Source of the DNA: Nostoc sp. T09
Lineage (GTDB): Bacteria; Cyanobacteriota; Cyanobacteriia; Cyanobacteriales; Nostocaceae
Direction: 5' to 3'
NCBI RefSeq assembly: GCF_002154695.1
Contig: NZ_MTAV01000055.1
Coordinates: 1 to 64,000, forward strand
DNA length: 64,000 nucleotides
The notes below the pieces were generated by a model. The model worked only from the letters and a program-made list of their open reading frames with translations, was not told the origin of the DNA and did not search any database. The position numbers and the translations under genes are program-made. Positions 1-64,000 of the stretch are shown piece by piece; position 1 is the first letter of the stretch, and every line of letters starts with the position of its first letter.

Positions 1-30
1 TTGTCAGATTATTTCTTAATATTGCTTCTT

Positions 31-50
31 TCCCCTGTTCCCTGTTCCCT
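31..50. repeat. TGTTCCC heptamer repeat
   Basis: A short run of the heptamer TGTTCCC (ccctgttccctgttccct). The same heptamer occurs inside the dispersed elements at 3343-3448 and 27582-27674. The flanking sequence here is only weakly like those elements, so this may be a third, decayed copy. Heptameric short tandem repeats are typical of Nostocales genomes. Confidence 0.6.
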
Positions 51-96
51 CTTAAAGACTATGAATTTAGCATAACAAGTACGGTAGAGCCATTAT

Positions 97-1239
97 TTAT
101 TCTCTCAGGGTGTTTCTTAAGAAACCTACAAAATTCAAATCCCAATAAGAGTCAATATCTGGCAGATAAGCTCCAGTAGTAATACTAGTACCATTCATTA
201 ACCAAATGCCATTTTGACCTGTTGTTGAATTACGTAAAAGCAGATCTGACTTATCATCTCCATTAAAATCCACAATAGGACTTAGGCTCCAAGAAGAGTT
301 AAGGTCTGGTAGATAAGCTCCAGCAGTAATATTAGTACCATTCATCAGCCAAATCCCGCTTTTTCCTGTGGTTTCATTTCGCAAAAATATATCTGTTTGA
401 TTATCACCATTAAAATCTGCAATCGGAATTACATCCCAAGAAGAGTCAACGTCTGGTAGATAAGCTCCAGCAGTAATATTAGTACCATTCATTAACCAAA
501 TGGCATTCTTGCCCGTGCTTTCATTTCGCAAAAATATATCTGTCTTGTTATCGGCATTAAAATCTGCAACGGGAATTACATCCCAAGAATAATCAAGGTC
601 TGGTAGATAAGCTCCAGCAGTAATATTAGTACCATTCATTAACCAAACGCCAATTTTTCCTGCTTCTGAATTACGTAACAGAATGTCGGTCTTATTATCG
701 GCATTAAAATCGGCGGAAGGAATTACATCCCAAGAAGAGTCAACGTCTGGTAGATAAGCTCCAGCAGTAATATTAGTACCATTCATTAACCAAACGCCGA
801 TTTTTCCTGTTTCTGAATTACGTAACAAAATGTCAGTTTGATTATCGCCATTAAAATCGGCAGCAGGAATTATATCCCAAGAAGCATCAATATCTGGTAA
901 ATAAGCCCCAGCAGTAATATTAGTACCATTCATTAACCAAATGCCGATTTTTCCTGTTTCTGCATTACGTAAAAAAATGTCTGTCTTATTATCGCCATTA
1001 AAGTCTGCAACAGGAATTACGTCCCAAGAAGAATCAAGGTCTGGTAAATAAGCTCCAGCAGTAATATTAGTACCACTCATTAACCAAACGCCGATTTTTC
1101 CTGTTTCTGAATTATGCAAAAAAATGTCAGTTTGATTATCGCCGTTAAAATCAGGTATGAGTATTGAGTTATTAGTATACATATTTAGTTTAGTGTTTTT
1201 TCTGTAGCAAATTTCATCAAACAATATTTTACATAGCAT
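97..1239 (-). CDS. FG-GAP/VCBS-type repeat protein
   Basis: The 380-residue protein is almost entirely seven tandem copies of a 49-residue unit. Each unit opens with a calcium-binding-like DFNGDNxTDIFLRN segment, continues with TGKxGxWLMNGTNITAGAY and closes with a variable W-containing part. This is the FG-GAP/VCBS beta-propeller style, and seven blades would close one propeller. The units are nearly identical in DNA (147-bp period), which suggests recent duplication or gene conversion. There is no clear signal peptide, and the first 20 residues (rich in Cys and Lys) may not be translated: a second ATG at 1182 lies just before repeat 1. Such proteins are usually exported or surface-bound, but nothing here shows an export route. 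The partner or ligand is unknown. Confidence 0.75.
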   Translation of the reverse strand: MLCKILFDEICYRKNTKLNMYTNNSILIPDFNGDNQTDIFLHNSETGKIGVWLMSGTNITAGAYLPDLDSSWDVIPVADFNGDNKTDIFLRNAETGKIGIWLMNGTNITAGAYLPDIDASWDIIPAADFNGDNQTDILLRNSETGKIGVWLMNGTNITAGAYLPDVDSSWDVIPSADFNADNKTDILLRNSEAGKIGVWLMNGTNITAGAYLPDLDYSWDVIPVADFNADNKTDIFLRNESTGKNAIWLMNGTNITAGAYLPDVDSSWDVIPIADFNGDNQTDIFLRNETTGKSGIWLMNGTNITAGAYLPDLNSSWSLSPIVDFNGDDKSDLLLRNSTTGQNGIWLMNGTSITTGAYLPDIDSYWDLNFVGFLRNTLRE

Positions 1240-1383
1240 TTTTAATAGTTGAGTAAAGAACCTGTTTAATTAATAATTAGTAATATTACTTAAATTTTTA
1301 TAATCATTTTCCTACTCACGGAGCGCGTAAGCTAGACCAAGCAAATAGGCAATTGTATAGCCATAATTTGCGATAATCAGCAA

Positions 1384-3336
1384 ATGCGATTTTTTTCCAA
1401 GTTTTTTACTACCTTCATTGCAGTATTCTTACTGCCTATTCTCATGGTTTCTGCCCAAAATCCTACAGTTAATCCAGGAGAAAATCTTGTAACTGAAGGT
1501 ATCTCAGCGATACCGATATCACTGACAGAAACAGTAGACCGCTACACCCAATTTCGCTCAGCAGGTCTTGCTAGTTGGCATCCCAAACGCCGCGAAATGC
1601 TGATTGCGACGCGCTTTGGTGATGTACCCCAAGTACACTTAGTCAAATTTCCCCTGGGAAGTCGCAAGCAGTTGACGTTCTTCCCAGAACGAGTTGGCGG
1701 CGGAACTTTTCAACCCACCGAAGGCAAGTATTTTGTTTTTAGTAAAGATACTGGTGGTAATGAATTTAACCAAAATTACCGTTATGAGTTGGCAACAGGG
1801 GAGATAGCACTCCTAACTGATGGGAAGTCAAAAAACAGTCGTGGTGTGTGGTCGAATCGGGGAGATAGAATGATTTACACCTCCACCCGTCGCACAGGGA
1901 AAGATAATGATTATTACATTATCGACCCAAAAAATCCGAAAAGCGATCGCTTGTTAGCGCAGGTTGAAGGCGGCGGTTGGGGTACTTTGGATTGGTCACC
2001 AGACGACCGTCAATTGTTAGCACAGGAATATGTTTCGGCTAATGAAAGCTATCTTTGGTTAATTGATACTCAGTCAGGTGAGAAGAAACTAGTCACACCC
2101 AAGGGAGGTAAGGAAAAAGTCGCCTATTATAGTGGCGCATTTAGTAAAGATGGTAAGGGTTTGTATGCCATCACTGACCGCGACTTTGAATTTTCCCGAT
2201 TGGCATACATTGACTTAGCGACATTACAGCACACCTATCTCACCAGTAACATTCCTTGGAATGTGGAAGACTTCGACCTTTCTTATGATGGTAAACACAT
2301 TGCTTTTGTTACCAATGAAGACGGGGCTGGTGTGCTGCATCTTTTGGAGACAGCCACAGGTAAAGAAAAGCCACTGCCAAAGTTACCAGTAGGAGATATA
2401 TATGGTGTTAATTGGCATCGCAATAACCAAGATTTAGGCTTTACCTTAGTTTCGGCGCGAACAACTGCCGATGTTTACTCCTTAAATATCCTCAGCAACA
2501 AAATCGAACGCTGGACAGAAAGCGAAACAGGCGGCTTAAATACAGAGAATTTCCCCGAAGCCCAACTAGTACGCTGGAAGAGTTTCGATGATAAAACCAT
2601 CTCCGGCTTTTTGTATCGTCCTCCTGCCAAATTCAAAGGTAAGCGCCCAGTAATTATTGATATTCATGGGGGGCCAGAAAGCCAGTTTCGTCCATCATTT
2701 TTAGGACGGATTAATTATTACCTCAACGAATTGGGTGTGGCGATCCTGTTTCCCAACGTCAGGGGTTCGAGTGGTTACGGCAAAAATTTCTTAAAGTTGG
2801 ACAACGGCTATCAACGAGAAGACTCTGTTAAGGATATCGGCGCATTATTAGACTGGATTGCTACCCAACCAGACTTAGATAAAGACCGGATTTTAGTCAC
2901 AGGGGGAAGCTATGGTGGCTATATGTCCTTGGCAGTTGCGACTAAATATGGCGATCGCATTCGTGCTTCTATAGATATAGTTGGCATTTCTAACTTCGTC
3001 ACTTTCTTAGAAAAAACCGAAAGTTATCGCCGAGATTTACGACGAGTAGAATACGGCGACGAACGCGACCCCAAAATGCGAGAATTCTTGTTGAAGATTT
3101 CACCTGTGAATAATGCCACTAGCATCAAGAAACCGCTATTCGTGATTCACGGCAAAAATGACCCCCGCGTTCCCCTTAATGAAGCTGAACAAATTGTGGC
3201 AACAGTGAAAAATAATCAAGTGCCAGTTTGGTATTTGATGGCAAAGGATGAAGGGCACGGGTTTAGTAAGAAGAAAAATATTGACTACCAATTCTATGCA
3301 ACGGTGATGTTTGTCAAAGAATTTTTATTGAATTAG
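1384..3336 (+). CDS. secreted S9-family peptidase (prolyl oligopeptidase fold)
   Basis: A 650-residue serine peptidase with an N-terminal signal peptide (positively charged start, hydrophobic core, cleavage probably after VSAQ near residue 25), so it should act in the periplasm. Residues about 50-390 carry PD40/WD40-like beta-propeller repeats (for example GVWSNRGDRMIYTS). The last 250 residues are an alpha/beta hydrolase. The visible catalytic triad is Ser509 in GGSYGGYMS, Asp593 in HGKNDPRVP and His625 in DEGHGFSKK. This is the dipeptidyl-peptidase/acylaminoacyl-peptidase-like branch of S9, which cleaves short peptides. The gene stands alone, and a dispersed repeat begins a few bases after its stop. 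A second, unrelated S9 enzyme lies at 60300-62372. The start ATG is supported by the signal peptide. Confidence 0.9.
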   Translation: MRFFSKFFTTFIAVFLLPILMVSAQNPTVNPGENLVTEGISAIPISLTETVDRYTQFRSAGLASWHPKRREMLIATRFGDVPQVHLVKFPLGSRKQLTFFPERVGGGTFQPTEGKYFVFSKDTGGNEFNQNYRYELATGEIALLTDGKSKNSRGVWSNRGDRMIYTSTRRTGKDNDYYIIDPKNPKSDRLLAQVEGGGWGTLDWSPDDRQLLAQEYVSANESYLWLIDTQSGEKKLVTPKGGKEKVAYYSGAFSKDGKGLYAITDRDFEFSRLAYIDLATLQHTYLTSNIPWNVEDFDLSYDGKHIAFVTNEDGAGVLHLLETATGKEKPLPKLPVGDIYGVNWHRNNQDLGFTLVSARTTADVYSLNILSNKIERWTESETGGLNTENFPEAQLVRWKSFDDKTISGFLYRPPAKFKGKRPVIIDIHGGPESQFRPSFLGRINYYLNELGVAILFPNVRGSSGYGKNFLKLDNGYQREDSVKDIGALLDWIATQPDLDKDRILVTGGSYGGYMSLAVATKYGDRIRASIDIVGISNFVTFLEKTESYRRDLRRVEYGDERDPKMREFLLKISPVNNATSIKKPLFVIHGKNDPRVPLNEAEQIVATVKNNQVPVWYLMAKDEGHGFSKKKNIDYQFYATVMFVKEFLLN

Positions 3337-3342
3337 TCAATA

Positions 3343-3448
3343 TAAGTAGTTGCACAAATTTAAATTCAATGGTGGAGAGAGGGAACAGGGAACAGGAAAC
3401 GGGGAACAGTGAAAAAAGTTGTGTAATTAATTCTGTGTGACTACTTAA
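3343..3448 (+). repeat. MITE-like dispersed element, copy A
   Basis: About 106 bp with imperfect inverted ends (TAAGTAGTTGCACA at the left; its counterpart read inward from the right is TTAAGTAGTCACACA) and a central run of GGGAACA heptamers. A second copy lies in the opposite orientation at 27582-27674. Both copies sit immediately after stop codons. No coding capacity was seen. It could be a miniature mobile element, a transcription terminator, or both. Confidence 0.6.
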
Positions 3449-3457
3449 ACAGTTTTC

Positions 3458-3515
3458 TCATACACCCAACAATAGCCCCAAGCTTCCAGCTTGTGGGCTA
3501 TTGTTGGGTGTATGA
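3458..3515. repeat. 58-bp near-perfect palindrome
   Basis: Twenty-one outer base pairs are perfect (arms begin TCATACACCCAACAATAGCC), then a single unpaired T, then an inner six-pair stem CAAGCT/AGCTTG closed by TCC. It lies about 120 bp after the S9 peptidase stop. No T-run follows on either strand, so a classical intrinsic terminator is not obvious. A repetitive extragenic palindrome or a small structured RNA are alternatives. Confidence 0.7.
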
Positions 3516-3581
3516 AGGCAAAAATATCGCGATCGCGAGTGCAAGAATTACTGATATGAGTTAGCAAACAAGTAAATTGAG

Positions 3582-3854
3582 AATGAGATTTGCCGATTGC
3601 TTGCGGAAAACACCAAAATGAGTGCGTGATTTACCGAAATGAGTAAGCGTTAAGGCATTTTGAGTAAGCAATATGCTATTTTGCTTGCGGAAAACACTAA
3701 AATGAGTGCGTGATTTACTAAAATGAGTAGGCGTTAAGGCATTTTGAGTAGACGTTAAGGCATTTTACTTGCGGAAAACACCAAAATGAGAAGGTGTTAA
3801 GGCATTTTATGAACTCGTTAAAACATTTCAAGTAAGTGAAATGCCATTTCAAGA
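3582..3854. repeat. degenerate 21-bp tandem array, about 13 units
   Basis: The spacer upstream of the EACC1/caspase genes holds about thirteen degenerate units of exactly 21 bp. Typical unit cores are AAAACACCAAAATGAGT, GTTAAGGCATTTTGAGT and AATATGCTATTTTGCTT. A higher-order period of four units (84 bp) is visible between about 3603 and 3770. Arrays with the same 21-bp period, but different cores, occur at 22418-22627 and 39352-39435. The remaining spacer up to 4181 is AT-rich and shows no gene. Function unknown. Confidence 0.8.
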
Positions 3855-4181
3855 ACTTAATTAAGCAAAATATTAAAGTAATAGACCATTTTTGCTGATT
3901 TAAATAAATTTAATGTATTTTTCGATGTAGTGAGCAGTTATAGCGATCGCCGTTTGGTTAGGTGATGGCTTTGGCTTACTCCTTTTACTGCCGAGTTTGG
4001 GTCAAACTATGATGTGCAGTCATGGTTCAGGTCAGACTTGTAATCAAAAAGACAAATATATATTTTATGAAGATTTGTACTAGTGTTAGTTGTGTTAATT
4101 AGAGCATGAGGTTTTTACTGGTATAACTGAAAGAATTGTCAGTAATTAAAAAAAACTAACTAAACCTTTATTCAGTGCAGT

Positions 4182-4559
4182 ATGACCGCAAACTCTAGTA
4201 TTAAGTTTACGATTGCCTTCAATGACCCTGGCTTAGATGCGGAAGAACAAGACGAGCAGGTTCAAAGGCTAATTACTGAACTCAAGCAAATTGACGAAGT
4301 AGATACAGTTGGTCGTGTTCTCGATCTCAATCCACCAGAAGGAAACAAAGCATTAGGCGGATTTCTAGCAGGTTTGTTAATGGCTGAGGTGAATGCAGCC
4401 AATGCAAAAAAGTTGATGGGATTTTTGGGCGATCGCCTTGGTGGTAAACCTATTGAACTAGCGGTGGAAGCCAACGGCAAAAAACTTACGGTGAAAGCCC
4501 ACAGCCGAGAAGAACTCGAAGCAGCCATCAAAGCAGCCCAAGATTTTATCTCAGCATAG
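4182..4559 (+). CDS. EACC1-like effector-associated protein
   Basis: A 125-residue soluble protein resembling the effector-associated constant component EACC1, described from cyanobacterial and other conflict systems beside caspase-like or other effectors. What can be seen: an N-terminal strand-rich start (IKFTIAFNDPGLDAEEQ), a helix, the strand DEVDTVGRVLDLNPPEGNKA, a small-residue helix GGFLAGLLMAEVNAANAKKL, then strand-turn-strand ELAVEANGKKLTVKAHSREE and a last helix. That is an alpha/beta fold with no recognisable active site. Its stop lies 10 bp before the caspase gene on the same strand, so the two are almost surely co-transcribed. In the published systems EACC1 is thought to be a regulatory or adaptor part; its molecular role is unproven. 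Family assignment is by pattern recognition only. Confidence 0.75.
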   Translation: MTANSSIKFTIAFNDPGLDAEEQDEQVQRLITELKQIDEVDTVGRVLDLNPPEGNKALGGFLAGLLMAEVNAANAKKLMGFLGDRLGGKPIELAVEANGKKLTVKAHSREELEAAIKAAQDFISA

Positions 4560-4569
4560 GCAAGAAAAC

Positions 4570-6246
4570 ATGGTAAAGGTAGCATTGCTGATTGGGGTCA
4601 GTGAATATGAGCCTGGGCTGAATCCCTTACCTGCGGCTGTTAAAGATATTGAGGCGCTGCAACGGGTGTTGAAAGATCCAGAGATGGGGGGATTTGATGA
4701 GGTAAAAGCGCTTCCTAATCCTGACCGACAGACAATGGAATCTGAGATTGAAACCTTGTTTTCTAGTCGCGCCAAAGACGATCTGGTGTTACTATTTTTC
4801 TCTGGACACGGTATCAAAGATGATAGTAGCAAGCTGTATTTTGCGACTCGCACCACTCGTAAAAATCCCAAAGGAGAGTTGATACGGTCAACCGCTGTAG
4901 CCACCAACTTTGTCCATGAAGTCATGAACAATAGCCGAGCCAAACGGCAGACAATTATCTTGGACTGTTGCTTTAGCGGAGCGTTTGATCCGGCATTACA
5001 AGCTAAAGATGATGGCTCGGTTGACTTGCAGAGCCTGGGGGCTGAGGGGCGGGTGGTACTTACTTCTTCTAGTTCAACCCAGTATTCTTTTGAGCAGCAG
5101 GGTTCGGACTTATCGATTTACACCCGATATCTAGTTGAGGGGATTGAAACAGGAGCAGGCGATCGCAATGAGGATGGATTTGTTTCAGTGCTGGAATTGC
5201 ATGAGTATGCTGCCAGCAAAGTGCAGGAAACTGCCCCCAATATGACCCCGAAGATTATTGTTCTTAAAGATAAGGGGTTTGAAATTGTTCTATCCAAGGC
5301 ACGAGTTACTAACCCTAAGCTGAGATATCGGAAAGCCGCTTCACGTTATGCAAATGCCGGAACAATTCGACCATCGGGTAGGGCTATTCTGAATACACTG
5401 AAGCAGCAATTAGGCTTAACCTCTGAAGAAGCCAGTGAAATTGAGGCTGAGGTATTACGCCCTTATCAGGAGCGATTAGCAAATTTACAAACCTATCGAG
5501 AAGCTTTAATTGCAGAGGCAGAGCATGAATATCCTCTAAGAGAGGAAGCCTGTGAAGAAATGAATAGGCTTCAAGAGATTCTGGGGTTAAGGGACGCTGA
5601 TATTTTGCCAATTCAGCAAGAACTTGAGGTGCAGTTTGCCCAGAAGTTAGATTTATACCAACAGAAATTAACTCAATACAAGCAGCTATTAACACAAGCA
5701 ATTCAACGAAAATTTCCTCTAAACCAGCAAGATAGTCAAAACTTAGAGAATTGGCAGAAGTCTCTAAGACTAAGAGAAGAAGATATTACTCATGTTGAAC
5801 AACCTCTTCTTAAGGAGGCACAAATCAGATATCAGGAAAAGTTGAGACAAGAAGCAGAGCAACAAAGGCAGGAGAAGGAACAAGTTGAGCAACAGCCTCA
5901 CGTAGAATCTCAAGAGACAGGGCGATCTCAATTGCTTGGTGAAACGCAGCAGTTTGAGTTTTCAGATCAAATCGGAATCATTGATGGGAATAATCAAGTT
6001 AAAAATACTACGACTATGACTAATGGATTACCTGATCGTAAACGCCGTAGGCTAGAGCAAGAACGGGATTCATTGCAGCAACAATATGAACTTGCGAGTG
6101 AAAAACTCAGTCGATTGCGTCAGGCTCTTGCTCTTGAAGTTGATCCCTCAACAAAATTGAAATTGGAGAAGCAAAGAGAACAAGCTCAAATAGACCTAAA
6201 TCAGATTGATGAGCAGCTTGAACAAGTTGAGCAACTGTTAGGTTAA
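4570..6246 (+). CDS. caspase-family (C14) protease with coiled-coil tail
   Basis: A 558-residue protein. Residues 1 to about 240 form a caspase/metacaspase-like domain with a catalytic dyad visible as His80 (FFSGHG) and Cys134 (LDCCFSGAF). A long helical region (about 265-440) contains three related modules with the pattern LxLxxxDxxxxExxLxxxxxxKLxxYxxxLxxAI, seen in other cyanobacterial signalling proteins. A short QIGIIDGNNQVKN linker follows. The last 70 residues are a coiled coil starting RKRRRLEQERDSLQQQYELA. That final segment is clearly related to the N-terminus of the next gene's product and resembles the effector-associated (EAD) adaptor domains; EAD9 is my guess. Family members cleave after basic or acidic residues and often act in regulated death or defence. 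The gene sits between EACC1 and a membrane partner. Confidence 0.88.
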   Translation: MVKVALLIGVSEYEPGLNPLPAAVKDIEALQRVLKDPEMGGFDEVKALPNPDRQTMESEIETLFSSRAKDDLVLLFFSGHGIKDDSSKLYFATRTTRKNPKGELIRSTAVATNFVHEVMNNSRAKRQTIILDCCFSGAFDPALQAKDDGSVDLQSLGAEGRVVLTSSSSTQYSFEQQGSDLSIYTRYLVEGIETGAGDRNEDGFVSVLELHEYAASKVQETAPNMTPKIIVLKDKGFEIVLSKARVTNPKLRYRKAASRYANAGTIRPSGRAILNTLKQQLGLTSEEASEIEAEVLRPYQERLANLQTYREALIAEAEHEYPLREEACEEMNRLQEILGLRDADILPIQQELEVQFAQKLDLYQQKLTQYKQLLTQAIQRKFPLNQQDSQNLENWQKSLRLREEDITHVEQPLLKEAQIRYQEKLRQEAEQQRQEKEQVEQQPHVESQETGRSQLLGETQQFEFSDQIGIIDGNNQVKNTTTMTNGLPDRKRRRLEQERDSLQQQYELASEKLSRLRQALALEVDPSTKLKLEKQREQAQIDLNQIDEQLEQVEQLLG

Positions 6247-6282
6247 GGTAGTCTTAAAATTTAGCTGCCGGAGAAGTAATTA

Positions 6283-6798
6283 ATGTCATCTAAGCGACGT
6301 TTGCAGGTTATATATGAAAGCAAACAGCAAGAATGGGAAACAGTTCATGAACGGTTGAGTTCTCTCCGTCAGAGTAGAACTATTGAAACAGATCCTGAAA
6401 ACCAATTCAAGCTTGATCGTCGAATCAAAGTAATTGAGCAAGAGTTAAAAGTTATTCAAGATGAACTCAATCAAATTGAGCATCAACTCGGCCTGTTGGG
6501 AAGTAGTCAAGATAAATATACACCTGAACAAGTTAAACAAACTTCTTTTGCCCAACAGCAGAGACGAGAAAGGTCTGATTTCGGAGCATATCAATCATCT
6601 TATACTTCCAAGCCAACAACATCATCTAAACGCAGGATTCTTGCTGGGTTCCTCATTATGACTGGAATTGGCTTGATAGGTTTTGCAGCTTATGTTCTCT
6701 TTGTTGATTACAACCGCGTTTCATTACCACAAAATGTAGCAGCATTCTATGGTTCACTAGGACTGCTTATTGGAGGGATTGGAGTATATCTTTGGTAA
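6283..6798 (+). CDS. coiled-coil adaptor with two transmembrane helices
   Basis: A 171-residue protein starting 36 bp after the caspase stop on the same strand. Residues 3-72 form a coiled coil (SKRRLQVIYESKQQEWETVH, then SLRQSRTIETDPENQFKLD) that matches the caspase tail in length, in the SLRQ/RLRQ and E-x-DP-x2-x-KL signature and in the closing QIEHQLG/QVEQLLG. A polar linker (75-120) follows. Two hydrophobic helices close the protein: about 124-145 (AGFLIMTGIGLIGFAAYVLF) and 152-171 (ending GLLIGGIGVYLW). A homotypic coiled coil in both proteins suggests that this one tethers the protease at the membrane, or is itself a membrane-disrupting effector. I know no named family for the whole protein. 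Confidence 0.8.
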   Translation: MSSKRRLQVIYESKQQEWETVHERLSSLRQSRTIETDPENQFKLDRRIKVIEQELKVIQDELNQIEHQLGLLGSSQDKYTPEQVKQTSFAQQQRRERSDFGAYQSSYTSKPTTSSKRRILAGFLIMTGIGLIGFAAYVLFVDYNRVSLPQNVAAFYGSLGLLIGGIGVYLW

Positions 6799-7044
6799 AA
6801 ATAACTTTTGGTAAAATTATTAACGGTAAGCTACGCTAACGCATTCCATCCTTATTAAAGTCGAAGTCGCAAAGCGATCGCCAAATTGCAATAACTTTAA
6901 TTTTGAGGCTAGCGCTCGCCTCCAACTGCTGACAAATGTAATATTGGGTGAGACTGCTTTTTCAATTTTCAAAAAGGTAGTTTTGTATTTTCTCCTAACC
7001 TGCTAGTCTGATTCAGAGCTATGTGGTTATGAGGTATACAAATC

Positions 7045-7206
7045 TTGCCAACTGCTGAACAAGGCATCAGGTGTGTCATACTATGCCAAGCTTTGACGTA
7101 TACATTTACCTCTATTTTCATTGTCCGTCTTGATGAACAAACAGGTAATGTGTTTATTTTGGCAGGCGATAACATAGAAATAGAAATCTATCGCAATGGT
7201 CTTTAG
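7045..7206 (+). CDS. small DUF6888-like protein (TTG start)
   Basis: A 53-residue frame with a TTG start: it begins MPTAEQGIRCVILCQALT and ends with VRLDEQTGNVFILAGDNIEI and then EIYRNGL. This matches the pattern I recall for the short cyanobacterial family DUF6888 (N-terminal PTxEQ, central LCQxLT, C-terminal DExTGxVxILAG). A GAGG sequence lies 10 bp upstream of the TTG. The stop is 11 bp before the next gene's ATG, the usual partner arrangement with DUF6887. Function unknown. The non-ATG start and small size make it easy to miss. Confidence 0.65.
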   Translation: MPTAEQGIRCVILCQALTYTFTSIFIVRLDEQTGNVFILAGDNIEIEIYRNGL

Positions 7207-7217
7207 AGGTTCTTGTG

Positions 7218-7427
7218 ATGAAGCCTGACTTTAGTAGCATGACAAAAACTGAGTTAAGAGCTTTCGTCATTGCTCACCCCGACAACAAAGCAGCGTTTCG
7301 TGCCTTTGTTGACCGCTTTACTTCTGAAGCATCTCCAGAGACTTTTGACATCCCAAAATCGAATAGTGAGATTGAGGAAGTTGAAATCTTGATTAGAAAA
7401 AAGTTAGAACAACTAAAGACGAGCTGA
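7218..7427 (+). CDS. small DUF6887-like protein
   Basis: A 69-residue acidic protein starting MKPDFSSMTKTELRAFVIAH and ending with a charged helix EEVEILIRKKLEQLK. The opening resembles DUF6887, commonly encoded directly after a DUF6888 gene in Nostocales, as here. The ATG at 7218 is preferred over the adjacent GTG at 7215 because AGAGG lies 8 bp before it. The paired small genes look like a two-component module, but no toxin or antitoxin activity can be inferred. Confidence 0.65.
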   Translation: MKPDFSSMTKTELRAFVIAHPDNKAAFRAFVDRFTSEASPETFDIPKSNSEIEEVEILIRKKLEQLKTS

Positions 7428-7451
7428 TTAAATTGTTTTGGGATTGCAGTA

Positions 7452-7490
7452 GGCAATGCCCACCAAAACCCGGATACTGTGGGCATTGCC
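7452..7490. terminator. inverted repeat between convergent genes
   Basis: The arms GGCAATGCCCAC (7452-7463) and GTGGGCATTGCC (7479-7490) are perfect complements around a 15-bp loop. They lie between the DUF6887-like gene (+) and the GNAT gene (-), so a bidirectional terminator is possible. The core GGGCATTGCCCAC recurs near 8171, so it may simply be a dispersed repeat. No clear T-tract follows. Confidence 0.45.
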
Positions 7491-7565
7491 CACCCTACAG
7501 ATACTTAGATTTTTTCACAAATCAAATATGAGTCTTATAGCATTAACAAGATTATTGGCAATCAA

Positions 7566-8036
7566 TTAGCTAGAAATTAAAAACTTCTCCATTACATAAT
7601 TAACAAAAACTTCTCCTCTACGTTCCACCTGTTGTTCAGTGATGATGGAAAACCCCATGTGCAAGAAAAAAGGCTTGGCGGTAATACTTGCTTCAACGTA
7701 TAAGCGATTAATTCCTAATTCATCAGCTTTTGCTTCAATTGCAGAATAAATCTTACTACCAACACCCATCCGCAGGTAATTTTTATGGCAGTAGAAGCAG
7801 TCTATATGTCCGTTTAACTCTAACTCGCCAAAACCTGCAATCACACCTCGATCATCAGCAACGTAGGTGAATCTTTCTGAACAGACTTTTGCCCAGTTTC
7901 TAAAATCAATATTATCTGGTGCCCAAGCTTTAACTTGATTGTTTGAGTAGTCAGAAATATTAATTTCACGTACTGTTTCGTGGAATAATTGCGCTATTTG
8001 CTCCGCATCTTGCTGTTGAAATAATCGTATTTTCAT
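7566..8036 (-). CDS. GNAT-family N-acetyltransferase
   Basis: A 156-residue protein with the full GNAT plan. An N-terminal strand and helix (MKIRLFQQQDAEQIAQLFHE) come first, then the substrate region, a central strand VIAGFGELELNG, the acetyl-CoA pyrophosphate loop RMGVGSKIY near residue 92, and a terminal GFSIITEQQVERRGEVF. The RxGxGS motif is the motif-A signature for acetyl-CoA binding. The substrate cannot be predicted; the sequence is of the YafP/ElaA-like size and organisation. The gene stands alone, convergent with the DUF6887-like gene. Confidence 0.88.
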   Translation of the reverse strand: MKIRLFQQQDAEQIAQLFHETVREINISDYSNNQVKAWAPDNIDFRNWAKVCSERFTYVADDRGVIAGFGELELNGHIDCFYCHKNYLRMGVGSKIYSAIEAKADELGINRLYVEASITAKPFFLHMGFSIITEQQVERRGEVFVNYVMEKFLISS

Positions 8037-8254
8037 AAAAGTATTAAGTAGCTCTTTATTTATAAGATTACTACCTGATTCTTAAAATATACATAGGGAA
8101 GCCACTGCGTTGGAAGGTTCCCTGGGTTGTAAACGCGTAGCAGCTTTCCGCAGCGTAGCAAATGGCTTTGGGCATTGCCCACTCTACACTACAACCCAAT
8201 TTACGCGATCGCAAAACCCGCAGATTATGCAAGTCTCTTGGCGCTGCTTTGATT

Positions 8255-8590
8255 TCACACAAACTCGACACGTCCCACCATCTCTTCTGGTGTCATCACT
8301 TCATAAATCAAAACCAAAGTTTGAATGATTTCACCAATTGAACGAGTCCCTTTCCTACAGTAGGTAATACCAGGATGATCGAGTCTAGAACTTGCAATAA
8401 TCAAAAAATCTGCATCTTGAGTGAAGAGTATTCGCTGTGTTTCTTGAATAAACGCTAACTGAACTTCATCGCTTTGAGTCCGTAATTCCACATCATTGGT
8501 TGTTGTGACATCAATTCCATAACGGCACAAGCCAAGCGCGATCGCCGGATCGACATTTTCATCGAGATGAAAGCGAATTCGTTCACTCAT
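8255..8590 (-). CDS. DUF5615 PIN-like toxin
   Basis: A 111-residue PIN-like protein of the DUF5615 type. Conserved acidic residues are seen in FHLDENVDPAIA near the N-terminus and in LFTQDADFLIIA around residue 80, the positions that form the putative metal-dependent RNase site. It overlaps the upstream DUF433 gene by 8 bp, giving translational coupling. DUF433/DUF5615 pairs are recognised as predicted type II toxin-antitoxin modules, with the PIN-like protein as the RNase toxin. The reading frame is intact. Confidence 0.85.
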   Translation of the reverse strand: MSERIRFHLDENVDPAIALGLCRYGIDVTTTNDVELRTQSDEVQLAFIQETQRILFTQDADFLIIASSRLDHPGITYCRKGTRSIGEIIQTLVLIYEVMTPEEMVGRVEFV

Positions 8591-8894
8591 TCCGCAACTG
8601 TCTGAGTTTTTCTTGGAGACGCGAGGGATGATTTTGCTTCAGTACCTCAACTAACTCATCTTCTTCTGCTGTACGGCGATCAATCTCGTCTCGGTGATCA
8701 AAGTAATAAGCCATTGCTGCATAAACAGATGCCAGTGACAGGTCATACTTACCAGCAATCTCTACCAAAGAATATCCTAGCTTTAAATGCATCACCGCTA
8801 CATCTTCTACAGCAATGCGAGTACCGACAATGCAGGGCTTCCCACTCCGCACATCAGAAGCGATCGCGATATGCTCCCGACTGACTAATTGCAT
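8583..8894 (-). CDS. DUF433 antitoxin
   Basis: A 103-residue DUF433 protein. The signature GKPCIVGTRIAVEDVA is followed by a winged/helix-turn-helix-like YSLVEIAGKYDLSLASVYAA and the YYFDHRDEID segment typical of the family. A charged C-terminal tail probably contacts the toxin. It is the first gene of the pair, as is usual for antitoxins, and overlaps the DUF5615 gene by 8 bp. It likely binds its own promoter; no operator was identified. Confidence 0.87.
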   Translation of the reverse strand: MQLVSREHIAIASDVRSGKPCIVGTRIAVEDVAVMHLKLGYSLVEIAGKYDLSLASVYAAMAYYFDHRDEIDRRTAEEDELVEVLKQNHPSRLQEKLRQLRNE

Positions 8895-8993
8895 TGGTAA
8901 ATCTTCCAGGTCTGTTCAATAATTTCATAATATACAGTTGTCCTGGCTTTTACAAAACAAGCTGGGCGATCGCATCTTTCAGCCAGAGCTATT

Positions 8994-9563
8994 TTACTCA
9001 AAAGCAACGCCGCGATAAATTTCCGCCATTGGCAATTCAATCCCAACTGACTCTAGGGAAATAGATCGCTCTAAGCCGCTACAATCACTGAGTAACCAAC
9101 CTTGAGTTTGCTTGCTATAGCGCTCAACAAAAGGTTCATCTTGCTCGACTAATAAATATTCACTAAAACTAGGAATTGAGCGATATATGCGAAATTTATT
9201 TTGGCGATCGTAATCTGCGGTGGAAGGAGATAGGACTTCAACAATCACCAAGGGATTTAAGACTTCATCTAAACGCTCAGCATTCAGTTGCGGTTCACCA
9301 TCAAAAACCATCACGTCTGGATAGACTCCGCGTCGATATTCGGGAATCCATAGCCGCAAATCGCTGTTAATTGGCTCGAATTGAGTATCACGCAGCACAT
9401 AGGTAAAATAAGCCAAAATGTTCCTACCGATGCGGCTGTGTTTAAGCGTTCCTCCGGGCATTGGTACAATTTCTCCATCTCGATATTCGCTGCGTCCTTC
9501 TGCTTTTTCTTCGATGGCGCGGTATTCATCTAAAGTGTAGCGGCGCTTGATGGTAGAAATCAT
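8994..9563 (-). CDS. Uma2-family PD-(D/E)XK nuclease-like protein
   Basis: A 189-residue Uma2 protein. The family pattern is complete: an N-terminal YTLDEYRAIEEKAEGRSEYR, then MPGGTLKHSRI, then the nuclease core YPDVMVFDGEP and VIVEVLSPSTADYDR with NKFRIYRSI. The Asp of YPD, the Glu of VEVLS and the Lys of NKF are the likely metal-site residues. Uma2 proteins are greatly expanded in cyanobacteria, and their biological role is not established. Two further members are at 9792 and 15454. Confidence 0.9.
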   Translation of the reverse strand: MISTIKRRYTLDEYRAIEEKAEGRSEYRDGEIVPMPGGTLKHSRIGRNILAYFTYVLRDTQFEPINSDLRLWIPEYRRGVYPDVMVFDGEPQLNAERLDEVLNPLVIVEVLSPSTADYDRQNKFRIYRSIPSFSEYLLVEQDEPFVERYSKQTQGWLLSDCSGLERSISLESVGIELPMAEIYRGVAFE

Positions 9564-9791
9564 AAGTCGTCAGCGATCGCATTGCTGGTAGGACAACAAG
9601 ATTATAATTCCTATATTGTATGGCTGAGATGTGGTGCATTGTGCGTTGTGGCAAAACACCTTACTAGCTAATATTGCGATCGCATTTCTTCTGTAGAGTG
9701 TGTTGTTCAGACTCTCCTTTGCAAGAGTTGTACAAAAGAGGATATTCTTTTTCGCTATCTTAGAACAGTAAATCATTCACCGATCGCGCCG

Positions 9792-10373
9792 ATGGTTGCT
9801 TTACCCGATCCTATTTTGATGAGTGCAGAAGAATATCTGGTTTGGGAACCCACCCAAGAACAACGCTACGAGTATTGGGATGGCGAAGTTGTGGCGATGA
9901 GTGGCGGTACACGCAACCATAATCGGGTTTCTGCAAATTTCTTTAAGCTTCTAGATGATGCTTTAGGCGATCGCTCCTGTGAAGTATACATTGTAGATGT
10001 GAAGGTGCAGGTGGAACCTGGGCAAAAGTATTTTTATCCCGATGTGGTAGTGACTTGCGACGATCGCGAAAACGCTCCGCAATTAGTGCAATTTCCCTGC
10101 TTAATTGTCGAAGTGCTATCACCTTCAACGGAAGCCGCCGATCGAGGGAAAAAGTTTGCCAAATACCGCCAATCTCCAACCTTGCAAGAATATGTCTTAG
10201 TACAAGTAGCGCAACCGGGGGTAGAAGTGTTTCGGCGCAACGAACAGGGAAAATGGGTGCTGTCGGAGTATAGTTTGGAAGATAGATTGACACTTGAATC
10301 GGTAAATGTAGAAATAGCAATCGCTGATTTGTACCGACAAGTGCAGTTTGAACCTGAAGAAGCTGAAAGTTGA
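9792..10373 (+). CDS. Uma2-family PD-(D/E)XK nuclease-like protein
   Basis: A 193-residue Uma2 protein divergent from the gene at 8994-9563. It shows the opening EYLVWEPTQEQRYEYWDGEV, the MSGGTRNHNRV motif, the core YPDVVVTCDD and LIVEVLSPSTEAADRGKKF, and the closing EYVLVQVAQPGVEV. The catalytic-type residues (Asp in YPD, Glu in VEVLS, Lys in KKF) are all present, so it should be competent if the family is enzymatic. It is not a recent duplicate of its neighbour. Role unknown. Confidence 0.9.
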   Translation: MVALPDPILMSAEEYLVWEPTQEQRYEYWDGEVVAMSGGTRNHNRVSANFFKLLDDALGDRSCEVYIVDVKVQVEPGQKYFYPDVVVTCDDRENAPQLVQFPCLIVEVLSPSTEAADRGKKFAKYRQSPTLQEYVLVQVAQPGVEVFRRNEQGKWVLSEYSLEDRLTLESVNVEIAIADLYRQVQFEPEEAES

Positions 10374-10424
10374 ATAGATGAGCGATATAGGATGCGTTAG
10401 CGTAGCTCACCGTAGGTATCGCCC

Positions 10425-12815
10425 TCAATTGGAAATCTTTGCCACTTGCTTGGGTGCTTCTATTTCAGTAAATAGCTGCATTGCTATATTAAAATTAATT
10501 TGGCTTTCATCGGGCTTTGCCATTTGTTGATAAGTTAAACCCAATTGAAAATAAGCTTCAGCTAAATCACATTTAGCGCTTATTTTATCTAAAAGTTCAA
10601 TTGCTTCTGTATGATTAGCCAGAGCTAAATCAAATTCTACTTGTTGGCGATGAATTTCTGCTAAACCATTGAGAGTTTTTGCTTTCACTTGCGTATAGTG
10701 GCTTTCTTCCGCAATAGTCAAAGCTTGCTGAAATATTTGATTTGCCCGATCGCATTCTCCTAAATTGACGTAGGTTTGTCCCAAAATTTGCATAAAATAG
10801 ACAAATCTCCCAGTCTGTTCTACCAGTTTTTCGGTTGTCATATTTCGATAAGCTACGTCTGCTAAGGCATAAGAAGCATCACGCAAACCTAAATAAGAAT
10901 ATACTAAAGCTAAACACACAGAAGCTTTCTCTGCCCAGCGATGATGCTCGGTATTTTGAGCGAGGTAAATTACTTGTTGAAATAACTTTGCAGCCGCCTC
11001 TAGTTCCCACAAATCTATTTTGTACAGGCCAATACTTAATAAAGAATCTACCTCTAGCATACGCAGATAGTAAACTGTATGTTTATTTTCTGGCTGAGGT
11101 ACAAGTGATTTGAGTGCTTGAGTTGCTAATGTAATAGTTTTTTCTTGGCAGGCGATCGCTTGATTAATTTTGCCTGTTATCCAGTATAAATCGCCCAATA
11201 TATTGTAAAGTTCGCTGAGATTCTGGTCATCATCAAGATTGTTGACAACTTGATTAATAGCAGCAAGTACAGGTTGAATTAAACCCATACGATATAGCGT
11301 ACTACCAAGAGGTAAAAACTGCTGCCATTGATTATTTCGGCTTTTGAGAATGACTTTGCCTGCTAACTCAAATTGATTAATTTCTATATAGTGATAATAT
11401 GCTTCCAGAGCTTGCAAAGCATCTTTAAAAGTTTCGATTTGTTGAACGCTAGCTGTCCAAAATTCTGCGGCTTTATAGTTAGTCAATTCCCATTCATCGC
11501 TAGGGCGTAAACGCGCGATCGCTTCTGCACGAATCACCGGATGCAGCCAATATTCACCGTTATGGCACTCTACCAAAGACCGATTTCTCAGAGAGGCGAT
11601 GATTTGCCGATGTTGATTGGGTGGCACATCCCACAGTAAGCAAAACAATCCTTGTGATGGGATAGTAGATATATCTTGGTAACGATAACATCCTAAACGG
11701 CAAAGCAGGCGATAAGCTTGGGGGTCGAGGGTTTGCAAACGATTAATTTGACTAACTGCTAAATTTTTTAAGTCGGTTGCTGCTAGCGGATCGGCATGAT
11801 TTTCTTGCCAATAAAGTGCCATATCACCGTCAAAATCTTCCTGAATCGAACCGCAGAGAATTCCCATTGCTTTGGCATTTCCAGCATAGGTGCGATGCAT
11901 CATTTGCAGAGTTGAGGAGTTGATGGTTAACCCACGATGGCTAAAAAACTCTTCCCATACGCTTTGATCCAAACCAGGAAGCCGATAGTGATTGACATTC
12001 AGCCCAGGTTCACAAAGGCGATCGCGACTGGTAATTAAAGTCACAGACTGCACCCTTGCATCAGCCAAAACCCGCAATAGTTCTACATAGTTACGGTGTT
12101 CAGCAATCAACCGTCCTTGTTGATCTAATGCTGGTTCGAGATTGTCAATTAACACCCCAATCCGCCGATTGTGGAGTTGGCGCTTGAGGCGTCCCAAAGT
12201 TACGCCAAATTCTACCCCTGGTTCTTCATGAAAGTCTTGTTTCAGCCATTCCTCTACCACCCGTTCCGCCGGAGTGATATTCTGCGTTTCCTTCGCCATC
12301 AGCAATTCTAAAACCAAGTCAAAACCTTGGTGGAGATATTGCTGCGCCAGAGTAGTTTTGCCTAAACCGCCCTCACCTTGGATGACAATTACCTTCGACC
12401 CTTGATTTACCAAAGTATTCAGGTGAGCGATCGCATCTTGTCGTCCAATAAAATTGGTATCCTCTGGTGTTGGGGTAGGTGGCTGAGGCGATTGCGCTGC
12501 GCGCACTGCCGGAGGCAATCGCGTATAATCAATCAAACTGGATATCGTCGTACTTTTTCTCAGAACACGCTCCAAAGTAGCACGACAATTACTTTTGGTA
12601 ATCTTCTCCCGCAATACTTTAGAAAGCAAGCGCCATAACTGCGAGCCAGCATCCTTAGCGTGTCCTTCCGTACAACCGTAAGAATGCGCGATATCCAAGT
12701 ACTTTCTACCCAACCAAACCTGCTGAAGAATAACTTTTTGCAAATCGCTCAACCGTTCCCCGGTCTGAGCAGGAATAATGGTGTCTAACCATGCTAATGC
12801 TGCTTCAGCGTCCAT
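10425..12815 (-). CDS. STAND NTPase (NB-ARC-like) with TPR domain
   Basis: A 796-residue signalling ATPase. Residues 1 to about 90 form the helix-turn-helix domain often found at the N-terminus of cyanobacterial vWA-MoxR-associated (VMAP) and NB-ARC proteins (LSDLQKVILQQVWLGRKYLD). The NTPase follows, with Walker A GEGGLGKTT, Walker B RIGVLIDNLEP and a TSRDR sensor segment. The C-terminal half is helical TPR-like repeats (for example LNGLAEIHRQQVEFDLALAN). Proteins of this plan are switch-like sensors in conflict or apoptosis-like pathways that oligomerise on ligand binding. No enzymatic effector is fused, and no adjacent partner is obvious. The gene is convergent with the Uma2 gene at 9792. 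Confidence 0.87.
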   Translation of the reverse strand: MDAEAALAWLDTIIPAQTGERLSDLQKVILQQVWLGRKYLDIAHSYGCTEGHAKDAGSQLWRLLSKVLREKITKSNCRATLERVLRKSTTISSLIDYTRLPPAVRAAQSPQPPTPTPEDTNFIGRQDAIAHLNTLVNQGSKVIVIQGEGGLGKTTLAQQYLHQGFDLVLELLMAKETQNITPAERVVEEWLKQDFHEEPGVEFGVTLGRLKRQLHNRRIGVLIDNLEPALDQQGRLIAEHRNYVELLRVLADARVQSVTLITSRDRLCEPGLNVNHYRLPGLDQSVWEEFFSHRGLTINSSTLQMMHRTYAGNAKAMGILCGSIQEDFDGDMALYWQENHADPLAATDLKNLAVSQINRLQTLDPQAYRLLCRLGCYRYQDISTIPSQGLFCLLWDVPPNQHRQIIASLRNRSLVECHNGEYWLHPVIRAEAIARLRPSDEWELTNYKAAEFWTASVQQIETFKDALQALEAYYHYIEINQFELAGKVILKSRNNQWQQFLPLGSTLYRMGLIQPVLAAINQVVNNLDDDQNLSELYNILGDLYWITGKINQAIACQEKTITLATQALKSLVPQPENKHTVYYLRMLEVDSLLSIGLYKIDLWELEAAAKLFQQVIYLAQNTEHHRWAEKASVCLALVYSYLGLRDASYALADVAYRNMTTEKLVEQTGRFVYFMQILGQTYVNLGECDRANQIFQQALTIAEESHYTQVKAKTLNGLAEIHRQQVEFDLALANHTEAIELLDKISAKCDLAEAYFQLGLTYQQMAKPDESQINFNIAMQLFTEIEAPKQVAKISN

Positions 12816-12999
12816 TGTGTAACGACTAGGGTAGTTCAGACTTTAGAGACAACTATAAATTACTCTACAGTTATGCTTCTGCAATTTTCGGATAAGATTC
12901 TGTAAATCCGACTTTTTTCCCGACTTTTTCCAGAAAGGCACAGGGCAAATAATTTTAGCTGACTCTTGACCATAGGTAATGCCTAAGCCCGGAAGTCAG

Positions 13000-15093
13000 C
13001 TAGTGAGCATCAGGATTAATATTATTTTGCAGCAAATATGGTAATTCAATAATGACTTGTGTTTCCCTATATAATTGCGAAACAACTTTAATATTGCCTT
13101 GATGCTTTTGGATAATCTGATAGGACACAGTTAATCCTAAACCTATACCCTTGCCAACAGCTTTAGTAGTAAAAAATGGATCGAATATTTGGGTAAGATT
13201 TTTAAGTTCGATACCTATGCCATTGTCAATAATGGTGATATTTACGCTATTTTGATTATTTTTAGTTTGAATAATAATTTTTTTATCAATCTGCTCTTGA
13301 GCTAATTCAATGGCATCTATTGCATTGACTAGAATATGCATGAATACTTGATTAAGTTGCCGAGAGTAACACTCAATTAAAGGTAAATCGTCATATTCTT
13401 TAATTACCTGAATAACTGGATAATCATGATCAGGATTGAGTCGATGCTGTAGTAGCAATAAAGTACTATCAATTCCTTCATGGATGTTCACTTTTTTTAT
13501 CTCGGCTTCATCATGTCGAGAAAAATTTCTCAAAGAAGAAATAATATCTTTAATCCGATTAGCACCTGTGTCCATAGAAGCGAGAATTCGAGGTAAATCT
13601 TTACTTAAGTACTCAAGTTCTATTTCTTGTGCATAGAGTTGGATTTCTTGATCTGAATAGCGTTGCTGATAGCGATATATGAGATTGAATAAATCTTGAA
13701 TATAGTTATTGATGTAGGTGAGATTAGCGTAGATAAAATTAATTGGATTATTAATTTCGTGGGCGATACCAGCAACTAAATTACCTAGGGAAGACATTTT
13801 TTCTGTTTGAATTAACTGCGATTCAGCCATTTTTAAATTGTGTAGCGCTGTACGCAATTGTTCAGTTTTAATCTCTAGTTCCTGATTCTTGTGTAAAAGC
13901 TCTACTGTTCGTTCTTGCACTCGTTCTTCTAATGTGTGATGAGCTACTTCTAATTCTTGAGTGCGTTCAGCTACCCTTTGCTCTAGATTGTTGATTAAAG
14001 TTGTGAGAGAGTGAGCCATTTCATGGTAAGCATTAGCTAACTGCCCAATTTCACCACCATGTTGAACACTAGGAATCGGACTACTCAAATCGCCTGCTGC
14101 TAAAGTTTTACTACGCTTTGCAAGTTGAACAATTGGGTGACTAATTTGTTTCGCGAGCAAATGAGCAATGAATACTGACAATAGTACGACTAAACTTAAT
14201 ACAAGCACAATTAAACGAGTAAGAGTGAGCTTAGCCTCCTGAAAATATTTAGCTACAATTTGGAGCTTGACAATAGCAATAGGCTGATGCCCAGAATATA
14301 TAGGAGCATAAATTGTATTTAATCCTAGCTCTGGCTGAATATGATAAAATGAACGTTTTTGGGATATAGTGGGTAAAATTTGAGAATAAAAATAAGCTTT
14401 TTCCCACCTGTCTGGTTTCCCATCAGTATTACTAGAGACAAAAACTTCTCCATCTAAAGAAATGATTTCTAATCTTGTCGTTGGCTGCGAATAATTTAAA
14501 AATTGTCGCAACCATACTTTATCTAATAATTGCCCTAAAATTAATGTGCCTGATGATTTCCCAGTTCCATCACTACGAGAAATCGGTGAGCCTGCTAATA
14601 AGATGAGTCCTTGTGCTCCTGTATTAATCAACTCCTGAGATAATTTACTTCTCTTAGTTAAATCTTGAATTTTTGACTTTACTACTGGAAGAGTTAGGAT
14701 ATTACTTCCTGCTTCACCAATAATCTTTTCATTTGGGGATTGGATTACCTTGACTATATCAAGATCAGTAGTGAATAATAGTTGCTCAGACACTTCTTTT
14801 TTTATCCACGCACGATTCGGATGTTGAACTGCATTGTATAAATCAGTCCAGTTAGCATAACTAGAAATTAAATTTCGTAATCCCTTTTCTGTAGCAGCGG
14901 TGTAACCGCGAAATGCTAACACTTGATCGTCAAGTCGAGTTTTTTCTAATTCAATGAGTGGTTTCTCTAATAATTGCCACACAACACTGCTAAAACCTAA
15001 TACTGGTAATAAAGATGCTCCAAAGGTAAAAACTAAAATTTTGGGTTGAAGGCTTTGCAAAAATTTTAGTCTTCTAAGGGTTATCATCCGCAC
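13000..15093 (-). CDS. CHASE4-HAMP sensor histidine kinase
   Basis: A 697-residue membrane sensor kinase. It begins with a transmembrane helix near residues 18-40, then an extracytoplasmic CHASE4 domain ([20 protein letters not shown]), a second membrane helix near 285-312 and a HAMP linker. A coiled coil follows ([19 protein letters not shown]). The kinase core has the H-box [10 protein letters not shown] with phosphoacceptor His445, an N-box [12 protein letters not shown]1 IDNGIGIE and G2 GKGIGLGL. The order and H-box type match CHASE4-bearing hybrid or orphan kinases common in cyanobacteria. No response regulator is adjacent, so it is an orphan. The start may be the GTG at 15093 or the ATG six bases downstream. 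Confidence 0.92.
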
Positions 15094-15453
15094 GTGCCTT
15101 TGACGAATTATCGTGGATTATTAAGAGGTTTGATGTAAGCAAAGCAGAGTCTTAAATCTATTATTCCCAAAATTGCTTGCTAATACAGTTTTGTCCATAG
15201 TCGCGAACAGTGCGAAAAGCCTTAAGGCGTAATGTTAACGTGAGCTAGCTTCAAATTTATCAACAAAAAATATATATCTAGTAGTAGGGTGTGTTGTCGC
15301 GCAGCGCAACGCACCTGCAACAATTCTATTAAAATCATCCTGCATTTATGCAACTTCCAATTGTTATATAGAAATCCTATTTAATTTTGAAAAAATTCAG
15401 TACACCCCTGCCTTTCTTGATAAAATAAGGTAACGTCAGCACCATCATTACTT
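15094..15453. other. 360-bp divergent intergenic region
   Basis: The spacer lies between the divergent histidine kinase and a Uma2 gene. It is AT-rich, with no plausible gene. The recognisable content is one copy of a dispersed palindromic repeat at 15284-15333. Promoters for both flanking genes must lie here, but no clear motif could be assigned. Confidence 0.6.
15284..15333 (+). repeat. dispersed palindromic repeat (GTAGGGTGTGTT type), copy 1
   Basis: This reads GTAGGGTGTGTTGTCGC, then GCAGCGCAACGCACC, then a tail CAACAATTCTATTAAA. The GGTGTGTT..GC and GC..AACGCACC parts form an imperfect stem. A clearly related copy with the same tail is at 25491-25541. Such hairpin repeats are scattered in cyanobacterial genomes. 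Confidence 0.65.
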
Positions 15454-16137
15454 ATGGTGAAATCAGACCACCGTCAATCTTTGCCTAGCAGTGCTGAACT
15501 TCCTTGTTCAGACGATACGCCTGTGGATAATGAAGACCAGAACTTTATTCCGAACCTGCTTTTATTCTTACTGGAATATATTTGGGCTAACCGCAATGAC
15601 TGGTTTTTCGGCGTTGACATGGGCGTTTACCATACCACAGGGGTTAGTCCACTTGTGCCGATTGTCCCAGACGGATTTTTGAGCTTGGGTGTAGAACGTC
15701 GCAAAGCAGGTAAATCTCGTCTAAGCTATGTTGTTTGGGAAGAAAACGAAATTGTACCCATTCTAGCCTTGGAAATTGTCTCCTTAACTCCGGGTGAAGA
15801 ATACGACAAGAAATTAGACACTTATGCCAAGTTAGGGGTACTGTACTACATTATTTATAATCCAGAGTATTGGCAACGCGATCATCACCAACCTTTTGAA
15901 GTCTATCGCTTAGTAGATGGTAGTTATCAACAGCAAATTGGCGAACCCTTTTGGATGCCAGAAATTGGTTTGGGAATTGGTAGAGGACAATACATATCTG
16001 GTAATATCCAGCGTCAGGTTTTGTATTGGTATGACCAACAAGGAAAGCGCTATCAAACTCCAGAAGAACAGCTTGAATTAGCACAAAAACAACTTGAGCG
16101 ATACCGTCAGCAATTTGGAGATCTGCAAGAGGGTTAA
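15454..16137 (+). CDS. Uma2-family protein with coiled-coil C-terminus
   Basis: A 227-residue Uma2 relative of a different subtype from the two at 9-10 kb. After an acidic N-terminus (about 35 residues), the nuclease-like core appears as GVDMGVYHTTG, IVPDGFLSLGVERRK and ILALEIVSLTPGEEYDKKL. The Asp of VPDG, the Glu of LEIVS and the Lys of DKKL fit the PD-(D/E)XK site. The C-terminus is a Gln- and Leu-rich helix (EEQLELAQKQLERYRQQF), common in this subfamily. Biological role unknown. Confidence 0.85.
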   Translation: MVKSDHRQSLPSSAELPCSDDTPVDNEDQNFIPNLLLFLLEYIWANRNDWFFGVDMGVYHTTGVSPLVPIVPDGFLSLGVERRKAGKSRLSYVVWEENEIVPILALEIVSLTPGEEYDKKLDTYAKLGVLYYIIYNPEYWQRDHHQPFEVYRLVDGSYQQQIGEPFWMPEIGLGIGRGQYISGNIQRQVLYWYDQQGKRYQTPEEQLELAQKQLERYRQQFGDLQEG

Positions 16138-16180
16138 ATAATTACAAAATGATTTTCATAGCTTAAGAAAACTTACAATA

Positions 16181-16870
16181 ATGGATACTAATAATTGGTT
16201 ACTGGATACTTTAATATACTATCGTCAAATAGAGTTTTTTACTCGATATCAAGATTTTTCAAATAAGGAATTAGTAGATGAAGTTAAAAAACTAGCCAAG
16301 AAACTTTATTCAAATACTTACGAGCGTTTTTTTGACGAACAAAACGATTGGTATGTTTTAAATTTAGATAGACAAAGAGTGTTTGATATAGATTTCGGTT
16401 CAATTCATGATGATTGCGCAATAGAGGGTATAAATCAGAGTATACGGCAACTAGTAAACGTGGCAGAGATATCTAGAGGATTTTTTACACCTAATAAAGT
16501 TACAAGCTACTATATTAATGAATGTCACGGAAAAATTTACTCAGAAAAAGATTTACTCAATTATTTTGATAGTTTACCTCCAGATGAAAATATATATCAT
16601 TTTTACAAAAATATAGTAGATTTTGAAATAGATGGTTCTAGACATTTGATTGTTGGGAGTTACGATCCATCATTAACGGCATTTCAAATAAATAAAATAA
16701 TTATTAACACAGGTTATCAATTTTATTTAGGTGAATTTGGCGATCCTACACCGATGCTTTTACTCAATCAAGAAGAAGCACAAAAGTTGGAGCAAGAAAG
16801 AGGCTTGAGAGCTAATGTAATTAGACGTGTCGGAGACACATCTTGGTTAAATTTACCCAGTAATCTTTAG
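16181..16870 (+). CDS. hypothetical protein (229 aa)
   Basis: Not recognised. It is a soluble acidic protein rich in aromatic residues with alternating helices and strands. Visible features are a tyrosine/phenylalanine-rich N-terminal helix (LLDTLIYYRQIEFFTRYQDF), a Cys- and Asp-containing middle (FGSIHDDCAIEGINQSI), and a C-terminal strand pair followed by the helix LLNQEEAQKLEQER. No signal peptide or membrane segment. It starts 44 bp after the Uma2 gene on the same strand and may be co-transcribed. It is more AT-rich than its neighbours, which may indicate transfer. Confidence 0.6.
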   Translation: MDTNNWLLDTLIYYRQIEFFTRYQDFSNKELVDEVKKLAKKLYSNTYERFFDEQNDWYVLNLDRQRVFDIDFGSIHDDCAIEGINQSIRQLVNVAEISRGFFTPNKVTSYYINECHGKIYSEKDLLNYFDSLPPDENIYHFYKNIVDFEIDGSRHLIVGSYDPSLTAFQINKIIINTGYQFYLGEFGDPTPMLLLNQEEAQKLEQERGLRANVIRRVGDTSWLNLPSNL

Positions 16871-17075
16871 CTAATTTTAGCTATTAGCCTGTAGATACAT
16901 TTAAGAGCAGATTGCCACAAGGTAGTTTAGTTCTAAAATCAATTAGCCGCTATCCGACTTTTTCTCCGACTATTGCAACTCCATCACATAAAACTGCCGA
17001 CTTCAGCCGACTGACAAAAGAAAGTGCGATCGCTTAGGCTATTGAGCATAGAGATAAAAAACAAAGTATAAAAAT

Positions 17076-18029
17076 ATGCTTAATACTCTCAGCCCGCTTG
17101 CAGAAGATTTGGTAGGTCAAAGCTATACTTCTCCTGGCTACTTACAAACACAGCGCCGGATTCGTTCTCTCATAGATAGATATCTTGCAGTTGAAAAACT
17201 ACGCGATCGCTTGGAGGATTTACCTATACAGTTTGCCAATCCCCAACCGCGTCCCTGGAAATCTATTGATTGGCAAGCGATTAACTCCAATCAAATTATC
17301 GGCATAGATCCAGAAGTATTTCTATCAATCTTGATAGGTGCAATGGATACAGAAGCCCCGATTCGCGGCTATACCCAAACAAGTAGAAAGTATTTGGCAA
17401 AATTGCATCCTGAGATGGCGCGGTTTGTTGGTGGAAGTGTCGGTGAAGATGGGGAACTACTAGAACCTGGCTTATGGGAAAAAGAAGAACGTCAACATAC
17501 ACCTGCATTAATTAAGGTTTACACCCAACTCACAGGGGAAAAAATTACCCCCAAACTTCGCACAGTTCGCGGCTACCTCCCCACAGATGACCCTTACGAA
17601 GACCTGTATCGCCACGGCTTACACCGCGTAGCCACAGAATACGGTGCAACCTGTCTTTATCTTTGGCTGATGGCTTACACCACAGGCCCGCTTCAGGATG
17701 TTCTTGAGGAATTAGCACAAGACGAAATCAACCACATGACCAAATTCTGGGGCTTTGGCGTCTGGGCTTTCCCCGATACTGGACTGATGCGCATTGGACG
17801 CACCTTAATCAAAACACGCTCTCAAAACTATCAGCGCAACAACCTCATGCGTACCCTACGTCGCATGATGGGTACACTAAACTGGAACGCTTGGTCTTTG
17901 AGCAATAAAGGCACTCTCCTCTTCACCTTCAGCTACACAATGCTTCGTTTGTGGAGTTGGAACAATAGCCTGTCACCAAAGTATTTACAAGATTTATTTG
18001 GAATTACTTCTGTTGCGCCAAAGAATTAA
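17076..18029 (+). CDS. acyl-ACP-desaturase-like diiron protein
   Basis: A 317-residue ferritin-superfamily protein. The carboxylate and histidine ligands expected for a desaturase-type diiron site can be followed: Glu93 (MDTEAPIRGY), Glu138-x2-His141 (KEERQH), Glu188 (VATEYGA) and Glu217-x2-His220 (QDEINH). Their order and spacing resemble soluble stearoyl-ACP desaturase. Family enzymes use O2 and ferredoxin electrons to desaturate or hydroxylate acyl or related substrates. There is no signal peptide; the C-terminal hydrophobic part (GTLLFTFSYTMLRLW) may touch membranes. It lies 130 bp upstream of a prenyltransferase gene on the same strand. The substrate is unknown. It is the first of three diiron proteins within 13 kb. 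Confidence 0.75.
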   Translation: MLNTLSPLAEDLVGQSYTSPGYLQTQRRIRSLIDRYLAVEKLRDRLEDLPIQFANPQPRPWKSIDWQAINSNQIIGIDPEVFLSILIGAMDTEAPIRGYTQTSRKYLAKLHPEMARFVGGSVGEDGELLEPGLWEKEERQHTPALIKVYTQLTGEKITPKLRTVRGYLPTDDPYEDLYRHGLHRVATEYGATCLYLWLMAYTTGPLQDVLEELAQDEINHMTKFWGFGVWAFPDTGLMRIGRTLIKTRSQNYQRNNLMRTLRRMMGTLNWNAWSLSNKGTLLFTFSYTMLRLWSWNNSLSPKYLQDLFGITSVAPKN

Positions 18030-18159
18030 TTTAACGAACCGCAAAGTACGCAAAGTACACAAAGGAAGAAAAGAAAACAAGTGATTTTACAACTTTTCGC
18101 ACTCTCTCTGCGTCTCTGCGCCTCTGCGTGAGCTTTTCATACATTCATCTTAAAAATTC

Positions 18160-18906
18160 ATGACCTCATTACCCCCAGATTTAAACCCGCAACACCTACC
18201 CCAACACATAGCCGTCATCATGGATGGTAACGGCAGATGGGCAACAAGCCGAGGATTAACCCGCATAGCCGGACATCGTCAAGGCGCAAAAACCCTCAAA
18301 GAACTATTGCGTTGCTGCAAAGATTGGGGAATCAAAGCACTGACAGCCTACGCTTTCTCTACAGAAAATTGGCGACGTCCGGTTGAAGAAGTAGATTTTC
18401 TCATGCTGTTATTTGAAAGACTTCTGAGGCGCGAGTTAGCCCAAATGCATCAAGAAGGCGTGCGAATCTCCTTTATTGGCGATTTATCGGCTTTACCTCA
18501 GACTCTACAAATCCAAATGCAACGTTCAATGGCAGAGACATTGCACAATCAAGCCATACACTTTACTGTTGCAGTCAACTACGGTAGCCGCAACGAAATT
18601 ACTAGAGTTTGTCGTCAAGTAGCGGAACTCGTGGAACGTGGCGAACTCAGTCCAGAAGAGGTGAATGAAAGTTTTGTAACGCAACATCTTTACACAGCCG
18701 ACACTCCCGAACCAGATTTGCTGATTCGTACTAGCGGTGAGATGCGCTTGAGTAATTTCCTTCTATGGCAAATGGCTTATACAGAGATGTACTTTACCGA
18801 TATTCTTTGGCCAGATTTTGACAGAGAAGCATTTCATCAGGCTTTGTTGAGTTACCAAAAACGCGATCGCCGTTTCGGTCAAGTTAAAAGTGCAATCGCA
18901 GTCTAA
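18160..18906 (+). CDS. cis-prenyltransferase (UppS-type polyprenyl diphosphate synthase)
   Basis: A 248-residue isoprenyl transferase of the undecaprenyl diphosphate synthase family. It condenses isopentenyl diphosphate onto an allylic primer to make cis-polyprenyl chains. Signatures are complete: IMDGNGRWA with the Mg-binding Asp, the helix [34 protein letters not shown] and the C-terminal [19 protein letters not shown]. The length is normal. The first motif differs from the usual cyanobacterial UppS (here [17 protein letters not shown]), so this may be a second, specialised paralogue; I cannot test that from this window. Context with a diiron desaturase-like gene upstream suggests a possible role in lipid or terpenoid modification, but ordinary cell-wall carrier synthesis is the default. 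Confidence 0.9.
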
Positions 18907-19073
18907 GCAAGAGCATGAAAAAGCTAATCTCTAGCCTATGGTTTGGGAATACTGAAATACAAGCTTATCTTTTGGCTATGCTTGGAATTATTTAAATCGC
19001 CTTTAGTAGGGTGGATAGCTATGGTGATCGCACCAATGTCCAAAATCACTGTTTTTTTTAATCGCAGATTGTA

Positions 19074-19160
19074 GTAAGAAGTGAGCGATCGCTTGGGGCG
19101 TGAAAGACTGGGAAGCGTTTTGTCTCCGTGTTAATGAGGTATTTCACGCAGAGGCACAGA
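19074..19160 (+). repeat. 87-bp direct repeat, left copy
   Basis: Starts GTAAGAAGTGAGCGATCGCT and ends GAGGCACAGA. It matches 19784-19870 at 85 of 87 positions. The pair brackets the antitoxin/broken toxin genes, with copies 710 bp apart. The end (TTTCACGCAGAGGCACAGA) resembles a common cyanobacterial intergenic repeat. Confidence 0.85.
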
Positions 19161-19252
19161 AAATTGCGTAACTCTTCGAGCAAGCAACTAATATTTTCCT
19201 ATGATTGGTTGTTTTACAATGGACACTAAACCTTGAAGTTGCAAAGCAGGCG

Positions 19253-19531
19253 ATGAATACTATGGATAATTCTCCAATGGAAGATAAGTCGTCAGCAGAT
19301 TTGAGATCTGTGACAGAGTTGCAGCGACAGCTTCATGATTTACTGAAGCAACTATCGCCAGAACGATTACAGATACTTGCTGATTTTGCAGCTTACTTAG
19401 CAAATGCTGAAAGTGAAGCTGCAACCCAAGAACTTTTGGCAATTCCTGGATTGCTAGAGCGAGTTAAGCAAAATCAAGCAACCCCTAAAACCGATTACAT
19501 CAACTGGAGAACTCTTCGCTCTGATGTATGA
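19253..19531 (+). CDS. putative type II antitoxin
   Basis: A 92-residue protein (start chosen at the ATG at 19253; the ATG at 19262 is also possible). The central helix LSPERLQILADFAAYLANAE and the helical C-terminal part with RTLRSDV look like small RelB-type or cyanobacterial antitoxins. Its stop overlaps the start of the following RelE-like frame by 8 bp, the classical antitoxin-toxin arrangement. As the toxin is broken, the antitoxin may be a surviving orphan. Upstream and downstream lie the two copies of an 87-bp repeat. Confidence 0.6.
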   Translation: MNTMDNSPMEDKSSADLRSVTELQRQLHDLLKQLSPERLQILADFAAYLANAESEAATQELLAIPGLLERVKQNQATPKTDYINWRTLRSDV

Positions 19532-19752
19532 GGTTCTTCTGCACCCTGATGCCCAAAAAGTTTATATCAATGCTGACAAAGCCCTTGCTAAGAAAATTGC
19601 CCGATGTTTGCAGCAGTTAGAGCAAACTCCTCAGTTGCACCCCAACATCAAAGCCAATTGGGGACTACAGAGCGATATATTCGATAGATGATGAACTGAT
19701 GCAGGTATTTGTTGTAGCGATCGCCCATCGCAGTGAGGCTTATGAATCGTGA
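19524..19752 (+). pseudogene. RelE/ParE-type toxin, frameshifted and internally deleted
   Basis: The frame opens with ATG overlapping the antitoxin stop and reads MYEVLLHPDAQKVYINADKA, then LAKKIARCLQQLEQTPQLHP, typical of a RelE-family mRNA interferase. After about 50 codons it reaches a stop at 19691. In the next frame the expected C-terminus reappears: RAIYSIDDELMQVFVVAIAH followed by RSEAYES, ending at 19752. Between the two parts the usual central segment (the LKGxxxGYYRYRVGDYR region) is missing. A small internal deletion with loss of frame explains this; expression of an active toxin is unlikely. Confidence 0.8.
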
Positions 19753-19783
19753 AGATGCGTTGGTGAGAACTATGCTAACTACT

Positions 19784-19870
19784 GTAAGAAGTGAGCGATC
19801 GCTTGGGGCATGAAAGACTGGGAAGCGTTTTATCTCCGTGTTAATGAGGTATTTCACGCAGAGGCACAGA
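19784..19870 (+). repeat. 87-bp direct repeat, right copy
   Basis: Second copy of the repeat at 19074-19160, same orientation, differing at two positions (GGGGCA for GGGGCG; TTTATCTCC for TTTGTCTCC). It follows the broken toxin by about 30 bp. Recombination between the copies would excise the toxin-antitoxin unit precisely. Confidence 0.85.
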
Positions 19871-19891
19871 GATGCAGAGAGTAGAGAGGAG

Positions 19892-20605
19892 TTAATAATT
19901 TTCAGGAAATGGCATGGAACCCATATGTGGATAGCTCAAAGCTAACAATCCATTACCTTCGTGTAAAACTGTAGAAAAACATGACAGAATCAAAGATTGA
20001 AGCCTTTCTGCATAACTTTCATTACAGTTCCCTCTTGCCCCAATTGTACGCGCTCCTTGAACAAATTCATCAATGCTGACTTCCGCAAAAATTTCCTCAA
20101 TAATTGTTAAAACATTAGCAATATCTTCTGGTAAAACAAACATATTACCCAAGTAGCCAGGAAGTCTACTTGCTCTTTTCCAACCTAAACCTCCCCATAA
20201 TATTTCAGTTGCACCAACGCGATTAGTTATGATTAACTCTAATAAAGCTTGACTCATCGGCATAGAGATTATTGGAGCATCACCGATAAAAAGATAATCA
20301 AATATTTCTGTAAAACTGCGTGGGAAGAAAAGATGATAAACGTTATGTAAATCTTCCCAATCAAAAATATCTTCATTCTCTGCTTTATTAACAAAAGCGT
20401 TAGGAAAATAACTATTAAACGTCTCTTGCTCCTGCGGATGAAATTGGCTTTTATTTTCTGTCCGATTTTGCAGATAATTTTGTAGTTTATTTAAGATTTG
20501 TGAATTCTCTACAGCTTCATCAAATACCTTTTTAACCTTAAGAACATCAAATGGCTGTATCCTCAGCAAACACCAAACTGGATCTGCGCTCATATTCTTA
20601 CTCAA
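19892..20605 (-). CDS. hypothetical protein (237 aa)
   Basis: Not recognised. It is a soluble protein with an N-terminal PVWCLLRIQPFDVLKVKKVF, an acidic aromatic middle (DIFDWEDLHNVYHLFFPRSF), a hydrophobic helix MPMSQALLELIITNRVGATE and a Gly/Trp segment ILWGGLGWKRASRLPGYLGN. The C-terminus has HEGNGLLALSYPHMGSMPF. No signal peptide, metal motif or repeats. It is divergent from the Mpo1-like gene, separated by 144 bp. The composition matches the neighbourhood and the frame is intact, so I consider it a real gene of unknown role. Confidence 0.6.
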   Translation of the reverse strand: MSKNMSADPVWCLLRIQPFDVLKVKKVFDEAVENSQILNKLQNYLQNRTENKSQFHPQEQETFNSYFPNAFVNKAENEDIFDWEDLHNVYHLFFPRSFTEIFDYLFIGDAPIISMPMSQALLELIITNRVGATEILWGGLGWKRASRLPGYLGNMFVLPEDIANVLTIIEEIFAEVSIDEFVQGARTIGARGNCNESYAERLQSLILSCFSTVLHEGNGLLALSYPHMGSMPFPENY

Positions 20606-20749
20606 TTTCCTTTTATTGTAGTGTATATTAATACCAATATAATTAGCGATCGCTTGTATTAAGTATCTGACATATCACGATGATTACCAAGTTATCAACA
20701 ATGAAACTTAGTTTTATTACTTATCCCTTCTTTGTATAATCAATTGTTT

Positions 20750-21169
20750 ATGAGTCAACTCAATTTTAATACTCAACAAAATTTGAGACATAAGATAAAC
20801 AATCAGATTCTAGATCATCCTTTTACAGATTATTGGGATATTTTTGTTCTTAAACATCAGCATCCAATTAATATCGCTCTCCATATTTTAGGGATACTCT
20901 TTTTTTACGGGTTGCTCTTTTCTACTTGGAAGTTGCAAAACTTTTGGTTACTCCTAGGATTACCATTAACTCAGTTAATTGGATTAACCGGACATTTTTT
21001 GTTTGAGCGTAGCCATATTGATTTACAAGATGCTCTTTTCTCTTGGCGGGCTTCTTACTGTTTAGGTAAAATGCTATTCAGGGTTGTAATGGGTAAATAT
21101 CAAGATGATATTCGCCAACGGCAAGAAATATTAAATAATTATCAGTCAAGTAAGTATGCAAATATTTAA
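20750..21169 (+). CDS. Mpo1-like (DUF962) membrane protein
   Basis: A 139-residue protein (the ATG at 20750 is preferred over an upstream TTG). It resembles the DUF962/Mpo1 family: HPINIALHILGILFFYGLLF is the first hydrophobic segment with the family's His-Pro and His positions, then the helix FWLLLGLPLTQLIGLTGHFL with FERSH. Yeast Mpo1 is an Fe(II)-dependent dioxygenase in alpha-oxidation of 2-hydroxy fatty acids; bacterial relatives are uncharacterised. The conserved histidines (H in HPxN, in ALH, in GHF and in ERSH) are present. Its last codons overlap the start of the Rieske gene by 14 bp, so the two are translationally coupled and probably work on the same substrate. Confidence 0.75.
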   Translation: MSQLNFNTQQNLRHKINNQILDHPFTDYWDIFVLKHQHPINIALHILGILFFYGLLFSTWKLQNFWLLLGLPLTQLIGLTGHFLFERSHIDLQDALFSWRASYCLGKMLFRVVMGKYQDDIRQRQEILNNYQSSKYANI

Positions 21170-22184
21170 CAACTGGAATATAGTTGCTAAGGGTTGGTAT
21201 ATTGCCTGTCCTAGTAGTGAATTACCTAAAAGCAAAGCAAAATCTGTAGAAATTTGCGGACAAAGAATTGCTATCTTTCGCGGTGAAGATGGGCAAGTGC
21301 GGGCTTTGGATGCTTACTGTCCACATCTGGGAACAGATTTAGGAATTGGACAGGTTGACGGTAACTGGATTCGTTGTGCATTTCATCAGTGGGCATTTGA
21401 TGAAGCTGGACTATGCCAGAATATTCCCTGTCAATCAGAGATTCCAGCTAAAGCGAAAGTACAAGCTTATGCAACAGAAGAAAAGTATGGTTTCATCTGG
21501 GTCTATCCTGATACTGTAGCATCAGAAGGTGTGGCTGATTTTGATGAATTGCAGGGTAAAGAAATTGTTGCACAACCTGATACTGCATTTGAAAGAAGTT
21601 GCCATCACCATATTTGTATGATGAATGGTATTGATGCTCAACATTTAAAAACAATTCATCATTTAGATATCAAGATGGATTTGTCGCTACATCGCAGCGA
21701 ATTAGGTACACAAATTGACTTTACAATGCGGGGAAAATTTCCTCAAACAACCTGGCGAGAACAGTTAGGTCAAAAATTTCTTGGTTCTACCTATGAGTAT
21801 TCTATGCGGTATGCTGATGGTTGCATCGGCTTGTTAACAATGATGAAAAATGTGCGGCTGTTTCCGCCATTGCACATGATCTATGCCTACACGCCAATTG
21901 CACCTGGAAGAACGCGAATTCAACCGATTTATGTAACTGAAAAACGTAAAGGAATTTTGGGATATCTGCTTAGTAAGTTTTTGTTATTCTGTACTCGCTT
22001 GGCTTACTATATGCTCAGAGATGAAGATGGCAAGATTTACGACAATATTCGCTTTCATCCTAATTTACTTTTGAGTATCGATCGGCCATTGGCTCAGTAT
22101 ATGGAGTATGTGAATCAGTTAGAACCGTCTCGCTGGTCACAAAAGATAGCAAGTCTTTCTAAATCTGAGCATAGTAAAGCATAA
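21156..22184 (+). CDS. Rieske non-haem iron oxygenase (KshA-like)
   Basis: A 342-residue oxygenase. The N-terminal Rieske [2Fe-2S] domain has Cys55-x-His57 (CPHLGT) and Cys74-x2-His77 (CAFHQW). The mononuclear iron site is seen as Asp160-x2-His163-x4-His168 (IDAQHLKTIH). The start (WNIVAKGWYIACPSSELP) and overall layout are like ring-hydroxylating monooxygenases acting on large hydrophobic substrates: 3-ketosteroid 9-alpha-hydroxylase KshA and the DAF-36/Neverland sterol desaturases. No membrane anchor is clear, although LGYLLSKFLLFCTRLAYYML (about 268-287) is hydrophobic. It overlaps the Mpo1-like gene by 14 bp. Electrons could come from the ferredoxin encoded at 30312. Substrate unknown; a second Rieske gene is at 25599. 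Confidence 0.9.
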   Translation: MQIFNNWNIVAKGWYIACPSSELPKSKAKSVEICGQRIAIFRGEDGQVRALDAYCPHLGTDLGIGQVDGNWIRCAFHQWAFDEAGLCQNIPCQSEIPAKAKVQAYATEEKYGFIWVYPDTVASEGVADFDELQGKEIVAQPDTAFERSCHHHICMMNGIDAQHLKTIHHLDIKMDLSLHRSELGTQIDFTMRGKFPQTTWREQLGQKFLGSTYEYSMRYADGCIGLLTMMKNVRLFPPLHMIYAYTPIAPGRTRIQPIYVTEKRKGILGYLLSKFLLFCTRLAYYMLRDEDGKIYDNIRFHPNLLLSIDRPLAQYMEYVNQLEPSRWSQKIASLSKSEHSKA

Positions 22185-22777
22185 CCCAATATTTAAAATT
22201 AATGTTTATTGGGTTTACTAACGTCAACATAATCTACGAGCGATCGCACTCTGGTTTTATCTCTTGGACAAGCAGCCAATAAGCCCATCGATATCCTGCA
22301 TCAATATATTTTTTGCAGTCTACACAAGCAAAATAGCAACAATTCATTAAAGTTAAGAAAATTAAATTTTAGAGTTTATTATCACTTTAGTGCAAGCGTA
22401 AGTCCTAACATTGTCAGTCGATGCAATCGCATTGTCACCCGATACAATCGCATTGTCACTCGATACAATCGCATTGTCAGTCGATACAATCGCATTGTCA
22501 CTCGATGCAATGGCATTGTTACCCAATACAATCGCATTGTCAGTCGATGCAATCGCATTGTCACTCGATGCAATGGCATTGTTACCCGATACAATCGCAT
22601 TGTCACTCGATACAATCGCATTGTTACTATTTATTCACCATTTCTGTTAAACATTATTAAGAGTAGTGTAAATAACCATTTTGAGATCTGTCACATTACT
22701 CAGTAACAACACTAATTTGCTAGATAGAGTGTTAATACAAAACATCTACCAAAGAGATTTTAGGTAAATTCCACATA
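22185..22777. other. 593-bp intergenic region with tandem array
   Basis: The spacer contains no convincing gene. Its centre is the ten-unit 21-bp array at 22418-22627; the remainder is AT-rich. Long open frames on both strands across the array are a by-product of the 21-bp (7-codon) period. Confidence 0.8.
22418..22627. repeat. 21-bp tandem array, ten units
   Basis: Ten consecutive 21-bp units with no spacer, preceded by a partial unit ending ATTGTCAG. Each unit contains a perfect or near-perfect inverted repeat ACAAT-CGC-ATTGT (variants GCAATCGCATTGT, GCAATGGCATTGT) followed by the linker CACTCGAT or CAGTCGAT. With two helical turns per unit, all palindromes face the same side of the helix, as in arrays bound by a protein. 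It lies between the first Rieske gene and the 22778 gene. It is not a CRISPR: there are no unique spacers. Function unknown. Confidence 0.9.
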
Positions 22778-23518
22778 ATGAAGAGTTGGCTAGTTCCTGT
22801 ACGAAAGCTGCAAATGAGCGATCGCATTGCTATGTATGCATTGCTCAATAATCACTTTAAAGGTGTAACCTGGGATGCATTCCAGGCTGATCTAGAGCGC
22901 AAAAACTGGGTGTTGTTGTTAAGGGAAGAAATAACCAATGCTCTAAAAGGGTTTTCAACTCTGATGTTGTCCCAAACAACTTTTTCTGGAGAGCGAATTA
23001 CTGTAGTATATTCCGGCGATACAATTGTCGATCCTAGTGCTTGGTCAAGTACAACCTTACCGCGTACTTGGATTGCCGCAGTCAATTTTCTGCGTGAATA
23101 CTATACGGAAAATAAATTGTACTGGCTGTTAATTTGCTCTGGTTTCCGCACTTACCGCTTTCTCCCTACCTTTTGGCAAGAGTTTTACCCTCGCTATGAT
23201 GCAGCAACACCTGCGAATGTTGTGAATTTGATGACAAATTTAGCACAGGAATACTATGGTAATTTTTACCAAGAAGCAACTGGTATTGTCCGCTTCCAGC
23301 AACCGCAAATTCTCCGGGAAGGTTTAATAGAAATTCCCACAGGAAGACAGACTAACCCCCATATCCAGTTTTTCGAGGAAAAAAACCCAGGTTATAGACT
23401 TGGTGATGAATTGGTTTGTTTAACTGAAATTTGTTATGAAAATCTCACCCGTGCTGGACAAAGAATGTGGCAGTCAGAATCGCTGTTAGAATTTGTGCAA
23501 GATTCTGTGCTCATCTAA
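22778..23518 (+). CDS. hypothetical protein, possibly acyltransferase-fold
   Basis: A 246-residue soluble protein upstream of, and close (21 bp) to, the SulP gene. The first 130 residues have an order of elements that reminds me of a GNAT fold: strand VPVRKLQMSDRIAMYALLNN, a helix, paired strands NWVLLLREE and LKGFSTLMLS, a strand ERITVVYSGDTIVDPSAW and a helix TWIAAVNFLREYY, followed by LYWLLICSGFRTYRFLPTFW. The typical acetyl-CoA loop is not evident, so catalytic activity is uncertain. The C-terminal half carries conserved-looking QQPQILREGLIEIPTG and ELVCLTEICYENL. Probably in an operon with the transporter. Confidence 0.6.
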   Translation: MKSWLVPVRKLQMSDRIAMYALLNNHFKGVTWDAFQADLERKNWVLLLREEITNALKGFSTLMLSQTTFSGERITVVYSGDTIVDPSAWSSTTLPRTWIAAVNFLREYYTENKLYWLLICSGFRTYRFLPTFWQEFYPRYDAATPANVVNLMTNLAQEYYGNFYQEATGIVRFQQPQILREGLIEIPTGRQTNPHIQFFEEKNPGYRLGDELVCLTEICYENLTRAGQRMWQSESLLEFVQDSVLI

Positions 23519-23539
23519 AACCTACGCATCAACTTGTGT

Positions 23540-25240
23540 ATGAGAGTTAAAAATGACGAGGTAGCAATATCTACTAACCTGGAAGCACCACAGCGTTTCG
23601 GTGTCAGTCGCTTGTTTAGTAATCTACGTGGCGATTTGACGGGAGGATTGACAGCGGCGGTGGTAGCATTGCCTTTGGCATTAGCTTTTGCTGTGGCTAG
23701 TGGAGTGGAACCAAAAGCGGGACTCTACACTGCTATTGTGGCAGGAATTGTCGCGGCAATCTTTGGCGGTTCACCAGTCCAGATTACAGGCCCTACAGGT
23801 GCAATGGCTGTGATTTTGGTGGGAATTGTCGCCAAGTACGGCTTAGAGAAAGTTTGGATTGCTGGGGTAATCGCGGGAATTATCCAGATTGCTTTAGGGG
23901 TTGCGAAACTTGGACAATTAGTTAAGTTTATTCCCTATCCAGTGACGGCAGGTTTTACTAATGGTATTGCCGTTATTATTTTTTGTGGTCAGTTAAATAA
24001 TTTCTTTGGCTTACAACTACCGCGTCAAGAACATTTTTTACCAGGACTTTGGCAAAGTATAACTCATGTAGAAGCGATGAACTGGGCAGCCGTTGTGTTG
24101 GCAATGCTGGTAATTGCAACCAATATTTTATGGCCCAAGATTAATACCACAATACCAGGTTCTTTAATGGGGCTGGTGTTAGCAACAGCGATCGCATCTT
24201 ATTTTCATCTCAATGTCCCGACAATTGGAGCCATCCCGCAAGCTTTACCGATGCTTCAAGGTATTCCCCACTGGAATGATTTTGGCTTGATTCGGGAACT
24301 GATTAATCCAGCTTTGGCTTTAGCAGCACTGGGAAGCATTGAATCCTTGCTGTCAGCAGTGGTAGCTGATGGTATGACTGTGAGCGAGAAACACAATAGC
24401 GATCGCGAATTAATTGGTCAAGGTTTAGCAAATATTATTATTCCATTTTTTGGTGGCATCCCAGCCACAGGTGCGATCGCGCGGACTGCTGTCAATGTTC
24501 GTTCTGGCGGTAAAACCCGGCTATCTGGGGTAATTCATGGCGTTGCTTTAGCCATTATTGTGTTAACTTTAGCACCCTTAGCAGGGCAGATCCCCTTAGC
24601 GGCACTGGCTGGTATTTTGATGGTGGTTAGTCTGCGGATGATTGAGTGGGAAGCCATTGGCTTACTGCTACGCGCTACTTACTCCGACTTTGCAGTGATG
24701 ATTCTCACCTGGTTAGTAACAATATTATTTGACTTGGTTCTCGCTGTTGAAGTGGGATTAATTGCAGCCGGAGCCTTATTTATCAAACGCATGAGCGATT
24801 TAAGCTTGGCGAAAATCCCGGAAACGGAAGTATTTCCCCCTGGTATTCCTCTGGAATTAGGCAAAGAAATTGCGGTGTATCGTGTAGATGGCCCCGTATT
24901 TTTTGGTGCTGCGGAAAGGTTTGTTACCTTCCTAAGAGAGCAACCAGAAGTGAAGTATTTAATTCTGCGGTTGCGGTTTGTACCCAACATGGATACCACT
25001 GGATTAGTCGCGCTAGAGGATATTTACCATGATTTGGAACGGCATAATTGTCGCTTAATTCTCACAGGTTTACAACCTCAAGTTCAACAATTACTAGAAC
25101 GTTCGGGATTGTTAAAAACAATCGGTTTATCTAATTGTTTTGAAACAACTACCGATGCGATTTACTCTATCACTCCTCAATCTTCTCAACCTGTAGCGGC
25201 TAATTTTCCATCAAAGGAATTGATGGAATTAAAGGATTGA
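23540..25240 (+). CDS. SulP-family anion transporter with STAS domain
   Basis: A 566-residue membrane transporter (the ATG at 23540 is preferred over a TTG six bases upstream). The SulP core is clear: GGLTAAVVALPLALAFAVAS, the GGSPVQITGPTGAMA motif and about ten to twelve transmembrane helices. A cytoplasmic STAS domain (from about residue 430, EIAVYRVDGPVFFGAAERF to the C-terminus) follows, with LRFVPNMDTTGL. The family includes sulfate and bicarbonate (BicA) transporters; substrate selectivity cannot be read here. It is more like the larger uncharacterised cyanobacterial SulP group than canonical BicA, but that is an impression. It lies inside the Rieske/diiron cluster. Confidence 0.92.
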   Translation: MRVKNDEVAISTNLEAPQRFGVSRLFSNLRGDLTGGLTAAVVALPLALAFAVASGVEPKAGLYTAIVAGIVAAIFGGSPVQITGPTGAMAVILVGIVAKYGLEKVWIAGVIAGIIQIALGVAKLGQLVKFIPYPVTAGFTNGIAVIIFCGQLNNFFGLQLPRQEHFLPGLWQSITHVEAMNWAAVVLAMLVIATNILWPKINTTIPGSLMGLVLATAIASYFHLNVPTIGAIPQALPMLQGIPHWNDFGLIRELINPALALAALGSIESLLSAVVADGMTVSEKHNSDRELIGQGLANIIIPFFGGIPATGAIARTAVNVRSGGKTRLSGVIHGVALAIIVLTLAPLAGQIPLAALAGILMVVSLRMIEWEAIGLLLRATYSDFAVMILTWLVTILFDLVLAVEVGLIAAGALFIKRMSDLSLAKIPETEVFPPGIPLELGKEIAVYRVDGPVFFGAAERFVTFLREQPEVKYLILRLRFVPNMDTTGLVALEDIYHDLERHNCRLILTGLQPQVQQLLERSGLLKTIGLSNCFETTTDAIYSITPQSSQPVAANFPSKELMELKD

Positions 25241-25598
25241 AATTAAAGGCCGATTAAAGTAGATAAACGCCGATGTAGACGCGTAACGGCTACTCTTACG
25301 AGAACGCCTAGCGGCGTTAGCGCAGCGGTAGCGACGAAGGAGCGTCACCCGCAGGGTACACAGATAAGTTGCAAAGTTAAAATGTAGTGGCGTGTCTAGA
25401 CTAAAGTTATGCATTAGATTTCTAATTGATAGGGCGCTAAAGCACAACTACGAACATTTTTTATTGCAACATTTTAGCCTTGTCACGCCAGTAGGGTGTG
25501 TTATCGCTTTAGCGTAACGCACCATCAACAATTCTTTTAAATATACATATTCCCTATTCAAACACGCTAAATACTTCTGGTAAAACAATATAAATTCT
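25241..25598. other. 358-bp intergenic region with repeats
   Basis: No gene was found. The left part is a GC-rich mosaic of short cyanobacterial repeats (AGCGGCGTTAGCGCAGCGGT and similar). The right part contains copy 2 of the GTAGGGTGTGTT palindrome. The promoter for the second Rieske gene is presumably near 25540-25598 but no motif is clear. Confidence 0.6.
25491..25541 (+). repeat. dispersed palindromic repeat (GTAGGGTGTGTT type), copy 2
   Basis: Reads GTAGGGTGTGTTATCGC, TTTA, GCGTAACGCACC and the tail CAACAATTCTTTTAAA. GGTGTGTTATCGC pairs with GCGTAACGCACC with few mismatches. The tail matches copy 1 at 15284-15333. Confidence 0.7.
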
Positions 25599-26681
25599 AT
25601 GCATTGTCCCAGCCCAAATTCAATCTTTAATAATCCGAGAAAATTTGTTGAGGGATGGTATTGGGCATTACCGTCACAAAAGTTAAAAGTCGGCAAGATA
25701 AAAGCTGTAAAATTACTGGGTAGAAACCTGGCAATTTATCGAGGAGTTAGTGGCCAGGTAGTGGCGGTAGATGCTTATTGTCCGCACATGGGCGCTCATT
25801 TAGCAGAGGGTAAGGTAGAAGGTGAGGGAATTCGCTGCTTCTTCCATAATTGGAAATACGATGAGCGCGGAATTTGTGTAGACGTTCCTTCTCTAAGTAA
25901 ACCGCTACCTGTGTGTATCAAAACCTGGTCAACAGCAGAGAAATACGGCATGATTTGGGTTTGGGTGGGAGAGGAAAAGCCAAGTTCGCTGCCTTTTGTA
26001 CCGGAATTAGAACAGGTAGACTGCGATTATATATTGGGGACTCGGTTTATCAAAAACTGCCATCCTAATGTGTTGTTGATTAATGCGATCGATGCTCACC
26101 ACTTCAATACAGTACACAATCTACCTTTGGAGATTGTATTTGATTCCCAAGACCTCAACTCCAACGCTATTACCTTCAGCAACACGACACGGGGAGGCGA
26201 TGATTCTTGGTTAATCCGCCTGATTCGTCCTTTGTACCGCAATGAAGTTACTTATAGTATGTGTTACTGGTATGGCAGCACTGGGACTGTGACACTGGGG
26301 CCGGATTTTCTCCATTTCTATATTATATTTGCGCTGCGAATGTTAGAAGGTGGCAAAACCGAAGGGCAAACCATCTTAGTAACTCCCAAGCGATCTGGGT
26401 GTTTGGGATGGGGTGTCAATCGTGGGTTGCTGTGGCTAACGCAGCAGGTTGGTAATTACTTCGCTAAAGGTGATACGCAGGTATTTCAGACAATTCAGTT
26501 TGACTTAAAGACACCCACCAAAGCGGATCAGTCAATTGTGCAATTTATCCAGCACGTTAATCGCCAAAAAGCCTTAACTTGGGGAAATTGGGAAACTGTT
26601 GATAGTCCAGAAGAAAGCGATTCTCCACAGGAGACACTTCGCGATCGCCATCCTTCATTATTTGAACATGAAAAACATTGA
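25599..26681 (+). CDS. second Rieske non-haem iron oxygenase (KshA-like)
   Basis: A 360-residue paralogue of the Rieske protein at 21156. Rieske cluster ligands are Cys61-x-His63 (CPHMGAHL) and Cys80-x2-His83 (CFFHNW). The catalytic iron triad is Asp165-x2-His168-x4-His173 (IDAHHFNTVH). The opening RKFVEGWYWALPSQKLKVGK matches the KshA/DAF-36 type. The two paralogues are clearly diverged outside the motifs, so they probably perform different steps. Its C-terminal codons overlap the start of the ferritin-like diiron gene by 14 bp, the same overlap as between the Mpo1-like and first Rieske genes. Electrons may come from the ferredoxin at 30312. Confidence 0.9.
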   Translation: MHCPSPNSIFNNPRKFVEGWYWALPSQKLKVGKIKAVKLLGRNLAIYRGVSGQVVAVDAYCPHMGAHLAEGKVEGEGIRCFFHNWKYDERGICVDVPSLSKPLPVCIKTWSTAEKYGMIWVWVGEEKPSSLPFVPELEQVDCDYILGTRFIKNCHPNVLLINAIDAHHFNTVHNLPLEIVFDSQDLNSNAITFSNTTRGGDDSWLIRLIRPLYRNEVTYSMCYWYGSTGTVTLGPDFLHFYIIFALRMLEGGKTEGQTILVTPKRSGCLGWGVNRGLLWLTQQVGNYFAKGDTQVFQTIQFDLKTPTKADQSIVQFIQHVNRQKALTWGNWETVDSPEESDSPQETLRDRHPSLFEHEKH

Positions 26682-27585
26682 TTTAGAATATAAAATTGCC
26701 GGACTTGACCTACCACACATAGATCCCAATGACCGATTACAACGCATACTAAAAGCAGCATTACCAAGTCAAAGCGATAATGCGTCGCATCCTCAATCAA
26801 ATTATTGGGATGCTGGATTTTTTAACCTGTATCAAGTCAAAATTTTTCAACAAGCGAGTCAAGCCGAACAATCTGCCATCCTTCAACTTCTCAATCGCAG
26901 CCTGTTGGAAGAATCGTATTTCATTGAGAAAGCAGGCGTTGGCTACATGGCAAAAATGGTGTTGTTAGCCGAAACAGTTGAAGAGCGAATGCTCTACGGA
27001 CTGTTTACAGCTGATGAAGCTACCCACCTCAGCCAGATAACCCATTTTTTACCAGAACTCGAACCAACTAACAGCAACGATCCATTTCTGAGTTTACTAG
27101 CAGAAGTAGTTGAAAGTGCAGACAAAACAGTATTGTTGTTTGTGCTTCAGGTTGTATTAGAAGGATGGGGCTTAAGTCATTACCGCTGCTTGGCGAAAGA
27201 ATGCCATCATCCCATCCTAGCGGAACTGTTCTCAAGTTTTCTACAAGCAGAAGCCCGCCATCACGGTACGGGAACAATGCTGTTTAACCGAAATCCTGTT
27301 TCAGCATCCAGTCAAACAGCTGCAATCGATGTGTTAGCCAGCTTTCTGTCTATGGTGCAAGTAGGGCCACAAAGTGTCTTATCAGCTATTGAAAAAGTAA
27401 AAGGACATCTGGTGCGATCGCAAAAAATCCAAATCCTCGAAGAATTGGATACAGAAACCCACAGTGGTACGCGATTACAAATACTGCGATCGCTCATGCG
27501 AGGATCATCCGCAGAGGCGATCGTTCAAGCCTTAGACGAACGAGGAGCCTTTGAACCACTCCCCCCTCATAAATGTGTGTATTAA
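26668..27585 (+). CDS. ferritin-like diiron protein
   Basis: A 305-residue protein, start chosen at ATG 26668 because upstream codons only read through the Rieske C-terminus. A four-helix diiron site is visible: Glu82 (LLEESYF), Glu117-x2-His120 (DEATH), Glu165 (LEGWG) and Glu195-x2-His198 (EARHHG). That is the ferritin/ribonucleotide-reductase-like pattern. Many members with this pattern are oxygenases or oxidases rather than iron stores. The overlap with the second Rieske gene implies coupled translation and a shared pathway. The C-terminal 60 residues (VKGHLVRSQKIQILEELDTE and after) are an extra helical region. It lies at the end of the plus-strand run; a MITE-like repeat touches its stop codon. 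Confidence 0.78.
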   Translation: MKNIDLEYKIAGLDLPHIDPNDRLQRILKAALPSQSDNASHPQSNYWDAGFFNLYQVKIFQQASQAEQSAILQLLNRSLLEESYFIEKAGVGYMAKMVLLAETVEERMLYGLFTADEATHLSQITHFLPELEPTNSNDPFLSLLAEVVESADKTVLLFVLQVVLEGWGLSHYRCLAKECHHPILAELFSSFLQAEARHHGTGTMLFNRNPVSASSQTAAIDVLASFLSMVQVGPQSVLSAIEKVKGHLVRSQKIQILEELDTETHSGTRLQILRSLMRGSSAEAIVQALDERGAFEPLPPHKCVY

Positions 27586-27674
27586 GTAATTAAACAGAAT
27601 TAATTACATAGATTTTCTTCTTGTTCCCTGTTCCCTGTCTTCACGAATGAATTTAATTTTGTCCAACTACTTAA
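27582..27674 (-). repeat. MITE-like dispersed element, copy B
   Basis: Related in reverse orientation to 3343-3448: ends TTAAGTAATTAAACAGAATT and (inward from the right) TTAAGTAGTTGGACAAAATT, with central TGTTCCC heptamers. It fills the whole gap between two convergent genes, and its TTAA ends supply the stop codons of both. A bidirectional terminator role is plausible. Confidence 0.65.
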
Positions 27675-28420
27675 TAAGTATCATTAGTTAACACTGAGGC
27701 AAGGTGAGCAGGACGAGACAAGTGTGGGCAATGTCCTCCAGGCAGTTCAATTGCATCAACTCCCAAGCGTTTACGTGCAGCGTAGCGTGACCATACAGGA
27801 GAAATTATCCGGTCATCATTACAAACAATATATTTATATTCTACATTTGGTAAAGAATTCATGGGATTGACCTCATAAATATATGCCATTGATTGCTGCG
27901 AACGACTCTTTGAAAGTGCCCAGCGCATTACATCCGGTTGGCAATCATGATAGAAAAGTTCAATTAATACTGCTTCATCAGAAAAGTCTTTACCAACAGA
28001 AACTGGATTAAACATCTCAGGTTCATCATCGAATTCTTTCCGTTGACTTAACTCTTTTGGTTCGTAATTTAGTGTTTTAAGGCTATCAGCATCGAGATTA
28101 TGAGAAAATTGATCGAGCGTACTAATTCCTGGGTATGGAATCAGCGCAGTCAGGAATACAAGTTGGCGTACTTGATGAGCTTCTGCAACGAGGGGAATAA
28201 CAGTACCAGCCATCGAATGACCAACCAGCACAATATCATCATCAGTTTTTGGCAGCGCTTGAAGTACTACATCTGCAAATTGCGATAAACTTGCAGATGC
28301 ATCCTCAATTGGCAAATCCATTGCTACTGTTTTGTGACCTTGCGCTTCTAAATAAGGAATTAACAAATCCCAACACCAAGCGCCTTGAAATGCACCGTGA
28401 ACTAGACAAAAAAGACTCAT
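27671..28420 (-). CDS. alpha/beta hydrolase (esterase-like)
   Basis: A 249-residue alpha/beta-hydrolase. The oxyanion-hole motif is FCLVHGAFQGAWCWDLL at the N-terminus. The nucleophile is the Ser in VGHSMAGTVIP (near residue 69), and the last His lies in GGHCPHLSRPAHLA. The family resembles plant hydroxynitrile-lyase or methyl-salicylate/methyl-jasmonate esterase-like proteins and their bacterial relatives (EstC type). No signal peptide. It is encoded against the direction of the surrounding oxidative genes but lies inside the cluster, so a role in hydrolysing an ester of the same compound is conceivable and unproven. Confidence 0.88.
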   Translation of the reverse strand: MSLFCLVHGAFQGAWCWDLLIPYLEAQGHKTVAMDLPIEDASASLSQFADVVLQALPKTDDDIVLVGHSMAGTVIPLVAEAHQVRQLVFLTALIPYPGISTLDQFSHNLDADSLKTLNYEPKELSQRKEFDDEPEMFNPVSVGKDFSDEAVLIELFYHDCQPDVMRWALSKSRSQQSMAYIYEVNPMNSLPNVEYKYIVCNDDRIISPVWSRYAARKRLGVDAIELPGGHCPHLSRPAHLASVLTNDTY

Positions 28421-28525
28421 AGCGATTTTAGGTAAGTTTTTTGATTTGTATTTAACTTCTAGTTTACATCTTGCACCATTATCAAAAAGCCTTGCTACTA
28501 GCTCACCGATTTATAGATACTTTTT

Positions 28526-29731
28526 ATGAAAAATACTATTCACCAACTATCAGATAGTCCAACAACTTATCGCAAATTACAAATTAACCACACCCGCAAC
28601 AAACAGCAGGATCATACTGCTTTAATGGATGAAGCAGCCGCCAAGTTCCGCTATGAAGATTGTCAAAAAGAGTATTGGAATCCCGAAGAATTTTCCCTAC
28701 TCTACGGTACACCTTTATGGCAGCAATCCAGCGAACATCAGCGTGTAATTTTAAATCAACTTTACTGGGTAGCATACTACTCACAAATTGTTTCCGCCGA
28801 GATTGCAACTATCTATTTCAATCAAACTAGTGCAGCTGGACTTTACGCTCAAGAAGACTTCCGCTTAATCTGCGATACTTTAGATCTAGAATCCTCCCAA
28901 GAAAGGGCGCACATTAATGCATTTCGCACAATTGCTAAACAGGTTGAGCAAGCATTATTTGGGGAACTCATCTTTACTTACCCCATGCGCGGCCCGTTTA
29001 CCGAAACGATGGTTTATGCTGACACTAACGCCCTAAAAACTTGGTGGAAAAAAATTCAACTTCAATACTTCGGGCTAATTTCTGCGAATAACACCTTTTT
29101 AGCTTGTCAGTATTTTACAGTCCGAGGAGTGCGGACACTAAATGGCAAATTAGTACAGCATAAACTCAGCAATTATTATCAAAAACATCCCCATCCAGAT
29201 ACTGCTCCGATTCCTGCCAAAATTTCTTACTATCACTTTCTGGATGAAAGCTTTCACTTCAATAGTTCGACAATTCTATCTCACGATGTTGTTACTTGCC
29301 TTGCTCCACCAACTGCATTTGAGCGACTAGTTGCTAATTTAGGACTGGTAGGATGTCAGCGAGATCACTTTCACTTTTCGGCGGCGATTAACGGGATTTT
29401 TTGGTATGATCCAGCACTGTATGGCAAGATTTATCGTGTGCTGCGATCGCCTATTTTTGATATGAGCGATAGTGATGCTAAAGAAATGATGCGTCGTTGT
29501 TTCACCCAGGAGTCCGAAGGGTTACATCGTAGTTTTTTAACTCATCAGGAAGCGATGGCATCTTATAAAGTATATTTGGAAAAACTCGATTATCTTTGGC
29601 AACGAAATCGAGAAATGTCATTAATGGGAGCTAATTCAATTTCTCGATATTTGGCAACTCAACAACAGGCTTTTCAACGCTTTGAGCAGCATCAAAGTGA
29701 GAATTTACATGGATTTGTAGCAAATGTGTAG
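28526..29731 (+). CDS. AurF-like diiron oxygenase homologue
   Basis: A 401-residue protein with ligands spaced like the AurF/CmlI diiron N-oxygenases: Glu92 (SAEIATIYF), Glu126-x2-His129 (ERAHINAF) and His237-x3-Glu241-x2-His244 (HFLDESFH). From memory, AurF has Glu-35-Glu-x2-His and His-x3-Glu-x2-His, which fits well. The additional Glu ligand of AurF, expected about 25-30 residues before His237, is not obvious. Either the site is altered or the alignment shifts. Substrates of the family are aryl amines and others; here unknown. The divergent start is 105 bp from the hydrolase. The C-terminal region is helical (ISRYLATQQQAFQRFEQH). Confidence 0.7.
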   Translation: MKNTIHQLSDSPTTYRKLQINHTRNKQQDHTALMDEAAAKFRYEDCQKEYWNPEEFSLLYGTPLWQQSSEHQRVILNQLYWVAYYSQIVSAEIATIYFNQTSAAGLYAQEDFRLICDTLDLESSQERAHINAFRTIAKQVEQALFGELIFTYPMRGPFTETMVYADTNALKTWWKKIQLQYFGLISANNTFLACQYFTVRGVRTLNGKLVQHKLSNYYQKHPHPDTAPIPAKISYYHFLDESFHFNSSTILSHDVVTCLAPPTAFERLVANLGLVGCQRDHFHFSAAINGIFWYDPALYGKIYRVLRSPIFDMSDSDAKEMMRRCFTQESEGLHRSFLTHQEAMASYKVYLEKLDYLWQRNREMSLMGANSISRYLATQQQAFQRFEQHQSENLHGFVANV

Positions 29732-29880
29732 AGTATTCAAAACAAGCTAAACTGTGTGTATAAGCTAGTGGAATATTGATAAGACTTGAAACAAATCTTA
29801 ATTTATATATTTGCTAAAACAAAAGTCATTTACATAGCTTTTGTCAGAAGATATCAGTGGACGTTAAAAAGGTAACTGTC

Positions 29881-30072
29881 ATGCAAAAAGAATATATGGA
29901 GATTTTAGAAAGATTACTCGATCAATTGACATTATCAGCAATCTTAGAACTGTTAGAACGAATATGTCACAAAAAAGCAGAAAATTTGAGAACTCATTGG
30001 CAAGATGAAACCTCAGCAAAGCTTTGGGATAAAGCTGCTAGACAGATAGAACAGATAAATGTTGATGTTTGA
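29881..30072 (+). CDS. small hypothetical protein (63 aa)
   Basis: A short helical protein starting MQKEYMEILERLLDQLTLSA and ending with a charged helix WDKAARQIEQINVDV. The ATG at 29881 is preferred over an in-frame GTG at 29857 because AAGG lies 8 bp before it. It resembles small helical proteins seen throughout Nostoc genomes but I cannot name a family. It lies between the AurF-like and ferredoxin genes on the same strand. Confidence 0.55.
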   Translation: MQKEYMEILERLLDQLTLSAILELLERICHKKAENLRTHWQDETSAKLWDKAARQIEQINVDV

Positions 30073-30094
30073 TGAAACAATAAAGTCAGTAAAT

Positions 30095-30162
30095 AAAAGA
30101 GATTAGGCATTGGTAAGATCCGCATTACTGACAACGTGCGAATTATGTGCCTGATCTTTCTT
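30095..30162 (+). terminator. long imperfect hairpin
   Basis: AAAAGAGATTAGGCA (30095-30109) pairs with TGCCTGATCTTTCTT (30148-30162), with a possible inner CGCAT/GTGCG stem. The 3' arm is T-rich. It may terminate transcription of the small gene upstream or be part of a structured leader of the ferredoxin mRNA. Confidence 0.4.
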
Positions 30163-30311
30163 ATTTAAAAGACAGTATTTTTGATACTCGCTAAAGACGC
30201 TTTCCTTGATGACACTGCTGGTAATCCCCAATTTAAAATTGAGCGATCGCGGGCTGTTTAGTGCTAAATATTTTAAGTTCGTGTTGCTGTGGGTTAATTG
30301 ATGAATTAATT

Positions 30312-30599
30312 ATGTCTGACCTTTGTAAGATATCTTTTCCAGGAACTGATTATCCTCCCATCAATCTACAACCTCATCAAAATTTATCTGAGCATCTTAC
30401 AATTCAGAATTCACCTGTATTATTTGGTTGTCGCACTGGTATTTGCGGAACTTGCTTAGTTGAAGTGATTGGTGACATTCCTCCGCCTCAACTAGATGAA
30501 CAGGAAATGCTGGAAACATTAGCTCCCAAGCATCCCCATGCTCGTTTGGCTTGTCAGCTTGACCTCACAGCTAATGTCGAAATTCGCAGACTAGAATGA
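30312..30599 (+). CDS. [2Fe-2S] ferredoxin
   Basis: A 95-residue plant-type ferredoxin-fold protein with cluster ligands Cys40, Cys45, Cys48 and Cys81 (FGCRTGICGTC and LACQL). The C-x4-C-x2-C-x(about 30)-C pattern is that of plant-type and bacterial redox ferredoxins. The ATG at 30312 gives a normal-length protein; an upstream frame extension would add only a short Cys-rich segment. Position at the end of the plus-strand cluster makes it the natural electron donor for the two Rieske oxygenases and diiron proteins. A matching reductase gene is not in the window; the cell's ferredoxin-NADP reductase or photosystem I could reduce it. It is shorter and more divergent than photosynthetic PetF. Confidence 0.9.
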   Translation: MSDLCKISFPGTDYPPINLQPHQNLSEHLTIQNSPVLFGCRTGICGTCLVEVIGDIPPPQLDEQEMLETLAPKHPHARLACQLDLTANVEIRRLE

Positions 30600-30658
30600 T
30601 GAATTTGTTTAAACTTATCGTAAAGTTGGTTCCGTTCCGCGCCTCATCAAATTGACGC

Positions 30659-30772
30659 GATACTTTAAGGCAGGATCGAGGACGTTTCGTAGTACCAAAC
30701 GAATTTAACGCCCCTTTGCCAGAAGAGATTTTGGCGGCATTTGAGGGCAATGAGCAGTCAAACTCTTGCTAG
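30659..30772 (+). pseudogene. possible antitoxin C-terminal remnant
   Basis: An open frame without a start reads RGRFVVPNEFNAPLPEEILA then AFEGNE before a stop. The NEFNAPLPEEILAAFEG end looks like the tail of small cyanobacterial VapB/DUF2281-type antitoxins. An in-frame stop lies just upstream (TGA at 30653) and no N-terminal part is found, so this is probably a relic. No adjacent toxin was identified, although a PIN-domain gene lies 78 bp further on, on the opposite strand. Confidence 0.45.
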
Positions 30773-30849
30773 ATACTCAGTGCTGGTTATGGTAGTTTGC
30801 CCGAGGTTACGGGGAAAAATCTTCCCCCAGCCAAGTAAAACGACTCGCT

Positions 30850-32202
30850 TTAATTTTCAGGCTTGCCTTCGCCTTCACTAAGCTTCTGCCAAGGTGAACG
30901 CCTGTTAGGTTTAGATTTTATCTCTTCGCTTTTTTCTTTAGGTATCCGCATCTGTTCAATTACTGGTTGCATTGCAGAATTAGACATTTGCAATGTTGAA
31001 AGAGGTATCCGCATCTGTTCAATTACTTGTTGCATTGTCGAATTAGACATTTGCAATGTTGAAAGAGGTATCCGTATCTGTTCAATTACTTGTTGCATTG
31101 CCGAATTAGGCATTTGCAATGTTGAAAGAGGTATCCGCATCTGTTCAATTACTTGTTGCATTGCCGAATTAGACATTTGCAATGTTGAAAGAGGTATCCG
31201 CTGTTCAAATGCTTTTTTTAGCTCAGAATCAGTTATCTCTATATTTTCAATTACTTGCCTAGAAGTCTCACATTCTTGTTCATCAATCAATTCAATATCG
31301 GCAATTGTATTTGTTTCTTCGATTGATCGTGGATCAATCTCCAGCATCAATTTCTCCTTAGCTATTTCAAGAAAACGTTGAGTTCGATACATCCAAAATG
31401 GCTGTTTCACATATTCCTGAAATTCACGTCTTAGTTCTATGTGTGGAGCAACTGTCTCTCCATTTTTCTTTATCCACCAGTCTTCTTTTTTCTCCCCTGT
31501 TACAAAAACAATTGGTCGAGACTCTTTTTGTGCAAAAGTTAATATTTGTTTCCAAAGAAGCAAGTCTCCATACTTCCGTTCATCCTTCTTGTCTTTAGCA
31601 TCCATAAAGCCAGGAGGTTGTAATTTTTTGTACCTATCTTCGGCTTCCTTATACAGGCTCTGCAAAGTTGGCTCATCGTAAGGTTCTCCTACTTTTGAAT
31701 CAAATAGTGACAAAAGTCTTTCCAAAATACTGTCTTTGTCTGCATCAAGTGGAGAATGAGCATTGGCAAGTTCATTTATCTTTTCTCGAAAAGCTTTTTC
31801 CACCTCATCCACTGCATTAAGATAGTTTTTCTGCACATCAAACAAATACGCCACTTCAGCAGCTACAATCCTTCCTGCTTGGTTAAGATTACCTCGAAGA
31901 CTGCTAAAGCTGTGTTGTTCAGACTTCCATTTCTCAAGTGCTGATAAAGCTTTGTGAAAAGATGCTGCCTCTGAATCAATGATTTCTTCTCGCCGTCTAA
32001 AAAACTCGTCGGCTACTTGATAAGGTAGCCAAATCCTGTTTTGAAGATGTTCCAGTATTTTTAGGAAATCCTCTACGGTAGAACGCGATACTCGATATAA
32101 ATCCAAGAGAAAATTTGTATCAAACACAAAAATGGCATTTTCCCATAACTTTGAAAAATCAGCCTCAGATGGCCGAAGTCTCCAGGAGAATAAGTTTCTC
32201 AT
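30850..32202 (-). CDS. PIN-like domain protein with C-terminal 21-residue repeats
   Basis: A 450-residue protein. The N-terminal two thirds are a large PIN-like (PIN_8 type) nuclease domain: IFVFDTNFLLDLYR with the first acidic residue, VADEFFRRREEI, a long helical insertion, RKYGDLLLWKQI and IVFVTGEKKEDWW. Acidic residues at the expected places suggest metal-dependent RNase activity. Residues from about 330 carry four almost identical repeats of 21 residues (RIPLSTLQMSNSAMQQVIEQ and one more), ending in a basic tail. The repeats come from a 63-bp tandem array and could be a flexible or amphipathic scaffold. No antitoxin partner is adjacent, apart from the decayed frame at 30659. Large PIN_8 proteins are thought to act in defence or RNA processing. 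Confidence 0.82.
   Translation of the reverse strand: MRNLFSWRLRPSEADFSKLWENAIFVFDTNFLLDLYRVSRSTVEDFLKILEHLQNRIWLPYQVADEFFRRREEIIDSEAASFHKALSALEKWKSEQHSFSSLRGNLNQAGRIVAAEVAYLFDVQKNYLNAVDEVEKAFREKINELANAHSPLDADKDSILERLLSLFDSKVGEPYDEPTLQSLYKEAEDRYKKLQPPGFMDAKDKKDERKYGDLLLWKQILTFAQKESRPIVFVTGEKKEDWWIKKNGETVAPHIELRREFQEYVKQPFWMYRTQRFLEIAKEKLMLEIDPRSIEETNTIADIELIDEQECETSRQVIENIEITDSELKKAFEQRIPLSTLQMSNSAMQQVIEQMRIPLSTLQMPNSAMQQVIEQIRIPLSTLQMSNSTMQQVIEQMRIPLSTLQMSNSAMQPVIEQMRIPKEKSEEIKSKPNRRSPWQKLSEGEGKPEN
30941..31210. repeat. 63-bp tandem repeat inside PIN gene
   Basis: Four full copies (30941, 31004, 31067 and 31130) and a partial fifth starting at 31193, each beginning GGTATCCG. They encode the 21-residue repeats at the C-terminus of the PIN protein. 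Copies are nearly identical, so length variation between strains is likely. Confidence 0.92.
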
Positions 32203-32410
32203 GTACAGCGCATTAGATTAAGAATTTGAGTATGATTTAATGTTAAAAACTGAATCCTGTACATCCGAATATTTACGGCAAAATAATTAAATAAGTTACA
32301 AGGCTTACACTAACTTTGTTTAAAACCACGCTGTAAACAATACGCAATATGCTTCTACTTAAGACGTTGTTATAATTTAAATACGATCACACTCTCTCCT
32401 AATTTCCACT

Positions 32411-32503
32411 ATGCAATTTGCAGACTTCTGGTATATTGTCGCACTCAGCGAACAACTACAACCTAACACGGTATTAGTGCGATCGCTTTTAGTTTCGCAG
32501 TGA
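32411..32503 (+). pseudogene. Rieske oxygenase N-terminal fragment
   Basis: ATG opens MQFADFWYIVALSEQLQPNT, then VLVRSLLVSQ and a stop. This is the characteristic first 25-30 residues of another cyanobacterial Rieske oxygenase subfamily (FWYIVALSEQL, then NTVL). The Rieske cluster itself and all of the catalytic part are absent. It is therefore the remnant of a third Rieske gene in the neighbourhood. Confidence 0.65.
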
Positions 32504-32536
32504 GAATGCACAACCCACCCAAGCGATGGCTTCAGA

Positions 32537-32612
32537 AGAACGCGCTGTATTTAGATTAATTTGAAAAATTGGCAAGATGAATGGAATACAGGCTTTAGTT
32601 TAGCGATCGCAT
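32537..32612 (+). repeat. 76-bp dispersed repeat, left copy
   Basis: Reads AGAACGCGCTGTATTTAGAT and continues to TTAGCGATCGCAT. A similar, same-orientation 76-bp copy is at 36079-36154 with a modest number of substitutions. The two flank the MsbA-like and LpxB-like genes. Confidence 0.7.
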
Positions 32613-32774
32613 TCCTACTTTGTTATTTAAATTCCTGAATTGCGAAACTACGTGAAAATAAAGTTTTAAGATTATTTTCTGCCGAAAGCGACAAAAGCGG
32701 GATCAAAGGTTTTGTAAGTCTGCGTCATCTAAATTTACAACGTGTGCCAAAATGCAGGTATCTTAGCACACACC

Positions 32775-34526
32775 CTACTCCCTACTCCCTCCCACATCTG
32801 TAGAGTAAAACTGTTGGGCATAAAAACGGGCATAGCGTCCTTCTTGAGACAGGAGGGAGGTGTGAGTACCAGCTTCAACCACCTGTCCTTGTTCTAGTAC
32901 GAGAATGCAGTCAGCCCTACGAACGCTGCTCAAGCGATGGGCAATAATAAACACGGTACGGTTTTGCATCACTCGCTCGATCGCTTCTTGAACCAGTGCT
33001 TCTGACTCTGAATCTAAGGCAGAAGTAGCTTCATCTAGGATGAGAATTCGCGGATCGTTGACAATCGCTCTGGCGATCGCTAATCTTTGGCGTTGTCCGC
33101 CGGATAGGTTAACTCCACGCTCGCCTACCCAGCTATGGTAACCTTGGGAAAATTGGCTGATAAACGAGTGAGCGTTGGCAATCTTTGCTGCTTCCTCAAT
33201 TGCCGTTAAATTTAATTCTTCCTGACCATAACCAATATTTTCGGCGATCGTTCCTGAAAACAGGGTAATGTCTTGGGGAACAATGCCAATTTGACGGCGC
33301 AAGCTGGTGATTGTGACATCGCGGATATCAATATCATCAATGAGAATTTCACCTACTTGAGGGTCATAGAAGCGAAGTAAAAGGCTAATTAAAGTCGATT
33401 TGCCCGCCCCAGAAGCACCAACTAAGGCAATGACATTGCCAGGAGAAGCGTGCAGACAGAGATCCTTGAGAACTGGCTGGCTAGGATCGTAGGCGAAATT
33501 GACATGACGATACTCTACCTTGCCAGCAACTCGTGGCAGTTCCTTCGCATTCGGTTTTTCGCTTAAACTAGGCTGCTTCGCCATCAATTCAAAGATGCGT
33601 TCGACGGAAGCTTCGGTCTGTTTGTACTCGTTGTAATTGCTAATCAACATGTCGATTGGCTGAATCAGTATAGCCACAGCAGCTAAGAAACTGATAAAGC
33701 CTTGAGCTGTCAGCTGATTCTGAGAAATCTGCCATCCTCCTAATAGAAACAGCAGCATAATACTAACTGCTTCTAAAAAACCGACAACGGGAAACTGAAT
33801 CGATTTGAGTTGTAGAGCGCGATACTTAGCTTGACGATTGCGTTCTGCTTCCTGATTGAATCGCTTGACTTCATACCCTTGTGCTGCAAAAGCTTGAACG
33901 ACGCGAATCCCAGCAAATACTTCAGTTAGCAACGCCGACAAATTAGAAACCTGATTTTGACTCTGGCGAGATAGTACGAGTAATCGCTGACCAAATGCTC
34001 CAATCAACCAAGCCATCAAGGGAGCCAAAATCAAACCTGCAAGGGTGAGTTGCCAATTCAGGTAGAGCATGTAAATGGGAATCGCAATTACCTGCAAGAT
34101 ATTGGAAAGAAACTGATGGGATAACTTTTCCACAATCTCGCCTACGCGATCGATATCTTCAGTCAGCCGATAAGTGAGGTCTCCCGTCTGTGAGGTTTCA
34201 AAATAATCCAATCCGAGTTTATGCAGGTGGGCGTAAATCCGCTTACGCAAGTCAAAAACCATATTCAGGGAGGCAGCGATCGTGAAGACATTCTGCCCGT
34301 ATTGACAAAGCCCTCGCAGCAAAAATACTAAAGTGGCTAGTCCGAGCCAGTAAGCAATCTGGTTAACATTTCCCTGGCCAAGAAAAAAAGCGACCTGACC
34401 TGCTAAATAGGGTATTGCTAGGGTGAATAACACAAATCCTAAGATACAAGCCAATCCCCGAATTAACAGCGGCCATTGGGGCCACAGATAAGGTAACAGT
34501 TGCCAGTAACTAGAGCGGACTTTCAT
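32775..34526 (-). CDS. MsbA-like ABC exporter
   Basis: A 583-residue half-transporter with the permease and ATPase fused. Six transmembrane helices occupy the first 310 residues (type I exporter fold, with HLHKLGLDYFETSQTGDLTY as the coupling segment). The ATPase has Walker A GASGAGKST, Q-loop PQDITLF, signature LSGGQRQRLAIARAI, Walker B ILILDEATSALD and H-loop IAHRLSSV. It likely works as a homodimer exporting lipid, polysaccharide precursor or peptide. It lies 140 bp after an LpxB-related gene on the same strand, which would fit a role with a lipid-linked sugar. Heterocyst envelope exporters are of this type, but assignment is not possible here. Confidence 0.93.
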   Translation of the reverse strand: MKVRSSYWQLLPYLWPQWPLLIRGLACILGFVLFTLAIPYLAGQVAFFLGQGNVNQIAYWLGLATLVFLLRGLCQYGQNVFTIAASLNMVFDLRKRIYAHLHKLGLDYFETSQTGDLTYRLTEDIDRVGEIVEKLSHQFLSNILQVIAIPIYMLYLNWQLTLAGLILAPLMAWLIGAFGQRLLVLSRQSQNQVSNLSALLTEVFAGIRVVQAFAAQGYEVKRFNQEAERNRQAKYRALQLKSIQFPVVGFLEAVSIMLLFLLGGWQISQNQLTAQGFISFLAAVAILIQPIDMLISNYNEYKQTEASVERIFELMAKQPSLSEKPNAKELPRVAGKVEYRHVNFAYDPSQPVLKDLCLHASPGNVIALVGASGAGKSTLISLLLRFYDPQVGEILIDDIDIRDVTITSLRRQIGIVPQDITLFSGTIAENIGYGQEELNLTAIEEAAKIANAHSFISQFSQGYHSWVGERGVNLSGGQRQRLAIARAIVNDPRILILDEATSALDSESEALVQEAIERVMQNRTVFIIAHRLSSVRRADCILVLEQGQVVEAGTHTSLLSQEGRYARFYAQQFYSTDVGGSRE

Positions 34527-34667
34527 AGGTAAGTAAGAATTCAGGAGTCAGGAGTCAGAATTTAGGAGTTAGGAGTCAGAATCGAAGTGCGTTACGGCGT
34601 TAGCCTATCACACCATGTTACCCAACCGTGCCGACTCCTGAATTCTGGCGCAATTTCTACTTGATTT

Positions 34668-35885
34668 CTACTCAGTTTCTCCTAGAGAATTTAGTAGAAA
34701 GCGGGCAATTCTCTCAGATGCGCCGGGTGGGCCAAATCGCTCAGGGCCATTTTCTTTGCATTTAGCGAGGTAATCTGAATCTTGTAAAGTTTCAACTACT
34801 CGTTTAGCTGCTTGCTTGAGAATCTCAGGGGTTGCTGGCTTAGTGCCGATGGTTTGGGCAGAAAAGCCCAACAGCCGTGTTTGCGCTTCTGCAAATTGAT
34901 AGGTAAATTGAGGGCCCTCTCCGGCAATCTGGATGATAGGTTTCCCGATCGCTACAGCTTGCTCCACTGCCAACCCTGCCATACCAATCACGAGAGTAGA
35001 GTAACATAGGATGTCACTGAAGGCATCTGAATAACATCTCACTTCCACAATCGGTGATTCGTCAGGAGAATTTCCTGGAGGAGAATAAGTGAGTATGCCT
35101 TGAGTCAGCTGCCAACCTTGACTTTTGGCAATGTCGTCTAGTTGCTCCATCAAACCCGGTATCAAGGCTGCACGAAATTGTAATCCTGACTCAGGCATCA
35201 ACTTGGCGATTTCTACCACTAGTTGCAACTGCAAACAAAAATTTCGCGCGGCTTCAGGCATCCGTGACCCTGGGAGAAGAGCGATCGCTCTCTCGTCCGG
35301 TTTCAGGTGCAAGTCTTTGCCAGTGGGGACAAGGCGATCTAAAGCCGGAATGCCAGCAACCTGAGCTTTAGTTAAACCTTGCCGTTGGAGATCATAAGCC
35401 GTATAGGAATCCTTGGTAAAAACTGCCAGACATCGAGAAGAATTAAGATCGTGCCACAGCAGCGGATTGAGACGCAATCGCCCTTCATAGAGAGCAGAAA
35501 GACAAGAGATAAACGAAACGAAGGGACGCTTTGTTAAGTAAGCAAACGTCTGGGAGACAAAATCCCCAGTAGCCATAATCAAATCGCAGTTGGGAGCATA
35601 CTGCAACACCGCATGTAACTGTCGCCACGTTAACCCAACCAATCCCGATTGAAAATCTTTGAGCAAATAGAGGCGGTTCATGTAAAAGAATCCGCCTGAG
35701 GGCATTGTTTGTGTAGGGCCAATAATGGGAATGTCCAAGCTGCGGTAAGCTTTTCCTTCACCCACAATCGGCATTGCTGCCATCTCAATAGAAGGACATA
35801 ATTGGCGGAGGGTCTGAATAACATGAGAGGTGTGGTTGTCCTCTCCGTGGCCGTTACTGATAAACAAGATTCGCTTAGAAGGCAT
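34668..35885 (-). CDS. LpxB-related glycosyltransferase-like protein
   Basis: A 405-residue GT-B-fold protein of the cyanobacterial lipid-A-disaccharide-synthase-related family. Motifs are the N-terminal RILFISNGHGEDNHTSHVIQ, MPIVGEGKAYRSL, the central ALLPGSRMPEAARNF and the C-terminal VIGMAGLAVEQAVAIGKPII with IAGEGPQF. Unlike true LpxB, it lacks some of the residues for lipid A synthesis. Orthologues are widespread in cyanobacteria, where many lack a canonical lipid A. It probably transfers a sugar to a lipid or isoprenoid. No signal peptide. Operon-like with the ABC exporter downstream. Confidence 0.85.
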   Translation of the reverse strand: MPSKRILFISNGHGEDNHTSHVIQTLRQLCPSIEMAAMPIVGEGKAYRSLDIPIIGPTQTMPSGGFFYMNRLYLLKDFQSGLVGLTWRQLHAVLQYAPNCDLIMATGDFVSQTFAYLTKRPFVSFISCLSALYEGRLRLNPLLWHDLNSSRCLAVFTKDSYTAYDLQRQGLTKAQVAGIPALDRLVPTGKDLHLKPDERAIALLPGSRMPEAARNFCLQLQLVVEIAKLMPESGLQFRAALIPGLMEQLDDIAKSQGWQLTQGILTYSPPGNSPDESPIVEVRCYSDAFSDILCYSTLVIGMAGLAVEQAVAIGKPIIQIAGEGPQFTYQFAEAQTRLLGFSAQTIGTKPATPEILKQAAKRVVETLQDSDYLAKCKENGPERFGPPGASERIARFLLNSLGETE

Positions 35886-36078
35886 CTTGGGATTTGGATA
35901 AGTCTAAAATGCTTGGTGAGATCTTTAACTTACATTGGGTGAGTACGGCAGAAAGTAGTGAAGCTGTCACCAGCCGCCATATAACGGCTGAAACCTTAAA
36001 ATTGAGCGAAGAAGCATTGAACGCAAGTCATGGTAGTCGCTGTTTGCACCACCGTGTAACCAAACCTAAGGCTCCATA

Positions 36079-36154
36079 AGAACGCACTGATATTAGATTA
36101 ATTTGAAAACTTGGCAAAATGAATAGAATACTGACTTTAGTTTAGCGATCGCAT
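36079..36154 (+). repeat. 76-bp dispersed repeat, right copy
   Basis: Right-hand counterpart of 32537-32612, same orientation (AGAACGCACTGATATTAGAT, through to TTTAGCGATCGCAT). It follows the LpxB-related gene's upstream region by about 190 bp. Confidence 0.7.
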
Positions 36155-36235
36155 CAATGCATCAAAATTAAGATTAACCCTCATTGTTAAAGATAGTTGC
36201 GATGTGGTCAGACCTAGAAATTCTCAACTATTTCA

Positions 36236-36264
36236 TTGTTGTACAGCAAAATGCCGTACAACAA
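36236..36264 (-). terminator. hairpin after sucrose-phosphate synthase
   Basis: TTGTTGTAC and GTACAACAA form a perfect nine-pair stem around an A/T-rich 11-nt loop, 27 bp beyond the minus-strand gene's stop. A plausible intrinsic terminator, although a long T-run is lacking. Confidence 0.4.
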
Positions 36265-36290
36265 AATTTATCTTCAATCAGAGGAATAAT

Positions 36291-38549
36291 TTAAAAGGAT
36301 AAGACTCCTTCTGTAATTGCCTCACTGCGTTTTTGCATTTCTGGATCGACATGTCCGTTCATTTCAAAATCGGTTTGAGATAAAGTCCCAAAAAAGTCGT
36401 AGTGATCGAATGCTTCCAAAATGCCCCAAGCATACTGCCCTTGAGCAAAGTAAACTTGTGGATAGTTACGCAATTTTTCAATTTCTTGGCTGTAGTTACC
36501 AACAACCACAGCTAACGTATTACCAGCAAGCATCGATTCGTCATTACCTGATGCACCTGCTACTAAAAACCGTTTAATTGGTAATCCCCACTTCAAAGCA
36601 CAATAACGAATTGCGTCTCCTTTGGAAGCCCGAATCGGTAACAAGTCTAGATACATATTGTGACTATAAATACCTTTAACGTGGAGCCGATGCCGTCGCA
36701 AATGACGCATGATTTCCCGGAAACCCACGGATTTTTCTTCATCGATAAAGTAGCTAATCTTGAACTTACCTTGGGTTTCTGGAGGTTGCAACGTTACTCC
36801 TGGCAGTTCCTCCATTACTTGCCGTACTGCGTCTGGTTGCCAACGATAACTGATGTGTCTTTGCCAGTTCATATCAGGAATTACCTGCGGACCGTAGTAG
36901 ATTTCGCTACCTGTCGAGACAATTAGCAAATCTGGCATTGGAAACCGATATTCTTCCAACATCTCTAAGGAACTATCTAGATTGCGTCCAGTAGCAATTC
37001 CTACTCCTGTGGTGTGACCTTCATTATGTAGTCGCTCGATTAATTTTTGCAGTGCATCTGAGTCACCTAATAGGGTATTATCGATTTCGCAAACAAAGAA
37101 CCGATCTGCGGTTGGTAAGCGGTTTTTATCGGGTATGTTCCAATCAGTCAGGTTGCTTGCTGGTCCTTGGCGCAAGGGACTGAGCATAGATTGGACTCGC
37201 CGTTGTGGTAGTTGACGCACATATTCTAGGTAGCGTTCTACATGGGTATCCCAAGAGAAATTTTCTCGTACCCTACTTAAACCATTACTAGACCAACGTT
37301 GCCATTGTTCGGTATCGGTCAGGGCTGTTCGCAAAGCATCTTGAATCTGCTTAATATCGAGGGGATCGATTAACAGACCATTGTCACAAGCCGCCAATAT
37401 ATCTCGCGGCCCACCATCGGATGTGGCAATAATTGGCACACCGCAGGCTGTAGCTTCGATTAAAGTCAAACCAAATGGCTCAGTTAATGCTGGATTGATA
37501 AATACTCCTTGTGTTTTTGCCAGCAATCGATAGAGTTCTGGCACTTCATCAGCGGTGTGGTGTTTAGGATAAGCGATGTAACCGTAAAGGTCGTAGCGGT
37601 CTATTAACTGGAAGATTTCTGTGAGTACTTGACGCGACCCTGATTCCATCGTGGTGATGTCATCTCGGTTTCCTAAGACAAGGACTAGGTTCGCTAAGTG
37701 ACGCAACTGTGGATCTTCGCCATAGGCTTTGACCAAAGTCCCAACATTTTTACGCATCGCCGGACGGGAAATCGCCATAATCATCGGCTTTTGCGGGTCT
37801 TTAAGAAATCGCTGCAAATCTTTATATATAGGCGGTTCCTGCCAATTTTGGGGAACTGGGTAGAAGCGTTCCAGTGCTACCCCAGGAGCAATTACAACCA
37901 TCCGTTGTGGTTGATAGTGGTCGTAAATGCCGTATTGCTGCGTTACTTCTTGATTGGTACTGGCAATAATTAATGCTGCACTAGCAAGTGTGGTTTCTTC
38001 TGCTTCGATTCTTGCATTGATATGAAAATAGTTTTCAATAACTTCCGGTTTCGTTCCCTGTTCTAACAATCGTTGTTGCTTCACACGTCCCAGGGAGTGA
38101 CCTGTATGCACAAGTGGGATACCTAACCAACCAGAAACCCGACAACCCACATATCCCGCATCAGCGTAATGGGTATGAATTACATGAGGTAATTTACCAA
38201 TTTGGCGCAGGTGTCTGAGTAACTCATCAGCAAAGTTATCCAAATGCGGCCACAGAACTTCTTTGCGCAGATAGCGACGCGGACCGCAGTTCAGGCGAAT
38301 AATTTGAGCTTTGTCAGAAATAACTTCTACAGGTTTGGCATAGTCAGGGCTAACTTTTGGATCGTTGACTAAACGGGTAACTAGGTCTACGCGTTCTACT
38401 TGTGGGTTTTCAGCTAAGGCTTGAGCGAGTTCTAGCACATATTTCGTTTGTCCGCCTGTATCAGCATCTCGTCCTAATTCTAAATTGTGGCTCCGAATTA
38501 ACCCATGAACGCTGACTAGTAAAATATACAGGCCTGAGCTATTTGACAT
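36291..38549 (-). CDS. sps: sucrose-phosphate synthase with degenerate phosphatase domain
   Basis: A 752-residue two-domain sucrose-phosphate synthase. The N-terminal GT-B domain (residues 1 to about 450) has LLVSVHGLIRSHNLELGRDA, DTGGQTKYVLE, HTHYADAGYVG, HTGHSLGRVKQQ and the C-terminal EPFGLTLIEATACG sugar-nucleotide motif. It transfers glucose from UDP- or ADP-glucose to fructose-6-phosphate. The C-terminal HAD-like domain resembles sucrose-phosphate phosphatase, but its first motif reads CEIDNTLLGD: Glu488 stands where the catalytic Asp nucleophile is expected (DxD). It is therefore probably inactive as a phosphatase, so a separate SPP would finish the pathway. In cyanobacteria sucrose serves as compatible solute and carbon carrier to heterocysts. 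The gene is monocistronic. Confidence 0.93.
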   Translation of the reverse strand: MSNSSGLYILLVSVHGLIRSHNLELGRDADTGGQTKYVLELAQALAENPQVERVDLVTRLVNDPKVSPDYAKPVEVISDKAQIIRLNCGPRRYLRKEVLWPHLDNFADELLRHLRQIGKLPHVIHTHYADAGYVGCRVSGWLGIPLVHTGHSLGRVKQQRLLEQGTKPEVIENYFHINARIEAEETTLASAALIIASTNQEVTQQYGIYDHYQPQRMVVIAPGVALERFYPVPQNWQEPPIYKDLQRFLKDPQKPMIMAISRPAMRKNVGTLVKAYGEDPQLRHLANLVLVLGNRDDITTMESGSRQVLTEIFQLIDRYDLYGYIAYPKHHTADEVPELYRLLAKTQGVFINPALTEPFGLTLIEATACGVPIIATSDGGPRDILAACDNGLLIDPLDIKQIQDALRTALTDTEQWQRWSSNGLSRVRENFSWDTHVERYLEYVRQLPQRRVQSMLSPLRQGPASNLTDWNIPDKNRLPTADRFFVCEIDNTLLGDSDALQKLIERLHNEGHTTGVGIATGRNLDSSLEMLEEYRFPMPDLLIVSTGSEIYYGPQVIPDMNWQRHISYRWQPDAVRQVMEELPGVTLQPPETQGKFKISYFIDEEKSVGFREIMRHLRRHRLHVKGIYSHNMYLDLLPIRASKGDAIRYCALKWGLPIKRFLVAGASGNDESMLAGNTLAVVVGNYSQEIEKLRNYPQVYFAQGQYAWGILEAFDHYDFFGTLSQTDFEMNGHVDPEMQKRSEAITEGVLSF

Positions 38550-39174
38550 TGTGCATTCCTCAACGTGACTGCATTAAAGCCTAGGTACAGCTTCTAATAG
38601 AGATGGCTGTTAACCGCTACAGGTAAATAAATAATTATTTAGGTCTTTGCAGATTATAAAACAGATTTTCCCTAAGCAAAGGTAGATATTTCACTTAGGG
38701 CAGCTAGTACTGCTGCACAGAATTCAAAATCCAATATTTAAAAGATACAGCGGTTTTTACTTGAATAACCTATAGCTTAGAAGCACAATCTACTAGACTG
38801 CTTGCAAATAAATGAATAAGACTAAAATTAACCACAAATTTATGCAGGTAAATACCGAGATTTATTAGTGTCAATTTGTTTTAAAATTGGGCACTGGGCT
38901 TTGATTTTTATGCTTGGTTATGTGATTTTTCTGTGATTAATTGAGTTGAAAAATTCTTACCTGAGGAAGATACGAAACCTCTACTCATACTTTTCGCTGT
39001 ATTTACAGCAGATTGCAAAGGAGTGACGTAAAAATTATCGTAGTCAATGTCAAATATTCATCTCGGAAATACCGCAAGGTAATAAATACCGGATTCAATG
39101 CTGACTGTTGGTAAACGCGGCAATCATAAAACGATCGCATTCCGATTCTGTTCAAAATATCTGTTTTACCAGGG

Positions 39175-39204
39175 GCGATGTCTGCGACGGGCTACGCCTA
39201 CGCA
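39175..39204 (+). repeat. GC-rich dispersed 30-bp repeat, copy 1
   Basis: GCGATGTCTGCGACGGGCTA followed by CGCCTACGCA. An inverted near-identical copy (28 of 30 positions) is at 40010-40039. The core is seen across Nostocales genomes as a short interspersed repeat. Confidence 0.75.
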
Positions 39205-39351
39205 TACCCTGGATTGCACAAAGAGCAAACGCGATTGATTTACAAGACGAGACGCGATTCATCGCGTTTTTACAAGAGGGGATTTTTCAAGGCGATCGCT
39301 GCTGGCACAGTTTCGCCTAGGATAACCAAAGCACCTGAAATAATTTTGATG

Positions 39352-39435
39352 GTTTTGCTTCACAACACAAGTCTTATTCGTTCACAACACAAATCCATTC
39401 ATTCACAACACAAGTTGATTCTCAACGATTTGTTG
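39352..39435 (+). repeat. short 21-bp tandem array, three to four units
   Basis: Three clean 21-bp units, each ending TTCACAACACAA plus a variable base or two, begin at 39352, 39373 and 39394; a fourth (39415-39435, TTGATTCTCAACGATTTGTT) is degenerate. It has the same 21-bp period as the arrays at 3582-3854 and 22418-22627. Confidence 0.7.
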
Positions 39436-39570
39436 TCTAGCGTCGTGTAATTACTGAGCTAGCAATCCAAGTCTTATAAAAAAACACCTTTTTTTGCAAG
39501 TTTTACTGAACAATTAAATTGTCCCATTGAGACACCCTAGAAAGATAAGTTTAGTAAAAGGTGTGCATTA

Positions 39571-39963
39571 ATGCCACGCAAAAAAAGAACATCTTCTGTG
39601 CTAGAAAAAACCGAACAGAGAGTAATCGGATTTAAATTGATTGATTCCAGCCTCGACTTTGGTGATTCCATCAGTTTAAACCATTTAACCCAGTTAACTG
39701 GGCAACTCCGCGACCAGATCGACCAGTATAATATGATGTTAACCGCCCTTGACTCGGCAAAGGCAGAAATACAAATTCTTGAAAAAACCATTCGCGAAAC
39801 TTCAGAACGCTTGGTCAGTGGTGTGGTGTTGAAGTATGGCAAAGACAGCCGAGAATACGAGATGACAGGCGGGGTACGCAAAAGCGAGCGCATTCGTAAA
39901 GCCACTATTACTCGGTTAAAATCGACCGCAGACTCAAAAGCGGCTTCTACACAGACGGCGTAA
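39571..39963 (+). CDS. hypothetical protein (130 aa)
   Basis: Not recognised as a named family. A basic, mostly helical, soluble protein: a basic N-terminus (MPRKKRTSSVLEKTEQR), a strand segment FKLIDSSLDFGDSI, a long helix LTQLTGQLRDQIDQYNMMLT with coiled-coil character, a GVVLKYGKDSREYEMTGGVR segment and a basic Ser/Thr/Lys-rich tail. The basic ends and central coiled coil could suit nucleic-acid binding, but this is inference. It is flanked by inverted copies of a 30-bp repeat, with an ISAs1 element downstream, an accessory setting. Confidence 0.6.
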   Translation: MPRKKRTSSVLEKTEQRVIGFKLIDSSLDFGDSISLNHLTQLTGQLRDQIDQYNMMLTALDSAKAEIQILEKTIRETSERLVSGVVLKYGKDSREYEMTGGVRKSERIRKATITRLKSTADSKAASTQTA

Positions 39964-40009
39964 CGAGCAACAAGTCGACATCATTCATGGTGAATGATGC
40001 CCATTGCTT

Positions 40010-40039
40010 TGCGTAGGCGTAGCCCGCCGCAGACATTGC
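40010..40039 (-). repeat. GC-rich dispersed 30-bp repeat, copy 2 (inverted)
   Basis: Reverse-complement counterpart of 39175-39204 (TGCGTAGGCGTAGCCCGCCG, then CAGACATTGC). The pair encloses the 130-residue hypothetical gene. Confidence 0.75.
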
Positions 40040-40109
40040 ATCTTCTCAAGAGTGCGATCGCATCAATGCTTCAATTTTACCGATTCAAAAAATGTTTGCG
40101 ACAGCTACC

Positions 40110-40120
40110 CCACTCGATCT
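40110..40120 (+). repeat. target-site duplication, left
   Basis: CCACTCGATCT immediately precedes the left IS end and recurs immediately after the right end at 41552-41562. Eleven matching bases is slightly longer than the 8-10 bp usual for ISAs1; one base may be chance. Confidence 0.85.
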
Positions 40121-41551
40121 CAGGGTAAGAGCATCTCAATCAGCCTTGACATAAGGAATTAAAAGAATCTAAAGTATTGCCAATGAGAAAACAACCCAGA
40201 ACCTGAATCATATAATTATTATCCATAGCGGTGTGTTTCATTTTTTGACGCAGACTACGTTTGTAAGTTTTTTCACAGTTGAGAGCATTAAGAGCAAAGC
40301 GTCTTAAAAGAGCAAAATTCCTCGGACTGTGGAAAGAACGAATGCGACAAGCATCTTCAGCAAAGGTACAGTCGAGAGTCCAATGAGCTTCGTTTTCAAT
40401 ACCCCAATGTTTGCGGATAGCTCGACCAATAAGTTGAGCATCGCTGTGTAAAGAAGTCAAATAAAACTGAACTTCGCGGGTAGTTTTGTTCCAAAGATGA
40501 CGCACACGAACAACCATGACCAAGCTTTGTAATCCTGCCCAGACCTTGGGTTGATAAAGCTGACCAATCGCTGCAACGGGTACAGTCCAAACTTCACGAA
40601 TTTCTGTGCGATGATGAGCTTTCTCAATTCGTTTGTCATAGCTGACATCAACGCCTCGGAAATTATTAGCTTTGTGTGTTTCAAACCATTGCTGGATTTG
40701 AGAATAGAGAGTGGGATGATTAGCCTTGAGTGCCAGGACATAATGAGCTTTCTTATCGATAATCTGTTTGGCGATTTCGGTTTGTGTTCCCATCGCGTCA
40801 ATGGTGATGATAGCGCCAGTAATATCTAGTAACTCTAATAATGCTGGAATCGCCGTAATTTCATTGGATTTATCTTCTACTTTCACCTGTGCCAACACCA
40901 AACGTTGTTCACTTGCCCAGGCACTTATGAGGTGGAGTGCGCTTTGACCCTGATTTCGGTCATAAGAACCTCTGATGGTTTTTCCATCTATGGGGATAAT
41001 CTCTCCTCCCATCGAACCCACTAAAGTTTCCACCCATTGCAGAAAACATCGATTTAATGCTTCTGGGTCGATGAATTCAAATACCCGACGAAAGGTGTCA
41101 TCCGATGGAATACCGTTTGGTAATACTAAAAACTCTTCTAACCACTGTTGCTTACTGATGCCGTAATTCTCGATGTCTTCCCACCCCTGCGCTCCTGCAA
41201 TGATTGCCAAAATTGCAATTACTAAGATGTCTTTGAGTTGATGTTTTTTGGTTCGTTCTACTCTTGGGTCTTTGATATCCCCAAAATGCTCGACTAGACT
41301 CTGTTGAATACTGCCGATATCTTCTATTTCTTTCAACTTTCGCTCTTCACGTGCATTTTGAAGTCTATCCGCAGATTTTGTTTCAAAGCCCTGTGACATC
41401 AACTTGACTCCTGAAGATTTTCGGACAACAGCATTGAAGTCTTCTCATTGATCTTGTTCTTCAGTCAAGTGCATTTTTGACACCTTTGTTTATGCTTATT
41501 TTACTTAATTTGTCAAGTTCACTCTATACTCAATTAGATGAGCTTACCCTG
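40121..41551 (-). mobile_element. ISAs1-family insertion sequence, complete
   Basis: A 1,431-bp element bounded by terminal inverted repeats starting CAGGGTAAG: left CAGGGTAAGAGCATCTCAAT, right (read inward) CAGGGTAAGCTCATCTAATT. CCACTCGATCT is duplicated directly outside both ends. The single transposase gene is intact. The presence of a perfect target duplication indicates a fairly recent insertion. The uninterrupted target reads ACCCCACTCGATCTGCCCCT. Confidence 0.93.
40140..41402 (-). CDS. ISAs1-family transposase
   Basis: A 420-residue DDE transposase of the ISAs1 type. The N-terminal associated domain (HFGDIKDPRVERTKKHQLKD with ILVIAILAIIAGAQGWEDIE) is followed by the catalytic part. 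IDGKTIRGS holds the first Asp, IITIDAMGTQTEIAKQI the second, and HWGIENEAHWTLDCTFAEDA the terminal Glu region (ENxxHW). The length is normal and the frame intact, so the element should be active. The stop codon lies within the left inverted repeat. About 30 residues of extra N-terminus precede the conserved part; an internal start is possible. Confidence 0.95.
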   Translation of the reverse strand: MMSQGFETKSADRLQNAREERKLKEIEDIGSIQQSLVEHFGDIKDPRVERTKKHQLKDILVIAILAIIAGAQGWEDIENYGISKQQWLEEFLVLPNGIPSDDTFRRVFEFIDPEALNRCFLQWVETLVGSMGGEIIPIDGKTIRGSYDRNQGQSALHLISAWASEQRLVLAQVKVEDKSNEITAIPALLELLDITGAIITIDAMGTQTEIAKQIIDKKAHYVLALKANHPTLYSQIQQWFETHKANNFRGVDVSYDKRIEKAHHRTEIREVWTVPVAAIGQLYQPKVWAGLQSLVMVVRVRHLWNKTTREVQFYLTSLHSDAQLIGRAIRKHWGIENEAHWTLDCTFAEDACRIRSFHSPRNFALLRRFALNALNCEKTYKRSLRQKMKHTAMDNNYMIQVLGCFLIGNTLDSFNSLCQG

Positions 41552-41562
41552 CCACTCGATCT
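41552..41562 (+). repeat. target-site duplication, right
   Basis: CCACTCGATCT, identical to 40110-40120, directly after the IS right end. Confidence 0.85.
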
Positions 41563-41620
41563 GCCCCTAATCTCGCTACATGGTTAATTTTTTTAACTTC
41601 ATTCAATTGTCTCTGGACGG

Positions 41621-42124
41621 TTACAATTCATCCTTACCTGTTAATTCTTTTTCGATAGCATCTGCACCATATCCCACAGCTAACATAGTATTTTTAATAG
41701 TTTCAGGATCGCTATTTACAGCTATCTTGGCGGTAAATACAGCCATATGCGTCTGATCTTTTGTAAACAATTGCCAGGCAGCTATTTTATTTAAACCACT
41801 ATTTTGTAATAGCTTGTTGGCAATCTCTGTTGAAAATGGGCCCTTCGATACATAACCTGGAGATGAAATATAGCGAATTTCTAAGTTGCCCAGTTTCTCA
41901 GTTTTAGATTCAATAAATACTACTTGGCTTCTTTTATTTTCGGTTTCTACTAATAATTTAAAATCTCCATCAGAAATTATTTGATATTTAGCGCCAAGTT
42001 TATCAAGTGTATCTTTGATGCGCGGATCGGCTGGTGGCTTGGTATTCGGTTGAGCAGATACGATTTGTATAGATATAAAAAAGCCGACAACAGCAAAAGT
42101 TGCTAATTTAGTGATGCGTTTCAT
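41621..42124 (-). CDS. secreted YbjN-like protein
   Basis: A 167-residue protein with a signal peptide (KRITKLATFAVVGFFISIQI, then VSAQP). The mature part fits the YbjN-type chaperone-like fold: DTLDKLGAKYQIISDGDFKL, a strand with KRSQVVFIESK, a helix LLQNSGLNKIAAWQLFT, then HMAVFTAKIAVNSDPETIKN and the closing helix GYGADAIEKELTGKD. YbjN-like proteins are thought to be binding or chaperone modules. The gene lies 29 bp downstream of the CHAT/TPR gene on the same strand, so it is probably co-transcribed and may assist or be regulated by the protease, which is also exported. Confidence 0.75.
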   Translation of the reverse strand: MKRITKLATFAVVGFFISIQIVSAQPNTKPPADPRIKDTLDKLGAKYQIISDGDFKLLVETENKRSQVVFIESKTEKLGNLEIRYISSPGYVSKGPFSTEIANKLLQNSGLNKIAAWQLFTKDQTHMAVFTAKIAVNSDPETIKNTMLAVGYGADAIEKELTGKDEL

Positions 42125-42153
42125 GAGTTTTTTTCTGTGATATTTGGTATTGT

Positions 42154-45141
42154 TTACTCTGCTTCACCTATGAGCGTAAATGCAGCCCAGTCAACAGGAT
42201 TACTATACTGTTGTCTCGTAGTCAGCATTGCTTGTCGTAGCGCCGCCGCTTTATCAGAATTATGTTGGAGATGGCGATAAAACTCAGTCATCAACAATGC
42301 TGTGGAATTGTCGGGTACAGACCAAAGCGAAACAATCACACTCTTGACTCCGGCGGTAATTAAAGAGCGTGATAAGCCAATCACACCATCGCCTGTAATA
42401 TTACCACCTCCAGTGTTACAAGCACTGAGCACAACAAGTTGCGCCTTGAGTTTCATGTCAAGAATTTCACCAGATGTCAGCAAACCATCATCTTTACCAC
42501 CAGGAGCCAGTGCGATCGCACCAGGTACACCCAATCCTTTAAAATCATCAAGTAAGCCGTGAGTAGCAAAGTGAACAATGTTGGCTTGCTTCATCTTCTC
42601 TACCATCGCTGTCTCGGTGGCTTTGTTACCTGTAATTGCTGGTGTTTTAAATAAATCTGCAATCTTAATTGCTTCTTCTTCCGCACCTGGTAGAGATGGT
42701 AACTGTTCATTGTCAATGGGAAGCTTCGGCATGGTAGGATTACCGACTATCAACACATCTTTTGCAGACTGGTTAAGGTTTTGTCTCTGTTTGCGGGTGA
42801 GATCCAAAACTTGAATTGCTGGTGCAGTCAAGATAGTATGTTTATCGATTAAATATTTGCCTTGCTCATCTTGTAATGCAGGGAACGGTATGAGAAACAA
42901 GGATTCTTGAGGAATGAAGATAACACGAGCGTTAGGATCTTTAGGAAGATATTGAGCGATCGGTTTAACTAGTATTTCATAGAGTTTATTTAATTGTGAT
43001 TTTTGATTACCTGTATTTTGGTTATCGCCAGATGTAGATTCAGCAGAGTCACTTCTACCCCTTGCACCTATACCTCTGCGGCTGTTAATCACAAGGTTTT
43101 GTAGCGAAGATTTTAGAAATTTCTCCAGCTTAACTTGCTCAAAAGAAATTTCTCCTGTAGGCTTGACTACCCAAATGTAAAGTAATTTGTCCTCTAACGT
43201 TGAGTATTGCACAAGCGTAGAATTTTCTAGTTTGGCAATATTTTGAATTTCTTGGAGTTTTAAGGGTTTGATATTTAATTGAGCATTTGGTTTCTCTAAT
43301 TGCTTCGAGGCTAATAACTCAACAAAGGCTCTGGCTCTAGCGCGATCGGCTACTTCTAGTGCAGAATTAATTTTATTCTGAGCAATTAAACTTTGTTGTA
43401 GAGAACGATAAGTAATTGTCTGGTTTTCAAACAATGATATTTTCTGAGCATCAGTTAATCCAGGTCGTAAAGATTCCCAAATTTCAACAGCAGTAAACAG
43501 AGTTTTTTCAGCTTCAGGATATTTACCTTGATGATTATAAATTAACCCAATATTATTGAGAGTTTTCCCTTCTCCTACCTTGTCACCAATTTTTCTAACA
43601 ATGGCTAAAGCTTGCTGAAAATATTCTAAGGCTTTGGCATCCTGTCCTAAGTTACGGTAAACTTCTCCAATATTGTTGACATTTCCTGCTTCCGCAGCTT
43701 TGTCGCCAATTTGTTTGTTGATCGCTAAAGATTGTTGAAAATAATCCAAGGCGCGATCGTACTTTTCTAAATTGCGGTAAAGTTCTCCAATATTGTTGAG
43801 AGTCTGTGCTTCTCCTGCCTTGTCACCAATTTGTTTGCGCAATACTAAAGCTGGCTGAAGATACTCTAAGGCTTTTTCATACTCTTTTAATTCGCGGTAA
43901 GCTTCCCCAATATTATTGCGAGTTGTTCCTTCACCCGCCTTATCACCAATTTGCTTTTGAATCGCTAAAGCTTGCTGGTAGTATTGCAGTGCTTGGGGAT
44001 GCTGTCCTAAGTTGCGGTAAATTTCCCCAATATTGCCAATATTTCCGCCTTCCCCAGCTTTGTCACCAATTTGCTTGCGAATCACTAAAGCTTGCTGAAG
44101 GAAATCCAATGATTTAGCATATTGTCCTAAGTTGCGGTAAACAGCACCAATATTGTTAAGAACTACTCCTTCTCCAGCTTTTTTACCGATTTGTTTATCA
44201 ATCGCTAATGCTTGCTGATAAAACTCTAATGCTTTGGCATACTCTGCCAAACTGTCATAAACTAATCCGATATTATTAAGAGTTGTTCCTTGCTGTGCTG
44301 TATCACCAATTTGTTTACTAATAGCTAAAGCTTGCTGATAGAATTCTAAAGCTTTAGGATATTGTGCCAAGTCTTGGTAAATTGAGCCAATATTGTTGAG
44401 GGTGATTCCTTCCTCAGCTTTATGACCAAATTCTTTGTGAATGGCGTAAGCTTGCTGATAAAATTCTAATGCTTTGGTAAAGTCTCCCAAGCTTTGATAA
44501 ACTGACCCAATATCGTTGAAAACTGTTGCTTGCTCGGGTTTATTACCGACTGCTTGATGAATGGCTAAAGCTTGCTGAAAGTACTCTAATGCTTTAGCAT
44601 ACTGTCCTCGTCTGTTATAGACTGAGCCAATATTGCTGAGTATTGATGCTGGCTGTGCTTTGTTGTCAGCTTCTTTGGTAATGGCTAGAGCTCGCTGAAA
44701 GTAATCTAAGGCTTTGGTATACTGCCCTAAATAACGGTAAACCAAGCCAATATTGTTAATAATTCCGCCTTCTCCAGCGCGATCGCCTGTTTGTTTGACA
44801 ATGACTAAAGCTTGTTCCAAAATTTCTATAGCTTTGGGATATTGCCCTAATTTGCGGTAAACAGCACTAACTTCATTCAAAATTACTGCTTCACCTTGAC
44901 GATATTTGATTTCTCTAATAATTGCTAAAGCTTGTTCGTAGGACTTTAAAGCTTCAGGATACTGTCCTTGATCGAATTGTTGCAGACCTAAGTTATAAAG
45001 TCGTTCAGCCTCAGATTTGCGGTCTTGAGGCGTTTGCGCTTGTGCTGTTAAGGGAGGAAGTGTGGCCAGGGGAAAGGAAGACAAGGAGAACAGGGGAAGT
45101 ATGACAGCCAAAAAGGTGAGATATTTTAGGCGATCGCGCAT
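42154..45141 (-). CDS. exported TPR-CHAT protease
   Basis: A 995-residue protein with an N-terminal signal-like hydrophobic segment (LTFLAVILPLFSLSSFPLAT). Thirteen TPR units of about 40 residues follow (typical motif KALEYFQQALAI, with NNIGxVYxxLGQY between units). After an alpha-helical linker the C-terminal CHAT domain (caspase HetF associated with TPRs) has the catalytic dyad His861 (FATHGLLDD) and Cys908 (LSACNTGGG). CHAT proteases are caspase-like; some known members are switched by partner proteins binding to the TPRs. The substrate is unknown. It forms an operon with the YbjN-like gene. Together with the caspase at 4570 and the STAND protein at 10425 it makes this window rich in cell-death-type signalling proteins. 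Confidence 0.93.
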   Translation of the reverse strand: MRDRLKYLTFLAVILPLFSLSSFPLATLPPLTAQAQTPQDRKSEAERLYNLGLQQFDQGQYPEALKSYEQALAIIREIKYRQGEAVILNEVSAVYRKLGQYPKAIEILEQALVIVKQTGDRAGEGGIINNIGLVYRYLGQYTKALDYFQRALAITKEADNKAQPASILSNIGSVYNRRGQYAKALEYFQQALAIHQAVGNKPEQATVFNDIGSVYQSLGDFTKALEFYQQAYAIHKEFGHKAEEGITLNNIGSIYQDLAQYPKALEFYQQALAISKQIGDTAQQGTTLNNIGLVYDSLAEYAKALEFYQQALAIDKQIGKKAGEGVVLNNIGAVYRNLGQYAKSLDFLQQALVIRKQIGDKAGEGGNIGNIGEIYRNLGQHPQALQYYQQALAIQKQIGDKAGEGTTRNNIGEAYRELKEYEKALEYLQPALVLRKQIGDKAGEAQTLNNIGELYRNLEKYDRALDYFQQSLAINKQIGDKAAEAGNVNNIGEVYRNLGQDAKALEYFQQALAIVRKIGDKVGEGKTLNNIGLIYNHQGKYPEAEKTLFTAVEIWESLRPGLTDAQKISLFENQTITYRSLQQSLIAQNKINSALEVADRARARAFVELLASKQLEKPNAQLNIKPLKLQEIQNIAKLENSTLVQYSTLEDKLLYIWVVKPTGEISFEQVKLEKFLKSSLQNLVINSRRGIGARGRSDSAESTSGDNQNTGNQKSQLNKLYEILVKPIAQYLPKDPNARVIFIPQESLFLIPFPALQDEQGKYLIDKHTILTAPAIQVLDLTRKQRQNLNQSAKDVLIVGNPTMPKLPIDNEQLPSLPGAEEEAIKIADLFKTPAITGNKATETAMVEKMKQANIVHFATHGLLDDFKGLGVPGAIALAPGGKDDGLLTSGEILDMKLKAQLVVLSACNTGGGNITGDGVIGLSRSLITAGVKSVIVSLWSVPDNSTALLMTEFYRHLQHNSDKAAALRQAMLTTRQQYSNPVDWAAFTLIGEAE

Positions 45142-45312
45142 AGCACTCCAGCAAGTGTATATTTAACTACTTGCTTTTGTTTATACTCCTCAGTCACTTG
45201 AGATTCCGCAAAATGACATAAAACTTTCGTAGTCAAGACTTCATACCAATTCTCTAAAATTGGGTGCAAGTGTCGGGTAGGGCAGGGATATTACTATCCC
45301 TTTCCCCCCTAA

Positions 45313-45347
45313 GAACCGTGCTTGCGTCTTATAAATGCACACGGCTC
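45313..45347 (-). ncRNA. group II intron domain V
   Basis: Read on the minus strand: GAGCCGTGTGC, a loop, GCAAGCACGGTTC. The two arms GAGCCGTG and CACGGTTC pair, with the two-nt AG bulge, which is the catalytic domain V signature. Length about 35 nt, close to the usual 34. Confidence 0.88.
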
Positions 45348-45362
45348 AAGCAAGCCATAAAG

Positions 45363-47057
45363 CTACCAAAGTGGTAATTCTTCTTTGAGAATGCTTTTCT
45401 TTTGAGAAGAATGAATTTGTTGATGGCAATAATAATGTACTAATTGAAGATTGGCGTAAGTATCTTGACCACCCTGATGGCGAGGGATTTTATGATGCCG
45501 ATGTAGGGTTTCTCCATTAAACAGAGAATCACCACATAATGGGCATCGATTATCTTGTTTAAGGGCAAGTTTCTCAAGGCTCTTGGTCAAGTTTTTGGAT
45601 TTATCCTTTTCTCTGCTTAACCAATATTCTTTGAGTGTTGGATCATCAGGTGATGATGTGCCTTTCACAAGACAATGCCTAGTAATCTTAAACCAACTAA
45701 ATTTCAACAAGTGAAACCCAGAGAGTTTGTTTCCAAACACGAAGTTGTCATTCCTGTCTAAATTTAGTTTTCCCCAATAGCGATTTTTGCGCCATTTATC
45801 AGATTTATTCGGGTGCATTCGCTTGGTGTATCTTCTTGCCCTCTTATACATCCAATAATCTAAACTATTGAAAATTTCTGAGGCTACACCGATACGGAAA
45901 TAGTTAGCTGAACCTCGAACAATTGGGTTGAGCTTGGCTATTAAAGCATCGACATTTAGGGTTTTATTTTCTAACCATATACGTCTGAGCTTATCCCGTA
46001 ATTTCTGTATGGATTCTTTGCTCGGTTTAATAAGCAGTTTCCAACCACTTTTGGTGTTGGTGTCTTTGTATTGTCTAATTGAAAAGCCAAGGAAATCAAA
46101 TCCTTCACTAATATGGACTATTTTGGTCTTTTCTGGTGAGAGGGTAAGCCCTCTATCCTTCATCCATTTATTCAGGATAGAAACTGAATTTAGTGCAGAT
46201 TCTTTGGTCTCACAAAACACTACAAAATCGTCGGCGTATCTTACCACAGCAATTGGGCTTGTCAGCTTGTTGTTGTGATAAGTTACACCTAACGCTTGCT
46301 CAATTCCATGCAAAGCGATGTTAGCCAAAACGGGGCTGATTATTCCACCTTGCGGTACTCCAGCATCGGTTTCGTAAAAAGTCCCTTTGTCCATATACCC
46401 TGCTTTGAGCCATTTGTGTATCAATTTTCGCGCTGGAAAATTGCCTATGGCGTTCATGAGTGGTATATGAGCAATTTCATCAAAACAGCTTTTGATATCG
46501 GCATCCACTACCCATTTTTTCCAAGTTCTGGAATGTGCCAACGTGTATATTTTCTTGATGGCATCATGGGCGCACCTGCCGGGTCGGAAACCATAGCTGC
46601 TGCGTTCAAAAAGGGCTTCCCAATAAGGTTCCAATGCGTTTTTAACAATCGCCTGTAGGCAGCGGTCGATTATGCTAGGTATTCCTAATGGTCGCTGTTT
46701 TTTATTTGGCTTGGGGATATATACCCGTTTTACTGGGAGTGGTTTCCAAGGAATACATTGTGTCAACATATCTACAAGCATTCCTCTGGCTGTTGGTGTT
46801 TGTACCAAGAGTTTATCCACTCCAGGCGTGTTCTTGCCAGTGTTGATTTGCGTTACTTTCCTTACTGATAACAGTATGTTGGAATAGCTACGCATTAGTA
46901 GTCTTTGTAGATTACGAACCAACTTCAATTTACCTTCTTTGGTTGCCTTGAAAATCCGTTGTCTCAGTCTCCTAACTACTTTGTTGGCTTTGCGCCAATT
47001 GACGCAATTCCATTCAGTAGTTCTCTGAGTTACGTTCACAATCTCAAAAGATTGCAT
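45363..47057 (-). CDS. ltrA: group II intron reverse transcriptase/maturase with HNH
   Basis: A 564-residue intron-encoded protein with complete reverse transcriptase blocks (PGVDKLLVQT, SSYGFRPGRCAHDAI, VDADIKSCFDEI, VPQGGIISPVLANI and the catalytic RYADDFVVF). A maturase (X) domain follows, with LIAKLNPIVRGSANYF. A C-terminal HNH endonuclease has CPLCG and RHHKIPRHQGGQDTYANLQL with YCHQQIH. All catalytic Asp and HNH ligands are present, so the intron could be mobile. It splices its own RNA and inserts by target-primed reverse transcription. The gene starts inside domain IV of the intron at 45272-47656. Confidence 0.95.
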   Translation of the reverse strand: MQSFEIVNVTQRTTEWNCVNWRKANKVVRRLRQRIFKATKEGKLKLVRNLQRLLMRSYSNILLSVRKVTQINTGKNTPGVDKLLVQTPTARGMLVDMLTQCIPWKPLPVKRVYIPKPNKKQRPLGIPSIIDRCLQAIVKNALEPYWEALFERSSYGFRPGRCAHDAIKKIYTLAHSRTWKKWVVDADIKSCFDEIAHIPLMNAIGNFPARKLIHKWLKAGYMDKGTFYETDAGVPQGGIISPVLANIALHGIEQALGVTYHNNKLTSPIAVVRYADDFVVFCETKESALNSVSILNKWMKDRGLTLSPEKTKIVHISEGFDFLGFSIRQYKDTNTKSGWKLLIKPSKESIQKLRDKLRRIWLENKTLNVDALIAKLNPIVRGSANYFRIGVASEIFNSLDYWMYKRARRYTKRMHPNKSDKWRKNRYWGKLNLDRNDNFVFGNKLSGFHLLKFSWFKITRHCLVKGTSSPDDPTLKEYWLSREKDKSKNLTKSLEKLALKQDNRCPLCGDSLFNGETLHRHHKIPRHQGGQDTYANLQLVHYYCHQQIHSSQKKSILKEELPLW

Positions 47058-47741
47058 CTAACTTTTCCTTTTGAGCCCGGTTTCTTCACTAGGTTTTTCA
47101 AGAGACTCACCCGCCATACGTCAGCACCCTTTCAGGTTGGACAGTTGCCCTATCTACTCGGTTATTTATTCCCGTTGCCTTTCGGTTAGTAGCATTCGCT
47201 TTTTATGGCATCCCTCACCCACTGGGGTTTTCGGTTGGATTACTCCTTCCTTACTGTCCACACCTTTTGGGCGTTTCTAGACCCCATTGGGGTTACTTCG
47301 TTCCACACGCGTGAGATCCAGCCAATTTAGGTTCCCTCTATACACCGGGGGTTTGTGGTGTCCTAATTCCGTCTTTCTTGGAACGAAATTCATTACCCCG
47401 TACTGCCGTAAAAGCCGTTTCCAGCAGTCTTACTTCACGATGCCTCATCAAGGGTTCACTTGCGTTAACCATGTTGGCTTTACCCTAACACCTCTCCCAT
47501 CATGTCGGCTGACAGGTTTTGGCACACTTGACCCTCTCTCTAGCTGTGAGACAACCGGATTACTCCTGTTGCCCCTTCGGGCGGGTACTGGCATTGGACA
47601 CTTGCCAGGAGTCTTTCTGAGGGACTCACTCTACAACGTGCGACATCGAATCGCACAAGAAAATCAATTAAGAAAAATTTGATTACTTTGTTAAAAATCT
47701 TTGATTTATAAGAATTTCAGCAGCCAGTGATGAGCAACTTC

Positions 47742-47764
47742 CTTGCGAGGCATTACCTCGCAAG
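47742..47764. terminator. hairpin CTTGCGAGG/CCTCGCAAG
   Basis: Perfect nine-pair stem with a five-nt loop (cattA), in the spacer between cheB's stop and the intron 5' boundary. It could terminate the minus-strand cheB transcript, but lacks a T-run. Confidence 0.4.
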
Positions 47765-47885
47765 CTGGGGGCAAAAGTATTAAACCAATACCGAGCATCT
47801 CTATTGCTTGGTAATGGTTTAGCCAACCATAATATTTCCCTGGACAAGCGATCGCCCCAACATCGGGAAAAAGATAAATTACTCT

Positions 47886-48521
47886 TTACGCTGCTAATTC
47901 TGCCATTACTAGACTCATCAATTTGTTAGCGATCGCCTTCGTAGCCAGAACGAAGTCTACTTTCTGTGTATCAATAGCTGCCTTGGGCATACAGAAGTAC
48001 TCTGAAGTTGTTTCATCTTGAGCAATAGTTATACCGCCATACTTTTTGATTGCTCTGGTTCCTAAAGCACCATCTCTACCCAAGCCACTCAATACAACAG
48101 AGATCGCCCGCAATCCATAATTAACGCCTACCGACATGAATAGTTTGTCCACTGAGGGACGAACAAAGTTCATCTTTGGCTGCTCTAACAAACACAGCCT
48201 ACCATTAGCATCGATCGCTAGATGTCGGTTTGGAACATAAGTGTAAACCGTCCCTGGACGTAATACACTTCCAGATTTAGCTGGCTCAACTTGCAACGCT
48301 GTGTAACGGCTTAAAATCTCTGCCAAATGACTATTATAGGCAGGATTCATGTGCTGCACTACAACAATCGCCGCCGGGAAATCTGCTGGTAAAGCTGACA
48401 ATATTTGGATAAGTGGCTCTTGCCCACCCGCAGAAGCTCCTATTGCCACTATGTTATAGGCAATATTAGGAAAGTGTGACAGGATGCGATGTGGTTGTGT
48501 ATCGGCAATGTTTTTGACCAT
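47886..48521 (-). CDS. CheB-type methylesterase domain, stand-alone
   Basis: A 211-residue protein with only the methylesterase domain of CheB. The catalytic Ser is in VAIGASAGGQEPL near residue 33, the His in VVVQHMNPAYNSH, and the Asp in GLGRDGALG. Residues around TVYTYVPNRHLAI and MPKAAIDTQKVD also match. It lacks the receiver domain of classical CheB, so regulation by phosphorylation is not direct. Classical role: removing methyl groups from chemoreceptor glutamates. No CheR or receptor is nearby, so here it may act in another signalling context. It is divergent from the Crp-type regulator at 48761, and a paired inverted repeat lies between them. Confidence 0.9.
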   Translation of the reverse strand: MVKNIADTQPHRILSHFPNIAYNIVAIGASAGGQEPLIQILSALPADFPAAIVVVQHMNPAYNSHLAEILSRYTALQVEPAKSGSVLRPGTVYTYVPNRHLAIDANGRLCLLEQPKMNFVRPSVDKLFMSVGVNYGLRAISVVLSGLGRDGALGTRAIKKYGGITIAQDETTSEYFCMPKAAIDTQKVDFVLATKAIANKLMSLVMAELAA

Positions 48522-48589
48522 TACTAATGCTTACCGTTCAGCAAACTATAATCCAACGAATATTAAAGCTGTATAGCCAGTAAAACTGT

Positions 48590-48640
48590 TATGTTAGCTA
48601 TCCAACATATACTAATTTTATATGTTAGCTATCTAACATA
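48590..48640. promoter_or_regulatory. paired operator-like palindromes
   Basis: Two 20-bp sites, TATGTTAGCTATCCAACATA (48590-48609) and TATGTTAGCTATCTAACATA (48621-48640). The second is a perfect palindrome, with eight-base arms TATGTTAG/CTAACATA around CTAT; the first has one mismatch. Start-to-start distance is 31 bp, about three helical turns, so a dimeric regulator could bind both on the same face. They lie between divergent cheB and the Crp-family gene. The regulator is unknown; autoregulation by the Crp-type protein is possible but its usual TGTGA site is not matched. Confidence 0.75.
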
Positions 48641-48760
48641 AACTATTTGCATAGAATAAATCTTTGGAGAGAGGTTGTTAACTGCTGCCGTTTAACTTAA
48701 TGGAGATAGGGCTGGCTCAAACAAACTTTTGCTCTTTGGGTTTCAATCACCCTGCACTTT

Positions 48761-49459
48761 GTGGAAAATCGACTTTTAGCTGCTCTATCCCCTGAAGAAT
48801 ACTCTCGTATCGTTGCTTATATGGAACTCGTACCTCTGGAGTTCAAGCAAGACGTCTACTTATATAACCAGCCAATTGAGTACGTCTATTTCCCCAAGCA
48901 TGGTGTAATCTCTTTGCTCACCATTATGGCGGACGGTTCGGCAGTGGAAGTGGCTACGGTCGGTAACGAAGGAATGGTAGGTCTGCCGATATTACTGGGA
49001 GCTAATAGTATTCCGGGCCAGGCTTTTTCACAAGTTCCTGGTGATGCGTGGAGAATGAGTGCAGATGCGTTTAAAGCTCATGTCACCCCAAGTAGTCCCT
49101 TGCACGACCTACTGCAACGCTATACGCAAGCACTGTTTAACCAAATCGCCCAGTCTGCTGCTTGCAACCGCCTGCATTCAATAGAAGAGCGATTTTGCCG
49201 TTGGCTGTTGATGACCGCTGACCGAGTAGAAAGAGACTCTTTTCCACTTACTCAAGAATTTCTTGCTCAAATGCTAGGTGTGAACCGCTCCAGTGTTAGT
49301 CTTACTGCCTCTATTCTTCAAAGGGCAGGGTTAATCGAGTATGTTCGCGGGCAAATGACTATCGTTGACCGCGATAGTTTAGAAGCTACTAGCTGCGAGT
49401 GTTACCAAATCGTCAAAGTAGAGTTTGAGCGTTTGCTCAACGGTAATTCAAGTCATTAG
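48761..49459 (+). CDS. Crp/Fnr-family transcription regulator
   Basis: A 232-residue regulator (GTG start). The N-terminal cyclic-nucleotide-binding-type barrel has YLYNQPIEYVYFPKHGVISL, SAVEVATVGNEGMVGLPILL and AWRMSADAFKAH, but lacks the conserved RxA phosphate-binding cassette, so cAMP binding is doubtful. The C-terminal winged helix has LTQEFLAQMLGVNRSSVSLT as recognition helix, then AGLIEYVRGQMTIVDRDSLE. This layout is that of the stand-alone Crp/Fnr relatives often found in cyanobacteria. Its promoter probably overlaps the paired palindromes at 48590-48640, 120 bp upstream of the start. The target genes are unknown. Confidence 0.88.
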   Translation: MENRLLAALSPEEYSRIVAYMELVPLEFKQDVYLYNQPIEYVYFPKHGVISLLTIMADGSAVEVATVGNEGMVGLPILLGANSIPGQAFSQVPGDAWRMSADAFKAHVTPSSPLHDLLQRYTQALFNQIAQSAACNRLHSIEERFCRWLLMTADRVERDSFPLTQEFLAQMLGVNRSSVSLTASILQRAGLIEYVRGQMTIVDRDSLEATSCECYQIVKVEFERLLNGNSSH

Positions 49460-49613
49460 CTCAATATTTATTTACGCCGCGACCGAGCAATAGAGATGCA
49501 CAGCACTGGCTCTCAAAACTGTTGATGAGTCTCGGCTGTAGCAACTAAAGTAAGAAACTAAGGACTGAATTTTCTTATTTTGAGCATCCAATATTAACTA
49601 TCGCTATGGGTTC

Positions 49614-52244
49614 TTATCTTGGTAATCGTGGAACCTGTAGCAAATCTAACCCTCGTTCAAAGATTTCATCAATCGGTAACATTTGTCCATCAGTAGTCAT
49701 AAACTTATGGTCTTTTGTCGCCCGAATTATCGAACCATCTTCTAAACAATACTCAAAAACTTCTTGTTGACCGCGATTATGCCACTGCGCTACAGGTTGG
49801 GTATAAACATTGCCATGTTCATCAACGCTGTAAACGCTGCATTCCAACCGTTTTTCAACAATTTCACCAATCGCAATTAACCCATATTCTACTGTCAAAA
49901 CTTCTGTATCGTAGCTTAGGCAATATTCGGCGAATTTCAACATATCGTCAAATAACTTTTCAGCTACTTGCTTTTTCACGCCGTTTTTAGTCGCACCATC
50001 AATAAACTTTTCCTGCTGCTTCTGCATTTCCGAAACTTTCTTTTTACCCATCGCACGACGCAGCAAGTCGGCTTGTCCTAGCGAATATCCAGCCATATCC
50101 TGAGCAATTTTCATAATTTGCTCTTGATAGACCATAATTCCATAGGTTTCATTTAATATCGGTTCTAAAATTGAAGTTTCGTAGTCAATATTTTCTCGAC
50201 CATGTTTGCGGTTAATAAACTTAGGAATTAGTCCTGCATCTAATGGTCCCGGTCGATAAAGTGCCAAAATTGATGAGATGTCTTCTATATTAGATGGCTT
50301 CAAATCTCGCACTATCTGCTTCATTCCAGAAGATTCTAATTGAAATATTCCTTCTAGTTCACCCGCTTCTAATAGTGCATAAGTTTTTTGTACATCTTTT
50401 GGTAAAGTGCTATGTTCACCTTTAGCTAATATCTTCTGCGCTTTTCTTTCTTGATGTGTGATTTCATCAGGATCAACACGATATCCGTTAGTTTCTTCAA
50501 TCAGATCCAACGTCTTTTGAATCAAGGTCAAGTTCCGCAGACCGAGAAAGTCCATCTTTAACAATCCCATTGATTCTAAGTCTTCCATGAAATACTGAGT
50601 AATCACGGAACCGTCATTATTTCTCTGTAGCGGCACAATTTCATCAAGGGGATCGGCAGAAATTACCACGCCTGCTGCATGAACCCCAAAAGTTTTGTTA
50701 GTTCCTTCAATTCGCATCGCCATATCAAGCCAATGGCGAACATGAGGCTCATTATCATACTTTTCCTTAAACTCTGGTGCTGGGGTGTCATCGGAAACCA
50801 TCACCTTGAGTTTAGTTGGTTTCCCCCGCACTACAGGAATTAATTTCGCCATTTTGTCGGCTTCCCCGTAAGGAATATTTAATACTCTGGCGACATCTTT
50901 TAATACAGCTTTAGAAGTTAGGCGGTTAAAGGTAATAATTTGGGCAACTTTATCAGCACCATATTTCTCAGTTACATATTCAATAACCTTATCTCTTTGT
51001 TCAATGCAGAAATCCGTATCAATATCAGGCATGGATTTCCGTTCTGGGTTTAAAAAGCGCTCAAATAGTAGACCATGATGTACAGGGTCGATGTTGGTAA
51101 TGCGCATGGCATAAGCAACTAATGAACCAGCCGCCGAACCCCGACCAGGCCCCACAGGAATATTATTATCTCTAGCAAATTTGATATAATCCCATACGAC
51201 TAAAAAGTATTTGGAAAACCCCATTTGTTGAATCATTTTTAGTTCGTATTCCAACCTTTCTTTATAGGTTGAATCGACTTCGTGGCGGGATTTGCGATTT
51301 AACCTTTCTAAAAGTCCGTTCCATGCAACTTCTTCGGCGTAAGTATCAGCAGTATGACCAGAGGGAATGGGAGGCGTAGGAATTTGCGGCTCACCCATAA
51401 TCTGGTAAGGCTCGACTTTATCGGCAACTTCTTCAGTGGTAGCCACAGCTGACGCAATAACATCATCAGGCAAATGATCGCGAAATAGCAGCTTCATTTC
51501 TTCGGCAGATTTGAGATATTCTGTGCCGCTATAACGCATTCGGTTTTCTTCAATAATTAGCTTGCCTGTTTGAATACACAGCAAAGCATCATGTGCTTCT
51601 ACGTCATAACAGGAAATAAAATGAGAGTCATTAGTAGCAACAACTTTAATATCTAGTTCCCGAGCAATTTTAATAATTTCTACGTTAACAATTCTGTCTT
51701 CTTGGGAACCGTGATCTTGAATTTCTAAATAATAGTCATCACCAAATACATCTTTATACCATTTAGCAACTTTACGGGCTGCATCTGGTCTATTGCTAAG
51801 AATTGCTTGCGGAATTTCTCCACCTAAACAAGCACTGGTGACAATCAATCCTTCATGATATTCTTTTAATAATTCTTTGTTGATGCAAGGACGGGAAAAA
51901 ATACCTTTTCCCTGTACACCTTTGAGGTGAGAAATAGTAGTTAATTTGACTAAATTTTTGTAGCCTTTAGTATTTTTAGCTAAAACAACTTGATGATAAC
52001 GGGGACGGCGTTCTTGCTTTTCGATATCACCATTAATGATATACATTTCGTTGCCAAGAATTGGCTTAATGTTCTTACTCCGGCAGATTTTGATCAGTTC
52101 CACCGCACCGTACATGACACCGTGATCGGTGAGGGCGATCGCTTTCATCCCCAGAGCGATCGCTCGATCCACCAACTCTGGTAGCTGACTAGCTCCATCG
52201 AGCAAGCTGTAATCACTGTGAATATGCAAAGGGACAAAAGACAT
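49614..52244 (-). CDS. dnaE: DNA polymerase III alpha subunit, N-terminal half with N-intein
   Basis: The first half of split DnaE, 876 residues from ATG 52244 ([20 protein letters not shown]); upstream codons MWLEID are ignored because the real family start is MSFVPLH. The PHP domain ([15 protein letters not shown]) and the polymerase palm region with PDIDTDFC and [15 protein letters not shown] are present. The coding sequence ends with a 102-residue split N-intein, not a normal C-terminus. The mature DnaE is made by trans-splicing with a second protein (C-intein plus C-extein) encoded elsewhere; no such gene lies in this window. The replicative polymerase subunit is essential. The gene stands alone. 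Confidence 0.95.
49617..49922 (-). other. DnaE split N-intein (102 aa)
   Basis: Cleavage site ...KFAEY then Cys1 at the codon starting 49922. The intein begins [20 protein letters not shown] and includes block B ATKDHKF with the conserved TxxH. It ends with [18 protein letters not shown]. Length 102 is exactly that of well-known cyanobacterial DnaE N-inteins (Npu, Ssp types). The catalytic Cys1 and the block B His are present, so trans-splicing should be competent. Confidence 0.96.
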
Positions 52245-52419
52245 ATCGATCTCCAACCACAAGCCAACGATAGCTCTTGGGGCATACTAGTGACATACCC
52301 TTTTGAGCAGGATTCTGCAAAGAAAGCAACGGGATCTTAGATTAACGCGTTTGTGGAAATTTCACTTCCGCAAGTGATGTTTAAATAGTTACAGCAGTTC
52401 AGTTACCCAACATATAACA

Positions 52420-53715
52420 ATGAGTGAACCAGAGAGCATTACTTCGCTTGAAGCCAAAAGCCGTCCTTGGTGGCTGCGTATTCCTCTGACATTACAAATT
52501 GTTATCGCCTTAGTGCTTGCTGTCAGCTTAGGAATCGCCCTCGGTGCAGGAAATCCTAGCCCAGACAATGCCACATTTATCACCAACTTAGCCATTCCCG
52601 CGGAATTAGTGCTAAAGGCTCTCCGTGCCCTAGCTACGCCGCTAATTTTGGTAGCAGTGCTGCATACCTTCATGACTACCAATATCCCTGGTACAGCTGG
52701 TAGGCGGCTAGCAGTACTACTATTAACAAACACTACCGCCGCAATTCTCATCGGTTTGGTTGTAGCCAACGTCTTGCATCCAGGTAGTTGGGGAAATTTA
52801 GCAGTGACCCCAACAGCTACGGATATACCTGCTCAAAGTCTTGACCCTTGGGGTTTATTCAAAGATGCTGTACCAGATGCCATCCTCAAGCCATTAGTCG
52901 ATAATAATGTTATCCAACTGATCGTTATTGCCCTTTCCTTTGGGATTGTGCTGCGGGCATTAAAATCAGAACAAATTGCTCAAGGCAAAACAGCATACCA
53001 GCCAATAGAAGATGTGATTGGGATTTTATTTGAGGCGGTAATTCGCATCCTCAACTGGGTAATTGCCTTAGTTCCTTTAGCTGTCTTTGGAATTGTCGCT
53101 AAAACTGTGGCTGAAAAAGGTTTTGCTCCTTTCCAATCTTTGGCGGCGTTTATCGTGGCGGTACTGGTCGCTCTGGCGTTACAAGCTTGTTACTATCTCA
53201 CTAGGGTAAAAATAGGTTCTTGGGTAAGCCCATTAAGGTTCCTAACTGGTGGTTCGGATGCTTTTATTACAGCTTTTTCGACTTCTTCCTCAACCGTGAC
53301 AATGCCGATTACCTTTGAGGTTTTGCAAACAAAAATTGGTTTAAGGGAATCTTCGGCTTCTTTAGGGGCATTAGTCGGCGCAAACTTTAATAATGATGGT
53401 ACTGCCCTGTATGAGGCAATGTCTGCACTGTATATCTCCCAAGTACTAGGGCAACATCTAAGTTTAGGACAGCAGCTAATCGTCATCCTTACCTCTATTT
53501 TTGCATCCGTAGGCGCAGCTGGTATTCCGAATGCGGGATTGGTAACGATGACCTTGGTATTTACTTCCGTTGGCTTGCCAACGCAGTATATTGCTTTGTT
53601 GGTAACTGTAGATTGGTTTTTGGATCGCTGCCGTACTGCGCTCAACGTTATGGGAGATATGACAGTCAGTGCTTTGCTAGACGGTAAAAAGCCTCGTACT
53701 TTAGACGAGGCTTAA
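52420..53715 (+). CDS. dicarboxylate/amino acid:cation symporter
   Basis: A 431-residue SLC1/DAACS-family transporter with about eight transmembrane segments and re-entrant loops. Features are the N-terminal LQIVIALVLAVSLGIALGAG, the conserved STSSSTVTMPITFE serine-rich loop (substrate-binding HP1), GANFNNDGTALYEAMSALYI (the NxxGT region of TM7) and AGIPNAGLVTMTLVFTSVGL with the closing DWFLDRCRTALNVMGDM. It takes up glutamate, aspartate or C4-dicarboxylates with Na+ or H+. The gene is monocistronic; a short hairpin overlaps its stop. Confidence 0.93.
   Translation: MSEPESITSLEAKSRPWWLRIPLTLQIVIALVLAVSLGIALGAGNPSPDNATFITNLAIPAELVLKALRALATPLILVAVLHTFMTTNIPGTAGRRLAVLLLTNTTAAILIGLVVANVLHPGSWGNLAVTPTATDIPAQSLDPWGLFKDAVPDAILKPLVDNNVIQLIVIALSFGIVLRALKSEQIAQGKTAYQPIEDVIGILFEAVIRILNWVIALVPLAVFGIVAKTVAEKGFAPFQSLAAFIVAVLVALALQACYYLTRVKIGSWVSPLRFLTGGSDAFITAFSTSSSTVTMPITFEVLQTKIGLRESSASLGALVGANFNNDGTALYEAMSALYISQVLGQHLSLGQQLIVILTSIFASVGAAGIPNAGLVTMTLVFTSVGLPTQYIALLVTVDWFLDRCRTALNVMGDMTVSALLDGKKPRTLDEA
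53689..53713 (+). terminator. hairpin overlapping symporter stop
   Basis: AAGCCTCGT (53689-53697) and ACGAGGCTT (53705-53713) form a perfect nine-pair stem with a seven-nt loop; the stop codon TAA is at the end of the 3' arm, followed by a short AATTT. A plausible intrinsic terminator. Confidence 0.65.
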
Positions 53716-53738
53716 TTTGCACCCTTAATAATAAACAT

Positions 53739-53918
53739 TTAATGCTGTTGAGGCCCCTTGGCATCACATTCTCTATGCCAGCACCGTTCTAAAAGTTGAA
53801 TTCGCCATATAGAAGCAAAAGTACGAGGATTCCATATTAATTTAGTTTGACTACTAAACAAGGGCTGGTTGAGATAATGCCAAAGTGGAAATTGAATGTT
53901 CTTAAGTTTGGGAGCCAT
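53739..53918 (-). CDS. small basic aromatic protein (59 aa)
   Basis: A 59-residue frame starting MAPKLKNIQFPLWHYLNQPL, with NPRTFASIWRIQLLERCWHR in the middle and ECDAKGPQQH at the end. The pattern FPLWHYLxQPLF and SIWRxxLLxRxW looks conserved rather than random: its tryptophan and basic residues are regularly placed. I have a weak memory of similar unnamed short proteins in cyanobacteria. It is convergent with the symporter gene. No strong ribosome-binding site. Function unknown. Confidence 0.5.
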   Translation of the reverse strand: MAPKLKNIQFPLWHYLNQPLFSSQTKLIWNPRTFASIWRIQLLERCWHRECDAKGPQQH

Positions 53919-54296
53919 AGGAAAAAATACTATACAGGCTATGTCGCAGTCTAGTTAAAGATTAAACAATGATATACACGATCGTCCTGGTGACAATTGC
54001 GGAAAACTACTAAATTTTATTGCAAAAATCATGAGAAAAACTTTAGTGGGAGAAAATTCTGCTGGAAGCTGATTTTGTCTGCAATTATTTGGGTTATTTT
54101 GACTACAAGGGGTTTTAAGCTTGAGTTTTGACGTTCTGACTACGCGGTAAGCTAACTCAGCTTAGTTGTTTCAGTCTAGAGTATTTATAGCTATTTTCAG
54201 GCAATTTAAAAAATTATTAAGATAGCTGGCTTGCTCAATACAATTACCAAAAAATTTTTTATAATCTAGCCTCCAAAATCTGAAATGGTAGAACTG

Positions 54297-54353
54297 ACGC
54301 AAAATAAAGACGTAAGGGCAAAATATTTTGTGCCCTTACGTCTTTATTTGCGT
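54297..54353. terminator. 57-bp hairpin after membrane-protein gene
   Basis: Arms starting ACGCAAAATAAAGACGTAAG and ending CTTTATTTGCGT pair over about 23 bp, with one extra A, around a loop AAATATTTTG. It lies 45 bp after the minus-strand gene stop at 54398, so it may terminate that transcript. The 3' side on the minus strand is followed by short A/T, not a long T-run. Confidence 0.55.
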
Positions 54354-54397
54354 ATTTGAAAATAGCTTGAGGTAACGTTGCCGTTAAATTAATATCC

Positions 54398-55222
54398 TTA
54401 AGAGCTTAAGTGTTGCTTCTTTGAATCAATAATGTGAATTCCTACATCTACCCCTTTCATATGAGCACTCATATAAGTTAGCAGTGCATAAATAAAGGCA
54501 ATGATTCCTAGCATTTCTAATACCTCTTCTATAGTTGTCATCAAAACATAGATGATATTAGTTTCACCATAATGGCTTGCATACAATCCACCTAGCATTT
54601 CAAAACCAAGTGCACCTACTACGTAGATAATTCCAGCAATGAAAAATAAGCGTCGTGTCTTTGCAGGAAGAGAAGCAATAAATTTACCAAACACTATCAA
54701 AAATATAACTAAGAAGATACTGCCCAAAATCACCCAAGGAAAGTAAAGCAAGCCTCCAGTATGAAAAGCTTTACGCATTGGAACGACTACATTTTCATGT
54801 AGACTCATGAATTCGTCCATTGATAAATAAGCAAAAACCAACGAGAACCCTAACCACGATCGGAAATTTGAGTTTCCAGCTAATTTCTGAGCTTGGGCAA
54901 TGATAGCCATCAGAATCGAACAAAATAAGATTGCGCCTGCTGCGTAAACTGAGGGTATATTGGTTTCGCTGTCGAGGTCAAATAAGTTTTTTAACAGATT
55001 CCTTAAGGGGAAATTAGGCAGATAAAAATAATACAGATTTACCAAAACACTGGCTATGGCCAAAAAAATTACTACCTTAACCAGAAATTGAACTGTTCCT
55101 TTCGCAGAAAGATATAATTCCACCTGCTGTGATCGCAACTTTGCGATCGCATTTTCTAGAGGATTGGCTGGCTCAATTCCTGCTGAGTCTTCATTATTGT
55201 TGATGTTTGAATGTCCAATCAT
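54398..55222 (-). CDS. hypothetical multi-pass membrane protein
   Basis: A 274-residue protein with a soluble N-terminal 45 residues and about six transmembrane helices. Recognisable conserved-looking polar motifs occur within or at the membrane: YLSMDEFMSLHENVVVPMRK, GFEMLGGLYASHYGE and TTIEEVLEMLGII. Clusters of Glu, Asp and His in membrane helices suggest a metal site, as in some membrane hydrolases, but no family can be named. No signal peptide. It stands alone with a 480-bp gap to the preceding small gene. Confidence 0.7.
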   Translation of the reverse strand: MIGHSNINNNEDSAGIEPANPLENAIAKLRSQQVELYLSAKGTVQFLVKVVIFLAIASVLVNLYYFYLPNFPLRNLLKNLFDLDSETNIPSVYAAGAILFCSILMAIIAQAQKLAGNSNFRSWLGFSLVFAYLSMDEFMSLHENVVVPMRKAFHTGGLLYFPWVILGSIFLVIFLIVFGKFIASLPAKTRRLFFIAGIIYVVGALGFEMLGGLYASHYGETNIIYVLMTTIEEVLEMLGIIAFIYALLTYMSAHMKGVDVGIHIIDSKKQHLSS

Positions 55223-55818
55223 TTTGAAATCCTAGTTGTTAATTAATCTTTGAATAAAAAAAATCTCCTAATTCCAAGCCATTCATCTTCATCATGGACA
55301 ACACTGACTGCAACAAAAAATTAATGAATTAATGTCCTTCTTTTAGAGATTTCTTAACCTTGTATTAAAGTATAAGTACAATTAAATAAATATAAAATTT
55401 TGATAATTTCACTATAAATTTTATGCATAATTGCGTATAGTTAAGTATAGAAAAACACTTATTGATGAGCTAATTCAATAAATATTTTGGATGACTGGTA
55501 GTAAATACAACTAGATACTAATTAAAGTTTGTAAAATTTTATCAATCCGAGCAACTTAGCTTGGTTTGTCATGATTGCTGCCAAAGTCAACACAAAAAGT
55601 ACGTTTTTATAATTAATCTCAACCTAATTAGTGCGATCGCTTTTTTGGATTGATGAAAATATACTTGAGTCTTTTTTAACAAGAATGTATACTCAGCCTG
55701 TAAACTCTATGTAGCTCATTACTAAGTAAAATCCACATAAAAAATCTAAAAATCAGCTACATAAACTAGTTTTTACTTTAATTGGTGAATCTGATTAGGT
55801 CAGTAGTAGGAGAAATTC
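55223..55818. other. 596-bp intergenic region
   Basis: AT-rich sequence with no convincing open reading frame, tRNA or repeats. It separates the membrane-protein gene (-) from the caspase remnant and clpS (+). No promoter could be assigned with confidence. Confidence 0.6.
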
Positions 55819-55863
55819 TTGTGGTTCCCTTGTCTGATTCCAAAAAACCAAATATTTTTGCTT

Positions 55864-56082
55864 ATGTCTGCGTTAAAGACAGATAACGTGACTGTGGTGG
55901 TAGATATTTGTCATTCTGGAGGTGGTAAACGGGGAAATTTCCGGGTGCATTCTGTGGAGGGAAGCGAAGAACTTGAATATAAACTTCAATGGCTAAGGCA
56001 ATTAGGCCTTTCACCCCAAAAATTTATCGAATTGCGAAAATCCCAAGTCCAACTCTTGACTCTGAAGTATGAACTAAACTAG
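55864..56082 (+). pseudogene. caspase-family remnant around catalytic Cys
   Basis: Frame MSALKTDNVTVVVDICHSGG, followed by GKRGNFRVHSVEGSEELEYK. The VVVDICHSGGG sequence is the catalytic-cysteine strand and loop of caspase-like (C14) proteins, and the region after resembles typical cyanobacterial members. The upstream half of the domain with the catalytic His and all C-terminal parts are missing. The last 15 residues (QVQLLTLKYELN) look like read-through. Thus a fragment of about 60 residues of a once full-length gene, unrelated in detail to the caspase at 4570. Confidence 0.7.
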
Positions 56083-56127
56083 TTATTTGTAGTGTAGTGT
56101 TATAAAATCCTGTTGATTAACTGTTTT

Positions 56128-56433
56128 ATGGTGACCAGACTCTCAACATCACCAACTATAGCTCCTGAACGGTCTAATCAAGTTACCCGCAAGCTATATC
56201 CAAATTATAAAGTTATCGTTTTAAACGATGACTTTAACACATTTCAGCACGTCGCTGAGTGTTTGATGAAATACATTCCAGGGATGACCAGCGACAATGC
56301 TTGGGATCTGACCAACCAAATACATTTTGAGGGTCAAGCGATCGTCTGGGTAGGCCCCCAAGAACCAGCAGAACTATATCACCAGCAACTACGGCGTGCG
56401 GGTTTGACAATGGCTCCTCTAGAGGCAGCTTAA
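56128..56433 (+). CDS. clpS: ClpS, ATP-dependent Clp protease adaptor
   Basis: A 101-residue ClpS (ATG at 56128; an upstream TTG would add five residues). The conserved core KVIVLNDDFNTFQHVAECLM holds the N-degron binding Asn/Asp residues, with the LTNQIHFEGQAIVWVGPQEP and AELYHQQLRRAGLTMAP parts. ClpS binds substrates with N-terminal bulky hydrophobic residues and delivers them to ClpC/ClpP in cyanobacteria. The length is typical. The next gene (DUF2103) starts 2 bp after its stop and is surely co-transcribed. Confidence 0.93.
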   Translation: MVTRLSTSPTIAPERSNQVTRKLYPNYKVIVLNDDFNTFQHVAECLMKYIPGMTSDNAWDLTNQIHFEGQAIVWVGPQEPAELYHQQLRRAGLTMAPLEAA

Positions 56434-56435
56434 TC

Positions 56436-56729
56436 ATGGGCAAACCCAATGATGGTAGACTAGTCTGGAATCACTCAACCCACATTAGTGGACTCATTCC
56501 CATATTAGAACGTCTGTGTCAGCAGCATGGCATTCAAACTGTGACACCAGGCGTGATTGGGCGAGTTAGAGGTCATGCTCCCAAAATGCAACTGCGTGTG
56601 TCTGTACCGATTCGAGGTGGTTATAAAGTTATCGCCCGGCAAGGAAAGACAGTGCAGGAGGTATTTATCTTAACGACTTTAGATCAAGATAGCCTCTTAG
56701 AAGCGATCGCGATCGCGATGAAAAGTTAA
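56436..56729 (+). CDS. DUF2103 domain protein
   Basis: A 97-residue protein of the DUF2103 family, annotated as putative metal-binding in cyanobacteria. Motifs: NDGRLVWNHSTHISGLIPIL with two histidines, ERLCQQHGIQTVTPGVIGRV, then a strand-rich end with RVSVPIRGGYKVIARQGKTV. The His pair and the Cys are the likely metal ligands. It begins 2 bp after clpS, so an operon. A function linked to ClpS-dependent proteolysis is suggested by position only. Confidence 0.82.
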   Translation: MGKPNDGRLVWNHSTHISGLIPILERLCQQHGIQTVTPGVIGRVRGHAPKMQLRVSVPIRGGYKVIARQGKTVQEVFILTTLDQDSLLEAIAIAMKS

Positions 56730-56778
56730 TCACTTCAATAGTCCATAGTCCATCAGACTATGCACTGTTGACTCTCAA

Positions 56779-57114
56779 CTATTCTTCTACCTGATGTACT
56801 GCAAATCTGTGGAGTGGTAAACTAAGGATACAAGAAAATGTTAAAAAATATGACAGAGCTGTAGTTATTTTTAAAGACATTACTATTGGTTCCCAGCTTG
56901 GTAAAAGTATTTTGTCCAAGCCAAAAGCAACACAATAAACTAGCCAGTAAGTAAAGCTCATTCTAAACAGAATCTGCTCTGTTTCTTCCAAATCATGTTT
57001 CTGCTGCTTGCCATCCCAAAGTAGCAATAGACCAAGGATACAAGCAATAAAGGAAACAGCAACTACAAACTCGTGACAAAATACGTTTACCGAATGCATT
57101 TGTCTTGATCCCAA
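56779..57114 (-). CDS. small hypothetical membrane protein (111 aa)
   Basis: A small integral membrane protein with three probable helices: VVAVSFIACILGLLLLWDG, MSFTYWLVYCVAFGLDKILL and IVMSLKITTALSYFLTFSCI. Polar ends (KQQKHDLEETEQILFR and HRFAVHQVEE) are probably cytosolic. It is not recognised, is convergent with the DUF2103 gene, and its start may be Met1 or Met6. Confidence 0.5.
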   Translation of the reverse strand: MGSRQMHSVNVFCHEFVVAVSFIACILGLLLLWDGKQQKHDLEETEQILFRMSFTYWLVYCVAFGLDKILLPSWEPIVMSLKITTALSYFLTFSCILSLPLHRFAVHQVEE

Positions 57115-57366
57115 TATTTCTCAATTGAGATTCAGTCTAAAGGAATAGGCCTTGAGGTTGCACAAAATAGTTACAAACTGCAATAGAAAACTTGGGATTA
57201 TGTAAAGAATTGCAAAGCCTAACGCCTGTAAATGATCTCTAGGAAAATCTTTTTTACGGGAAAAAACTAGATTTTGCACATTTAAAATTGAAAATCAGGG
57301 AATTATTAATACAGTAGAGTCCGATTAAATCTGCATAAGCAAACAATAGCAGGGCAAGATTACACC

Positions 57367-58458
57367 TTACGCTTTAGCTTTTACCTTGGCACTCTGATTG
57401 AGAATATTTTGAAACCATTGTTCCACGCGATCGCCCATAGCCTCCAAAGAATAAGTTGCTTCTGCTTGTTGGCGACAAGCATGACGGTCAATTTCATCTA
57501 AACGTCGAATAGCTGCAACTAAGCCTTGTACGCTATCTGGTTTTACCAAAAAGCCTGTTTTGCCATCCTGGACAATTTCTGTCAAACCACCTCGACTATA
57601 AGCAATTAAAGGGACTCCACAGGCTAAAGCTTCAATTGCTACATTACCAAAAGCTTCTACCCAACGGGGAGTTACTAACAAGGCTACACATTTACCTAAT
57701 TGTTGTTGTAACTCGATTGTAGGTAAAAAGCCCATATATTCTATTGGTGCATCTGGGTAGTCTTGACAAATCTTTTGCCAGTAATTTTCATCCTGTTTCA
57801 GTCCAAATATTTTCAGAGGAACCCCAGTGGTATTCGCTGCTTTTACAGCATCTTCTAGCCCTTTTTCTGGTGCTATTCTACCTACCCACGCCAAGTTATG
57901 GCTTGGTCGATCGCAAAACTGATAAATAGATAAATCCATCCCATTCAGCAAACAAGTACACTGCTGTTCAAATTTAAAAGTCGCTGCTTGGGTTTTACTG
58001 TGAACGCCAATAGTAGCTGGGAACTTAGTTGCTATCTGTTCCATAATCTGATCCATTGCATCTGTTAAAGAACCCATACTGATGAGATGGGCAATTGGAG
58101 TGTTAAAAAATGGTGTTAAATACAATGGCAGCCAATCATAAGCAAAATTCACGATTAAATCATAATTTGCTTGTACTTGGCGAGCATAATCCCACATATT
58201 CGCCAAAACAGAATTTTTAGGTAGAAAAATTGGATCAGTTCGTGTCTGATTTTGGGCTGGTATTTGTAGTTCACCAGGAATTTCTTGAATCGGTAATGAA
58301 TTGGTGACAGATCCTTGTGGTGCAACAATTTCTAATTTGTGCCCTCGCAGCAGCATCTCTTTAGCAATATTAGAAAGTGTCAATTCTACTCCACCTCCCA
58401 ATCCTGAACCCATTGCACCAACTGGGGTAGACATAAACAATAATTTGTAATCCGGCAT
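57367..58458 (-). CDS. GT4 glycosyltransferase (UDP-glucose:tetrahydrobiopterin glucosyltransferase-like)
   Basis: A 363-residue GT-B glycosyltransferase. The start STPVGAMGSGLGGGVELTLS is characteristic of the cyanobacterial BGluT type, which glucosylates tetrahydrobiopterin; I base this on memory of the Synechococcus enzyme. The C-terminal nucleotide-sugar domain has LAWVGRIAPEKGLEDAVKAA, VEAFGNVAIEALACGVPLIA and the E-x7-E signature EAFGNVAIE. Pteridine glycosides are typical of cyanobacteria. The predicted acceptor is not certain, since this family also glycosylates lipids and polysaccharides. It is divergent from a sugar-binding lipoprotein gene across a 371-bp AT-rich spacer. Confidence 0.8.
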   Translation of the reverse strand: MPDYKLLFMSTPVGAMGSGLGGGVELTLSNIAKEMLLRGHKLEIVAPQGSVTNSLPIQEIPGELQIPAQNQTRTDPIFLPKNSVLANMWDYARQVQANYDLIVNFAYDWLPLYLTPFFNTPIAHLISMGSLTDAMDQIMEQIATKFPATIGVHSKTQAATFKFEQQCTCLLNGMDLSIYQFCDRPSHNLAWVGRIAPEKGLEDAVKAANTTGVPLKIFGLKQDENYWQKICQDYPDAPIEYMGFLPTIELQQQLGKCVALLVTPRWVEAFGNVAIEALACGVPLIAYSRGGLTEIVQDGKTGFLVKPDSVQGLVAAIRRLDEIDRHACRQQAEATYSLEAMGDRVEQWFQNILNQSAKVKAKA

Positions 58459-58829
58459 AATCCTTGATTGCTGCTATATCAAAATTACTTAAAGATAATA
58501 ACGCTTAACGAAGGTGTTATTAAAGTTATCTTCTATTTAATGTTGCTTACTGTAGTAACGAGATGTAATCAGGTAAGGTTGAAATAATTCTAAAAAATTG
58601 CTCTAAAGTGGATGAAAAAACTTATTTATAACTTTAAAATCATCTAAATGAAAGGAAATTAAGAAAGATGGTGTTAATTTACCCATGAGTTTTGTGTAAT
58701 AAGAAACATCATTTTATGATACTATGCAATTGATGTTTTTATTAAACTACAATAAATAAGTAAAAAAAGTCACACCACAAATCAAGGTATTGAGAGAGTA
58801 CATTTCCTTATTTGTAATAAATAATTAGC
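58459..58829. other. 371-bp divergent intergenic region
   Basis: AT-rich spacer between GT4 (-) and the solute-binding protein (+). No gene or repeat seen. A GTA-N9-TAC sequence near 58790 superficially resembles an NtcA site but has the wrong spacing (N8 needed). The promoters of both genes are presumably here. Confidence 0.55.
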
Positions 58830-60161
58830 ATGAAAGTTAGCACTTTTATATCCAAAATCAAAGCTGCTTTGCAATATTGTTTTTATTATATTAGGCAGCT
58901 TTCTTTTTTGATAATTGTCCTCAGCCTATGTCTAATATTATCTAGTTGTCAAAATCTGGTAAAGAAAAATGCTGGAGTAGTTCATATAAACCTATGGCAA
59001 GGAATTAATCCTCCTGTTAATCGTGATGTATTTCAAAAATTAGTAGATAAATTTAACCAGACTCATGATGATATTCAAGTAGACTCTATTTTTGCAGGTG
59101 CATTAGAACAACAACTGCCGAAAGTATTAACAGCAGTTGTAGGCAATGTACCACCTGATATATTGTCATTCTACCCGCAAATTACTGGGCAATTGGTAGA
59201 ATTAGGGGCAATTCAACCTTTAGAAGATTGGCTAAATAAATCACCTATCAAGTCAGAAGTTACATCCAACTTACTTGAGGAATTACAATTGGACGGTCAC
59301 TTATGGTCAGTCCCATTGTACACTGCTAATTTGGGCATTTTTTACCGACCTGATTTATTTAAAGCAGCAGGAATTACAACAACTCCTAAGACTTGGGAAG
59401 AATTACGGCAAGTTGCCAAAAAACTCACTATAGACCGTAATGGCGACAATCGACCGGAACAATATGGAATTTTACTACCTTTAGGAAAGGGAGAATGGAC
59501 AGTTTTTAGTTGGTTTCCCTTTTTATTGAGCAATGGGGGAGAGGTAGTCAAAAATAACCAACCCAATCTGATCGACTCGGGAGCGATCGCGGCCTTAAAA
59601 TTTTGGGAAAACTTGTTAAAAGATGGTTCGGCAACGCTTTCTCCTCCAGAACGAGGTTATGAGGAGGATAGTTTTATTGCTGGTCGAGTAGCGATGCAAA
59701 TCACAGGGCCTTGGACTTATATAGCTAAATCTAATGTTGATTATGATGTCTTTCCCATACCTGTGAGTGTGCAACCTGCTACAGTCACAGCTACAGGAAA
59801 TCTATTTGTTATGAAGACTACACCCGAACGAGAAAAAGCCGCCATGAAATTTTTGGAATATGTTCTGAGTGAAGAATTCCAAACAGAGTGGAGTATTGGG
59901 ACAGGTTTTTTGCCGGTGAATATTAAATCTGCTCAAAGTAAAGCTTATCAGCAATATCTCAGCCAAAAACCTTGGTTAAAAGTTTTTATGGAGCAAATAC
60001 CTGTGGCCAATGCTCGACCAACTATTGCTGGTTATAGTCGTTTATCTGATAGTCTTGGTAGAGCGATTGAGTCTACATTAATGGGTAGATCTACTGCTGA
60101 AAAAGCTTTAAAAATGGCGCAAGAGCGTTTAGATCTAATTTGGGATAGCAATAAAAATTAG
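58830..60161 (+). CDS. ABC transporter sugar-binding lipoprotein
   Basis: A 443-residue extracellular solute-binding protein (family 1). The lipoprotein signal LSFLIIVLSLCLILSSCQN gives a lipid-modified Cys near residue 40 (lipobox LSSC). The mature part has the sugar-binding type fold: VHINLWQGINPPVNRDVFQK, NVPPDILSFYPQITGQLVEL, the hinge YTANLGIFYRPDLFKAAGIT and ITGPWTYIAKSNVDYDVFPI. The ligand is probably an oligosaccharide or glucosylglycerol-type compound. No permease genes follow: the next gene on the plus strand is far away and a minus-strand peptidase comes next, so the transporter's membrane part must be encoded elsewhere. An orphan binding protein. Confidence 0.9.
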   Translation: MKVSTFISKIKAALQYCFYYIRQLSFLIIVLSLCLILSSCQNLVKKNAGVVHINLWQGINPPVNRDVFQKLVDKFNQTHDDIQVDSIFAGALEQQLPKVLTAVVGNVPPDILSFYPQITGQLVELGAIQPLEDWLNKSPIKSEVTSNLLEELQLDGHLWSVPLYTANLGIFYRPDLFKAAGITTTPKTWEELRQVAKKLTIDRNGDNRPEQYGILLPLGKGEWTVFSWFPFLLSNGGEVVKNNQPNLIDSGAIAALKFWENLLKDGSATLSPPERGYEEDSFIAGRVAMQITGPWTYIAKSNVDYDVFPIPVSVQPATVTATGNLFVMKTTPEREKAAMKFLEYVLSEEFQTEWSIGTGFLPVNIKSAQSKAYQQYLSQKPWLKVFMEQIPVANARPTIAGYSRLSDSLGRAIESTLMGRSTAEKALKMAQERLDLIWDSNKN

Positions 60162-60299
60162 ATCATTTGGCATTTGTCCAGAGCCAAGAGTCAAAAGTAT
60201 TTTAGATTGCGTTCCTGCACTCGTAACGCTCTGCGATTTTGAATTTTAAATGTTTGTCCGTCTTGTCCTCCTGATATTCGGCTTTTTCTAGTCAGCATT

Positions 60300-62372
60300 T
60301 CACTGTGACAAACCCAGCCTATCTAAAATAAAGGCATATTCAAAAGCTAGTTCGCGCAAGCTTTCATAACGTCCAGATGCACCACTATGTCCTGCACCCA
60401 TATTTGTTTTTAAGAGGAGAATATTATTATCTGTTTTGAGTTCTCTAAGTTTGGCTGTCCACTTAGCTGGCTCCCAATATTTGACGCGAGAATCATTTAA
60501 GCCAGCAGTAATTAGCATATCTGGGTAATCTTTTGCCTCGACGTTATCGTAGGGCGAGTAAGATTTCATGTACTCGTAATAAACTGGATCGTTGGGATCA
60601 CCCCATTCTTCCCATTCCATTGCTGAGAGAGGCAATGAAGTATCCAATATCGTAGTTACTACGTCTACAAAGGGAACATGGGCTACTACTACTTTAAACA
60701 GATCCGGACGCAGATTAATGACTGCTCCCATCAATAAGCCGCCTGCACTACCGCCTGTAATTACTAAGCGATCGCTCGCTGTCCACTTTTCATCTATTAA
60801 ATATTCAGCACAGGCAATAAAATCTGTAAAGGTATTCTTTTTCTGCAAAAATTTGCCATCTTCATACCATTTTCGCCCCATTTCTTCCCCACCACGAATA
60901 TGAGCAATGGCAAACACTACTCCTCTATCTAGCAATGTCAGGCGATTTGATGAAAATGTGGCTGGGTAAGAAGCACCATAAGCGCCGTATCCTGTAAGCA
61001 ACAAGGGATTGTGACCATTTTTTTGTATTCCCTGTTTGTACACAATCGATATAGGAATCTGTGTACCATCTTCAGCGGTAGCCATCAGCCACTCGCTTTG
61101 ATACTGTGTTCTGTCGTAGCCACCAAGCACTTCTGTTTCTTTTTTTAACTCGCGTTCGTGTGTTTCCATTTTGTAATCGAAAACTGATGGCGGAGTAATA
61201 AAAGAGGTGTAATGGAAACGCAGGATGGTAGTATTAAACTCTGGGTTATTGCCTTCATAAAATTCATAGGTAGGCTCTGGAAAATTAATATTACTTTCCT
61301 CACCTGTCGAGAGGTGTTTTACTCTGGCAGTTTCTAAACCACCTTTTCTTTCATAAATTACTAAATGATTGGCAAAAAGACTAATTCCTGATAGCAACAC
61401 ATCTTCTTGATGAGGAATTATAGTCTGCCAATTTTCTTTACTTGGGGAAGCTACCAAGGTTTTGACCAGTTTAAAGTTGGTCGCCCGATCGTTGGTAACA
61501 ATGTAGAAGTAATCGCTGTGATGATCGACATCGTACTCCATACCTGTAGTACGTGGATGAATTAATTTCCAATTGCCTTCAGGATAATTTGCATCTATAT
61601 AGTGAACTTCTGTTGTAATGCTGCTTTTTAAAAGCATCAGAAGATATTGTTCACTGCGGGTTTTATCAACATATAAATGGTAAATTTCATCCAGTTCTTC
61701 ATAAATTAAAATATCACGATCAACAGAAGTACCTAAAGTATGGCGAAATAGCTGGTAAGGACGATTAGTATCATCAATTTTGGTATAAAATATTGTTTTG
61801 TTATCGTTAGCCCAAGCCAGAGAGAAATAGGTATCAGGGATAGTTTCGGTGGATAGTTCAAATGTGGTTAAGTCTAGGAAAAAAAGCGTGTATTGCTCGG
61901 AACCACTAGTATCAACTGAGTAAGCTAAGATTTGATGATTGGGGCTAATAGCAAACACACCCAAGCTGAAAAATTCGTGTCCCTTTGCTAGTTCATTTTC
62001 ATCTAAAAGAACTTCTTCTGGTGCTTCTAAGCTACCTTTTTTGCGGCAATAAATAGGATAATCTTTGCCTTCTTCAGTACGTACATAATAGTAGTATTCG
62101 TCTTTACGGTATGGCACCGATAAGTCGGTTTCTTTAATCCGTGCCAGCATTTCATTATAGAGTTTTGTTTGCAGCGCTTGGGTGTGTGCCATCATCGCTG
62201 CTGTATACGTATTTTCCGCTTCTAAATAGGCACTAACTTGGGGGTTTTCAATATCGCGTAGCCAAAAGTAGTTGTCGATGCGGCGATCGCCTTGCAACTC
62301 CAAAACCTGTGGCTGTTTCTCGGCAACTGGTGGTTTAGTTATATTGTGTAAAAGATTATCCTTATGCATCAT
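60300..62372 (-). CDS. ptrB: oligopeptidase B (S9A)
   Basis: A 690-residue S9 peptidase of the prolyl oligopeptidase/oligopeptidase B type (ATG at 62372 chosen; a TTG three codons upstream is possible). N-terminal beta-propeller (residues about 80-400) with YFWLRDIENPQVSAYLEAEN at the start and EEDxYYYYxR-like strands. The catalytic domain has AHIRGGEEMGRKWYEDGKFL, the nucleophile Ser542 in TGGSAGGLL, Asp in INDSRVKYWEP-like (AGLNDSRVKYWEP) and His in NMGAGHSGASGRYES. The HIRGGGE/EMG motif fits oligopeptidase B, which cuts after basic residues in short peptides. No signal peptide, so cytosolic. It is convergent with the orphan sugar-binding protein. Confidence 0.93.
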   Translation of the reverse strand: MMHKDNLLHNITKPPVAEKQPQVLELQGDRRIDNYFWLRDIENPQVSAYLEAENTYTAAMMAHTQALQTKLYNEMLARIKETDLSVPYRKDEYYYYVRTEEGKDYPIYCRKKGSLEAPEEVLLDENELAKGHEFFSLGVFAISPNHQILAYSVDTSGSEQYTLFFLDLTTFELSTETIPDTYFSLAWANDNKTIFYTKIDDTNRPYQLFRHTLGTSVDRDILIYEELDEIYHLYVDKTRSEQYLLMLLKSSITTEVHYIDANYPEGNWKLIHPRTTGMEYDVDHHSDYFYIVTNDRATNFKLVKTLVASPSKENWQTIIPHQEDVLLSGISLFANHLVIYERKGGLETARVKHLSTGEESNINFPEPTYEFYEGNNPEFNTTILRFHYTSFITPPSVFDYKMETHERELKKETEVLGGYDRTQYQSEWLMATAEDGTQIPISIVYKQGIQKNGHNPLLLTGYGAYGASYPATFSSNRLTLLDRGVVFAIAHIRGGEEMGRKWYEDGKFLQKKNTFTDFIACAEYLIDEKWTASDRLVITGGSAGGLLMGAVINLRPDLFKVVVAHVPFVDVVTTILDTSLPLSAMEWEEWGDPNDPVYYEYMKSYSPYDNVEAKDYPDMLITAGLNDSRVKYWEPAKWTAKLRELKTDNNILLLKTNMGAGHSGASGRYESLRELAFEYAFILDRLGLSQ

Positions 62373-62405
62373 CAATAACAAGTAGCAGTTAGCTACCTAG
62401 TAATC

Positions 62406-63161
62406 TTAGGATGGGCCAGGAATTACAGTTTTGTGGTGTTGTTTTCTCTTTAAAGTACACAAGCCAATTGCTGGGATAAATCCCAGAATAAATGCTGTAA
62501 ATCCTTGCCCATTCCAATACAATATCGAAGTCCGGTTGGCTTCGGGAATAAAATTTTGCAACAGAGAAAGCAGCCAAATTAAAGTACTGATGAAGAAGAA
62601 GCAAATTGCCGGTACAAAATTCCACCACCAAGCATTGGCTGTATATCGCCGCAATACCAGCCATTGGCAAAGTCCGAGCCAAATTCCCGAAATAATGTAT
62701 GAAATAGTAGACAAGCATCCTAAGATCACCATTGCCTCAGAAGATAAAGTTTCGTTAAAGGATGCGGCAATGGACGAAATATAGTTAATCCAGGCTGTAG
62801 AAACGCTGTTGGCAATTAGCCAACCGATGCTAGTAGCTAGCAACCACCACCAACCAGGAATATACGGGCGGAGAACCAACGCTTGATCGGCAGCGAAAAT
62901 TAAGGCAAAGACTACGCTGCTGAAGTAGGTAGCAAAGCTATTCCACATTTGGGGATTTGGAAAAAAAGCGGGTGAGAGGTTATCTAGAAGATTTTCCAAA
63001 GCTATACTGACAAGGCCACCCACAACCCATCCCAGACAGGTCATGAAGGTAAATTTGATCAGGAAACTTTTGGTTTGAGAACGCGGGATCAAAAACTTTC
63101 TGAATTTGGAAGCGTTCTGAGTCGATGCAACGTCAGAGGAAGTATTGGAATCAGCTTGCAT
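62406..63161 (-). CDS. hypothetical membrane protein with internal duplication
   Basis: A 251-residue protein with about six transmembrane helices and no signal peptide. Two halves share the pattern AL/QWLVLRxY...WWW (ADQALVLRPYIPGWWWLLAT and LCQWLVLRRYTANAWWWNFV), indicating an internal duplication. Such proteins with repeated xLVLRxxxxxxWWW are known from cyanobacteria as unnamed membrane families. It starts 112 bp upstream of hemE, divergently. Function unknown. Confidence 0.7.
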   Translation of the reverse strand: MQADSNTSSDVASTQNASKFRKFLIPRSQTKSFLIKFTFMTCLGWVVGGLVSIALENLLDNLSPAFFPNPQMWNSFATYFSSVVFALIFAADQALVLRPYIPGWWWLLATSIGWLIANSVSTAWINYISSIAASFNETLSSEAMVILGCLSTISYIISGIWLGLCQWLVLRRYTANAWWWNFVPAICFFFISTLIWLLSLLQNFIPEANRTSILYWNGQGFTAFILGFIPAIGLCTLKRKQHHKTVIPGPS

Positions 63162-63273
63162 ATGAAGTTAAGTTAAGCAGAGACGTGAGTGAGACCAGAC
63201 TCCTGAAAAAGCGTAATCTCAGAATGATAAGCTAAACAGTGGCATAAAAAAGTGACTTAGGATGAAGTGTTAA

Positions 63274-64000
63274 ATGGGTGTTTCCTCAACAGCTCCTAGA
63301 CTCCTGAGAGCAGCTCGTGGTGAAGTAGTAGACCGTCCCCCCGTATGGATGATGCGACAAGCGGGAAGGTATATGAAGGCATATCGAGATTTAAGGGAGA
63401 AGTATCCTTCTTTCCGCGATCGCTCAGAAATTCCCGAAGTAGCGATTGAGGTTTCCTTACAGCCTTGGAGAGCCTTTCAACCAGATGGGGTGATTTTATT
63501 TTCCGACATTGTAACGCCATTGCCTGGTTTAGGCATTGACATGGACATTGCGGAAGGTAAAGGGCCAATTATTCACTCGCCCATTCGCACTCAAGAACAA
63601 GTTGATAACCTGCGTCCCTTCGATCCCGAAGCATCCCTGCCATTTATCAAAACCATATTGCAGGCGTTGCGTCAAGAGGTAGGGAATCAATCAACGGTGT
63701 TAGGCTTTGTCGGTGCGCCGTGGACATTGGCTGCTTATGCAGTAGAAGGAAAAGGTTCTAAAACCTACTCCATCATCAAGAATATGGCGTTTTCTGACCC
63801 GACAATTCTGCATCAATTTTTAGGGAAATTAGCAGATGCGATCGCCGTTTACGCACGCTACCAAATTGACTGTGGTGCTCAAGTTGTGCAAATGTTCGAC
63901 TCTTGGGCAGGTCAATTGAGTCCTCAAGATTATGACACCTTTGCTTTGCCATATCAGCAACGGGTTTTTGAGCAAGTCAAGCAAACCCATCCTGACACAC
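63274..64000 (+). CDS. hemE: uroporphyrinogen decarboxylase, 5' part
   Basis: The first 242 codons of HemE, cut by the window end. It begins [20 protein letters not shown] and has the family signatures [12 protein letters not shown] (substrate-binding Arg and the RQAGRY motif), [18 protein letters not shown] with the catalytic Asp, [19 protein letters not shown] and [12 protein letters not shown]. HemE decarboxylates uroporphyrinogen III to coproporphyrinogen III, needed for heme, chlorophyll and bilins. The ATG at 63274 is preceded by GGATGAAG at 63260. No frameshift is visible to the end of the window. Confidence 0.96.

Follow-up and report, generated by a model that had tools for sequence, protein, structure and literature searches.

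First half of a Rieske-type CylC-halogenase cluster in Nostoc: an orphan locus with an oxidized lipid as its probable product

The window, a 64,000-nt stretch of Nostoc sp. T09 (contig NZ_MTAV01000055.1 of GCF_002154695.1, positions 1-64,000), carries at positions 20750-30599 a "Rieske-type" CylC-halogenase biosynthetic cluster that is orphan, but only its first half. The other half, made up of a third Rieske gene (R3) and the FAH-LbH-GH3 genes, lies elsewhere in the same genome, where the cluster is scattered across at least four contigs (R3 on C261 and FAH on C79, with GH3 and AMID likewise outside the contig of the window). The product is probably a heavily oxidized, perhaps chlorinated lipid. 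The locus almost certainly belongs to the "Rieske-containing" CylC clusters, which in the available part of Eusebio et al. 2021 (PMC8406957) are the largest group (36 of 95 CylC clusters) and orphan; each encodes, by that account, a single CylC homologue together with 2-4 Rieske proteins and, in most cases, a sterol-desaturase-family protein. Untethered fatty-acid intermediates were proposed there, and most of these clusters contain acyl transferases and desaturases. Our cluster agrees with that partial description in its 2-4 Rieske proteins (R1 and R2 in the window plus R3), single CylC homologue, lack of a carrier protein, sterol-desaturase-family FAH outside the window, and Nostocales/Oscillatoriales hosts. 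It differs in the recurrent members named here, i.e., GH3, the GNAT-fold protein U246, LbH, AMID, GT2, and SnoaL-like genes; GH3 occurs nowhere in the main text of PMC8406957. The GH3/GNAT link is put forward here, whereas the cluster class and the carrier-free fatty-acid idea were already published. The literature searched reports no product of the Rieske class. Nostochlorosides were dropped as candidates, being made, as reported, by another cluster, pks3/ngl.

Computation yielded gene content, motifs, predicted folds, co-conservation, and a pairing of GH3 with a GNAT-fold gene. In a sample of 339 genomes from the phylum, the CylC-type halogenase homologue (AUR), R2, the ferritin-like protein FERR, and the GH3-type ligase coincide in one set of 19, which spans 16 genera, 10 families, and two classes, with FERR present in three genomes more (Fisher p of 1.7e-31 for GH3 and 2.6e-28 for FERR, relatedness being ignored). 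This is the conserved co-occurrence that an earlier note on this DNA had proposed as a check. Gene order is conserved in dozens of loci. The distances among seven gene families correlate (r 0.87-0.96, without species-tree control) over 41 loci, namely those in which all seven are present among 51 that have five of them; L118 and L131, which duplicate L073 and L098, were excluded. That iron enzymes of separate histories came together by chance could be argued from an opposite-strand gene, two local insertions, and gaps between genes reaching about 600 bp, yet conserved order, correlated distances, and shared presence and absence in the 339 genomes contradict this and make it exceedingly improbable. 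Gene order, distances, and genome distribution likewise uphold the note's single, co-conserved multistep oxidative unit, though not its description as previously undescribed, given the 36 such clusters in the accessible text of PMC8406957. Locus-based counts derive from named loci chosen with R1 as bait, so that R1 counts are true by construction, and many of their 10-kb flanks stop at contig ends; the 339-genome sample gives the fair count.

All eight genes named in the earlier note are present. Two of them are passengers: the SulP-family transporter (23540..25240, + strand; PF00916/STAS) and the alpha/beta hydrolase (27671..28420, - strand; PF12697) pass their Pfam cut-offs but recur in only 2 (L041 and L042) and 5 (plus L124 and L125) of the 73 named loci, respectively, and were therefore dropped as pathway members. 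Both 14-bp overlaps reported for the gene pairs 20750/21156 and 25599/26668 exist; by ORF coordinates, however, the Mpo1 and Rieske genes of Nostoc punctiforme NIES-2108 (L056) overlap by 17 bp, so we take the identical length of the two 14-bp overlaps to be incidental.

The window encodes two Rieske non-heme-iron oxygenases, R1 (21156..22184, + strand) and R2 (25599..26681, + strand), which pass PF00355 and have complete CxH..CxxH and DxxHxxxxH motifs, as the note had stated. Both metal motifs are found in 80/80 R1 homologues, whereas R2 homologues show DxxHxxxxH in 71/71 and CxH..CxxH in 70/71. R2 occurs in all 19 cluster genomes and an R1-like protein in 17 of them (G119 and G278 being without R1). 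The plant-type [2Fe-2S] ferredoxin FDX (30309..30599, + strand; PF00111, 36 bits against a cut-off of 21; 56/74 loci) has the C-x4-C-x2-C..C pattern, with the Cys motif in 66/66 sequences, lies as a rule directly after the halogenase homologue or R1, and is likely the electron donor. The Mpo1-like (DUF962) protein (20750..21169, + strand; PF06127, 34.1 bits, cut-off 24; 35/74 loci) is a possible 2-hydroxy-fatty-acid dioxygenase, and its gene is an accessory one, belonging to the cluster's Nostoc/Planktothrix form. For both proteins, Pfam cut-offs and, for FDX, the motif bear out the identities first proposed. FERR (26668..27585, + strand) passes no Pfam cut-off (17.7 versus 24.7 bits); the claim of a ferritin-like protein with two ExxH motifs nevertheless stands, since its metal residues E87, E117, H120, E165, E195, and H198 are invariant in a 38-sequence alignment. 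Together with the predicted fold (pLDDT 83), which resembles PaaA, RNR R2, AurF, and VlmB weakly, none at E<=1e-3, these ligands suggest a diiron oxidase/oxygenase; against PDB sequences, its profile gave a single chance-level match. FERR was found in 22/339 genomes, and as a fragment once more; every one of the 19 genomes that have the halogenase homologue is among the 22.

In line with the note's steroid-like or terpenoid option, the presence of several Rieske enzymes suits a pathway that modifies or breaks down a steroid, hopanoid, carotenoid, or other terpenoid. So do sub-threshold matches to the curated SdmA model (73 bits for R1 and 77 for R2; cut-off 600) and of R1 to KshA in the PDB (a comparison made for R1 only), the placement of FAH (L088 representative) in PF04116, which we take to be the sterol desaturase superfamily, and a gene adjoining the cluster at 18160-18906, presumably, from its sequence, a UppS-like prenyltransferase. 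However, the KshA match is confined to residues 11-123 of R1, and the KshA-like reading thus goes back to the generic Rieske domain, as do the SdmA matches in the main. Furthermore, the best NCBIfam model for FAH is OlsE (52 bits; cut-off 475), GH3 and the GNAT-fold protein suit acyl conjugation, the gene at 18160-18906 was found in 0/73 related loci, and no terpene cyclase was recognized among the annotated recurrent families. A steroid or terpenoid pathway was therefore dropped on the Rieske-domain and OlsE evidence and is improbable.

Acyl chemistry is instead indicated by the remote half of the cluster and by U246 (22778..23518, + strand), a core member that the earlier note overlooked and that is present in 52/74 loci. 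U246 matches nothing in Pfam or NCBIfam, nor does its profile match any PDB sequence. Its AlphaFold2 model (pLDDT 88) has a GNAT fold: Foldseek returned 83 matches at E<=1e-3; most of the 50 listed bear acetyltransferase or GNAT names, and TM-scores by query length are 0.33-0.43 among the matches listed. GH3 belongs to PF03321 (78 bits versus 23.6; L088 representative), and the first-motif pattern SG[ST]...K is present in 39/39 cluster GH3 proteins; stricter patterns partly fail (SG[ST][ST] in 19/39 and GLYRYRxGD in 26/39). Outside the cluster, 22 genomes have a GH3 match, of which G207 and G298 were left out of the neighborhood check. A U246 gene lies near GH3 in 7 of the 8 genomes with mid-tier (next-closest) GH3, the exception being G013, in which GH3 is in two frames, versus 0/16 loci with low-tier relatives. 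GH3 is retained even at a distance from AUR, on the same contig 2.9 Mb away in G125 and about 0.95 Mb away in G076, and on other contigs in the window genome (G000), G093, G116, and G038. The inspected neighborhoods of G076 and G093 showed no FAH or LbH beside GH3, nor did that of AUR in G076.

AUR (28526..29731, + strand) was first taken for an AurF-like N-oxygenase. That identity was dropped: the protein scores 19.8 bits against Pfam AurF, below the 29.6 cut-off, and has Gln125 where AurF, a distant diiron ferritin-like p-aminobenzoate N-oxygenase, has Asp135, a difference found in 76/76 cluster rows (74 distinct sequences). From its motifs (QERAH at 125 and HFLDESFH at 237) and tree position, AUR is better read as a CylC-type dimetal-carboxylate (diiron) halogenase homologue. 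It shares with the CylC/NocO halogenases (PMC12101540) ExxQExxH and HxxDExxH, conserved in 76/76 cluster rows (E122, Q125, E126, H129, H237, D240, E241, and H244), and the relationship is visible by alignment. In a quick tree, which warns of long branches meeting and to which the published Eusebio sequences are external, the cluster rows all fall to the same side of a branch whose support is 100, in line with membership of the CylC "Rieske" clade. AUR is found in 19/339 genomes, with a single match at E<=1e-10 in the window genome. Only 4 of 72,556 plasmid records match it, all with 26-32% identity; by identity none belongs to the AUR clade, and a plasmid-borne cluster was thus dropped.

Unlike CylC/NocO, in which the proposed chloride site has Glu, AUR has Gln (Gln211) there; the position was matched to NocO E252 and AurF E196 by its spacing to HxxDExxH rather than by aligning NocO. 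Gln is found here in 76/76 cluster rows versus Glu in 20/20 relatives outside the clade (from 15 genomes, with four rows being near-copies within G123 and the 140-aa fragment G123 C166 left out). The Glu expected of dimetal-carboxylate halogenases is thus replaced, which alone is no bar to membership; the published alignment (PMC12101540) allows Gln at this position in a small subset of sequences. AUR may accordingly not halogenate: within the same pathway and kind of lipid, it could be a hydroxylase, desaturase, or other oxidase, the Glu-to-Gln change marking lost halogenation. This reading, a serious possibility although we tend to doubt it, draws on the clade-wide Gln, on the loss of chlorination in the NocO E252 Ala mutant (PMC12101540), and on the fact that no carrier protein was recognized among the annotated recurrent families. 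On the other hand, the eight other signature positions are conserved in 76/76 cluster rows, Gln would leave no extra carboxylate at the chloride site and might fit halide binding equally well, and PMC12101540 (2025) counts Gln-bearing sequences among halogenase homologues. The NocO assay used ferredoxin, reductase, and NADPH; together with the ferredoxin gene of the cluster, this was counted in favor of the pathway proposed below.

As a whole, we lean guardedly toward a carrier-free, aminolipid-like acyl-conjugate pathway, whose substrate, step order, halogenation, and product are those that we infer here. The GH3-type ligase would use ATP to activate a free fatty acid, which it would couple to an amine (an amino acid, probably), dispensing with a carrier protein; both the amine and the acid are guesses, because the OlsE match of FAH and the best NCBIfam match of GH3 (OlsH NF052613, 23.3 bits; cut-off 620) are far below their cut-offs. 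Further acyl groups may then be attached by U246, with its GNAT fold, and by the hexapeptide-repeat protein. The chain would subsequently be oxidized by the membrane hydroxylase, three ferredoxin-fed Rieske oxygenases, and the ferritin-like diiron enzyme, and the CylC-type enzyme would act on an unactivated C-H bond. Halogenation is the likeliest reaction at this step, with the halogen either retained or used cryptically. Where the cluster is of the Nostoc/Planktothrix type, the Mpo1-like protein may shorten the chain and an amidohydrolase may cleave an N-acyl intermediate. In contrast to CylC/NocO systems, no ACP, FAAL, or PKS was recognized among the recurrent neighbors. A GH3-type ligase and an acyltransferase are also combined in the planctomycete OlsH/OlsI ornithine-lipid pathway, in which, according to the part of PMC12493201 available, OlsH takes free fatty acids and forms N-acyl ornithine. 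Set against that same partial account, our GH3 scores far below the OlsH cut-off, a large oxidative set is added, and the candidate acyltransferases are GNAT-fold and hexapeptide proteins instead of an alpha/beta hydrolase.

Three of the cluster genomes, with completeness of 95, 94, and 73%, gave no match to the reaction-centre family PF00124; the other 16 of the 19 are not among them. The product is therefore probably not tied to photosynthesis, and a role in chlorophyll or photosynthesis was dropped. More tentatively, and with less confidence than in the general scheme, we propose that the pathway may be ancient in Cyanobacteriota and shared with a lineage lacking reaction-centre genes, with GH3 and GNAT building an aminolipid-like conjugate without a carrier and a Gln-type diiron halogenase halogenating the free or conjugated lipid at an unactivated C-H bond. 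If true, this would define a carrier-free class of radical halogenases and an unreported family of cyanobacterial aminolipids. With GH3 and a GNAT-fold protein tied to the cluster, there is a hypothesis for the backbone that can be tested, and what sets diiron halogenases apart from the remaining diiron oxidases can be probed at one residue, the Gln that the whole clade has at the proposed chloride site. A diiron halogenase working without an acyl carrier protein would be a useful catalyst, as noted in the available part of PMC8406957.

Some members of the cluster also occur on their own. FERR is alone in G091 and G174. We take Synechocystis sll1297/sll1869 to be Rieske genes, with no established link to the cluster; the partly available literature on them gave no function relevant to it, and the accessible part of a conference volume mentioning Rieske enzymes offered only an unrelated mupirocin reference. 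R2-family paralogues are present in 29 of the 339 genomes beyond the 19, and the neighbors of stand-alone R2 homologues (15 loci) are uninformative except for a gene in 9 of them, which we take from its sequence to be MerR-like. Finally, U246 and FERR occur together without the rest of the cluster in G058.

All genes named in the earlier note lie where it had placed them: an Mpo1-like protein (20750-21169, +), the Rieske oxygenases R1 (21156-22184, +) and R2 (25599-26681, +), a SulP transporter (23540-25240, +), a ferritin-like diiron protein (FERR; 26668-27585, +), an alpha/beta hydrolase (27671-28420, -), a protein then termed AurF-like (AUR; 28526-29731, +) and a ferredoxin (FDX; 30309-30599, +). 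FERR and AUR score below Pfam cut-offs, which the other six pass. Absent from that list was U246 (22778-23518, +), which had no family match in Pfam or NCBIfam. A search with R1 yielded 73 named cyanobacterial loci, onto which the window genes were mapped, and the ORFs of these loci and the window were clustered into families. Besides the bait R1 (72 of 74 loci), this recovered AUR, a halogenase homologue (62), FERR (59), R2 (58), FDX (56), U246 (52), a third Rieske protein, R3 (51), a PF04116 hydroxylase, FAH (48), a hexapeptide-repeat protein, LbH (42), the Mpo1-like protein (35), GH3 (33), an amidohydrolase, AMID (29), a GT2 glycosyltransferase (19), a SnoaL-like protein (17) and the alpha/beta hydrolase (5). 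One recurrent order, SnoaL-GT2-AMID-Mpo1-R1-U246-R2-FERR-AUR-FDX-R3-FAH-LbH-GH3, occurs in Microseira wollei (L064) and, with two ORFs separating FDX and R3, in Planktothrix rubescens (L068). The other, U246-R2-FERR-AUR-R1-FDX-R3-FAH-LbH-GH3, is found in Calothrix types and in Laspinema, where U246 was not seen. As a yardstick, window genes at 16181, 17076, 18160 and 34668 were found in none of the 73 named loci, the 19892 and 30850 genes in one each, a generic kinase (13000) in 8, an ABC transporter (32775) in 11 and the 36291 gene in 3, the last three with 22 to 55% identity among the matches listed. Together with U246, the genes named in the earlier note, except SulP (2/73) and the hydrolase (5/73), belong to a cluster conserved across cyanobacterial loci.

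The pathway had been called previously undescribed. The observation is real, but the class is already known, as an orphan, from the accessible text of PMC8406957, and the locus is a new member of these Rieske-type CylC clusters. In the accessible part of the open-licence PMC literature, no paper other than PMC8406957 connects CylC homologues to Rieske clusters, for which it gives no product. Its available sections report acyl transferases and desaturases in most such clusters, and propose that their CylC homologues act on untethered central fatty-acid intermediates. Three points had no counterpart in the same accessible literature: the GH3/GNAT(/LbH) backbone module, the profile over 19 genomes in which unlinked GH3 is counted, and Gln211 as a mark of the clade.

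The host genome (8.25 Mb, 270 contigs) carries the cluster split over contigs, with the second half in trans. R3 lies on contig C261 (83% to the Microseira protein), FAH-LbH-GH3 on C79 and AMID on C109 (80%), each with different neighbours, and the window itself runs on far beyond FDX with further genes. Reaction-centre proteins (PF00124) are present in this genome. The window's contig, C259 (87,306 bases), stops just past a reaction-centre gene fragment (87181-87288), and C89 carries an equally scoring fragment (47999-48106), which suggests assembly breaks at multi-copy genes. Elsewhere in the window, a 317-aa protein (17076-18029, +) with EERQH and DEINH stretches resembles another ferritin-like diiron protein; it had no match in Pfam, NCBIfam or PHROGs and was found in 0/73 related loci. 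In a 450-aa ORF (30850-32202, -), the C-terminal part repeats a nearly identical unit of ~20 residues (IPLSTLQM.NSAMQQVIEQMR).

In a fair sample of 339 genomes of the phylum, AUR was present in 19 (at least 56% identity and 513.8 bits; next match 192 bits), representing 16 genera and 10 families. R2 occurred in the same 19, GH3 (query, Laspinema L088 protein) in exactly these (at least 41% identity and 280 bits; next best G199, 35%, 232 bits), and FERR in all of them plus G058, G091 and G174, with a fragment in G338; presence thresholds were chosen after the score gaps were seen. Fisher p values, which ignore relatedness, were 1.7e-31 for GH3 and 2.6e-28 for FERR; with genera as units (positive if any member has the genes), and relatedness still uncorrected, p was 9.4e-21. 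An R1-like protein was found in 17 of the 19, the exceptions being G119 and G278. Of 20 genomes tested for AMID, 8 had it at 73% or higher. AUR and FERR are less than 3 kb apart in 17/19 genomes (26 kb in G018; separate contigs in G038). The distance between GH3 and AUR is at most 8 kb in 12/19, 26 kb in G027, ~0.95 Mb in G076 and 2.9 Mb in G125; in G000 (the window genome), G093, G116 and G038 the two are on separate contigs, so their association goes beyond physical linkage. For seven families compared over 41 loci, pairwise distances were correlated (0.87-0.96; Mantel p 0.001), which argues against separate gene histories; this is no proof of transfer as a unit, since vertical descent alone would also yield correlated distances.

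Three of the 19 (G004, G018, G038) belong to another class of the phylum by kinship label and carry U246, R2, FERR, AUR, FDX, R3, FAH, LbH and GH3. The set lies within a single stretch of 20 kb in G004, falls into two blocks in G018 and is spread over several contigs in G038 (73% complete). PF00124 had no match in these three and matched in 5/5 other genomes tested, four of them cluster genomes. The accessible text of Eusebio et al. (PMC8406957) reports two Melainabacteria homologues. L130 of G058 (9107-11508), which joins U246, FERR and LbH, is a reduced relative of the cluster; R2, the halogenase homologue and GH3 had no match in G058 at the limits used. Stand-alone FERR homologues (45 and 48%) occur in genomes without the cluster at L128 (G174; 9827-10786) and L129 (G091; 9649-10611). 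The wider R2 family, stand-alone homologues included, spans 48/339 genomes; 29 genomes that lack the cluster have stand-alone R2 homologues (~46-66% identity), as does the window genome on contig C95 (L138), and a MerR-like regulator lies nearby in 9 of 15 loci examined.

According to a 2025 Biochemistry paper (PMC12101540), dimetal halogenases have nine active-site residues, seven of them within QExxH and HxxDExxH; a 2026 preprint uses ExxQExxH (PMC12871659). The halogenase motifs are present in the window AUR and in 76/76 cluster rows (74 distinct); Glu122 completes ExxQExxH, and alignment alone points to Glu92 as the putative last residue of the signature. Window Gln211 is the putative counterpart of NocO Glu252, matched by spacing to HxxDExxH: relatives outside the clade that reach the motif have an aligned Glu 27 residues before its first His, and the same 27 residues separate NocO 252 from 279 (from D282). 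Column 211 holds Gln in 76/76 cluster rows and Glu in 20/20 relatives from other contexts, and the two sets separate on one branch (support 100; quick tree with a long-branch warning). Gln at this column is tied to the Rieske clade; the accessible part of PMC12101540 notes a small subset of homologues with Gln at the NocO Glu252 position but does not name its members. Among six outside loci mapped, four (L140, L142, L143, L151) have ORFs of ~95-105 aa and ~580-610 aa and a large ORF near the halogenase homologue, candidates for ACP, FAAL and PKS by size only.

Catalytic motifs are widely kept in the other families: Rieske and mononuclear-iron motifs in 80/80 R1 and 64/64 R3, the Rieske motif in 70/71 and the iron motif in 71/71 R2, histidine boxes in 58/59 FAH and, in GH3, SG[ST] then Lys in 39/39, SG[ST][ST] in 19/39 and GLYRYRxGD in 26/39. 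FERR has the full E/ExxH/E/ExxH set; its AlphaFold2 model (38 sequences, pLDDT 83) matched ferritin-like diiron proteins, and only weakly (best E 0.011). The U246 model (33 sequences, pLDDT 88) had 83 structure matches at E<=1e-3, the best 50 of which are mostly acetyltransferases or GNAT proteins by name (TM-scores by query length 0.33-0.43), so U246 is read as a GNAT-fold acyltransferase.

Outside the 19 genomes, mid-tier GH3 proteins (110 to 232 bits) occur in eight (G199, G077, G062, G013, G100, G053, G297, G050). In seven of these, GH3 has a U246-type GNAT no more than five genes away; G013, where GH3 is itself in two frames, has none beside it. U246 was absent near low-scoring GH3 (0/16 loci, L183-L198). 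These two counts suggest that GH3 and U246 are an older backbone module to which the oxidative genes were added. In the seven genomes, LbH is adjacent in two, a fatty-acid desaturase adjoins GH3 in two, and two scanned loci have radical-SAM genes. A second gene, which we take to be GNAT-like from its sequence alone, occurs in six of the seven (in G053 as a weak match at the end of a contig); its family had no Pfam match. As described in the accessible text of PMC12493201, the bacterial GH3 OlsH makes N-acyl ornithine using free fatty acids; in contrast, the cluster GH3 scores far below the OlsH cut-off. At L186, L192, L194 and L197, weak matches of FAH-like and Mpo1-like type stand a few kb away from low-scoring GH3 genes, perhaps another lipid locus.
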